Source: a virus
Length of the DNA stretch: 40,958 nt
Reading direction: 5' to 3' (one strand)
IMG/VR virus record: IMGVR_UViG_3300031851_000052
Coordinates: 1 to 40,958 of that record
The notes below the pieces were generated by a model that was given only the letters and a program-made list of their open reading frames with translations, did not search any database and was not told where the DNA came from. The position numbers and the translations under genes are program-made. Positions 1 to 40,958 of this stretch are shown piece after piece (within the stretch, counting starts at the first letter, position 1; each line of letters starts with the position of its first letter).

Positions 1-697
1 TACCCCTGTTGGCATCATCTGGGAAAGTCTGAATCAACTCTCCGTTTCTTCCCGAATCTTGTAGTTGTGCTGCGAGTGAACCAGTTACATAAAACTTTAA
101 ATTAACTGTTCCTTTTTTAATACTGGAGCCATAGAAGATTGAGGGTACGCTGACAAGGCTCATTTCTTGTGCACCCTTATCCCAAGTGCCAGTAGCGTTA
201 GCTGATGTCCAACTGTAGTGGGGAGACAAATACTTATAATACTCAAAAGTATTTTTAAGTGCAGTGATGTGTCGTCTGTTTTGAGTACAGGCATCTGGGG
301 AAGCTGATGTGCTCATGTGATGTTCAACCGCAATGGAAGAAGAGAGCGGGTAGCTACTCGACATAATATCACCATATGAATAGCTCTGGAATGTCGATGT
401 CGATACTGTTTTAAAAGATGTCAGAGAACCCTGTTTAGTGACGAACGGATACACCAAGGTGGGATTACCTGCGCCTGGATTATGATTAGTCTCATCTCTA
501 TCAATATTTATCTCGTGAAGACTGATAAAACCAGAGGGAACATGTTTCAGCTTTCTGGGCGTAGCGTCTTGAAGCCCCGTAGCGGGAACTTCTCCGTTAT
601 AAATAACATCACCATTGTTGATAACAAATGAAGTCCTCGGGTGTGTTTTTACCCGATTCCTAAATATGTCGTTAGCACCAAACTCATACAAAGGCAT
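1..697 (-). CDS. Virion structural protein, partial (runs off left edge)
   Basis: Reading frame open from an ATG at 697 to the left edge, giving about 232 residues with no stop, so the C-terminus lies outside the window. An AAAGGAG Shine-Dalgarno element sits just upstream (about 702-708), 17 bp after the stop of nothing: the gene follows the 411-residue gene closely. The protein starts MPLYEFGANDIF and is rich in Ser, Thr, Asn and aromatic residues, with no signal peptide or membrane segment, as expected for a beta-rich virion component. It shares a pattern with the 411-residue protein encoded at 715-1950: a YPLSSS segment, an NRRHI segment followed by a helix, and then a SIKKGTVNLKF strand matching EIKKGSFEMQL in the neighbour. 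I infer distant paralogy. I do not recognise a named function; neck, collar or fibre-attachment roles are all possible. Confidence 0.75.
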   Translation of the reverse strand, partial: MPLYEFGANDIFRNRVKTHPRTSFVINNGDVIYNGEVPATGLQDATPRKLKHVPSGFISLHEINIDRDETNHNPGAGNPTLVYPFVTKQGSLTSFKTVSTSTFQSYSYGDIMSSSYPLSSSIAVEHHMSTSASPDACTQNRRHITALKNTFEYYKYLSPHYSWTSANATGTWDKGAQEMSLVSVPSIFYGSSIKKGTVNLKFYVTGSLAAQLQDSGRNGELIQTFPDDANRG

Positions 698-714
698 TTG
701 CTTGTCTCCTTTGT

Positions 715-1950
715 TTAGTAGTCAAGCCTCACCCTTAGAGTCATATCGTTGGTCGGGTCTTTGCGCAAGGGCTCGGACAACTTGGCAACTGCTAGCAATT
801 CGTTGTCGCTAGAGTATAAGCCAATCGAAGTAACATATGACACGGGAGCATCGTCCTGTTTCGTTTTAACTCGAATCTTACTGTTGTTTAAGTAAGTCGG
901 GTTTGAGCTATAATTGAAGTCGTTGTGATTTACTCTACAGAAATAGATTGTAGAATTAAGCTCAGTAGTGTTATTGAAACACAGCTTGGAAATTCTCTTT
1001 CTAATGCTATTGAGCAATTGGTCGTTTGTGATTGCAGCAGTCTGGACCATGCCGTCAATTGTGAGTTCGACATCCGCATCGGTCTCGAACATTTCGCAAG
1101 AGCCTTGAGAGACTCCTGTTCCTGCAATAATACCCTTCGTGGATACATGAGTGCTGGGCGCATCGATATCAACGACGGTGGAGGCAGCATATTTGACAAA
1201 TGTATCTGTGGTCAAGACCACAATGCCTGCTTGGTAATAAATCAAGCCACAAGATTTTGCAGCAAATGATGATGCGGTGCTGTCTGCGGTGGTCTTGAGA
1301 ATACCGTATTCGCCTGCTGGAGAATTTACTCTGTAATCAGTGGCTGCGCCTGTGTCTTTAATTGTCAGTTTTTGAGTGTGCATGGTTCGAGCGTCAGTAA
1401 GGTTGGTACCCTCTCCGTGACTGGCGTCTCCGTCGACGCCAGCGCCACCACGGTATACCTCGGTGATGCCAAGCTGCATCTCAAATGAGCCCTTCTTAAT
1501 TTCATCCTTGTTTAATAGTCTTGCGAAGTTAAAGAAGATAACTGATTCATATTTGTCTGTGCCAGTAGAAATGATATCTCCATCAGCATCGAACTTTTGA
1601 ATGTTGCCATCTTTATCATGTCCCGCTAGAATCTGAGCCATCTGATTATAGATGTTTCTTCTCTTCTTGTAGAATGTATGGGTTGTGTTGCCAGTCGCAT
1701 TAGTTGAATCAACATGGTGACCATATGCAATATCAAAAATGTGGTTAGCCGAGGAACTCAAGTAGGGATAATCATATACAGATTGGAACATACCGTGTGA
1801 GAATTTTTTCACATGCTTTTCCCCGCCAGCGGTGGCGTCATTACCGTAAGTTCCATAAACAATGGAGCCCGTGATTGGAATTGCCTCGTGTAGCAATGTC
1901 CTTGCCGTCACGATGTCGTCGTTTAAGAATGTTTTATATGTGCTAGCCAT
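715..1950 (-). CDS. Virion structural protein, 411 residues, function unknown
   Basis: ATG at 1950 is preceded by AAAGGAAG with good spacing, and the gene begins 20 bp after the stop of the 314-residue gene, in the same co-directional string. The product is soluble, Asn/Asp/Ser/Thr rich, with no signal peptide or transmembrane segment. Visible landmarks are a Tyr-rich YDYPYLSSS segment (about residue 60), a basic KKRRNIYNQMAQIL helix (about 95-110), and an EIKKGSFEMQLGI strand (about 155). The last part (after 280) looks beta-rich and ends LRVRLDY. The same landmarks in the same order appear in the truncated gene at the left edge, which suggests the two arose by duplication. From position among late structural genes I infer a virion protein. 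I recall similar sequences in marine myoviruses but cannot assign a named role. Confidence 0.85.
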   Translation of the reverse strand: MASTYKTFLNDDIVTARTLLHEAIPITGSIVYGTYGNDATAGGEKHVKKFSHGMFQSVYDYPYLSSSANHIFDIAYGHHVDSTNATGNTTHTFYKKRRNIYNQMAQILAGHDKDGNIQKFDADGDIISTGTDKYESVIFFNFARLLNKDEIKKGSFEMQLGITEVYRGGAGVDGDASHGEGTNLTDARTMHTQKLTIKDTGAATDYRVNSPAGEYGILKTTADSTASSFAAKSCGLIYYQAGIVVLTTDTFVKYAASTVVDIDAPSTHVSTKGIIAGTGVSQGSCEMFETDADVELTIDGMVQTAAITNDQLLNSIRKRISKLCFNNTTELNSTIYFCRVNHNDFNYSSNPTYLNNSKIRVKTKQDDAPVSYVTSIGLYSSDNELLAVAKLSEPLRKDPTNDMTLRVRLDY

Positions 1951-1970
1951 TATTTACCGCTTCCTTTAAA

Positions 1971-2915
1971 TTATGATTTCTTGGCAAAACGCACTGGGAT
2001 GTCGATTGAACGCCCCGTGGTTGCACCTGTAACTCTAATGTGTGAATCAACATAGAACATTGCGCTTTTTGCCGATTCAAGTTTGAATGTTTTAGACCCA
2101 CCCAGTGTGGTGAACATATGGGTGCTGGTGTTAATCTCAAGTGAGCTTTCAATCTTAAACTCAAGATATGTTCCTCTTGGACCAGCAATCACTTGTTGTG
2201 CACTTTCCTCTTTCTCTGCGTTCGAGTAGACATAATTTACATCTGAGCCAAAAGAGAAATAATAGCTTGCAATATTATCATCGTCAATATATGATACGCT
2301 TGCAGGGCTTAAATTCGTAGTGTCAATGATTTTTGCGAACCTATTATCTACCTGTACAATATAACTAGTCTCAACTAGGTCTGGGTCTAAGCTCATTCCT
2401 GGTGGGATTTCTGTTGTATTTAACCCCTGGTCGATTCTAATTCTTGCACCAGCGGCTGGGTTCTCACCCTTCAGAATACCCACACCATCAGTAATTGACG
2501 AGTAAACCAGCGTTTCAGTATCCTTATCGGCTGCGCAAATAAATGTACCAGCGACAGGCGGCAGAGGACTACTTGGGACGAACACAACCGTCTTTGTTCC
2601 CGCTTCGTAAGCAGTATTGAGCTTCATCTCTGGCAAGAACAAAAGATTTGTTTTTGGTAAGGAGATGAGCTTATGCTTCATGAGGGATGTGTTATTTGTA
2701 AATGCCTCAAGCAGCGGAGTTTGCATAATCTCCAAGTCGTAATAAGCCGAGCCACTAGCGTGTGCGTTATTGTACAAACTGTAGTCGATTTCATCATCTG
2801 ATAATGCAAATTTAACAATCTTGAAAGTGCCATCGCCTTTAGCGAGCCGTGCTCTTCCTGTGTCTGTAAGGACTGCATCCAGAATAATGTCGCCCGAGTT
2901 ATCTAAGAAAGCCAT
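1971..2915 (-). CDS. Virion structural protein with LT-x-x-G-R/K N-terminal motif
   Basis: ATG at 2915 has a strong GGAGG Shine-Dalgarno at about 2923-2927. The upstream gap of 64 bp is the largest in the window. The 314-residue product opens with a distinctive block (about residues 8-50): an ILDAVLTDTGRARLAKGDG run followed by a strand and SDDEIDYS. The 361-residue protein at 8990-10075 opens with the same arrangement, so both probably share an N-terminal domain. The rest is predicted mainly beta, with a DNRFAKIID strand near 190-200 and a basic C-terminal end (RFAKKS). There is no catalytic motif, signal peptide or membrane segment. I remember this N-terminal signature from structural proteins of marine contractile-tailed phages, but its place in the particle is not known to me. 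Tail-fibre connection or neck assembly are possible. Confidence 0.85.
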   Translation of the reverse strand: MAFLDNSGDIILDAVLTDTGRARLAKGDGTFKIVKFALSDDEIDYSLYNNAHASGSAYYDLEIMQTPLLEAFTNNTSLMKHKLISLPKTNLLFLPEMKLNTAYEAGTKTVVFVPSSPLPPVAGTFICAADKDTETLVYSSITDGVGILKGENPAAGARIRIDQGLNTTEIPPGMSLDPDLVETSYIVQVDNRFAKIIDTTNLSPASVSYIDDDNIASYYFSFGSDVNYVYSNAEKEESAQQVIAGPRGTYLEFKIESSLEINTSTHMFTTLGGSKTFKLESAKSAMFYVDSHIRVTGATTGRSIDIPVRFAKKS

Positions 2916-2931
2916 TAACTTTTCCTCCGAA

Positions 2932-2961
2932 ATAAATAGTAGTCATTTTGTTATAAATAGT
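2932..2961 (+). repeat. Short direct repeat containing a T4-late-like TATAAATA box
   Basis: The 9-mer ATAAATAGT occurs twice on the plus strand, at 2932-2940 and 2953-2961, 21 bp apart, inside the 64-bp gap between the 846- and 314-residue genes. The second copy is preceded by T, producing a perfect TATAAATA at 2952-2959. In T4 this is the late promoter sequence, but here it points rightward, against all genes. Read on the minus strand the repeats are ACTATTTAT, and TATAAC near 2951-2956 weakly resembles a sigma-70 -10 element without a clear -35. At about 60% AT a chance copy of this octamer is expected a few times in 41 kb, so promoter function is only a possibility. Confidence 0.35.
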
Positions 2962-2979
2962 TCCCCAGCACTAAAATGA

Positions 2980-5520
2980 TTAAATGTCTTCTTGCAATTT
3001 ATCATGTTCATGCTTAAATTTAATATTGAAGTCTATCTTCCTGCCAGTAGACTTAGAGACGAGGCGTATTTTAAACTTCCTATCCCACACGGATTCATCA
3101 GCTACGCCAAGGGTAATGTTGTTAATATCTTTAACAGAGTTTGCATCGACGATGCCTGATGCCTCCTCATTTAAGATTGTCTGAGGCATTGAAGGTTTTA
3201 TTCTAATATACCTTTTTGCTCCAATTTGAGGTTGGCTTTTTCTCTCCTTCTCAAACTCGCAGACTCTGACGATTGGATAGACAGAACCCTTATCATCAAC
3301 CATCTCCACCTCGTAAATAGGCGATGGATAAGAAACATGACCGTGGTTATCAACAGAGCGAATGCAATAATAATATTTATTGTTCGGCTTGATTTTATCG
3401 TCGAATCCAACTCCTGACGCAATTAAGTCTGACCTAGAAGTACTAATCTGTTGAATTAGCTTTCCAGCAAAATCTCTATAAGATTTAGGCTTTGTCGTCG
3501 TTCTTCTTATTTCATAAAATGCTGGATAATCGTCTGTTTCATACCTAAGCTCTATATCTGTATGTTTTCTATTTTGGGCTAGCTGAATGTCATGGACTTG
3601 AGCCTGCTCTTCAAATTCGACTATCTCATACGGCAGTGTGTATCTTCCGACGCCACTGTTCATGATAACCTTAATTTTGTCATTAATTCCCTTATACGGG
3701 ATAAATTCTACTTCTGGGCTGACTGGTGGGTTATCAAGCACTTTATTTGTGTGCGTATACATTTTAGTCTCATACAGTCGCAAAGAAGGTTCATTCTTAA
3801 TTACTACTGCTGACCAGCCACCGTCTTCCTTTCGGTAAACAGAATCGGTATACGAATATTTATTCCCAACAACAATCTGATATGCATAAACAACATATGT
3901 GTAAACTTTATTATATTTTACTTGAGTGTCAATATATTGAAACTTGTCCATATCTTGTGAATTCGGAACATAGAATGTTTGCAGTGGAGCGCCCGTAGCT
4001 TGACCGTCATGCTTTTCGATACGATACATCAAAGTCTCGTTATAACACTGCTTGCCAGAAAACACTTCCTGAATTGTACGAGAATGCTTCCTTAGCAATT
4101 TACGCATTTTGCCTTTTAAAATGATTGCCATCAAGCTCTTAAAGAAATCGTATTCTGGGTCATCAGTGATTCGCATTGACTCATCAAGAGTTCCTAGAAA
4201 GGTGGCATAAAGAGATTCAAAACTACTTGACGCAGTAAGGTTATTTGAGAACTCCTCAACCCACTGACTCATATCAAAATATGGCGTGTCAACTGCATGT
4301 TTGTGATACTGTTTTGTTGGAATGTTTTCAGTCTTCGCTGGGTCGCTGACTGAAACCTTTTCTGTGAAAGCGTTGAACATCGAGTCAGACTTTAGAGAAC
4401 CTGTTCGGATTGCCTCCATAATAGAATTCTGCAAGAGCCCCATTATCTGTGTTTCTTTTAAAGTCTCTGCGAATTCAACAATCTTGTCGGTGGTGAATTC
4501 CACATTCATCCACATAGGAAATAATTCTTTTCTGCCGCCATATGATTGAATGGATTTAACATCGTTAGCTGACAGGTGTATATTTTTAAACTTTGAAGTA
4601 AGCTCTTTTTTGGTATTGAGGTGGAGTACATTGGCGTAAGCACTTACCCAATTAGAAAAGTATTTTTCAGTCGGAGAAATCTTGGATTGAGAGGGGGAGC
4701 TAGCAACTGTAAACATGTCCTGATGATTATTAATATTCATGCTTCCACCCAGGGTTAAAAGGGCTTCGTATGCTGGGTTCTTACTTTCGTTGGATTGCTC
4801 CTGATATGCAAAAAATACATACATGTTTGGAAGCGTTGCTTCGTGCACCGAGGCATCAGAAGATAGTGTTTCGTAGTCACGATTAAAATAATTATAGTCT
4901 CCGTGAATATCCACAATGTTTGTTGCGGTACCCTCAAGCTTGAACTCAAAATCAGATTGCTCATGAAACCTTGGTGCCGAATATGTGAAATCCTCATAAA
5001 CAGTTGAAGCATTTAAACTATCGATAAAGGATAGGTCTCCGAGTTCTGTGCCAAGATAATTGTCTTCTACTCGTAATAAAACCCATTCTTCGGATTCGAG
5101 ACTCCCTTCGGTAGATTTGAACATGTTAGTGAAAGCTGCTTTAAGCGGTATGTATTTATCATTGGCGGCGGTGCGGAAGTGAACAACATGCATACTTGTT
5201 GCTGAGTCTACATTTGCTCCGCTTTGAACTTCCTGCTGGGTCCAATATAGCCCTGACAGTCGGCGTATTGGGTCTTTGACCTGATGTGGTATATTTCCCT
5301 CTTTATACTGCTTATAATTAAAATAAGTTGCTGTTGAGTCCATCGTTGCACAGAATCTGGAATTTTCTCCTAACTGTGCAGAATAATACTTATTCGGCAA
5401 GTGACCAAGCGACTCAATGAATTTTGCCTCATTATATTCATCAACAAGAGACAGAGTGTCCAGCGTCTCTTGGACTGCTGACTTTTCCATTTCATGTTTT
5501 GAGTCTGGTATATAAGCCAC
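2980..5520 (-). CDS. Large virion structural protein with fibronectin-III-like modules
   Basis: I place the start at the GTG at 5520, because AGGAG at 5529-5533 lies 8 nt upstream. The longer frame begins at a TTG (5616) inside the upstream gene with no Shine-Dalgarno. The 846-residue product has no signal peptide or membrane segment. The first half is mixed, with Tyr- and Asp-rich strands and a helical stretch near 300-330. From about 480 there is a segment with ETLMYRIEKHD, PNSQDMDKFQYIDTQVKY and TYVVYAYQIVVG, a strand layout like fibronectin type III. A second FN3-like segment near 700-740 has NKYYYCIRSVDNHG and SYPSPIYEV. The C-terminal end, WDRKFKIRLVSKSTGRKIDF, is another strand pair. 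FN3-like domains are common in tail and fibre proteins. I infer a structural role and no enzyme activity. The exact location in the particle is unknown. Confidence 0.85.
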   Translation of the reverse strand: MAYIPDSKHEMEKSAVQETLDTLSLVDEYNEAKFIESLGHLPNKYYSAQLGENSRFCATMDSTATYFNYKQYKEGNIPHQVKDPIRRLSGLYWTQQEVQSGANVDSATSMHVVHFRTAANDKYIPLKAAFTNMFKSTEGSLESEEWVLLRVEDNYLGTELGDLSFIDSLNASTVYEDFTYSAPRFHEQSDFEFKLEGTATNIVDIHGDYNYFNRDYETLSSDASVHEATLPNMYVFFAYQEQSNESKNPAYEALLTLGGSMNINNHQDMFTVASSPSQSKISPTEKYFSNWVSAYANVLHLNTKKELTSKFKNIHLSANDVKSIQSYGGRKELFPMWMNVEFTTDKIVEFAETLKETQIMGLLQNSIMEAIRTGSLKSDSMFNAFTEKVSVSDPAKTENIPTKQYHKHAVDTPYFDMSQWVEEFSNNLTASSSFESLYATFLGTLDESMRITDDPEYDFFKSLMAIILKGKMRKLLRKHSRTIQEVFSGKQCYNETLMYRIEKHDGQATGAPLQTFYVPNSQDMDKFQYIDTQVKYNKVYTYVVYAYQIVVGNKYSYTDSVYRKEDGGWSAVVIKNEPSLRLYETKMYTHTNKVLDNPPVSPEVEFIPYKGINDKIKVIMNSGVGRYTLPYEIVEFEEQAQVHDIQLAQNRKHTDIELRYETDDYPAFYEIRRTTTKPKSYRDFAGKLIQQISTSRSDLIASGVGFDDKIKPNNKYYYCIRSVDNHGHVSYPSPIYEVEMVDDKGSVYPIVRVCEFEKERKSQPQIGAKRYIRIKPSMPQTILNEEASGIVDANSVKDINNITLGVADESVWDRKFKIRLVSKSTGRKIDFNIKFKHEHDKLQEDI

Positions 5521-5533
5521 TGCGTGTTCTCCT
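5518..5533 (-). promoter_or_regulatory. Shine-Dalgarno that decides a GTG start
   Basis: AGGAG at 5529-5533 on the minus strand is followed after 8 nt by GTG at 5518-5520. No comparable element precedes the longer TTG start (5616) or the internal ATG at 5490. Using this start also removes a 64-bp overlap with the upstream gene and leaves a normal 32-bp spacer. Confidence 0.7.
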
Positions 5534-5552
5534 ATAGTATCTAACTGTTGTG

Positions 5553-8500
5553 CTATGCACCAGTAATTAGATTTGTCGTGCCAAATTGGCTGATTTTTTC
5601 GGCAGCATCTGACCAATTATTAATTAACTGCTGCCTCATTCGTTCGTGTGCGGAAATAGCTGCTTGTGCTGCTGTCAACTCTACTAGGGGCTGTAAGATG
5701 AAATATTCATCATAAATAGGAGCTTGAAGTGAAGTAATACCTCCGCTTCCCAACTCGGAACACACAAATCTTTTCATTCTACATAATAACTCTTTTCCAG
5801 TAGATTGTAAATAAAAATCTTCAGTTAATGGCACCCACTTCTCGATTCTCACTGCGGAGGCATTTGATAGTTCTCCATACCCCTCCAGCCTTTCAATCGA
5901 AGTCAGAAACTCATAGTTCAAAATAAATTTCGCTGATGTTCTCCAATCTACGATTGGGTCTCTTGACTCGCCCCAGACTTGCCTTATTTGCGGTGAACCT
6001 GACTGACCAAGAATCAGAGACTTTAGCTGATTCGGCATCTGGTCAACAACCTCTTCTGGTGTTGCGCCTGCGGGTGACCCAACTGATGAACCAATTGAAT
6101 TTCTAGTTTGTGCATTTGTTTGTATCTTTGATATAAAATTATCTTTAGAGGACATGTCATAATTTGAAATGCTCTTGTTGCTATTCTCGTAGGGAGCCGT
6201 GGACATATCTCCTGGCTTCATATTGTTTGACACAAGCATTTCAGAGGTTTTTCTAAAAAAGTTTACAAAGTTAGAGTTTTTAAACCCAAACTTATAAGAA
6301 CCCTTTGGTGCGTAAATAGAAACGATTCGACCGTCGGTTGCCTCAGTCCATGCTGGATACGGGTCTACAGCGTCCATTTGGACGCTCTCACAAGCGTCTG
6401 GTAGTGACTCTATGATTAGCTTTTTCTCAAGCGATGAGGGCAATTGCGGCTCATAGGACGGTAGAGGTTGTACAATAATATTAAATTGTGAATAAATCGA
6501 TTCGTATTTTGATTGTGCAACTTTTTCGTTTTCTGTTTGATTTGTAGCGGCAGTTGAATTTTCAACTGGTGTTGATGTAGTGCCACTGCTGTTATCTGAT
6601 AATAAACCAAGACCAACTGTAAAATAGTAATCATCGGGTTTTGCCAATGTTAGTGAATACGCACGACCTGATGAGACCACATATGCAGGCGATAGGAAGC
6701 CGTAGGATGCTCTTGAAACTCGCCCAGTACTTGTATACACCTCTACTCCTTGAGAGATTGTTAAGTCGGGTTGCTCATCCTCAAAATACTTTAAAGTTTC
6801 TGTTTTTATTCGACCTTTCCAATAAGCACCATCAATTATTTTTAACCCTCTTGATTGGTCGCTGCCGAAAGCCAGGTCTGAATATTCAGATAGCGGCATG
6901 GAGTCTTCAAAGTCTTCTCTTTTCGTGATATCGCTCAGGTAATCTAATCCTGACATTTTGGTGACATTGGAATCAAAAACATTATTCTGAAACCAATAGG
7001 TGTTTTTAATAATAAGACCTGCGTCAGACCTAGTTGTTGCACCTGCATAAACTCTCTTGCCCACCATGCCATTGTACTTCGAGATAAGCTTATCATATAA
7101 TTCAATCACAGCCATGATTCCTCGTGGCGTTCCTGACTGAGGTGCCATTATGGCTGCCAGAGAAAATGCAAAGAGAAATGCGTCCGAACTCGAACCTGCT
7201 ATTTGACTTAAACCTCTAATGTAAGACATGACGCCTTCAACCCACGGAAGGTCATTTGAATCATATCTATTCTCGCAAAAATCAGTAAACTTTTCTGTAA
7301 AGCGATTTGTCGTTGGATTGTAATGACCCTTTGAACTAATAGAATATGAATGCCGCTCTCTTGTACTATTAATATGTGGGTCGTTAACTTCCAGAAGCTT
7401 CTTGGTCATTCCCACTTTACTTGCATGGCTTAGGTACTCTCTAAGCTTTTCTTGCTGCTCCACAAGGTGTGTAAGTGTATCCTCTAGGTGTTTGACTATC
7501 CCGTCCTCTATTTCAATTTGTAAGCCATATTGATATAACCCATCTGTTACTGTGGACATTTCTTTATCGTGTGCCGTATAATATTTCATGCCGACTGGCT
7601 GGTCTCCTACGACTGGAAATGCTTCTCTCACAGAAGCCGTTGTGGCGGAAACCTCATTGAGTTCATTATTTTCGGATGCTCCAGAAATTACCAATGAAGT
7701 ATAGGGGTCACGCCTATTAAAGAGTACCTCTGTGGTTGATGGTGAGCCAAGATGATTCATGGTCTCAATACTTTTAACTCTTCTTCTCATAATCTTGAGG
7801 CTTTTTACTTTAGTCTTGTTGGCAACAGACTCTGAGATAGAAGATGTCGTATCCTCAAGCAAACTGCCATAAACAGAGTTATGTCTTATTAAGGAGTTGA
7901 TGTCAACGCCAAACATAAATCTTGCTGCGCCAGTTGAATCCCTTGATAACCAAAGGTTAGTAAAGTGTAGATTGTTTTCTTCTACATGGACTTTATCATT
8001 TGACAGAATAATTTTTCTTTTCGTAAATCCAGCTTCAGTAAGAGATTCAACGGGAAGCTCATATTTATGAATCTCGTCAATCTGCCTAAAGTCTTGGACC
8101 TTGGTGTTCGATACCAGTCTCTTTTTGAGGCGCTTCGAATTTGCACTTGGTTCAGAACCCGTGGCGTAAGTTGAGGGAGTCGGCTGATGAACTGGTCCAG
8201 TCCAAGCTTTCCCCGTCGAAGTGCCTTGAGAAATTATGTAAACGCTCGACTGAGATACAACTGTGCCGCTTTTCAAAATATGTTCTGAGGCAACTTTTCC
8301 ATTTTGGTTTTCCAGTGTACCTTCGTTGAAATCTAAATCAAAATCTTGTTTCATTGTTTCTAAATCTAAAAACGAAACTGCGAAGACAGCCATGTTTTGA
8401 GGCGTTCTTTCTTCATTAAAGACAACCCTATATACATAATCTTTAATGCTGTTGCCGTCTGAATCCACTGTTGTCGGAGTGGAAACTGTATCCGTACCCC

Positions 8501-8990
8501 CAACAGAATCTAAGACAACTGAAAGCTCTCTCTTCTCAAGATTCTTAACAAGATATTCATAGGCTGAAGAAAAAGAGCCCTTGCCAGTGGCTTGAAATAA
8601 TTTAATCATTTCATCCGCAGAAAGAGTATATTGAGAGTTCACCCCCTCAGTAGCAAAATTAATCATGTTTTGACTATATGAAAATAGGTCAATCAGACCA
8701 GTGCTCGTTGTTTTAAACACCAGTATTTTTAAGTATTTATGAAATTGTTGCTCTCTGAGCCAGTCACCAATAATGCTATTATCCAAGGATTCTTTTATTG
8801 ATAAATCCACGACTGCGGTCAACCCCTTGTCCGATGGTTGCTGGCTGTTAATCCTAGCGGCGTTCTCACGAGAATCTAAGATGTGAGGGTTGTCGATAAG
8901 GGGCGTATCTCCCGATGATTCAAGCGTAACGCCTTCGATGCTTATCTCTGGGATTAGCTGACCCAACAGCGCTTCTTGTGAAATAGCCAT
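5553..8990 (-). CDS. Large virion structural protein, 1145 residues, function unknown
   Basis: Start placed at ATG 8990: it overlaps the upstream stop as TAATG and has AGGAG at 9001-9005. The alternative two codons earlier is a TTG. The product begins MAISQEALLGQLIPEISIEG. There is a WLREQQFHKYLKILVF segment near residues 80-95, and near 330-370 an RFMFGVDINSLI segment. A largely helical, partly hydrophobic stretch lies around 590-640 (LSQIAGSSSDAFLFAFSLAA), which is more likely a buried helical bundle than a membrane anchor. A Ser/Gly/Pro/Thr-rich, probably flexible part falls near 260-290, another near 790-815. The C-terminus is Gln/Ala rich and helical (ELTAAQAAISAHERMRQQ). No catalytic motif is visible. 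Position between the 361-residue protein and the FN3-like protein suggests a virion component. I do not recognise the family by name. Confidence 0.85.
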   Translation of the reverse strand: MAISQEALLGQLIPEISIEGVTLESSGDTPLIDNPHILDSRENAARINSQQPSDKGLTAVVDLSIKESLDNSIIGDWLREQQFHKYLKILVFKTTSTGLIDLFSYSQNMINFATEGVNSQYTLSADEMIKLFQATGKGSFSSAYEYLVKNLEKRELSVVLDSVGGTDTVSTPTTVDSDGNSIKDYVYRVVFNEERTPQNMAVFAVSFLDLETMKQDFDLDFNEGTLENQNGKVASEHILKSGTVVSQSSVYIISQGTSTGKAWTGPVHQPTPSTYATGSEPSANSKRLKKRLVSNTKVQDFRQIDEIHKYELPVESLTEAGFTKRKIILSNDKVHVEENNLHFTNLWLSRDSTGAARFMFGVDINSLIRHNSVYGSLLEDTTSSISESVANKTKVKSLKIMRRRVKSIETMNHLGSPSTTEVLFNRRDPYTSLVISGASENNELNEVSATTASVREAFPVVGDQPVGMKYYTAHDKEMSTVTDGLYQYGLQIEIEDGIVKHLEDTLTHLVEQQEKLREYLSHASKVGMTKKLLEVNDPHINSTRERHSYSISSKGHYNPTTNRFTEKFTDFCENRYDSNDLPWVEGVMSYIRGLSQIAGSSSDAFLFAFSLAAIMAPQSGTPRGIMAVIELYDKLISKYNGMVGKRVYAGATTRSDAGLIIKNTYWFQNNVFDSNVTKMSGLDYLSDITKREDFEDSMPLSEYSDLAFGSDQSRGLKIIDGAYWKGRIKTETLKYFEDEQPDLTISQGVEVYTSTGRVSRASYGFLSPAYVVSSGRAYSLTLAKPDDYYFTVGLGLLSDNSSGTTSTPVENSTAATNQTENEKVAQSKYESIYSQFNIIVQPLPSYEPQLPSSLEKKLIIESLPDACESVQMDAVDPYPAWTEATDGRIVSIYAPKGSYKFGFKNSNFVNFFRKTSEMLVSNNMKPGDMSTAPYENSNKSISNYDMSSKDNFISKIQTNAQTRNSIGSSVGSPAGATPEEVVDQMPNQLKSLILGQSGSPQIRQVWGESRDPIVDWRTSAKFILNYEFLTSIERLEGYGELSNASAVRIEKWVPLTEDFYLQSTGKELLCRMKRFVCSELGSGGITSLQAPIYDEYFILQPLVELTAAQAAISAHERMRQQLINNWSDAAEKISQFGTTNLITGA

Positions 8991-10075
8991 TAGCAATCTT
9001 CTCCTGAGTCATCCGACTGTTGTTGTTTATACACTCTGCCCACAATTCTCGGAGCGTCGTCGCAATCTAAGAATTCTCTGGAATAGCCTCCGCACTTAAT
9101 AGAAGAGGGTTGGACACCTGCTCTACATAGTATATCTTTTTCAATATCTTTGTCAATCTCGATGTCTAAAAAATGTTCAACATATGACGGGTCGTAATTA
9201 TAATTTTGTTCCATCACTGGAGTGTCTACCAAAAGGTTATTCACTACATTACTAAACCTTTTTGAGAATTTTAACGGAATCAACCGCTCGGTCTTTCCAA
9301 GGTCCGCCGATGACGAACCAGGAGTTTTTACTTTTCCCGTCATGTCGATATCTTCTACCAAGTATACTTCAATATCAAAGTTTTCTCTCAAGCAGTCGGT
9401 ATTTGACTCTTCAATTTCTAGAAGTATCTCATCGCAACTTATTTCGATGTATGAGCCGTCTGGAAATTGCATTGTATTGATTGTAAGGTCCGACGCTGAA
9501 CCTACTGCTCCGATTTCGCCAGCTTGATAGGTTTGGTTTCCATCTGTAACTGAAGTGGCTGCCAATGCATCTTTTAAAACTTTACTTCGACACACATAGT
9601 CGTTCATCTCAATCTGCGGGATTCTAAGTGTTGGCTGAGCGCCCTGTTGATATTTAACATTTGTTCCAAATTTACCGAGCAGGCTGGAGATATTCCACGA
9701 AGGGGCGTGGGAATTAATATAAGTCGAACTTCCCAGCGGAGCGGACAATGCATAGTGCTTCTCAGGTGTTGCCTGTGCCTTCTTGTCATCAAGTGAAAAG
9801 TTGTTATTTCGAATATTACTGTTTATCTCTGTTACAGCAGTCTCTCTTCCTGAAAAAGTATATTGTACCCTAGTGCTGGGCGTCTCTTCCAAGATTCTAT
9901 CTTCAGAATAATTTTGTTCCTCGGGCGCACCAGTATAGTTTGCATCGTATAAAATGTCATCATCAAAGAACGAATAAAAGACGGGATTAAATTCACCTTT
10001 GGATAAAAGATGCTTGCCGTATTGCGTCAACTCTATCTCTAGAACTTCTTCTTTTTTGTCAAAATAAGACGACAT
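8990..10075 (-). CDS. Virion structural protein with ELTQYGKHLLSKG N-terminal motif
   Basis: ATG at 10075 has an AAGGAGT Shine-Dalgarno directly upstream, within the last codons of the giant gene, and the gene ends in a TAATG overlap with the next. The 361-residue product opens EEVLEIELTQYGKHLLSKGE, then a strand and FFDDDILYD. The order and spacing match the N-terminus of the 314-residue protein at 1971-2915 (ILDAVLTDTGRARLAKG, then SDDEIDY), so I infer a shared N-terminal domain of about 45 residues. The remainder is Asp/Asn/Ser rich and acidic, with a long acidic patch ending in CDDAPRIVGRVYKQQ. No membrane segment, signal peptide or active-site motif is seen. I recall this signature from marine myovirus structural proteins. 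A tail-completion, neck or fibre-joining role is possible but unproven. Confidence 0.85.
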   Translation of the reverse strand: MSSYFDKKEEVLEIELTQYGKHLLSKGEFNPVFYSFFDDDILYDANYTGAPEEQNYSEDRILEETPSTRVQYTFSGRETAVTEINSNIRNNNFSLDDKKAQATPEKHYALSAPLGSSTYINSHAPSWNISSLLGKFGTNVKYQQGAQPTLRIPQIEMNDYVCRSKVLKDALAATSVTDGNQTYQAGEIGAVGSASDLTINTMQFPDGSYIEISCDEILLEIEESNTDCLRENFDIEVYLVEDIDMTGKVKTPGSSSADLGKTERLIPLKFSKRFSNVVNNLLVDTPVMEQNYNYDPSYVEHFLDIEIDKDIEKDILCRAGVQPSSIKCGGYSREFLDCDDAPRIVGRVYKQQQSDDSGEDC

Positions 10076-10078
10076 GTG

Positions 10079-13000
10079 TTACTCCTTCCCTTTTTTGACC
10101 GATTCTAATTGACCCGACATGTTAGCCGAACTAATCTCACCTTGGTTTGAAACAACTTGAGGAACTGTCCCCATCTTGTTTTCAATAATATCAAGACCCG
10201 CTTCAACTTGAACTGCCTCAAGCATTGTAAAGAAGTCATAAGGCCAGTTGTAATTATATTTCGGTGGCTTTTTACCGAACTCAAAATCAAATTTAAATCT
10301 GGAATCATCTGATGCCACACTTGTCGTTGCAAAATAATTATCATTGGCTCTCTTTTTCGCCTTAAACACCATCCATCTTACATTTTTGGGAAGGGTGTTC
10401 TCCTCGAAGAAGTCAACTGGACTAAGGTCATGGACAAGATTGACACTATCGTGGATTGCTGTCTCTGCTAGAGAGGGGGGCAAGCCTTGCCAGATATTCG
10501 CCAAGTCCTGTTTGTTAAGCAGATGGTGGAACTCAAACACATACATAACAAACGGGCTTTCAGACTTCTTAAGGGGGTACCTAATAAAGTCATAGCGTGG
10601 CGGCAAGTTGTATTTTTTCATTCCACGAATCATGTTGCTTACAGAGGTTTCTGGGATGTTCTGTGTAACTCCGAGATATTCGCCTGCGCTCACAGCATCT
10701 TTGCCGTTTTCAATATTTGCCTTTTGAAGATTGAACATCTCCTTATTAATCTTGAAAAAGTTTCTGCCATCGACAAGTACCGTCTGTGCGGTTGTCTCTG
10801 ATGGAGAATCTACAAAAGGTATCATGATGACTGCTTCAGAGATTTCTTTTTGTTCTGCAAGGTCACCAACCTTTTTCTTTTCTGGTGTGAAGCCACATAC
10901 ATCAAGTAGGGAACCAACCGTTGGAGATTTTGGAACACCAAAGCTGTCTGTTTGCTTGAAAGTGTCTTCAATTGTTACGAAGACGCCTTCCTCTGTTTTT
11001 GGAACAACGCCATAGCCAGCCCAAATACCAGTCCCTCTTGGGGTGGTGGTTTTTAAACTTATCGGTGATGTTCCGCTCTTTGTATTGTTAACGGCACCGT
11101 CCTGTAGCACAGATGGTGAAACCATAGAGAAATAATTCTTTGTTGTATCATAGAAGTTTAAGATTGGGCATTCAAATTTTGTACCGATTGCCCACACATC
11201 GCTATCACTACCTTCTGGGTCTTTTGCTATCTGTGGAACAAACTTTTGCATTTCATCGTTAACAACATCTTTCAACTTATCAAATTGGGCACTGAACTCT
11301 ATGTTCTTTGCCGTTGCCTTGCCAAACAGATTCATTGATGAGGAGATGGTCGTCCTTGCATTCCAGGCTGGGGACATCAGTGCACCCTTTAGTGAAGCTC
11401 CAGCAGCCACGAACTTACTTATCTGTTCTTGAGAAAGGTTGTCGACTTTGACACCAGCCATGATTTCCTCTAACGAATACTTTCTAGTTTCAAAACACTC
11501 GAAGTGTAATCTTGCCACTGCCTTACCGTAAAGATAGGGTGGGACATAAGGTGCCTGTGCTGGGTCTCCAACAAGTGCCCTGTCCAATCTGTCTTCATCG
11601 CCTGCTCTTTCATAATCATCACTTGATTGCCATGAGAAAGCAGGTCCATAATAGCGACCCTCCATGGTACCTTCTGAATTGGACCATGGGCTGATGGCTG
11701 TATTGAAATTATCACTTTTGTGCATGGTCACATCCATGTAATAAGTCTTACCAGATTCCATTGTCTTAAAGTCTTTTTCTTTCTTAGAGACGAATGAAGT
11801 TAGCTTGCCTTGCCTTAAGAAGAAGTTTGGAACCTCAGCTAAGAAATTGTGCATAGCCATTTCAAATCTCATATCACCGTTCGAGCCGAGGTATTCAAAG
11901 TAAGGGTGTTTATAACTTTGCGCAACCTTGGAAACGCCATCTATTGGTGTGTCCAAACTATTTTCAACATAATATTCTGGTGCCATGAGATAAATCTTGT
12001 GGGGTTCTTGTACTACAGCAATAGTTGACTGTTCAGTAAGTGAAACTCCGCCGTATAATCTAAATGGACCTTGCTTGGGCTTGTCTTGTGATAAAAGTTC
12101 AAATTCCGAATCTTCATCGAAGTTAACAATTTGACTATCTCCATCACCGAAGGGAATCAGGCGCTGATTGTTTATAAGAATATTTTCTTTTACGGTAATA
12201 CTGTTGGCATCAACATATCTGATTCCAAGTTTATTATCAATGCTAAACTTCGGATAACCAAACCAGCCATACCCAGGCACCCACTTGCTATCAACTATAA
12301 TATTTTTTAAAGCGCTGACCGCAACTGCATCTGCTAAAGTTGCATTTGCATCTTGGTCTATAAGCCACGAGCCACCTTCAAAGAAAGAATATGGGATTGC
12401 AGACATATAATCCTGATTTGTGGCGACATTCCAACAGGTGTTCACGCCGCCTGAGTATATATCCTCGCCTTCGTATTCAAAGGGTGATTGAAGATGAGTC
12501 TCTTTCCAATTTGAAGGAATCGGTGCGTAGCTTTCGCCAGCCTTTGCCCATGATTGTTCAGACCACTCAGAAATATCTTTCAATGTAACTCCGTCGCCCA
12601 AAAGGTCTGGTCTTTCGAACGGCTTGGGAGAAAGAATTGAAAAGTCCTCAGTCTCGGTGGTCTTCTTGATATCTACAAGATTTAAGTCTAACTCTAACCT
12701 AGGCAAGCCAACATAAACTATTCTAATTCTCCAAGTGCCGTTACCTTGGTCACCAATGAAGGGGCGTGTGGGCGAATCAGAATTGAGGAAGGCTCGGTCT
12801 CCCATCAGGTTATATTTAACAATCCTGTCGTAAGAGGGTGCGTCGTCCTCTGGCTCATTGAACTCGATTCCAAACACTTCGGGGTGACAAACTGGCATGA
12901 GAAATGCAAGGTGGTCGTCAGTCTTTCTATTTTCAAAATCAAAAGTATTTGACTGCTCCCACCCACTTAAATATCCTGGTACTGCAACAAAGTGAATGTC

Positions 13001-16000
13001 GGGTCTCTTATTGATGGCACGACATATTTTTATTGCCAATTCTTTATTTAGTCTTTCTAAAGACACCTCTTTCTCTGTCTCATATCCTGGCAGGTTAAAG
13101 CCCTTTGGCGACCTGCGGAAGTCCACATTAACATCGAATGTGCTATCAGAGGGGTCACCCTCGGGGTTCAGCAATTGTGAATCGCCAATCTTAATAGCCT
13201 TGGTAACCATCTTTATTTTGCTCATATCAATGTTCTTTGAATCGGGATAGTCTTCAGGACTCCCATAGCCACTGATTGGTTCAGGCTGTGTCAATAAGAT
13301 TTCGACGCCTTCAGCATCCCATCCTGAAATCTCCATATCAAAATGCTTGAAAGCTTTATCTCCGACATTGGTCAGAAGTATTTCCGCTTCGCTATTTGTC
13401 TTTGAAGGCAATACTGAGTCTAGAGAAACCAAACCTTCGAAGGGAATTCTGGTGCTGGGTTCGGATAATATAACATACCCTCTCTTTGAATAATCCCCTT
13501 CTTCTGACGCAAAATATTTAGGTTGCTGCTGCTGGAGTGATGTATAACTTGCTCCGATTGCAGTCCCGAGGGCGGACTCCTCGTCCTCGGGCTTATACCC
13601 AATAGCAATAGCAGCAAGTGCATTATATTCGTCTTGCCGTTTTACATACCAATTTGGAGCTACACTTGTAAGGTATGCCTCTCTGTTTTCTTCCTCTTCA
13701 TATGGCAAAGTTATCTTTTCTAAAATATGAGAAGGTTCAAGACCCGTTTGATTTGTGAACGCAGGCCAATCAACTGCAATACCCGCCTTAATTGAATTAT
13801 ATAAAATTCCAGGTGCGAAGAATGGCTGCAAAGCCGCTTGAATTCCTTGCTCTTCGTGCAAGGTATTTGGTGTCGAGATAGAGTTCTTCATCTTGTCTGC
13901 AAATAATTTTGCAAGCTGAAGCGTTCTATCTTGTGGATAAAATCCCCTGTACGGCACTAATTTTTTAAGGGCGTTTACCTTTAGTCTAATTCTCTTTCTT
14001 GTGGTTTTTGATATAGCATCATGGTCTTCGACTACATTGTCATAAAACCTAATTGGGTCGGTGTGAATGTAAGAATCGAAAAACCCATCATCCCAGTCAT
14101 CACATTTGGTCTTTACGGTCGGGACTGGTAATACACCAAGTCTGTGCCAAGCAAGTAGCGCCACCTTTGAGCGGGTGGCATTTGATGTAAGTCCAATTGC
14201 AGACTGCGAGTATGAGATTGCAGTTTGCCCGTCGCCAAGACCAATTCCAGTGATTGTGCTGTTTGGAGCGGTGGCTCCCCACTCGCTTGTGGCAAGGGTA
14301 TCAGAAGTATAGCCGCCGATGATTTCTCGGTTAACAAAGTCTTCCAGAATATTAGTTGGAACAATACCGCTTAATTTATTAATATCTTTGCTTGATAACA
14401 GACCTTGCCACAGGGAAAATTCCATCAGTTCGCCACTAAAGTAATATTGGGAAGCGCCATTGATATCGTCGATAGGCAGAACTCCTTGAATTGTTGCCGA
14501 CTCGTCTTTATTTACAAATCTGGACTTACCCAATTTATAGATGGTTGTTAGAGGAGAACTATTCGAACCTAGATAGCCATGGCGCTCAGCACCCCACGCT
14601 GAGGCTCCTGCAACAACTGGGACACAAGTGTACACTCTGTTTCTGCGGGTTGCGTCTTCAAGCAAGCCTCTGTGGATACCGTACATAACGGTCGGCGGGT
14701 TGTCGCCTCGATTGCGAATGTATAGTTTTATCTTTATAGGAGAAGAAGAAATTGCTGGCATTACCTGTACAATAACTTGGCTCCAATCATCAATGGGCAA
14801 GACCGCTGGGTTTCCGTCAGCATCAAAGAAGTGGAATAAGTTTATATAATTTACTTCCGATGATGCTCTTTTTGTGTCAGATAACCCAGGCACATAAATT
14901 GTTACACCCATTCCGTCTTTATACTTTTCGGTAAGAGCGGCATTGGCTGCAAAGGAGGTAGGCATTGGAAAGTTTGAATAAACCGTCAGTTGTTCGACGC
15001 CATGTTCCTTGTGCATTCCCAGCGGGGCAGGTGAGCGACTGTATGTTCCAAATGTTATAAGACCCTTAATTTGACCATCATACTTTGCCTTTAGGCTTTC
15101 CTTATCAGCATCGGGACAATCATTGTTGGGCTTTGCCCAAACAGAAAATGTGAATGGGGAGGCTGTCTGGTATTCGGGAGTGTCGCCTGCCGTTTGAGTC
15201 ATCCTCCTCAAGAATGAAAGACCTACATCGTTACCAATAGCTTTATTAATTGAACCTTCCATAAAGTCATCACTGTCTGGCGTGAGATTAAATTTGAGAG
15301 ACGCAAACGGACCATGGGAGTGAGGGTGGACTGGCGTCCAAAGCGTTTCTTCATTGCCTGCTGACCTGTATACAACATTTTCATAAGTACTTGCTAAGCC
15401 TGGAAGGGGACGACCAGTGGCATAGTACTGATGACGACCTGTTCCGTCATCAACGGATGTGGCTGCATAACTTACCGCTGCGCTTTCTTTAAATGTAGGT
15501 GTGATGCCATCGGTTGCACCAAGCGTTACAGGTACACTGTTTTTAATTGTTTGAGTGCCGCCAATGTAAATGGGGTTCTTACCATCGTAAGTCGTATAAG
15601 CGGAGGCTCCGACAATTTCATCAGTGAAAGCGTTGTTCTTTAAGAGGCTTCGTGAAATAGTGTCCTCTGTGACTTTCCTTGTTAGGCGTGTACTCTTTCG
15701 TGGGTGTGTAGGGTAATCTGTTGATACCTCTTTTTTCTTATTAATAAAGTATTTGTTCTCAAATGTATATCGAGTTTTGCCACTGTATCTTGTTTCATCA
15801 GATTCTGTTCCGTTGTAGCTTGCGCCTTCAAGAGAAAATATATTATAATTCTTGCTCTTAAACTCGCCGCTATCTTCGAGTAAGTATTTATCCATATGTT
15901 CAGATATCTTGAACTCAGCAACCAGACCATAGTTTTGAGCCATGGCTCTTGTTTCTAAATTGAAGTCTGCATACGAATCATACCACGGATTCTTATTGGC

Positions 16001-19000
16001 TAAGACATTTGTTCGGTATAGCCACGCATCCTCCTGATAAGTTTTATTAAACGGATTGTAGTATAGTTGAGCCACTGGTTCTGGGGGGAGATGTTGTCCC
16101 TTCACAAAGGTCCAGAATGTTGGCACATCAGTTGCACCTTTTTCTGGGTTGTTGGAGCCAGACAATCTATCATTAAAGACCCCTTCCTTTTTCAGTGCGC
16201 CATATGTGTCCTCGTACAGTTGTCTTTCTAATTGCCAATCTATTGAGTAGCCCACTCTGATTGGACCAGACATGGGGGCTGGTAGTGTTGGGTCGCTTGG
16301 ACTTTCTTCAAGCCCTGGAGCTAAATAAATGCGGGAAAACAAAGCTGTTACATCCACTATTTCTGAACCTATGTTGAAGGTCACTACTTCTTGGTCTACA
16401 TTTTCAGTAGACAAGACGAAAGAAAAGTAATTTTCTTTACCAGTATATTGCAAGTCTCCAAGCACCTTTGTATGGTTTGTGTCGCCAACTACTTCAAAAG
16501 TGTCCATAGAGAAAATACTACGGTCATAGTCGAGATGCTCCGTGAACTCTGAATCTAAATTCAGGTATGGCGCAGATGTGCGACTTCTTCGCTTATATCC
16601 AAGTGCATTTGTAGGTGCGGAGAGGCGGCTATTAAAACTCTTCCTTCTTAAGTTTTGTTCATCCTTCCAAAACATTCGCAAATCGCCCGTTGGAGTTTCT
16701 GCTATCTCTATTGAAGAAATTCTATCCCAGCGGACTCGATTTCGAACTTTTAATAGACCAACATTCCTGTGCTTTGGAAACACATATTCTTTATAATATA
16801 ATCCAACAAAATCATACAATTTGCCTTGCGGAGAAGTCGTAGATGGGTTATAGTTATCAAAGATTCTATCATAAAATTGTTCATTTCTCTTGACAAAACC
16901 CGTTCTCTTTGTTAGCTTTGGATTGGCGAAACCTTCCAAGTTGTTGCTGTACGAGTGAGTAATTCTAGTACCAACCACATCTGATTCTTCAGATATAACA
17001 TGTACGAATGGTCTGTTCCATGCGGCTGGTGGCTCAACGAACTTTTGGTGACCCATTGGATTAGCAGAAGCAATTGAATTTTGAATTGAAATTTCATTTC
17101 TACCCCTCTGCCTTCTTACGATAGGGTTCTGTTCATTTCTCAAAAACTTCCAGCCTGCGCCCTGGTATGGTCCATTACGGTTCAACAATAGAGCGTGTAG
17201 ATAATTATCTCCAGTCACTTCTGTGACATCTACAAGGTTCGTCACACAACTACCACATGAAGAGCCGATTGTCTGAGTATCATAATTTATTGCTTCGGCG
17301 ACGACTGTATTCCCGTATGAAAAGTCTATGTCGTGTGAAGCATATGATGCTGAACGCAAGAAGCCATGTCGACCCGACAAATCAATCGTAGCGTTGGGGT
17401 AATCTGTAATATATCCCTTGTAGCGAGGATGAGTGATTAATGCTGCGGTTGAGCCGTCAGAGTCGTGATTCCATGGGAATGCTGTAGCTGAGGCAACGGA
17501 GCGGTGCTCATCGTCGATAACTACCAGTCCAGCGTAGTCTGGTTGCACAGCAGAGGCTGAAATCCAATTGTATTGCCAACTGCTTCTTGGTATTTGGTGA
17601 CCAATAAAAAAGTTGTCATATGACCTTTCGGCATAAACGCTGGTGCCGTCGAGCTTCATTCTAATGGCGGCGTTTCTATTATTCTTGTGCCACGATGCAA
17701 CATTGGCAGTGTTCCCACCAAAATCGTTTGATATACCGCCGATGGCATCTGATGGAGTTCCATGAATATAATCTTCACGATAGCCGAATTGTTTTGAGTG
17801 CTCCTTCTGCCAGAAGTTCAAGTGATTTCTAACTCTCAAGTTTCTAAAGTTCATGGAGTTGTAGGGAGAAAACTCTTCTGCTTGATAATCTAGTGAACCC
17901 CTAGACATTGTTGCTGGCGAGCCTGGTGCCGAGAACCTTTCTACAAACACATGTTCTGTTCTTCCGAATGAAACTCCAGCGCTGTTGTTTTCTCTGACAG
18001 GCAGCGTATAGTCATATAAGCCAGTGACATAAGTTGAGGCGACGCTGTTTGGCGTTGCGTCGGGATTCTTGACAAGCCACCTGTTGTTGTTTGAACGACC
18101 TGAAGTTTGTACTACTTCATAATCTTTATTATAGTTTCCAAGTCTTGGGTTGGCAGTCGTAGAATTAATATTCTTTATATTGACAGACCTTTTCGCCAAG
18201 CCGTCACGAGTATATCTTGCAGCAGGGTAATCAGCGTCGACAAGGTGTGGGTGGACTAGTTGTCCGCTATCGTCAAGATATAATTCTGGTCTATTAGCTA
18301 TAGCGTCGGAGCCAGTATTAAGGTCGATATGTCTATGCTGGTTTCCTCCAACCCACTGCTCTGTGAATGGTCCTTGGATTGGAATCTCGTGGTCTGTACC
18401 ATAAGAATCGTGTGTAACATTCCTCTGTGTTGCTGAAGCATCGAGCGGGTGTGCCCCATAGAACGGCGGGGCAAACAGAGAGCCTTTAATTTCGGTTTGG
18501 ACGCTAGCAGCGTCAGTTAAGGTAACGACATGAGGTCTTCTCTTTTCTTTATGAGGTCCGTCGTCAATTTCATAATTATCTCTGCAAACCGAAGGGTCAT
18601 CTACAAGTCTAGTTAAATTAATTTTTGTACCGTAATGTGTTGCTGCTCGCAACATATCATTCGGGCTGGCTAAGGTTGCATCCGCAAAGTTCGGTCCACC
18701 CGAGATACTCGGCGTATGCTCAAGGTTTAATTTATAAGGTCTTGACAACCTTCTTGTTGCATAGGTGCTACCCTCATACTGCTTGGGAGCGGCGATATCA
18801 TAAAGCGTGGGGCTACCCTGCTCCACATAGCTGCCGCTAACAAGCACCATCTTGGTTTGACCAACGATGTCACGGACTTTAGCTTTTCGTAAAGATTCCC
18901 TATCATTATCGACATCAGTGTCTGAAGAAGTTGCATGTTCGCTTCCTCTTTCTGCTCTCTCTGAGCGCCACAAGCAGTCATCATAGTTATCAGAGGCTGC

Positions 19001-22000
19001 CACTGAAGGGAGGGTGAATTCATCTACAATCGATGCGCCACTAGTTAAAGTACCGTGGTTCGTGGAAACATAATCTTTAATCCCATTTGAACCTGTTGCA
19101 TCTTGGTCGTCGCCCATTTTCCACCAAGAAATAATATCTGAATAGGCAGAATGTTGAGCGAGGTCATAAACCCTTCCGTCGTTGTAAGCCTCTTTAACTT
19201 CTGCACTGCTCAACTGCTTGTTGAAAATGCAAATATCTGCCATCTTATCTTCGAATGCTTGACCTGCGGAGGGCGGGTCATTGTGAGTCTTACCCAAGAT
19301 GAGAGGGGTAGTTTGATTTGTCATCCCCGTGTAGGTTCCATTGTTGAGCGATGTGTTAGTAGATGTTACCTGCACTCCGTCTACATAAAGAGCAATTCCA
19401 CTGGATAACTTGTTTCCACTATATGTCAATACAACATGGTGCCAGGTCTGGTCGGTTAATACTGCCGAATTCGTTTGTAAGGTTATTCTGTTGGTGGTAC
19501 TTGTCCCCTTATACAAAAACGCCCGAAGCTGTCCATTGGCATGTTTGAAAATATATTCAAGACCATCGCCTGCGTTGACAAGCGCCTTAGCAACAAAAGG
19601 TCCGTTATCACTTGAGACATCATCAATGTACACCCAAGCTGATATGGAAAACGCTGCATCGTTGCCGCCGCCATCAGTAAAACTAAATACATCGGCGTCG
19701 CCAATCAAAACATGGTCATTAGCGCCGTCGAAAAGAATAGCTTTCTTATTATATCTTTCTACTGGTGCATGTCCATGCTCCCAATCATAAGTCAACTCTC
19801 GAATACCACGAATGGTACCCTCGGGCGGGTCTTGCTTCTTTTCTAATGTTGGAAACTTCGTCCAGTACTTGCTTCGCTCAAGAATATGGCTTTCCACCAT
19901 ATTTCTCATTGAGCCCGAGAAATTACCCGAGGCAGGGATTAATTGTTGTAACATGAGTCCCAACGAGGAATCAATCCACTTATAAAACTCAACATACTTT
20001 TCGAACGACGGTGTGTTTTCCACTCTTTCATAGAACAAGCTTCTAAATTTCTCAAGACTCTTGTATTGCATTCTATATCGATTAATCGGCTGTCCAATCA
20101 AATCGTTGAATTCAACAATTGAAGCGAACAAGCTCAACATCTCTGTTGAAATAACTTGGCTCATACTTTTTTCAATTGCGAAGAAGTGATTAATTGGCTT
20201 GGAACCCTTTACGAACACATCATCGTCTTGTGTGCGAATTTCAATCATGTCATCGCCAGAAAGAACTTCTGGCAAGCGGTGCCTTGCCGTGTACTGATAC
20301 TCTCTGTTTACTACTTGCTTATCGTTCGGCAGGGCTGCCTTGAATGACCCCTTACCCTGATGTCTGTACCCTACGAGGTTTGTGAACCAGCCATAGCGAG
20401 CTTCGGCGATATAATTGGTGTCGCCGAGCGAGACATCGTTAACTGTGAAGTTTCCGCTGGAGTCCGAGCTTGAGACATTTTGAAAATTCCAGTGCAAGGC
20501 AAGCGTGTCTTTTCTTGGCACCTTAATATCAGAAGTAGTTCCGTCACTAAATTCACTGAAGAATGAATATGCTTCGTCATTTGGGTAAAGACGACCGACA
20601 TTTGATGCGTCGATAGCATGAATTTTTATTTCTTCATCTGTTAGATAATCGAACCAGTACATAAGGTCTGTGACCTTAACATCAGAACTTGCTGTTCCAG
20701 TAGCCTCATCCGCAAGGTCAGTGCGCAAAGCGCCGACATAACAGAGCTTGTCGCTCTGAATCATTGCCTGGGCTTTTGAAACATTTGCACCAGTATAAGA
20801 TGCAGACAGGCTAAACTCGTTCTCAATAGTGTCGAGGGTTGCTTGAACACCATAAAATTCTATCTTATATTCGCCGACTGCTGCGCCTGCAACATGGTCT
20901 CCCAACTCTACATCAAGTGGGCGGAGGCGGACAGCTATGTTCCACTTCGTATTGTCATATACTTCTTTGTATTCTTCAGTAACCAACTCGTGATTACCAT
21001 CTGAATCTGTGTAGGTCAGTTTGAATTTGACATTTAAAGATTCACTATCGGGCTTAATAGCTGTGACACGAAATGAACCAATGTTCGCCGCAGTCTGTGC
21101 GTAATTCTGTAAGGTTGTGCCCACTACATTTGCTTCTTTGGTTCCGAAGAGCGAGACTTCTGTAAACTTCTTTAAATTAAATGCAGGGTGCTCTCTTTCC
21201 AATTGTTTTGGAAATATAACCTCAGCAGTTAAAGTTGTTCCGAGCAGCGCTGACTGGGCTACTGTGGGTCCAAGAAGGTAGGCTCGCTCATCAGTGCTGG
21301 TTCCGCTTGTATCATCAAGATATACTGTAGACTCGTGGCGGTCAACATTGTTGAAGTCGGCATAGTTCTTTTTAACAGAAGTAAAACCTCGTCGACCTTC
21401 GAGTGTATAATCAACACCGTCGGCATACAAATTAATCTTTATAAGTTCATCATCGACGCCGAAGCAGCGAATTAGGTTTCTGAATGACTTCTCTGTACCC
21501 TTTGTCTTGTATATATGAGTAATGTTATTGTAGATATTTTGATAAATAACATTCTTAATCTCTTGAATCTTTAAATCGAATAGCTCTGTTTCACCTCGTG
21601 AAGCAAGCTCTTCTAGAATGGTTGCTTCAGTAAAAATATCAGATACATCGAAGCCAACAGAGCGTAGCAGGTTTTTTGCAAAGTAATATGGTTTATCAGC
21701 ATTACCGACAAGCGTTTGATAATCATTATCTCGAAGGTCTGTCAGCGCACCGATTTGTAGGTGCAATGTATCAAAATAGCTTGACAGAGCCTGAGAGAGT
21801 TCTTTAATCTTGAATGCATGGTCCTCATCTTCCTGAAGAATCCACTCTGGCATAGTGTGATAAAATGATGCGTTATTTTTATTGTCATAAGTGTTACCCT
21901 TTGCTTTCAGGGTTGATAACAGCGTGACAACAAGGGGATGTTGGGAATATACGATTGGCTCAGGACTTTCCTTCTCCGAAAGAAGAACGCATTCATCAAT

Positions 22001-23329
22001 TGCGGATGTTAATTTTCTAACAGCCGTTGTATAGTTTTCGATTTGTCCGTTTGAAATTCTTCCTGAATAATCAAGTACTACCGCATCCTGAACATTGATT
22101 TCAGTAGCATCAAGAATTCCTTCATTGAACTTGTAGTACACGCCAATGTCAACATTGTCAACAGAGGAATACTTTGAGTCGTCAGTATTTGTACCACCAG
22201 AAACGGAAGTAAACCAATTTCTTCCAATATCACGACCAGTTCTCTCCGTCTTCCAAAATCTGAAATCATCAATATATAGTTTCGGTGCGCCGCCGACTCC
22301 CTTGGTAATTCCTTCGGGGCTCGTAGAAATTGGCTTTGTATTGTAAGCATTGATAATTGCTACATAATTTTCTTGAGGAACCTCTGAAGTAATTTCATTT
22401 CCAGAGGTCACTGTCGATTCGAGAACGCCATTTACATAAAGACTAACTGTAATACCAGCAGCCGAGCTTTTCATTGTGAATGAATAGTGATTCCAATTCT
22501 CTAGATAATTTGAACCCAACTTCGACTTCGTGGCTGCGGTAATATTCAGCGCTGCTCTTTGGACACCCTCCGAGCCTGAGCCGTATTTATATGTTACGGA
22601 AAAATCATTTCCGCTCCCAGGTAGAACTTCGACCATAACTCTAACATAACTTGCGTGAGTATGAGCCTGTCCATTCCAAAGGTCAAACAAGCAAAAAGAT
22701 TTGCCTGCGGCGATGATGGCATCGTCTTCTAATTTGTACCACAACTCAACAGAGTTACCAATAGCTGGGTTGATTCCAAGATTTGATGCTCTATATAAGT
22801 CTTCGTCCCAAATGTTAGCCTTCCCGCCTTTAGCGGGGAATTGCTTGCTCAATTCATATTTGTCGCCTTCAGCAACACGCTTATCTCTGTTTGGTCCGCC
22901 CTGAATATAGATGTACTGTGGTTGGAGATATTTAGTAAAAGTTCCAGCAGAAGCCTCTACAATTAGGTTGCTCGCAGCGGCTGTGGTGTTCAAAAGAACA
23001 TGACCAACGGCTTTCGGATATTCTTTCTCTAAGATATAAGCGTCTAGTGGGGAGCTTTCTCTATCCCACTTACTCTTCTCTGCCTCTGAGCCATCATAGG
23101 GATATGAGCTATAGATGTGCTCTACGGTATCTTCGTAGTATTTTTCCGCAGAACCATACTTGGCGAAGTTCTTCGGGTCGGAATAGTCTGCCTTTGGAAT
23201 AAACTTTTGTTTACCCTTGTTGACCTCCGAGACATACTCCTGCGATTCGACCTCATCAACGAGCTTATCAGCTTGCTGCTTGGTGACGATTTTATTTGAC
23301 CTTTTACCAAATAAATCCTTAATACTCAT
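10079..23329 (-). CDS. Giant 4416-residue tail/baseplate protein with three LamG-like domains and a gpI-like segment
   Basis: One uninterrupted frame of 13.25 kb. ATG at 23329 follows AGGAT at 23341-23345, and the stop is 3 bp before the next gene. Approximate layout: residues 1-185 unique; 190-435 a first LamG/concanavalin-A-like domain (SVELWYKLEDD, WNHYSFTM, SLYVNGVLE, YIDDFRFWK, VYYKFNEG); 488-640 a helical section with YKTKGTEKSFRNLIRCFGVD, which resembles the P2 gpI/T4 gp7 class of wedge protein; 1195-1440 a second LamG domain (FDGANDHVLIG, FSISAWVYIDD, TWHHVVLTYSG, ALYVDGVQV, ISWWKMGDD); 1480-2300 a long block with GPFTEQWVGGNQHRHIDLN, a CGSC pair near 2020, and NRNGPYQGAGWKFLRNEQNP; 2720-2985 a third LamG-like domain (FTFSVWAKPNND, MEFSLWQGL); 3000-4416 unassigned mixed sequence. 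LamG domains often bind glycans, so I infer a baseplate-anchored receptor-binding protein. The gpI-like match is by pattern only. Length is exceptional for a phage tail gene. Confidence 0.85.
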   Translation of the reverse strand: MSIKDLFGKRSNKIVTKQQADKLVDEVESQEYVSEVNKGKQKFIPKADYSDPKNFAKYGSAEKYYEDTVEHIYSSYPYDGSEAEKSKWDRESSPLDAYILEKEYPKAVGHVLLNTTAAASNLIVEASAGTFTKYLQPQYIYIQGGPNRDKRVAEGDKYELSKQFPAKGGKANIWDEDLYRASNLGINPAIGNSVELWYKLEDDAIIAAGKSFCLFDLWNGQAHTHASYVRVMVEVLPGSGNDFSVTYKYGSGSEGVQRAALNITAATKSKLGSNYLENWNHYSFTMKSSAAGITVSLYVNGVLESTVTSGNEITSEVPQENYVAIINAYNTKPISTSPEGITKGVGGAPKLYIDDFRFWKTERTGRDIGRNWFTSVSGGTNTDDSKYSSVDNVDIGVYYKFNEGILDATEINVQDAVVLDYSGRISNGQIENYTTAVRKLTSAIDECVLLSEKESPEPIVYSQHPLVVTLLSTLKAKGNTYDNKNNASFYHTMPEWILQEDEDHAFKIKELSQALSSYFDTLHLQIGALTDLRDNDYQTLVGNADKPYYFAKNLLRSVGFDVSDIFTEATILEELASRGETELFDLKIQEIKNVIYQNIYNNITHIYKTKGTEKSFRNLIRCFGVDDELIKINLYADGVDYTLEGRRGFTSVKKNYADFNNVDRHESTVYLDDTSGTSTDERAYLLGPTVAQSALLGTTLTAEVIFPKQLEREHPAFNLKKFTEVSLFGTKEANVVGTTLQNYAQTAANIGSFRVTAIKPDSESLNVKFKLTYTDSDGNHELVTEEYKEVYDNTKWNIAVRLRPLDVELGDHVAGAAVGEYKIEFYGVQATLDTIENEFSLSASYTGANVSKAQAMIQSDKLCYVGALRTDLADEATGTASSDVKVTDLMYWFDYLTDEEIKIHAIDASNVGRLYPNDEAYSFFSEFSDGTTSDIKVPRKDTLALHWNFQNVSSSDSSGNFTVNDVSLGDTNYIAEARYGWFTNLVGYRHQGKGSFKAALPNDKQVVNREYQYTARHRLPEVLSGDDMIEIRTQDDDVFVKGSKPINHFFAIEKSMSQVISTEMLSLFASIVEFNDLIGQPINRYRMQYKSLEKFRSLFYERVENTPSFEKYVEFYKWIDSSLGLMLQQLIPASGNFSGSMRNMVESHILERSKYWTKFPTLEKKQDPPEGTIRGIRELTYDWEHGHAPVERYNKKAILFDGANDHVLIGDADVFSFTDGGGNDAAFSISAWVYIDDVSSDNGPFVAKALVNAGDGLEYIFKHANGQLRAFLYKGTSTTNRITLQTNSAVLTDQTWHHVVLTYSGNKLSSGIALYVDGVQVTSTNTSLNNGTYTGMTNQTTPLILGKTHNDPPSAGQAFEDKMADICIFNKQLSSAEVKEAYNDGRVYDLAQHSAYSDIISWWKMGDDQDATGSNGIKDYVSTNHGTLTSGASIVDEFTLPSVAASDNYDDCLWRSERAERGSEHATSSDTDVDNDRESLRKAKVRDIVGQTKMVLVSGSYVEQGSPTLYDIAAPKQYEGSTYATRRLSRPYKLNLEHTPSISGGPNFADATLASPNDMLRAATHYGTKINLTRLVDDPSVCRDNYEIDDGPHKEKRRPHVVTLTDAASVQTEIKGSLFAPPFYGAHPLDASATQRNVTHDSYGTDHEIPIQGPFTEQWVGGNQHRHIDLNTGSDAIANRPELYLDDSGQLVHPHLVDADYPAARYTRDGLAKRSVNIKNINSTTANPRLGNYNKDYEVVQTSGRSNNNRWLVKNPDATPNSVASTYVTGLYDYTLPVRENNSAGVSFGRTEHVFVERFSAPGSPATMSRGSLDYQAEEFSPYNSMNFRNLRVRNHLNFWQKEHSKQFGYREDYIHGTPSDAIGGISNDFGGNTANVASWHKNNRNAAIRMKLDGTSVYAERSYDNFFIGHQIPRSSWQYNWISASAVQPDYAGLVVIDDEHRSVASATAFPWNHDSDGSTAALITHPRYKGYITDYPNATIDLSGRHGFLRSASYASHDIDFSYGNTVVAEAINYDTQTIGSSCGSCVTNLVDVTEVTGDNYLHALLLNRNGPYQGAGWKFLRNEQNPIVRRQRGRNEISIQNSIASANPMGHQKFVEPPAAWNRPFVHVISEESDVVGTRITHSYSNNLEGFANPKLTKRTGFVKRNEQFYDRIFDNYNPSTTSPQGKLYDFVGLYYKEYVFPKHRNVGLLKVRNRVRWDRISSIEIAETPTGDLRMFWKDEQNLRRKSFNSRLSAPTNALGYKRRSRTSAPYLNLDSEFTEHLDYDRSIFSMDTFEVVGDTNHTKVLGDLQYTGKENYFSFVLSTENVDQEVVTFNIGSEIVDVTALFSRIYLAPGLEESPSDPTLPAPMSGPIRVGYSIDWQLERQLYEDTYGALKKEGVFNDRLSGSNNPEKGATDVPTFWTFVKGQHLPPEPVAQLYYNPFNKTYQEDAWLYRTNVLANKNPWYDSYADFNLETRAMAQNYGLVAEFKISEHMDKYLLEDSGEFKSKNYNIFSLEGASYNGTESDETRYSGKTRYTFENKYFINKKKEVSTDYPTHPRKSTRLTRKVTEDTISRSLLKNNAFTDEIVGASAYTTYDGKNPIYIGGTQTIKNSVPVTLGATDGITPTFKESAAVSYAATSVDDGTGRHQYYATGRPLPGLASTYENVVYRSAGNEETLWTPVHPHSHGPFASLKFNLTPDSDDFMEGSINKAIGNDVGLSFLRRMTQTAGDTPEYQTASPFTFSVWAKPNNDCPDADKESLKAKYDGQIKGLITFGTYSRSPAPLGMHKEHGVEQLTVYSNFPMPTSFAANAALTEKYKDGMGVTIYVPGLSDTKRASSEVNYINLFHFFDADGNPAVLPIDDWSQVIVQVMPAISSSPIKIKLYIRNRGDNPPTVMYGIHRGLLEDATRRNRVYTCVPVVAGASAWGAERHGYLGSNSSPLTTIYKLGKSRFVNKDESATIQGVLPIDDINGASQYYFSGELMEFSLWQGLLSSKDINKLSGIVPTNILEDFVNREIIGGYTSDTLATSEWGATAPNSTITGIGLGDGQTAISYSQSAIGLTSNATRSKVALLAWHRLGVLPVPTVKTKCDDWDDGFFDSYIHTDPIRFYDNVVEDHDAISKTTRKRIRLKVNALKKLVPYRGFYPQDRTLQLAKLFADKMKNSISTPNTLHEEQGIQAALQPFFAPGILYNSIKAGIAVDWPAFTNQTGLEPSHILEKITLPYEEEENREAYLTSVAPNWYVKRQDEYNALAAIAIGYKPEDEESALGTAIGASYTSLQQQQPKYFASEEGDYSKRGYVILSEPSTRIPFEGLVSLDSVLPSKTNSEAEILLTNVGDKAFKHFDMEISGWDAEGVEILLTQPEPISGYGSPEDYPDSKNIDMSKIKMVTKAIKIGDSQLLNPEGDPSDSTFDVNVDFRRSPKGFNLPGYETEKEVSLERLNKELAIKICRAINKRPDIHFVAVPGYLSGWEQSNTFDFENRKTDDHLAFLMPVCHPEVFGIEFNEPEDDAPSYDRIVKYNLMGDRAFLNSDSPTRPFIGDQGNGTWRIRIVYVGLPRLELDLNLVDIKKTTETEDFSILSPKPFERPDLLGDGVTLKDISEWSEQSWAKAGESYAPIPSNWKETHLQSPFEYEGEDIYSGGVNTCWNVATNQDYMSAIPYSFFEGGSWLIDQDANATLADAVAVSALKNIIVDSKWVPGYGWFGYPKFSIDNKLGIRYVDANSITVKENILINNQRLIPFGDGDSQIVNFDEDSEFELLSQDKPKQGPFRLYGGVSLTEQSTIAVVQEPHKIYLMAPEYYVENSLDTPIDGVSKVAQSYKHPYFEYLGSNGDMRFEMAMHNFLAEVPNFFLRQGKLTSFVSKKEKDFKTMESGKTYYMDVTMHKSDNFNTAISPWSNSEGTMEGRYYGPAFSWQSSDDYERAGDEDRLDRALVGDPAQAPYVPPYLYGKAVARLHFECFETRKYSLEEIMAGVKVDNLSQEQISKFVAAGASLKGALMSPAWNARTTISSSMNLFGKATAKNIEFSAQFDKLKDVVNDEMQKFVPQIAKDPEGSDSDVWAIGTKFECPILNFYDTTKNYFSMVSPSVLQDGAVNNTKSGTSPISLKTTTPRGTGIWAGYGVVPKTEEGVFVTIEDTFKQTDSFGVPKSPTVGSLLDVCGFTPEKKKVGDLAEQKEISEAVIMIPFVDSPSETTAQTVLVDGRNFFKINKEMFNLQKANIENGKDAVSAGEYLGVTQNIPETSVSNMIRGMKKYNLPPRYDFIRYPLKKSESPFVMYVFEFHHLLNKQDLANIWQGLPPSLAETAIHDSVNLVHDLSPVDFFEENTLPKNVRWMVFKAKKRANDNYFATTSVASDDSRFKFDFEFGKKPPKYNYNWPYDFFTMLEAVQVEAGLDIIENKMGTVPQVVSNQGEISSANMSGQLESVKKGKE

Positions 23330-23333
23330 TGAA

Positions 23334-25124
23334 TTAATCTATCCTAAACTTAAAAGCTTTCTTGTATTCCAAGATTTCGCCATTTACATAAGTGGCGAAC
23401 TTGATACCGTACATGTATCCAGTCTCTAGCATCGACATATCAAAGTCAAAATAGTTTCCGTCCTTATCATAAGAGAGCAGCGTGTGGTTTGAATTGTTGT
23501 TGGCTGTGCCAATTCCGTAATCAATTACCACCTCGTCATCTGTAGCTCTAAAAATTTGATAATAAACATTGTCCACTATTTCATTCTCGATTGCTTTACT
23601 AGCTACTGTATAAATAGTTGGTGACCAATCTTTTAATCGGCTGTATAGCCTAAATCGTGGTTTCTCGGTTTTTGTATAAGAAGGTTTAAGATTCGTGATA
23701 GAAAACACATACTCTTTAGACTTTATAGTTAATACTGGCTTAGGCTGATTTACAGTAATCTCTGAGGACTGGACATCTATAATGCTCGCCGTACCGTCTG
23801 TTGATAGGTACCAGCGCTCGTATAAGGATGTCTCAGTTGTATCGACAGCGAATTGAGCCCTATAGACGCCTGTTGAAATCTTTGTTGCTTCTACAAAATT
23901 GACTGGTCCGTCGAGAGGAACTACTGTCGCAAATGTGGACTCTTTATAGAGGGAGAAGTAAATCTCCTGTCCTGCCGTAAATGTCAAGTCAGTAAGAACA
24001 CCATCGACAAGATTGTATAAGTAGACATTTTGATTGTTGTCGGCTACATAAGATTTTTTGGCACTAAGCTTGGCTCTGTCGTCTTTAATCGCACCGTTCC
24101 ATCGAGCTTCGAGGTTGGGGCGCTTGAAAAAGAACTCTGAACTTCTAGCAAAGAATTTTTTAGTATAATAAGATTTTGCAGTGCTCTCAGCCTGTATCTT
24201 AACCATCACACCTTTATTATTAGCAGTTGATGTCGCCTCGTCACGAAGAGCAGAGCCATCCCAGATTGCAGCCACAACATATGAGGTGATATCTAAAATT
24301 AAATCCTCCTGACCTGATGTGAAGGCTACCGTTCCCATCGTGCCAGAAAACGGTCCCGTGTCGTCAAGACTGTTATTCGGCGTCCCCCATGGAGTGTAAT
24401 CGTTTCCGCCAGTCATGTAGTGGTTGGCAGTTGTAATATTTCCAGTCGTGTTTGCAATGGCATATGTGTAATTGCCAACAGTGCCAGCTACTTTAGAAGT
24501 AATCGTGAGTGCATCGGACCCGCTGTTCGCAACGGTGACCTTTGTAGAACTACCCAGTGCGGTCACGATAGCATCTCTCGTCAGAGTTGCAGAGGCAGCG
24601 GCAGTGACCGTTGTCGTTTCATCATCAATTTTAACAGTGAATGTAGATAGATTTGTTGGGCTTGTTGCAACTGTTATTGTACCAGTAGCTGTGCCTGTAG
24701 CTGTATCAATCCTGTTTGTCCAGTTAACTGAACCAGCATCACTATATGTCGACATGTCAACTCCACTACCTTCAGTGAATGCTTCGGCAAGCTGGTGCAC
24801 TGTCAAAGAGAAGTTGGCTGGTAATGTTTCTGGGTGTACCGCATTGAACAGTCGTAAATAATATTTTGGAGCATTAGATGCATTAGGCTTTGGAACTTCG
24901 CCAACAGCAATTGCTGTTCGGATGCTGAGCAAATCGGGGCGTATAACAATGCGGGCAGCCTCTTTTGACGCTGCGCCTGTTGCTGATACCTGACCATGCA
25001 AGCTGAACACTTCCAGTGAATCTGCTGCGCCCATGTTTCCAAGGCTTCCTCTTTCGTTTAGAGCTTCTTTATAAGCATTTGTAATGGTCGCATCTGCTTC
25101 CACTGTCCATCTTTTAATACCCAT
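23334..25124 (-). CDS. Baseplate-associated structural protein, probable DNRLRE-like beta fold with an inserted module
   Basis: ATG at 25124 overlaps the upstream stop as TAATG, with GGGGTGAT upstream. The 596-residue product begins MGIKRWTVEADATITNAY. Residues 85-140 and 235-320 together look like one DNRLRE-type (carbohydrate-binding-module-like) beta sandwich: YYLRLFNAV, AEAFTEGSGVDMSTYSD and VNWTN, then GGNDYTPWG, EDLILDITSYVVAAIW and GVMVKI, followed by FFFKRPNLEARWNG. Between them (about 140-233) lies a Thr/Ala/Val-rich, low-complexity beta segment that interrupts the fold. The C-terminal half (360-596) has further beta domains, with NVYLYNLVDG, YFSLYK and a final YMYGIKFATYVNGEI. The gene lies between the gp6-like gene and the giant tail gene, so a baseplate-periphery or fibre-attachment role is likely. 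The fold call is from memory of sequence patterns. Function is inferred. Confidence 0.85.
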   Translation of the reverse strand: MGIKRWTVEADATITNAYKEALNERGSLGNMGAADSLEVFSLHGQVSATGAASKEAARIVIRPDLLSIRTAIAVGEVPKPNASNAPKYYLRLFNAVHPETLPANFSLTVHQLAEAFTEGSGVDMSTYSDAGSVNWTNRIDTATGTATGTITVATSPTNLSTFTVKIDDETTTVTAAASATLTRDAIVTALGSSTKVTVANSGSDALTITSKVAGTVGNYTYAIANTTGNITTANHYMTGGNDYTPWGTPNNSLDDTGPFSGTMGTVAFTSGQEDLILDITSYVVAAIWDGSALRDEATSTANNKGVMVKIQAESTAKSYYTKKFFARSSEFFFKRPNLEARWNGAIKDDRAKLSAKKSYVADNNQNVYLYNLVDGVLTDLTFTAGQEIYFSLYKESTFATVVPLDGPVNFVEATKISTGVYRAQFAVDTTETSLYERWYLSTDGTASIIDVQSSEITVNQPKPVLTIKSKEYVFSITNLKPSYTKTEKPRFRLYSRLKDWSPTIYTVASKAIENEIVDNVYYQIFRATDDEVVIDYGIGTANNNSNHTLLSYDKDGNYFDFDMSMLETGYMYGIKFATYVNGEILEYKKAFKFRID

Positions 25125-26959
25125 TATATAATCACCCCACTGATATCGTTGGCAGGAAATTTAATCTCATAAATAACATTCAAAGGCATTTGAATATATC
25201 TTCCGTCTGCCGATGTTGATTGGTCCAAATCAAATCTAATATTAGAATAAGTTCGACCTCCAGATGAACCATGCTTTTGTGTAATCCTAACATCGGTCAC
25301 ATCGACAAGCCCATCAACCTTTTTAAGTTGCTTATAAACATCCGTGATAAAGAAGGGCTCACCGATATCTGGTGCTCGCCTAAAGTATTGAATCAACTTT
25401 TGCTTTGCCTGTTCAAGCACATCATATTTTGATGCGTCCAGTGAACCTACAGCTACAAAGTCAATGGAAAGATTAATAATCTTTGCGTCCATGATATCAA
25501 TAGTGTCGTTAATCATCTTGTTGCCTGAAAGCCATGTTTTAATATTCTTCTTGACAACATCGTTTGTTCGTGTTAGACTTCCATCTCTATCCTCTGATGT
25601 TACATACAGATTCAAATTTCTCTTCAGTGAATCACTGTCTCTTAAAATCTTGCAACGCTTTACAGCGCCAAACTTGGTTGGCATTTGATAGACCACTGAT
25701 TCATAATCCTGTTGAGTTACTGCTCTTTTTTGTGTTGCAAATGTGTCATAAATTCTATGCTTCAGTTCTGTCGCATCGGGCAATTGCACATCACCAGTGA
25801 TGGGCTCTTCATTATCAACCTCTAGAGACCCAATGACAGCCTTTGTGGTTGAAGTGTTGAGCACCGTAATGTCGTCAAACTCAAGCCTAGACTTTGAAAC
25901 GCTATTCAACTGACCGACCCTACAGTTTACATTACTTGAGTTGTTGAGTCTATATTGCACAGTCAAAGTTGTATTGGAAGGAGCGACGCCGAACTTATCA
26001 CTTTCAATAAGTCGAGTTGGGTCGAAGGATAGGCTTTCGATATAATTCTTGCCATGTACCTTAAGTATAACATTTGACGGGTCTGCAATCATGTCTTCAG
26101 GAAGGGAAACATCAGAGCTTGCGCCGAACTGTACGCTAGTCTTTCTTCTGTCTCTCGATACAACAAACCTTCTGGGCACCATGAAAGGCTTTAATATTTC
26201 AGCCGCTTGGTCGCCAGTTGTGTATCCAACGCTCAGTGTTTTATCTCTATTCGTTATACCTTTATATAAAATGTTCTGGGAGAGATAATCTACCTCGTAG
26301 TACTCATTGCCCTCCAAGTCAATTACTGACATAACTTCTGAAATGTCCAGACCATTTAGAGATAATTTTCTAAACTTCGTGAAGTCGCCAATTTTGTGGG
26401 TCTCAACATAATATCTACCAGAAATAACTTGACCGAAGCCCTTTACAGCGAAAGCGGTCGGAACACCAGTAGCTTCGTTTTGTCTTGCGACTCGAATCTC
26501 GTTGTTTGGGTTTCCAAAGTGTACATCTTCCATTAAGATAAAATCCGCTCCAGTGGAAGCCTTAAATGTGCTTCCCTTCTTTAGGACGGGCATATATCTT
26601 TTGTCTGGTCCAAGACCAGTTGTTAGTGCGGGAATTAAAACATAGAATGTGGCAATACCGTGAGAGGATGGGGCGGTGGTGAACTTATATCCCAGTTGCT
26701 TGCCCAGCTTAATGATATTATTATATTCTACCGCAGTGTCGAGGAATGTCTCGTTTGCTTGATAGTCAAGGTAGAATGAAAGAATGTCGCCAATGTAGGC
26801 TACAGTATCAACCATGAGTGACCCAAAGCTCGACTCATTAAAGTCCCTGTAGGTGTCTGGATAATATCTTTTGATGTAATCAATCAAATCTTCCTTGATT
26901 GAATCGAACTCTCGGCTCGTATATTTAATCGATACGGCTCTTGCCTTCTTATTGCTCAT
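25124..26959 (-). CDS. Baseplate wedge protein, gp6-like (baseplate J family)
   Basis: 611 residues, close to T4 gp6 (660). ATG at 26959 has GAGGG at 26969-26973. The N-terminus carries the features of gp6-type wedge proteins: YTSREFDSIKEDLIDYIK, FGSLMVDTVAYIGDILSFYL and a helical DYQANETFLDTA segment (residues about 12-75). The C-terminal third contains the baseplate-J core: ATQKRAVTQQDYESVVYQMP (about 405-430), a KCKILRDSD-like strand, and FFITDVYKQLKKVDGLVDV (about 555-575). In contractile tails gp6 forms dimers that make the inner baseplate ring and bind gp25 and gp7. It follows the gp25-like gene, as in T4 and as W then J in P2. The identification as a gp6/gpJ homologue is confident. Its partner proteins are inferred from context. 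Confidence 0.93.
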   Translation of the reverse strand: MSNKKARAVSIKYTSREFDSIKEDLIDYIKRYYPDTYRDFNESSFGSLMVDTVAYIGDILSFYLDYQANETFLDTAVEYNNIIKLGKQLGYKFTTAPSSHGIATFYVLIPALTTGLGPDKRYMPVLKKGSTFKASTGADFILMEDVHFGNPNNEIRVARQNEATGVPTAFAVKGFGQVISGRYYVETHKIGDFTKFRKLSLNGLDISEVMSVIDLEGNEYYEVDYLSQNILYKGITNRDKTLSVGYTTGDQAAEILKPFMVPRRFVVSRDRRKTSVQFGASSDVSLPEDMIADPSNVILKVHGKNYIESLSFDPTRLIESDKFGVAPSNTTLTVQYRLNNSSNVNCRVGQLNSVSKSRLEFDDITVLNTSTTKAVIGSLEVDNEEPITGDVQLPDATELKHRIYDTFATQKRAVTQQDYESVVYQMPTKFGAVKRCKILRDSDSLKRNLNLYVTSEDRDGSLTRTNDVVKKNIKTWLSGNKMINDTIDIMDAKIINLSIDFVAVGSLDASKYDVLEQAKQKLIQYFRRAPDIGEPFFITDVYKQLKKVDGLVDVTDVRITQKHGSSGGRTYSNIRFDLDQSTSADGRYIQMPLNVIYEIKFPANDISGVII

Positions 26960-26986
26960 ATAGTTAAGCCCTCATGTTTTTTATAA

Positions 26987-27379
26987 TTAGTTGCCACTAA
27001 CATATAATTCAAGCCCATCCACACTATCGAGCGGCTTAATTCTATAAGTCAAGTTTATGTAAAGCACATTCTGTACAACTGCTGGATTGCTGTCTTTTGA
27101 ATTAAAATCGATGTCGAGTATTTCAACAAAGCCAAGATACTTTTTAACCTGGGTGCGTATCTTAGATTCTATCTCTCCGTAGACCATGGGGTGGTTTTGT
27201 TCAAATAGATAATTCCTAAGTCCAACGCCAAAGAGTGGGTCCATAATTCTTTCACCTGGAGCCGTCAGCACAATCATTTTCATGTTCTGCTTAACCATCT
27301 CTTTGTAAGTTTTATTTAATCCATAACCGTCGCTTGGGTCCAAAGACAGCGGCAGTTTCGGTGACAATCCTTCAGGCAT
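26987..27379 (-). CDS. Baseplate wedge protein, gp25-like (GPW/gp25 family)
   Basis: 130 residues, matching T4 gp25 (132). ATG at 27379 has a strong AAGGAGGG Shine-Dalgarno. Family hallmarks are visible: NKTYKEMVKQNMKMIVLTAP, then the signature GERIMDPLFGVGLRNYLFEQN (about residues 53-73), followed by EIESKIRTQVKKYL and a final strand NVLYINLTYRIKP. The EPR-like core that contacts the sheath and gp6 corresponds to the GER...P.FG.GLR block. In contractile injection machines this protein joins the wedge to the first sheath ring. It stands immediately before the gp6-like gene, the order seen across such systems. Older annotations call this family lysozyme-like, but there is no catalytic evidence and I do not claim enzyme activity. 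Confidence 0.95.
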   Translation of the reverse strand: MPEGLSPKLPLSLDPSDGYGLNKTYKEMVKQNMKMIVLTAPGERIMDPLFGVGLRNYLFEQNHPMVYGEIESKIRTQVKKYLGFVEILDIDFNSKDSNPAVVQNVLYINLTYRIKPLDSVDGLELYVSGN

Positions 27380-27431
27380 GTTATTCTCCCTCCTTCACTA
27401 AATATGAGTCCAACCTATTTTGGCTGTGTAA

Positions 27432-30400
27432 TTATTCTTCTTCTGTTACAATAGAGAAACGAAGACCAGATGCTATTACCGCAGCAGGTGGCTTTATCTG
27501 TGTAACCGCCTTATACATTGTATCATAATCAAACTCTGGTTTACAAGATGCTGTTGATTTAAATCCTGCTGCTTCAAGTTGTGTGTTTTCATCCTCAGCA
27601 TTCTCACCACTTGCACCTTCTGCTCGACCCCACATGCCCAAGCCCAAGCCGTGATAAGCAAATCCTGTGGGACCGATAGGTGGTCCAAGTGCGCCTGGAA
27701 TTACATTCGCAGGCATTAACATAAATGACCATGCCGTGGTCGGGATGTTAACATTCGCCATTTTGGATGCAAAGGATAACTTCTTTGCAATCGAAATGTT
27801 CGGGTCAGTCTTCTCGACATGGTTTTTAAATATCTTAAGAACAGCCTCGCCCGTTGCCTTTGCAACGGATTCAAAACCAAGACCCTTCGCTGACTTGCCC
27901 CAGCCGACTGGCAGGTTATAGTTCCAACTGTTTGGCGATGCTGGCATGTCAAGCAAGCCAAATTCATTCTTCATCATCTTATCAAGACCTGCTGGACCTC
28001 CGACTTCATCCATGGATGGGTCACTCTGTTTATAATCGCCCCTTGAATTAATCGCAAAGAACAATCTTCTCAACTCATCTTTGGTCGCAGACATTGCTCC
28101 ACTGACGGCGGTATCATATGATGTTGCTTGTTGGCAGAATATTTCCATCAATGTTTTATATCTTTTAATCGGAAACATAAAGTCAACAAAGGCTCTAAAG
28201 TCTTCGTGATTTGAGAGCAGGTGATATCGAGTTTCAATTTCCCGTTCTTGCGCACCATTAACAAGTTGATTCAGTTCAAATTCGCTAATGATTTCCCTAC
28301 CGTCCATAACTGGATAGGTCATCTTCGCATCATACTCTAGGGTGTGTTCCGCCCCAGTATTACTTGTTGACATACTAACTACTTCAAACTGAACAAAGCA
28401 TTTTTCTATAGCAACCTGCTTAAAGTTGGGATTGCCTATGAGGGGGGTAAAATCATCCCACATGCTTTTCCACTGTTGATTAATACTTGGAGGTCTTCCC
28501 TGGGAATAGGTTATTTTTCTTCCCTCATTAGTTATAGTCCTATCAGCGGGTGGGCGATACATTAACCTAAGTCCACGACTTATTGATTTGAAGAAGCCAT
28601 TTGAAGGCTCCTTGAAGTCAACAAGTTTTTTGTCTGGGTCGTTGTCGACCATCTTCATTCTGTCAATTATAGTGTCAAGCTCAGTTCTGTTGACAACCCC
28701 TACAGTAGAAAAGGTAGATGGGTTGTCCTCTTGATAGTTAAAAGAAGCACTATCGGAAGGGTCTCCATGATGTTCGATATAGTAGTATGGCTCCAAATAC
28801 AAATTTCCATTTGCAAATTTATTAGTAGTAGGAGGGTCGCTTGTGAACAGCGGAGTCATTCGGGTTGACTCATAATAATTTCCATCATACTTAAGTATTG
28901 GCAAATACTCAAGAACAAATCTGCTCTCAATATCAGAAACCATCAAAGAATTAATTCTTTCTCTCATCTGAGAATATACGCTCGTGTACTGTTCTTTAAT
29001 CAACGAGCGAAGAGCATCATCTCCCAAGCTATCCGTGGTCAGAGGGGAAGAAATATCACCAGAATCAACTTGTGACTCTTGCTCAGACATGTCAGAAACT
29101 TCAATAAGGGCTTCCAAAAAATCGTCCCTGTAGGTTCCATAGGAGCCGACGGGGGTCATTTTTCCGTCAACATCAACCATATTAGGACGGTCATAGTCAT
29201 CGAGGTCTTGGAGGATAAAGTTTACAACAGAAGAAAGATATAGTTCATCTGGTGTTGAATCTCCCGCAAATATTGAATTTGAAAAGATGCCCCTCATATA
29301 AAAATCAATCATGTATGACCTGACTATTGTGCTAACACAAAGCTTAATCATTTCCTTTTCCTGGTCCGACATAGAATCCGCTGGGCTGCCGTCCGTGGGG
29401 GCAGACAAGTCTATACAGCGCTCGCTCTTCATGTTTTCTTTTAATTCAGCTTTTTTATTCTTGAGGTCCAGAAGGTGCGGGTCGCAACCCTCCAATTTTT
29501 GTTCCAGTGTTGGCTCAGGGTCAAGATTTAGATAGGTTAACACTGGCTTTACTGTCTCTGGTAAGTCTGCGTCTCCTTCATCACTGATAGCTGGTGCTGC
29601 AACTGTAATTGACTTGAAGAATGGACTTTTTGTCACTAAGTCCGAAATATAAGCAAGCACATCTTGATTTATTTTATCATAATAACCCTTTGCCATTTCA
29701 TAAAACTCAGAATCTTCTAATACAAATGAATCTGCAAAACTTGATACATTGTTAGTCAACAAGCTTGCAAATTTATGTCTCCTCAAATTAACGGCATCTG
29801 GACTCGATAAAAAATTATATTTTTCTTGAGAAAGCGTGTTTGCCAATGTCTCACCATATAGGTCTGATGTCGAGTAGTTAAATACGATTTTATCATCCCT
29901 GGCGGCTTTACTCTGTTCATTCAAATATATGTCATATGGCAGAGGAGTTGTTGATATATCAAAGTCAGGCGCAACCTTTGGCTCTATGTAACCAAACCTC
30001 CACGAGACACTAGAGCTTTCAATTTCTTCAATTGCCTCCTCAATATCGACTCCGCCGAGATTCTTAATAAAAGATAAATCAATCGCATCTGTTGGCAGCG
30101 GTATTTCGATACCAGTCGCACCTTGATTATAATCTGTTGTGGTGTCCAATGTTGCTGGTATAGGTTCGATGTCTCCAAATAAAATATTTGGATTTGTCTC
30201 CACGCCCGAGAGAGTGGATTTTAAAGATGGCATGATTTTAGGGGTGCCCTGTATATCAATCTTCATCTCTGGTCTATTATTATCCGTATCAGCAGGAAGC
30301 GTAATCGATTTTTCTTCTTCGGGTGCCTTGATAAATGCCGATGGGTAAGCTAATATATCAGAAGAGAAAGCCATATAAACTGGTTCAAACATTAAGTCTA

Positions 30401-33400
30401 CAGCCTTCTCCGTCATATAATCAATTGAATCGTGTGATAAGTCAACGAGACCTTTTTGTTTTTGAGACGAACGGGCACTGTTGACATCTGGAGATGTGCT
30501 TGAAGGCTCTTCACTACCCTTCTGACAGAACACGGGTGGCGGGGCAAAGTCATCAGAGAGTGGTCCTTTATTTACAAAGTCAGCCAGCACCTTTGCCGCA
30601 TTTGCTTTTCTATCTCTCGCTCGATTTAATTGGTCTGAGACTTGTTCTGGCGTCATGTCGCCCCTGTCTCTTAATAAATTACTTCTTAATTCATCTGTCT
30701 CTGAAGCCGCAGGATTACACAGTGTATCCCCGACAATGTAATTTGGAGCAGCAGGAGTTGGAGACTCAAGGATTCTACAGATAGATGGGTCTATCATAGA
30801 GCCAAATGATTTAAAGAATCTCACAACTTGAGATTTTCTTGTTATATTAATGTTGGGGTAGCCCGTAGTCAACAAGCTTCTCACCATTGTGAGAGTTTTT
30901 CTTGTTGCTGTGCCGTTAATTAAAGTGCATAGCTCAACGGGAGTCAAGAGAAGAGATACATCGTCTAACATTGAAACAACTTCTGCCCTCTTTGATGCTG
31001 CGTCTGGAGCATTAAAGTCCTCGAATCCAGCCGTATCCATAAGGGCTGCGAGAGCCTCGGCGGGTCCAGCTTGTCCAGGTGAGCCGTCGGGAATACTGTC
31101 TTCTAACATTTCATTTAAATTAGATTTACCAAATTGTTCTCCTTCACCTGTAGCATCATTACATGAGTCGGTCAAGTTCTGTAAAACATTTTTCACCATT
31201 GCGACAAATATTTCGTTTAACAGGCTCGTCAAAGCACCCTCGATTGCATCGCCCATGGATGCCATAATATCTTGAGTGGGGAGAGAATCAGGAAAATTCA
31301 TTGCCAGGGATGGAGGCATCTTAGGCTTTGTTTGAGAGAACGCATCTGTATTTAACTGAGGTGTGGATGGGAAATCCTTTAACTTGTCCAATTTATCTTG
31401 AGCCATGTCTAAATCTTTTGTTAGAGAGTCATCAATACCAAGACTTTTCGCCTTATCAGATATTGAACTCAAGCCAGGTATTTTATCTGCACCTAAATTA
31501 TCCAGTACCTCTGTTGCGCCTGAAATGCCAAGCTCTTTTATTTTTAAAGACAGTTCTCCAACACTGTGGCTTGATAATCCAAGCGAATCAAAGGTTAAGC
31601 CACTTAACCCAAGTTGTTCCATGTTTAATTCATTAAAACCAATGTCTGAAACAGTTGTTGAGCAAAGTCCAAGTTGGTTCATAGAATAATTTTCAGGACC
31701 GCCGTTGTTTAGGATTTCTTGTGCGTCTATTCCAACACCCTCTGTTATTCTCTGTCCCGTTTTTACAATTACAACAGCGCCATCAACTGGGTCCACCTCG
31801 ATGTAGTCTTTTGTAGAAATGCCCGAAATATCCTTTATTTTAATATCGCACATTCCGAGGGAATCCACGGTCAGTTCTGTGAGACCAAGTTCGTTGAATG
31901 AATGTTTTCCAACGCCGAGCGTATCTATATTCAACGATGTTAAGCTTTCAAGGTCGAAATTTACATCGGAAGGGATACTAGATTTTAACTCGTCATATCC
32001 TATCTCAACATCTGCGATGTCGTTTAGACCCACTCCTGAGCCGAAATCACCTGGGCTGGATTGGACTGCTGAACGAATTGATTCGTCTAAGTCTTGAACA
32101 TTAGACAGGTCTGATGTAATTTGACCCATACACTGACTTATAAGGTCCGCAATATTTACCTTGTCAAGGACTGCCTCGAAAGCGTCGTCGACCGTGCTAA
32201 TACTGTTAATTGTTTTCTGAATTCCTTCACATGATGCTGTGAAGTCTCCAACAAAATCGTAGGAATCTACTCTATCACGATACAAATTAAATTTAGTTTC
32301 AAGGTCACCTACATCTATATCTTCTGAGATTTTATCTCTATATGTCTTAATAGGAGAATCATTATATGCTGTTGACATCTTTTTAGAAAGCTTTTCCTTG
32401 CTGCTTTCAACGGTTCCAATATTTTCGTGAAAATTGCGGCTGCCTTTCTTCTTGCTTGGATTGACTTTCGGCGGCTCTGGAAGCGTATATGCAAACAAGA
32501 AATCTGTCCACGGCAAAGTATCAGGAGTGATGTTTTTAATTTCATTTAGGTTCCACAAATATCCCTGCGTTCTTTGTGAGTCAAACGGGACTGAATCTGA
32601 GAGTTGTTCAACTCCTTTAGAGAAGACAACCGTGTTTCCCGATTCTCTGAGTAGGGACACATAAATGAGAGTAAGCGTAGAATCCCACCCTAGCTCAAGT
32701 GTCTCGTTCATTTCAAATGGGCTTGATGTGAGTCCGTTATCGTCCATCAGTTGTTGCAGGGGTGGAACGATGGCTTCAATATTTTCTGCCTCGAAGGTGG
32801 CATCGTAATCTGTAACAGTGCCTTTAAATCGAGAAATTTGCTTACCGTACTCGGTCAACAGGGCTGATGTCTTTTTAATATCTTGTTTAAAATTTAAAGT
32901 ATTATAAGAAGCTTTGAAAACCACATCTTCTAAAACATCCCACCGAGTTGTGGCGATGATACCATCGACCTCTATAATATTTTTATCATTAGCGATTGCT
33001 GATAAGTATCGCATTGGAAGAGTTACTAAAACTTTCAAATAAGTATTGGGGCGAAGGTCAACAAAATATTCCTCTGCTGCACAGAACTGGAATATTTCTT
33101 TATTTTCTACTTTGCTAATATAGTTCGCAACTGTTTCGTCATCGTGTGGTTTTCCATTATCACGGAGAATGATTTTTAACCCTTCTGTGCAACCAATTTT
33201 TAATCTATTATCAATATCGTCTGCGCCCGCAGATTGATATTGTTTTAATTCAACACAGACCTTATATTTTGCGTCGTAAGGGTCAAAGTGGCTTTTGTTA
33301 GGTTCAAGAGATGTCCAATCAATAATTGGTGGAACTCTTCTATTGCCGCCGACGACGCTGGCAGGTGAAAAAGCTGTTGGTGCAGTGTCGGCTGTACCAG

Positions 33401-33710
33401 TCAGCTTTCTAATGTTTTCCCTATGAACATATAATTTTGTATTGCCGTAGTCCTTCCCAACAACCAGAACATGTACCCATGCACAAGCATAACCAGCGCC
33501 CTCATCGAGAACAATAAGTTTCGTACCGTTTGATAAGACATCAACAATATCGCCCTTCAACTTCTCATCTTTATTGCCAACGGGGCTGGTCTTGAAGTAT
33601 GATGGTCTATTACGAAGGGCGACTTTTTTTATTGAGTTAATAGAGTGCGTTGCCGATTCAGGGAACGACGGAAACCTCTCCATTGGGCTGGTTTTCTTTT
33701 TTCTTGACAT
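27432..33710 (-). CDS. Very large baseplate/virion protein with SH3-like N-terminus and decapeptide repeats
   Basis: 2092 residues. I use ATG 33710, because AAGG lies at 33721-33724; the longer frame starts at a TTG two codons earlier. The stop of the preceding gene is 2 bp away. Residues 30-105 resemble a bacterial SH3 domain (KKVALRNRPSYF, NGTKLIVLDEGAGY, WVHVLVVG, LYVHRENIRKL). About 590-630 and 676-730 carry two runs of a ten-residue repeat of the type FDSLGLxxxT, separated by an interruption with KDYIEVDPVDGAVVIV. Then come long acidic helical sections, including many short Asp/Ser/Pro stretches (800-1250). The C-terminal part has AHQ-free globular sequence and a Gly/Pro-rich tail, LGPPIGPTGFAYHGLGLGMW. 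It lies between the needle-like gene and gp25, so I infer a baseplate hub-wedge connector or scaffold. No enzyme motif is seen. Family name unknown to me. Confidence 0.85.
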   Translation of the reverse strand: MSRKKKTSPMERFPSFPESATHSINSIKKVALRNRPSYFKTSPVGNKDEKLKGDIVDVLSNGTKLIVLDEGAGYACAWVHVLVVGKDYGNTKLYVHRENIRKLTGTADTAPTAFSPASVVGGNRRVPPIIDWTSLEPNKSHFDPYDAKYKVCVELKQYQSAGADDIDNRLKIGCTEGLKIILRDNGKPHDDETVANYISKVENKEIFQFCAAEEYFVDLRPNTYLKVLVTLPMRYLSAIANDKNIIEVDGIIATTRWDVLEDVVFKASYNTLNFKQDIKKTSALLTEYGKQISRFKGTVTDYDATFEAENIEAIVPPLQQLMDDNGLTSSPFEMNETLELGWDSTLTLIYVSLLRESGNTVVFSKGVEQLSDSVPFDSQRTQGYLWNLNEIKNITPDTLPWTDFLFAYTLPEPPKVNPSKKKGSRNFHENIGTVESSKEKLSKKMSTAYNDSPIKTYRDKISEDIDVGDLETKFNLYRDRVDSYDFVGDFTASCEGIQKTINSISTVDDAFEAVLDKVNIADLISQCMGQITSDLSNVQDLDESIRSAVQSSPGDFGSGVGLNDIADVEIGYDELKSSIPSDVNFDLESLTSLNIDTLGVGKHSFNELGLTELTVDSLGMCDIKIKDISGISTKDYIEVDPVDGAVVIVKTGQRITEGVGIDAQEILNNGGPENYSMNQLGLCSTTVSDIGFNELNMEQLGLSGLTFDSLGLSSHSVGELSLKIKELGISGATEVLDNLGADKIPGLSSISDKAKSLGIDDSLTKDLDMAQDKLDKLKDFPSTPQLNTDAFSQTKPKMPPSLAMNFPDSLPTQDIMASMGDAIEGALTSLLNEIFVAMVKNVLQNLTDSCNDATGEGEQFGKSNLNEMLEDSIPDGSPGQAGPAEALAALMDTAGFEDFNAPDAASKRAEVVSMLDDVSLLLTPVELCTLINGTATRKTLTMVRSLLTTGYPNINITRKSQVVRFFKSFGSMIDPSICRILESPTPAAPNYIVGDTLCNPAASETDELRSNLLRDRGDMTPEQVSDQLNRARDRKANAAKVLADFVNKGPLSDDFAPPPVFCQKGSEEPSSTSPDVNSARSSQKQKGLVDLSHDSIDYMTEKAVDLMFEPVYMAFSSDILAYPSAFIKAPEEEKSITLPADTDNNRPEMKIDIQGTPKIMPSLKSTLSGVETNPNILFGDIEPIPATLDTTTDYNQGATGIEIPLPTDAIDLSFIKNLGGVDIEEAIEEIESSSVSWRFGYIEPKVAPDFDISTTPLPYDIYLNEQSKAARDDKIVFNYSTSDLYGETLANTLSQEKYNFLSSPDAVNLRRHKFASLLTNNVSSFADSFVLEDSEFYEMAKGYYDKINQDVLAYISDLVTKSPFFKSITVAAPAISDEGDADLPETVKPVLTYLNLDPEPTLEQKLEGCDPHLLDLKNKKAELKENMKSERCIDLSAPTDGSPADSMSDQEKEMIKLCVSTIVRSYMIDFYMRGIFSNSIFAGDSTPDELYLSSVVNFILQDLDDYDRPNMVDVDGKMTPVGSYGTYRDDFLEALIEVSDMSEQESQVDSGDISSPLTTDSLGDDALRSLIKEQYTSVYSQMRERINSLMVSDIESRFVLEYLPILKYDGNYYESTRMTPLFTSDPPTTNKFANGNLYLEPYYYIEHHGDPSDSASFNYQEDNPSTFSTVGVVNRTELDTIIDRMKMVDNDPDKKLVDFKEPSNGFFKSISRGLRLMYRPPADRTITNEGRKITYSQGRPPSINQQWKSMWDDFTPLIGNPNFKQVAIEKCFVQFEVVSMSTSNTGAEHTLEYDAKMTYPVMDGREIISEFELNQLVNGAQEREIETRYHLLSNHEDFRAFVDFMFPIKRYKTLMEIFCQQATSYDTAVSGAMSATKDELRRLFFAINSRGDYKQSDPSMDEVGGPAGLDKMMKNEFGLLDMPASPNSWNYNLPVGWGKSAKGLGFESVAKATGEAVLKIFKNHVEKTDPNISIAKKLSFASKMANVNIPTTAWSFMLMPANVIPGALGPPIGPTGFAYHGLGLGMWGRAEGASGENAEDENTQLEAAGFKSTASCKPEFDYDTMYKAVTQIKPPAAVIASGLRFSIVTEEE
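31521..31946 (-). repeat. Decapeptide repeats inside the 2092-residue baseplate protein
   Basis: On the protein level a ten-residue unit recurs: LNIDTLGVGK, FNELGLTELT, VDSLGMCDIK, then after an interruption MNQLGLCSTT, VSDIGFNELN, MEQLGLSGLT, FDSLGLSSHS and VGELSLKIKE. The consensus is hydrophobic, any, acidic/polar, Leu/Ile, Gly, Leu/Phe, three variable, Thr-like. The DNA itself is not strongly repeated, so this is an old, diverged array rather than a recent expansion. Regular spacing suggests a solenoid or stacked-turn structure. Confidence 0.6.
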
Positions 33711-33712
33711 TA

Positions 33713-34642
33713 TCAATTAACCTTGTTATACTTACTGTTTATATACTTGTTACCTGCTTTTGATAAGTAGGTTTTCTTGAAGGTTTTTAAGTTTGCTTTA
33801 TGTTTAGCTAAATCAATTTTAGATGTCAAAGTTAGATTTTTTACAGTCGAGAGACCAGAGGAAACACACTGCGGCGACAACAGAGTCGTACCGAGGATAG
33901 GAATCAAATGGGTGTGTGTCGCAAGAGCGATGTTCATTTGTATCTGTTGCATTAAAAAATAATCAACTATTCCATTCAACTTATCGATGTGAAATACAAC
34001 TCGACTCAGTGCTTCCGCTAGGTTGTCACCCTTAGACAATGGTTGAAGGTCTGTGTCGTCATTACCAGCTATCAAGTCAATTCCTGATACTGCCTTTACA
34101 TCGGCTCCCTGAGAATTCTTTTGGTCTGTCCTTGTTACCAGCTTGATACCTTCTCGTGCAACAAGTCTAATCCCATCAGCCTTCAATCCAATAGCTGATT
34201 TTGTTTTTGAATTTCCAACATTGCCATCTGCCAATTCGAAGTTCTCATCAATATCGGTTTTCTGGCTTATATAAATTCTAGCTGCATCAACTTTAAAATT
34301 TGGGTCTGCAAAGATGGTGTTGCCCTCTTCATCTTGCGAGAGAGGCTGAGATGCCATTCTTCCCACAACAATGTCGACCATTGATGCCTGAGTGTCTCCT
34401 GAACCGCCATAGCCACTTAGTCGTGAAGCTGGTCTATCTCTTCCAAGAACGATAAAGGAATTATTTTGCCCCCTGTATACCGTTTCACATTCAGCCTCCA
34501 CATATTCTGGTACTGGTTCTGGTAGCTGGTTTCCCGCAATGCCTCGCTTAGACAACTTTAAACTTGAAGCGGAAGCTTCCAGTAATTCACTATTCCTTTT
34601 AAAGAAACCCTCTAGGTCAATTGATTTTTTCATTGAAGACAT
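33713..34642 (-). CDS. Probable central-spike needle protein (beta-helical), 309 residues
   Basis: ATG at 34642 has AGGAG at 34654-34658. The next Met is too far from it. The N-terminal 100 residues contain a strand-rich segment with NNSFIVLGRDRPASR and VDIVVGRMAS. Residues 115-195 have short regular strands, VDAARIYISQKTD, SAIGLKADGIRLVAREGIKL and SGIDLIAG, the pattern seen in triple-stranded beta-helices of gp5/VgrG-type spikes. Near 243-245 is an HTH (His-Thr-His) motif, like the HxH that binds iron at the tips of some phage spikes. The last 60 residues are Lys/Thr rich. It directly follows the OB-fold peptidase gene, so I infer that it forms the needle part of the central spike. An alternative is a baseplate hub cap. 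The beta-helix call is by pattern, not by structure. Confidence 0.75.
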   Translation of the reverse strand: MSSMKKSIDLEGFFKRNSELLEASASSLKLSKRGIAGNQLPEPVPEYVEAECETVYRGQNNSFIVLGRDRPASRLSGYGGSGDTQASMVDIVVGRMASQPLSQDEEGNTIFADPNFKVDAARIYISQKTDIDENFELADGNVGNSKTKSAIGLKADGIRLVAREGIKLVTRTDQKNSQGADVKAVSGIDLIAGNDDTDLQPLSKGDNLAEALSRVVFHIDKLNGIVDYFLMQQIQMNIALATHTHLIPILGTTLLSPQCVSSGLSTVKNLTLTSKIDLAKHKANLKTFKKTYLSKAGNKYINSKYNKVN

Positions 34643-34666
34643 GAGATACAGTACTCCTGTGTTAAA

Positions 34667-37552
34667 TTATTTTCCAAAATACCCACCACGCCAAACTCTT
34701 CCAGCCTCTCTCCACGGAGGGTCGGTTGAGGGATTTGCAAATGTTTCAAGGACCATTCCAAAAGTCGTTGAACCAGTGGTTAAGCCCGCATTGTTTCTAA
34801 AGTCAAAGTGCCAAGCTTCGGATGCTCCACCTGCGGCAGACTTTTGATACCAACTCTTGCCAACGGGACCGATACCTTCAAGACCATATGCCATCATAAT
34901 TTTTGTAATATTTACAAAATATCCAGTCATTGGTTCGACGACGGGCGGTTGACCATTTTTTTCTCTAATAGCGTTTAATGTTTTATGTTCTACTTCAAAC
35001 TTGACCTGCCCTTTATCAACAACTCCAGAAGTTTTAGAGGATTTAGCCCACACAATAAATCTCTTCTTACCTGGAACAGAGGTATCATGCTCTACTATAA
35101 AAATATCCCTCTCAGGTTTTTTTGCTGTGTGTGGAAGTAACAAATCGACTGCCAAGCCCGTATAGTGGAATGAGGTGGCGCTACGACCTTTCGTCACCTT
35201 AGTCGATAACAGCCTGCGAGCGCCAGAGGAAGAAATTTGCCCTCCGAGTTCTTTAACAATATTTCTGACCTCAACAAGGTTTGCAGCCACATCTTCTCTC
35301 ATTCTCGGATTTTTAGAGTACCATGGACCAGACTTGCCTCCGTCTTGTATATCAAAATCAACAGGAGATTTTATAACCTTCATCTTTGGATTCGTCCTTA
35401 CCTCACCAAGTGTTCCAATAAATGGAACATTTCCGATTGGTGTGCCAGCCCTATCTGCACCAATAGTAAATGGCTGACCTGGAGTATAACTTCCTCCACC
35501 ACATGTAGCAACAGGTACAGGTGCTGGTGAAGGTGTGGTGTTTTGAGCCGCTGTTGATTCGGTTGCAGGTGTTGATGCTGGTGTCTTTGCTTCTTCTAGA
35601 GACTTCTCAATTGCCCGCTTGCCTGCTGCGGTTGCAGCCATCTGTGCGGAAGAAGAATCTGCTGGGAGTGCCATGATTTCATCTTTTTCTTCTTGTGTTG
35701 TAGACTCAGTAAGTGCTTGTGCTCTTGTTATATTCTCAACAGTAATTTTCGGTTCTAATTTTGTTCCAACAGCATCTGCTTTCTTTTCAGTCGTGGTACC
35801 ATCTTCGGATACTGTCTCTGTTGCAACACCGTCTTCTGTTGCTGCCTTAGCAAGGCTTGGTGCGCCGAAGTATTCTTCCCCAGCAAGCTTTTTGCAAAGC
35901 TCTGGTGTCCAAGGCTCATTGGGGCGTCCGCCCAATTGTTGCCACAAATTAGTCCATTCTGGATATTGCCAAACCCATATCTTTCTACCTAAAGATTTAG
36001 ATTTTGCAAGATATTCATGTACAGGTTTTGAGCCAGTGCCGCCGTGGTCGCCACCAGACTCTGCAATTCTAAGGTTGCCATCGGGGTCTGCAAACAGAAC
36101 CAAAATATGTGTAATGACAAGAGTATTGCTGCACCATGAGGGGCGCTCAGCTTCTGTTTTGGACAATGTTAAAACATCTCCTGGCATCAGGTGCACATTG
36201 CTCTCACCCACATCAAAATAATTCGTTGGTTTGGCTGTCTCTATACCGCCAAGTTCTCCTGCTCGAACTTTTTTTAAATAATCATTATAATATTCCTTGT
36301 TAGAAACTGCATTCTCTTCCAGTCGTCCATCAAGGGTCGCTTTTACCAGCGCACAAGGGTCAACCCAGTCCCACCCGTCTTTGTGTCGCTGTGGTGTTCT
36401 CTTTGGTTTCGTCCAGTTTCCATACCAAGGGCGGACACCTTTACCAATCCAGCTTCTATAATTAGTTTTTTCGCCTGCGTCAATTTCATAGCCGCCAGCT
36501 TCTTTAGTCATCGAGGCATCAATCATGAATTCCATGACGCTTCTCACACCATTTGTGAACCCACTGCAATCAATGCCGCCTTTTACAGGGTCTAGGGTTT
36601 TACCACCAAGTTTATATCCTCTATCGGCTTGGTCCTCACAAGCTATTCGTAGTGCCGTCAAGTACTTTGCTAAATTATTATTAATTGACTGACAAGAACC
36701 TAACGCCAGCTTTCCGCTAGCTGCTCGTCCGCTACCGCCTGCGCTCACATACGCTTTAACTTTGTCAAAGTTCGATGCTGAAGTGGACCATGATTTGTTG
36801 GTGCCCATTGGGTCTTGTTTATTTCTCTTAGAGGTTTGTTTAGGTGAAAGATACATTCCGTTCTTCCACTTTATACTAGGGTCTGTTATTGGAACATTGG
36901 GTGCAGTCAAGGAACCCCCAGAAGCTCCAGATAGTCCTGAGCCTCCACCGCAGTCTCCAAACGCATCAGAGCCCGATGCTCCGTCACCAGAGCCACCAGA
37001 GCCGCCTGATGAACTGTCGGGTGGTGGAAAGACGGGACCGATATAAGTTGGGTCGTCGAAGTTCTCTTTAGAACCATAATCAACCCAAACCAAGTCTCCT
37101 GGTCCAGCACCTTCGACATTTGAATCGTGAGCGATAAATGTCGGGTACATATTGATTATTTTTTGATGGTCGCCCTTTTCGTTTGGGTCTTGGGCATATT
37201 TTTTTGGCGAAGGTAATGTAACATGAATTTCTGGTATTCTTACTTTATACCTTTTTAATTTCTTTGGTGCCGTGAAGAGCCCCCCAAACATACCCTGTTT
37301 ACCAAACACGGTAGAAAGCCAATTACCAGGAGCAGGCTCGTTCTGACTCATCTCTTCTTCTACACGCAAAACAATGCCTTTGTAAGGACCAGTCCCCTTC
37401 GTTGCATCGGGTGTATAGTGAGTTATTGCGACCTCTTTCAATACATCCAAAATGGACATACTACTTGGGTCTGCACTCTTTGCTGCTCTTGGTTTTTGTA
37501 CAGGGTTTAAGTCACCAAAGGCAAATTCTTTGGGCTCTTCGAAATCAGCCAT
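34667..37552 (-). CDS. Baseplate hub/spike protein with OB fold, NlpC/P60 and M15 peptidase domains
   Basis: 961 residues. I use ATG 37552, which has GGAGG at 37562-37566; the ATG at 37579 has no Shine-Dalgarno. The start overlaps the previous stop by 8 bp (ATGGCTGA). Order of parts: 55-176 an OB-fold-like region (YKGIVLRVEEE, KRYKVRIPEIHVTLP, GAGPGDLVWVDYGS) similar in kind to the gp5 N-terminal domain; 179-214 a Gly/Ser-rich linker; about 260-540 an NlpC/P60-type cysteine peptidase with GGIDCSGFTNGV (Cys329) and His482 in VITHILVLF; 565-690 an Ala/Thr/Glu/Pro-rich linker; 720-961 an M15-type zinc D,D-carboxypeptidase or endopeptidase domain with SFHYTGLAVD (His796, Asp803) and EAWHFDF (Glu912, His915). 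NlpC/P60 and M15 enzymes both cut peptide links in peptidoglycan. I infer a tail-tip protein that locally opens the cell wall during injection. Activity is untested. Confidence 0.88.
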   Translation of the reverse strand: MADFEEPKEFAFGDLNPVQKPRAAKSADPSSMSILDVLKEVAITHYTPDATKGTGPYKGIVLRVEEEMSQNEPAPGNWLSTVFGKQGMFGGLFTAPKKLKRYKVRIPEIHVTLPSPKKYAQDPNEKGDHQKIINMYPTFIAHDSNVEGAGPGDLVWVDYGSKENFDDPTYIGPVFPPPDSSSGGSGGSGDGASGSDAFGDCGGGSGLSGASGGSLTAPNVPITDPSIKWKNGMYLSPKQTSKRNKQDPMGTNKSWSTSASNFDKVKAYVSAGGSGRAASGKLALGSCQSINNNLAKYLTALRIACEDQADRGYKLGGKTLDPVKGGIDCSGFTNGVRSVMEFMIDASMTKEAGGYEIDAGEKTNYRSWIGKGVRPWYGNWTKPKRTPQRHKDGWDWVDPCALVKATLDGRLEENAVSNKEYYNDYLKKVRAGELGGIETAKPTNYFDVGESNVHLMPGDVLTLSKTEAERPSWCSNTLVITHILVLFADPDGNLRIAESGGDHGGTGSKPVHEYLAKSKSLGRKIWVWQYPEWTNLWQQLGGRPNEPWTPELCKKLAGEEYFGAPSLAKAATEDGVATETVSEDGTTTEKKADAVGTKLEPKITVENITRAQALTESTTQEEKDEIMALPADSSSAQMAATAAGKRAIEKSLEEAKTPASTPATESTAAQNTTPSPAPVPVATCGGGSYTPGQPFTIGADRAGTPIGNVPFIGTLGEVRTNPKMKVIKSPVDFDIQDGGKSGPWYSKNPRMREDVAANLVEVRNIVKELGGQISSSGARRLLSTKVTKGRSATSFHYTGLAVDLLLPHTAKKPERDIFIVEHDTSVPGKKRFIVWAKSSKTSGVVDKGQVKFEVEHKTLNAIREKNGQPPVVEPMTGYFVNITKIMMAYGLEGIGPVGKSWYQKSAAGGASEAWHFDFRNNAGLTTGSTTFGMVLETFANPSTDPPWREAGRVWRGGYFGK

Positions 37553-37886
37553 CGTCCCCTTCCTCCGAGCCGCTGTCATTTAGCATGTCGAATATCTTTT
37601 CCTTTTCAAGAGAAGATAGTTCATCGGAGGCGTTAGCTGTTTTTTTATGAAGCAGTGCCGTGAGTTTTACAAGCTGCTCGTTTGAGCGTTGTAGTGTCTC
37701 TACATATTTTGAAGCGATTAAGCCACACTGTTGAATTATAGTTATTGACCCGCCCTGAGATTTCATCTCTTGCACAAGGTCAGTTAGGAGTGTCGATGTA
37801 ATCGCCCTGTCGGCACGAATATTCGTCATCGTCTCCTTGAGCAATTCGTCTAGCTGCTCTTTTCCTGTTTTGCTATTGTTTGACAA
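37545..37886 (-). CDS. Small helical protein of unknown function, downstream of sigma factor
   Basis: 113 residues. The likely start is a TTG at 37886, because GGGAG at 37896-37900 lies 9 nt upstream; the first internal ATG (37829) has an AAGGAG only 3 nt away. This start overlaps the end of the sigma gene by 37 bp. The protein is mostly helical: KEQLDELLKETMTNIRADRA, then LLTDLVQEMKS, and SKYVETLQRSNEQLVKLTA, with a very acidic C-terminal tail (DSGSEEGDDG). No Cys pair, membrane segment or enzyme motif is visible. The size and its position after a gp55-like sigma factor recall T4 gp33 (112 residues), a late transcription co-activator, but I see no convincing sequence similarity. The acidic tail could instead mark a DNA-packaging or assembly protein. 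Function unknown. Confidence 0.75.
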   Translation of the reverse strand: MSNNSKTGKEQLDELLKETMTNIRADRAITSTLLTDLVQEMKSQGGSITIIQQCGLIASKYVETLQRSNEQLVKLTALLHKKTANASDELSSLEKEKIFDMLNDSGSEEGDDG

Positions 37887-38620
37887 TCAACTGTACTCCC
37901 GTCTGTGTGAGAGACAGCGCCTTCATCCCAATTGTTCTTGAAGACTCTGTATTTTTCTCTCAACTTATTGAGGTTGCTAACCACTTGCTTAGTATTAAGA
38001 CCAGTTAACTCTCTTAAGTACAAGTAAATAGCTTTCTTGTTGAAAATTTCGATGTCGTCTGGGTTCTCTAATAAGACTTTAACAGCCTTATACACTTTCT
38101 CCTCGGAAGGCTTCATAGGAAGCTCGCCCCACTTGGAGATTTCAGAATGTAACGCTGCTCTGAATTGAATTAGCTCAACCTGTTCCTCATAGGGATTCTT
38201 AGTTGAAAGATATTTTTGTTCAATTGACCGTGGCATCTGGTCAAAGGTTATTTCCCTTTGACGCTGGATTGCATGTTTCTTTACCTTGTGAATGAACCAA
38301 TTTTTTGTAATGACACTGAAGTAAGAGAATGCCTTGGAACCCTTTTCAGGATTAAATTTTTCTAAAACCGTAGTTAGCCAGATTTTGCATTCATCTTGCA
38401 AGTCTGCTATGTTTGGTAATGTAGTAAATTTATATGTATAGACAATCTTATCAACCAATTCACTCATGGCAGGTTGAATCAATTTTACATATAATTCTTC
38501 CCTCCTTGCCCTGTCACTAATTGTATTGTACTCAACAATGGCGTCTTCATGTAATTGTGTAAAATAATGTCTGCCACTTGACTTTCGTCCTCTGCGGCGC
38601 TTCTTCTTTTCTTCAGCCAT
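37850..38620 (-). CDS. Late-transcription sigma factor, gp55-like
   Basis: 256 residues from ATG 38620, which has AAGGA at 38626-38630; the longer frame would overlap the upstream gene and lacks a Shine-Dalgarno. The N-terminus is strongly basic (EEKKKRRRGRK). Residues 73-115 match the sigma region 2 core of gp55-type factors: ADLQDECKIWLTTVLEKFNP, then KAFSYFSVITKNWFIHKVKK, where gp55 proteins bind the core RNA polymerase clamp helices and recognise the -10 element. A later section (195-230: NKKAIYLYLRELTGLN, then SNLNKLREKY) looks like a winged or helix-turn-helix DNA-binding unit. T4 gp55 has 185 residues, so this protein carries about 70 extra, mainly C-terminal. It would direct host RNA polymerase to late promoters of the structural genes. 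The region-4-like reading of the C-terminus is an inference. Confidence 0.88.
   Translation of the reverse strand: MAEEKKKRRRGRKSSGRHYFTQLHEDAIVEYNTISDRARREELYVKLIQPAMSELVDKIVYTYKFTTLPNIADLQDECKIWLTTVLEKFNPEKGSKAFSYFSVITKNWFIHKVKKHAIQRQREITFDQMPRSIEQKYLSTKNPYEEQVELIQFRAALHSEISKWGELPMKPSEEKVYKAVKVLLENPDDIEIFNKKAIYLYLRELTGLNTKQVVSNLNKLREKYRVFKNNWDEGAVSHTDGSTVDCQTIAKQEKSS
37884..37900 (-). promoter_or_regulatory. Shine-Dalgarno that supports a TTG start
   Basis: GGGAG at 37896-37900 on the minus strand lies 9 nt before a TTG at 37884-37886. It sits inside the last codons of the sigma gene. No better-spaced element exists for the internal ATG at 37829, so translation of the 113-residue protein probably begins at this uncommon start and is coupled to the sigma gene. 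Confidence 0.55.
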
Positions 38621-38621
38621 T

Positions 38622-38900
38622 TTATTCCTTATCCTCACCTTGCGGCAAAAGTCTGTTTTTGATGTTTTCTGTTTGTGCGCCCAAGAGTTTGACATCATCA
38701 AGCAACTGCATTACAATTGGCTCGCCAGCAACCAAATCAGTATTTAGAATTTGTTCAAGGTTGCCTTGGAAAACATCAATGTTTTCAACAAGTTCCATGG
38801 TAGCATCTTCTAAATTTGACATTAGTCGTTTAATATACCAAACTAAAACTACATTAGTGCTCACAGATAGAGCAATTAAAATATATAACATTGGTTCCAT
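38622..38900 (-). CDS. Small single-pass membrane protein
   Basis: 92 residues. ATG at 38900 has an AGGGG-type Shine-Dalgarno. The gene ends 1 bp before the sigma gene. Residues 4-24 (MLYILIALSVSTNVVLVWYIK) form one hydrophobic transmembrane helix; the following positive KR suggests that the C-terminal part stays in the cytoplasm. Residues 28-90 are helical and acidic (NLEDATMELVENIDVFQGNL, then LLDDVKLLGAQTENIKNRL), possibly coiled coil. There is no lipobox, so it is not an obvious spanin lipoprotein. It lacks a typical holin pattern, though a pinholin-like or membrane-tethering role cannot be excluded. I do not recognise the family beyond a general resemblance to small membrane proteins of T4-like marine phages. 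Confidence 0.8.
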   Translation of the reverse strand: MEPMLYILIALSVSTNVVLVWYIKRLMSNLEDATMELVENIDVFQGNLEQILNTDLVAGEPIVMQLLDDVKLLGAQTENIKNRLLPQGEDKE

Positions 38901-38906
38901 GTCGAC

Positions 38907-39167
38907 CTACCCCTCGTGCTCTTTCTTCGAAAGCTCATCTCTATGTTGTTTTAGTTCGTCTTTTGCGGAGGTGATGAATTCGTCTACTCTTTGTTTTGCC
39001 GTGGTACCTGCACCAGAAGAGTTGCTATCTACCGAAAAGAGTGTCGGTATCTTTCTAAGCTTTCCCGAGGTGCCACACAGAGTACAAACATCTGGTCTTT
39101 GCCCCATAGAGTGTACGACCTCGTATGCCTCGCCACAGTCTTCACAATGGTAGCAATATCTCGGCAT
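38907..39167 (-). CDS. FmdB-type zinc-ribbon protein
   Basis: 86 residues. ATG at 39167 overlaps the upstream stop as TAATG and follows AGAAGAG. The first 35 residues are a zinc ribbon of the FmdB family: MPRYCYHCEDCGEAYEVV supplies Cys8 and Cys11, and DVCTLCG supplies Cys28 and Cys31. A strand, KLRKIPTLFSV, follows. The second half (about 50-86) is a charged helix (KQRVDEFITSAKDELKQHRD), possibly coiled coil. FmdB-family proteins are described as putative regulators, and short versions occur in phages, often near transcription or structural genes. A role in nucleic-acid or protein binding is likely from the fold, but the target is unknown. Location two genes upstream of the sigma factor makes a link with late transcription possible but speculative. 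Confidence 0.88.
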   Translation of the reverse strand: MPRYCYHCEDCGEAYEVVHSMGQRPDVCTLCGTSGKLRKIPTLFSVDSNSSGAGTTAKQRVDEFITSAKDELKQHRDELSKKEHEG

Positions 39168-39364
39168 TAATTCTCTTCTGTATCAACTGAAAGAGTTGGA
39201 GGGTTCGCTACTTGCAGTTCACCATTTTTGGTTCCCCAGCGCTTGGTCTCTTCACTCTTTTCGAACTCAAAGCCTTGTAGCACAGGGACAATATCTGTCT
39301 GTTCCATAAGGCTCTTTTGGAGTGCCATCATTAGTGCACCGATTGCTTGATTACTCAGTTTCAT
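39167..39364 (-). CDS. Small conserved phage protein, 65 residues, function unknown
   Basis: ATG at 39364 has an AAAGGAG Shine-Dalgarno with normal spacing, lying inside the last codons of the glycosyltransferase gene (14-bp overlap). The stop overlaps the next start as TAATG. Residues 1-30 form an amphipathic helix, MKLSNQAIGALMMALQKSLM, then EQTDIVPVLQGFEFEK. The last part is polar and ends in an NPPTL turn. No Cys, no membrane segment. I remember very similar short proteins in T4-like marine phages but know no role. The strong ribosome binding site and tight coupling argue that it is a real gene. Confidence 0.8.
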   Translation of the reverse strand: MKLSNQAIGALMMALQKSLMEQTDIVPVLQGFEFEKSEETKRWGTKNGELQVANPPTLSVDTEEN

Positions 39365-40514
39365 TTGTTTCTCCTTTATTGTTCAACACATTGTTGATAA
39401 CATTATTATATTCAGTTTTTATGGTTTTGTTAGCAAATTTCTTTGCTAAATGTGTTTTTAATTTCTTTGCGTTCTTATTGGCTGTAGTTGCATCACTGTA
39501 AAGTTGTCTCATTTGAGAACGCAAGCTTACAGTATCTGGATAACACCATTGAGTATTGCTCTCTAGGACGCCTTCCCAGACATGATATTCCTCTAAGTCA
39601 CGGACTTCATAATCAACCTCGTTGACTAGAACCTTGTCGCCCGAAGAAGTGAACTCAGTGAGCCCACCCCAGTTGGGAGCGATGATTGGCAGGCTGGAGC
39701 AAGCTGCCTCGAACGCAGGTAATCCAAACCCCTCTCCATGCGAAGTGGTAACATAGCCCATGACCTTTTCATTCTTGTACAATGAGAGCATTTGTTCATT
39801 GCTAAGGCTTCCATGTAATAAATATATTTTACATTTCATTGATGGAGGTGCCGCCCCTAAGAATGTCCTAATCCTGTCTAGCGTATAGTGTCTATCAATA
39901 GCGCTGCCACTCTTTAAAGAAAGTTTAAGAATCAAACCCACATCTTCGAGCATGAACTCTTGAACAAAAGATGAAATAGTTTGCTCAATGTTTTTCCTTG
40001 GGCTCCACTGTGCTACAGAGAGAAAGTTTTTTTCTGTTGTAAGTTCCAATCCAAGTGAGTCTGTAGATTTAGCATTTGCTGTGCGGAAGCCGTAACCAAT
40101 GACATGAATGTTATTTGATTCTTCAGTTCTAAGACTATCTGCGGAATGATTACTGGGAGTAATCACCGCATCCATCGAATTACATGCCGCCTTCCAACTT
40201 TCAGGGGCTGAGGTTGTTTCTACACCTGCTGTGATACCGATATTCTTTGACGCCAATTGTTGCCACTCGCTTGGTAATTGAACCTGAATGGAAAGGTCGA
40301 AGTCGGACACTTGCTCTTGGGCAGTTTTAATGATTAGAGAGTCAATCCACCTGCGCTCCTCTGTATCCTCATAGACCCATCCAGTCTCACCCCAACCAAC
40401 ACTGATTAAGTGTATGTCGTGGTCAGTATCCTTAAGTGCAGAAAGAACACTTCGACAGTGTTCTCCATAGCCAGATTGTGATAGGGCTGGACCTCTTACT
40501 ATAATTTTAGCCAT
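39351..40514 (-). CDS. GT-B glycosyltransferase (GT4-like)
   Basis: 387 residues from ATG 40514, which overlaps the upstream stop by 8 bp (ATGGCTAA) and has GAGG upstream. The N-terminal Rossmann half starts IIVRGPALSQSGYGEHCRSV, a glycine-rich acceptor-side loop, and includes PSNHSADSL near 120. The C-terminal half has FLSVAQWSPRKNIEQTISSF (164-183), where the Arg-Lys pair typically contacts the donor phosphates, and the E-x7-E type motif EGFGLPAFE (261-269). This pattern is that of retaining GT-B enzymes of the GT4 group using nucleotide sugars. There is no signal peptide, so it acts in the cytoplasm. The acceptor is unknown: virion proteins, modified DNA bases or host surface precursors are all possible. 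The adjacent upstream gene is another enzyme of the same type. Confidence 0.9.
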   Translation of the reverse strand: MAKIIVRGPALSQSGYGEHCRSVLSALKDTDHDIHLISVGWGETGWVYEDTEERRWIDSLIIKTAQEQVSDFDLSIQVQLPSEWQQLASKNIGITAGVETTSAPESWKAACNSMDAVITPSNHSADSLRTEESNNIHVIGYGFRTANAKSTDSLGLELTTEKNFLSVAQWSPRKNIEQTISSFVQEFMLEDVGLILKLSLKSGSAIDRHYTLDRIRTFLGAAPPSMKCKIYLLHGSLSNEQMLSLYKNEKVMGYVTTSHGEGFGLPAFEAACSSLPIIAPNWGGLTEFTSSGDKVLVNEVDYEVRDLEEYHVWEGVLESNTQWCYPDTVSLRSQMRQLYSDATTANKNAKKLKTHLAKKFANKTIKTEYNNVINNVLNNKGETNETE

Positions 40515-40958
40515 TGTTAACCTCGATTAATTCCCAATTTTTATGATTTCTAGTTTCCCATGAGCCTTGTGTTTTGTGAACCTCTTTAATAAGGTTGTTC
40601 CATTGGTTCCCATAAGATTCTAAAGAATAATTATTCTTAACATAATCTCTACCCTTTAGACCTAGGTTGGTACGCTCTTCCTTTGTCATATTATATACCT
40701 TTCTCATAGCTGCGAGAAAGTCTTCTTTTGAAATATGGTCTTCGTAAATATAAGGAACGACCTGAGAACCTAATAAAGTCTTTGCAGTTGGGTCAATTCC
40801 AACGCCAAAGGTTTCCTTACCATCTGTGACTTGCTCTTGAAGTCCACCAGTGTTTGAGACGATAATCGGTGTGCCACAAAATAAAGATTCTAATGTTGCC
40901 AAGCCGAAACCCTCAGCATCTGAAATATTAATTGTACAGTCAACCATATTGTATAACA
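40507..40958 (-). CDS. GT-B glycosyltransferase, partial (C-terminal end only)
   Basis: The frame is open through the right edge; codons upstream of the internal Met at 40947 read Leu-Tyr-Asn, continuing the family sequence, so this is the C-terminal 149 or so residues of a longer protein and the Met is not the start. The donor-binding half of a GT-B enzyme is visible: LYNMVDCTINISDAEGFGL, then LESLFCGTPIIVSNTGGLQE, with the paired Glu residues of the GT4 group. It ends KNWELIEVNNG and its stop overlaps the next glycosyltransferase start. Two related enzymes in tandem may act on the same glycan or on different acceptors. Substrate unknown. Confidence 0.88.
   Translation of the reverse strand, partial: LYNMVDCTINISDAEGFGLATLESLFCGTPIIVSNTGGLQEQVTDGKETFGVGIDPTAKTLLGSQVVPYIYEDHISKEDFLAAMRKVYNMTKEERTNLGLKGRDYVKNNYSLESYGNQWNNLIKEVHKTQGSWETRNHKNWELIEVNNG

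Follow-up and report, generated by a model that had tools for sequence, protein, structure and literature searches.

A putative tail-hub protein with NlpC/P60-like and M15-like peptidase domains in a large uncultured contractile-tailed phage

Enzymes carried at the tail tip help to decide the passage of a phage through the wall, and several arrangements of such enzymes have been described. T4 gp5 unites one lysozyme and a beta-helix in a single protein. Gp13 of phage phi29 carries a lysozyme domain, and the families represented in staphylococcal HydH5 are CHAP and LYZ2. The role of M23 in phi29 gp13 has been reported (PMC9662197), HydH5 is a virion-associated peptidoglycan hydrolase (PMC3150257), and NlpC/P60 proteins associated with the tails of jumbo phages are directed against peptidoglycan peptides (PMC7824862). 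A pairing of NlpC/P60 and M15 on a gp5-type hub, of which no description was found in searches of open-access papers, is suggested by the locus presented here. The window (the whole stretch of 40,958 nucleotides that was analysed) holds what we read, with a probability of roughly 0.78, as the hub gene of a large contractile-tailed uncultured phage, whose product brings two peptidases into use at entry and serves as an exchangeable port for such enzymes.

The hub gene and its neighbourhood

The hub gene is encoded by the minus strand; read from the plus strand, the frame at 34667-37552 is full of stops. Its open reading frame has two candidate starts, ATG 37579 (970 aa) and ATG 37552 (961 aa), and the 961-aa form is preferred because ATG 37552 is directly preceded by a strong ribosome-binding site (GGAGGAAGGGGACG-ATG). 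Residue numbers given below are those of the 961-aa form, and adding 9 converts them to the 970-aa form (P0001).

34667..37552, minus strand: hub gene, 961 aa, with OB-like hub, NlpC/P60-like and M15-like domains (open reading frame, ribosome-binding site)
37022..37519, minus strand: N-terminal domain resembling a gp5-type OB-like hub (profile; PDB profile match to phage Gp5)
36776..37021, minus strand: Gly/Ser-rich linker, about residues 187-268 in 970-aa numbering (sequence)
35879..36772, minus strand: NlpC/P60-like cysteine peptidase domain (profile, PGD motif, sub-threshold Pfam NLPC_P60)
36566..36568, minus strand: codon of putative catalytic Cys329 (Cys338 in the 970-aa form; motif alignment; Ala in the related locus L097)
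36107..36109, minus strand: codon of putative catalytic His482 (His491; invariant in alignment A6)
36059..36061, minus strand: codon of Glu498 (Glu507 in the 970-aa form), which may be the third catalytic residue (invariant in A6)
35396..35878, minus strand: long Ala/Thr/Pro-rich linker, about residues 568-728 in 970-aa numbering (sequence)
34670..35395, minus strand: M15-like zinc peptidase domain (model, PDB matches, invariant R, S, H, D, E, W, H)
35144..35167, minus strand: HxxGxAxD stretch within the zinc-ligand motif, from His796 to Asp803 (homologue alignment)
34808..34819, minus strand: ExWH motif, Glu912 to His915 (homologue alignment)

A sequence-only reading had placed a 961-aa hub/spike protein at 34667-37552, and these coordinates, the length and the start at ATG 37552 behind its ribosome-binding site are right. 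Cys329, His482, His796, Asp803, Glu912 and His915, which it had singled out, are found at these positions (the last four being His805, Asp812, Glu921 and His924 in the 970-aa form), and the Gly/Ser and Ala/Thr/Pro linkers are real, being directly visible in the sequence. These long linkers, which join the hub domain and the two enzyme domains, are probably flexible. Searches of Pfam, PHROG and PDB with the whole hub protein returned nothing useful; a Pfam match to 'Es2' was dismissed as a low-complexity match across the linker.

The genes around the hub gene include components of a contractile-tail baseplate.

33713..34642, minus strand: conserved 309-aa putative spike protein, directly downstream of the hub gene (alignment A1, synteny)
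26987..27379, minus strand: gp25 baseplate wedge (Pfam GPW_gp25, 2.4e-11)
25124..26959, minus strand: gp6-like baseplate wedge (PHROG baseplate wedge, 1.8e-21)
37850..38701, minus strand: gp55-like late sigma factor, upstream near the hub gene (PHROG late sigma factor, 2.7e-4)

Related viral loci were collected by a gp6 search (80) and a spike search (80), some of them sharing contigs, and in dozens of contigs the order hub, 309-aa gene, gene for about 2000 aa, gp25, gp6 is kept. Placement of the protein in the tail hub is supported by its baseplate gene surroundings (gp25, gp6, late sigma factor), by the hub-domain profile and by the match to Gp5. Of the 'hub/spike' label only the first half stands, the putative spike being encoded by the separate, adjacent 309-aa gene. 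Identification of the latter as a T4-gp5-like spike by sequence was tried and rejected, since the spike profile has no match to T4 gp5, so that the name rests on position and on a repeat-like, glycine-rich sequence. No host was found; one spike relative occurs in a short contig, possibly mis-binned, of an Actinomycetes MAG, and among 50,697 deposited phage records no relatives of the hub, the spike or the gene for 2094 aa were found.

Other genes of the region are of interest in their own right. The 2094-aa protein encoded between spike and gp25 (27432-33716, minus strand) has a sub-threshold bacterial SH3 match at residues 53-102 and, judging from this match, may possibly bind the wall. Downstream of the gp6 region, on the minus strand, lies a 4416-aa open reading frame with Laminin_G_3 lectin-like domains in two stretches (10079-23329), at whose place relatives often have a gene for about 2800 aa. 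A glycosyltransferase (39351-40514, minus strand) and a short glycosyltransferase-like open reading frame (40507-40947, minus strand) adjoin the tail cluster.

Domains of the hub protein

The profile of the N-terminal region suggests a hub domain of the gp5 type. The iterated profile (P0001 residues 1-200) matches about 89 open reading frames of the fetched loci, and its sole PDB profile match is to phage Gp5 (9vzk, E 0.009), located at the PGD.VWV.F motif. In an hhalign comparison with T4 gp5 the domain is co-linear, with similarity that is not significant. In some loci the domain of about 190-210 aa occurs without an attached enzyme (L021, L101, L107). A gp5-type C-terminal triple-stranded beta-helix is absent from the hub protein, whose C-terminal end is the M15 domain.

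At the C-terminal end lies a zinc peptidase domain of M15 type, with a predicted M15/hedgehog fold. The M15 signature SxHxxGxAxD plus ExWH, comprising zinc and catalytic residues, is present, and ten divergent homologues of the domain all retain Arg, Ser, His796, Ala, Asp803, Glu912, Trp and His915. An AlphaFold2 model (pLDDT 81, pTM 0.83) was compared with the PDB using Foldseek, and the matches were led by BaLdcB, Ply500 and VanY-type structures with probabilities of up to 0.98, at E-values all above 0.01 and low TM-scores (0.3-0.45); VanXY, VanX and hedgehog, the last of which has the fold in common, ranked lower. The profile of the region matches that of VanY-positive hub relatives with P = 0.0012, a score attained by 0/200 column shuffles, and the ExWH half of the profile aligns with ExWH (match attained by 2/100 shuffles). 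Pfam M15 models stay below threshold in the hub protein (Peptidase_M15_3, E 0.2), and the domain is therefore called sequence-divergent and M15-like.

For the middle domain, the evidence supports an NlpC/P60-like cysteine peptidase. The order of motifs typical of NlpC/P60 is found, with the catalytic Cys in [DN]CSGF at the start of a helix, followed by PGD and His. Alignment A6 comprises four sequences, of which three share about 30% identity with the window, and all keep GID[C/A]SGF, TH and Glu498 in this order, with MPGD ahead of the His. In most NlpC/P60 peptidases the third polar residue is His, Asn or Gln; here its place is taken by the invariant Glu498, a candidate catalytic residue, and Glu serves as a catalytic residue in CHAP enzymes. 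Against E. coli MepS, NlpC, MepH and YafL, the profile of the region gives P = 5e-7 in hhalign with the Cys aligned; this score was attained by 0/200 column shuffles, and cross-controls were near zero. A match in register is likewise seen for the PGD half (0/100 shuffles). Cys and PGD are separated by an insertion of about 90 residues, and the profile match spans short motifs around it. Pfam NLPC_P60 (PF00877) gives 12.1 to 17.4 bits in 3/4 members against a cut-off of 23, and for this reason the domain is filed as NlpC/P60-like rather than as a proven member. The model of this region, built on the four-sequence alignment, is of low confidence (pLDDT 42); its weak structure matches include several papain-like peptidases and are not counted as proof. 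Since structure prediction failed for want of homologues, the assignment rests on motifs and sequence profiles.

The two peptidase domains proposed beforehand, M15-type and NlpC/P60-type, are both supported by motifs and by profiles compared with shuffles. Of the checks suggested for them, Pfam profiles gave matches to both families yet none that attains the cut-off in the hub protein, and structure prediction upheld the M15 region and left the NlpC region at low confidence.

The triple architecture of hub, NlpC/P60-like and M15-like domains recurs in three other contigs (L162, L163, L097). In the NlpC/P60-like domain of L097, Ala stands in place of the catalytic Cys (GCT codon, separated from Cys by two base changes; site at 4252-4269 of that contig) within a conserved motif, which indicates that cysteine activity is not always kept. 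The hub may be real with only its M15 domain active, the NlpC/P60-like domain being degenerate or wall-binding. This would agree with the Ala of L097, where His and M15 motifs are intact, and with the large insertion and the poor model. However, the window, L162 and L163 all retain Cys, PGD, His and Glu, even though identity of L162 and L163 to the window is only about 30% here, and we regard this reading as unlikely. The dN/dS relative to the nearest relative (L173) is saturated.

Enzyme content of related loci

The two-enzyme hub is not an oddity of one phage, given the three other contigs and the fact that about a quarter of related loci are multi-enzyme. With our own profiles, at least two enzyme-type domains were found in 19/80 non-redundant loci with a complete hub, a count in which a few cases lie on two adjacent genes and a few include an unassigned barrel-like domain; the labels 'barrel' and 'LDT-like' are guesses from sequence and were not used as identified enzymes.

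In a set of some 80 related loci, a constant hub domain goes together with varying attached enzymes (M15, Amidase_2, M23, muramidase, GH24 lysozyme, SLT, GH19, CHAP, M74, GDSL). Among 79 hubs, Pfam detected VanY in 22, Amidase_2 in 15, M15_4 in 6, M23 in 5 and Muramidase in 4, followed by M15_3, CHAP and GH19 (2/79 each) and GDSL, M74 and M15_2 (1/79 each); GH24 lysozyme and SLT were added by single scans. At least 30 changes in enzyme content were counted on the spike tree among 59 loci, a rough figure from a quick tree with many open forks. The clearest case of enzyme exchange between sister phages is that of L094 and L098, which are 82% identical in the spike, 76% in the hub domain and 54% in the terminal amidase, and have unrelated middle domains. 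In L083 a T4-type Phage_lysozyme is found on the same hub domain, which ties the enzyme position to that of T4 gp5. At this locus (L083:2454-5974) the hub is followed by a separate gene with GDSL and M23. In another contig, three tandem hub-domain stretches lie upstream of one spike gene (L154:1467-5944), two of them in open reading frames with different enzymes (muramidase, Amidase_2).

That relatives keep the tail tip and swap in other wall-cutting enzymes suggests that the hub is a general plug-in site for such enzymes. It seems likely that the tail hub of this clade works as an evolutionary socket for unrelated peptidoglycan hydrolases, which are exchanged in whole modules, one at a time or in pairs, even among close relatives, with a set of cutters that may track host wall chemistry.

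The hub protein could instead be an endolysin or another lysis enzyme that merely lies among tail genes. Multi-enzyme endolysins exist, one of them with three enzymatic domains (PMC13237592), and an M15 domain of the hub subtype occurs outside the hub context behind peptidoglycan-binding-like sequence (L178:5281-6612), in a protein that is probably an endolysin. The conserved hub domain nevertheless also occurs in loci without an attached enzyme, and its place ahead of the spike-like gene and the baseplate wedge genes is fixed in dozens of contigs, which makes a lysis enzyme highly improbable. That both domains are non-peptidase folds with chance motifs, as the failure of either to attain a Pfam cut-off in the hub protein might suggest, is barely credible in view of the shuffled profiles for either domain, the invariant motifs and the M15 structure matches.

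Proposed mode of action and comparison with known systems

For the tail hub with two peptidases we infer the following scheme, which covers trimerisation, position within the virion, enzymatic activity, the bonds cut and the use made of them at entry. By analogy with T4 gp5, the hub domain would probably be trimeric and would place three copies of each enzyme, and both enzymes would sit behind the spike made by the next gene. NlpC/P60 enzymes typically cut D-Glu-mDAP or D-Ala-mDAP bonds, and phage M15 enzymes often L-Ala-D-Glu. After tail contraction and crossing of the outer membrane, the two enzymes may cut peptidoglycan peptide stems at different bonds and thereby clear a local passage for the tail tube; peptidases of different bond preference could allow faster opening of a cross-linked wall, or entry across wall types. 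A constant hub with varying, often paired enzymes represents a natural experiment on which bonds need cutting, and the hub family may serve as a marker in the search for new lysins among uncultured phages.

With T4 gp5, the protein described here shares its reading as a contractile-tail hub, a putative N-terminal OB-like domain and a wall-degrading enzyme behind it, but it has two peptidases, and its putative spike is encoded by the neighbouring gene. Phi29 gp13 likewise combines, within a single tail-tip protein, two distinct domains that cut peptidoglycan; unlike the present hub, it is a podovirus knob protein of a Gram-positive phage, combines a glycosidase with a peptidase and lacks an OB hub. 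HydH5 is similar in being virion-associated, as the hub presumably is, with two catalytic domains (PMC3150257), and differs in its families, its origin from a Gram-positive siphovirus and in not being an OB hub. The tail-associated proteins of jumbo phages share the NlpC/P60 family, and their description contains neither a hub with NlpC/P60 and M15 nor the term 'M15' (PMC7824862). A tail-tip hub with a peptidoglycan hydrolase is thus an already known kind of protein, of which a hub with exchangeable hydrolases that carries the pair of NlpC/P60-like and M15-like domains would be a variant.
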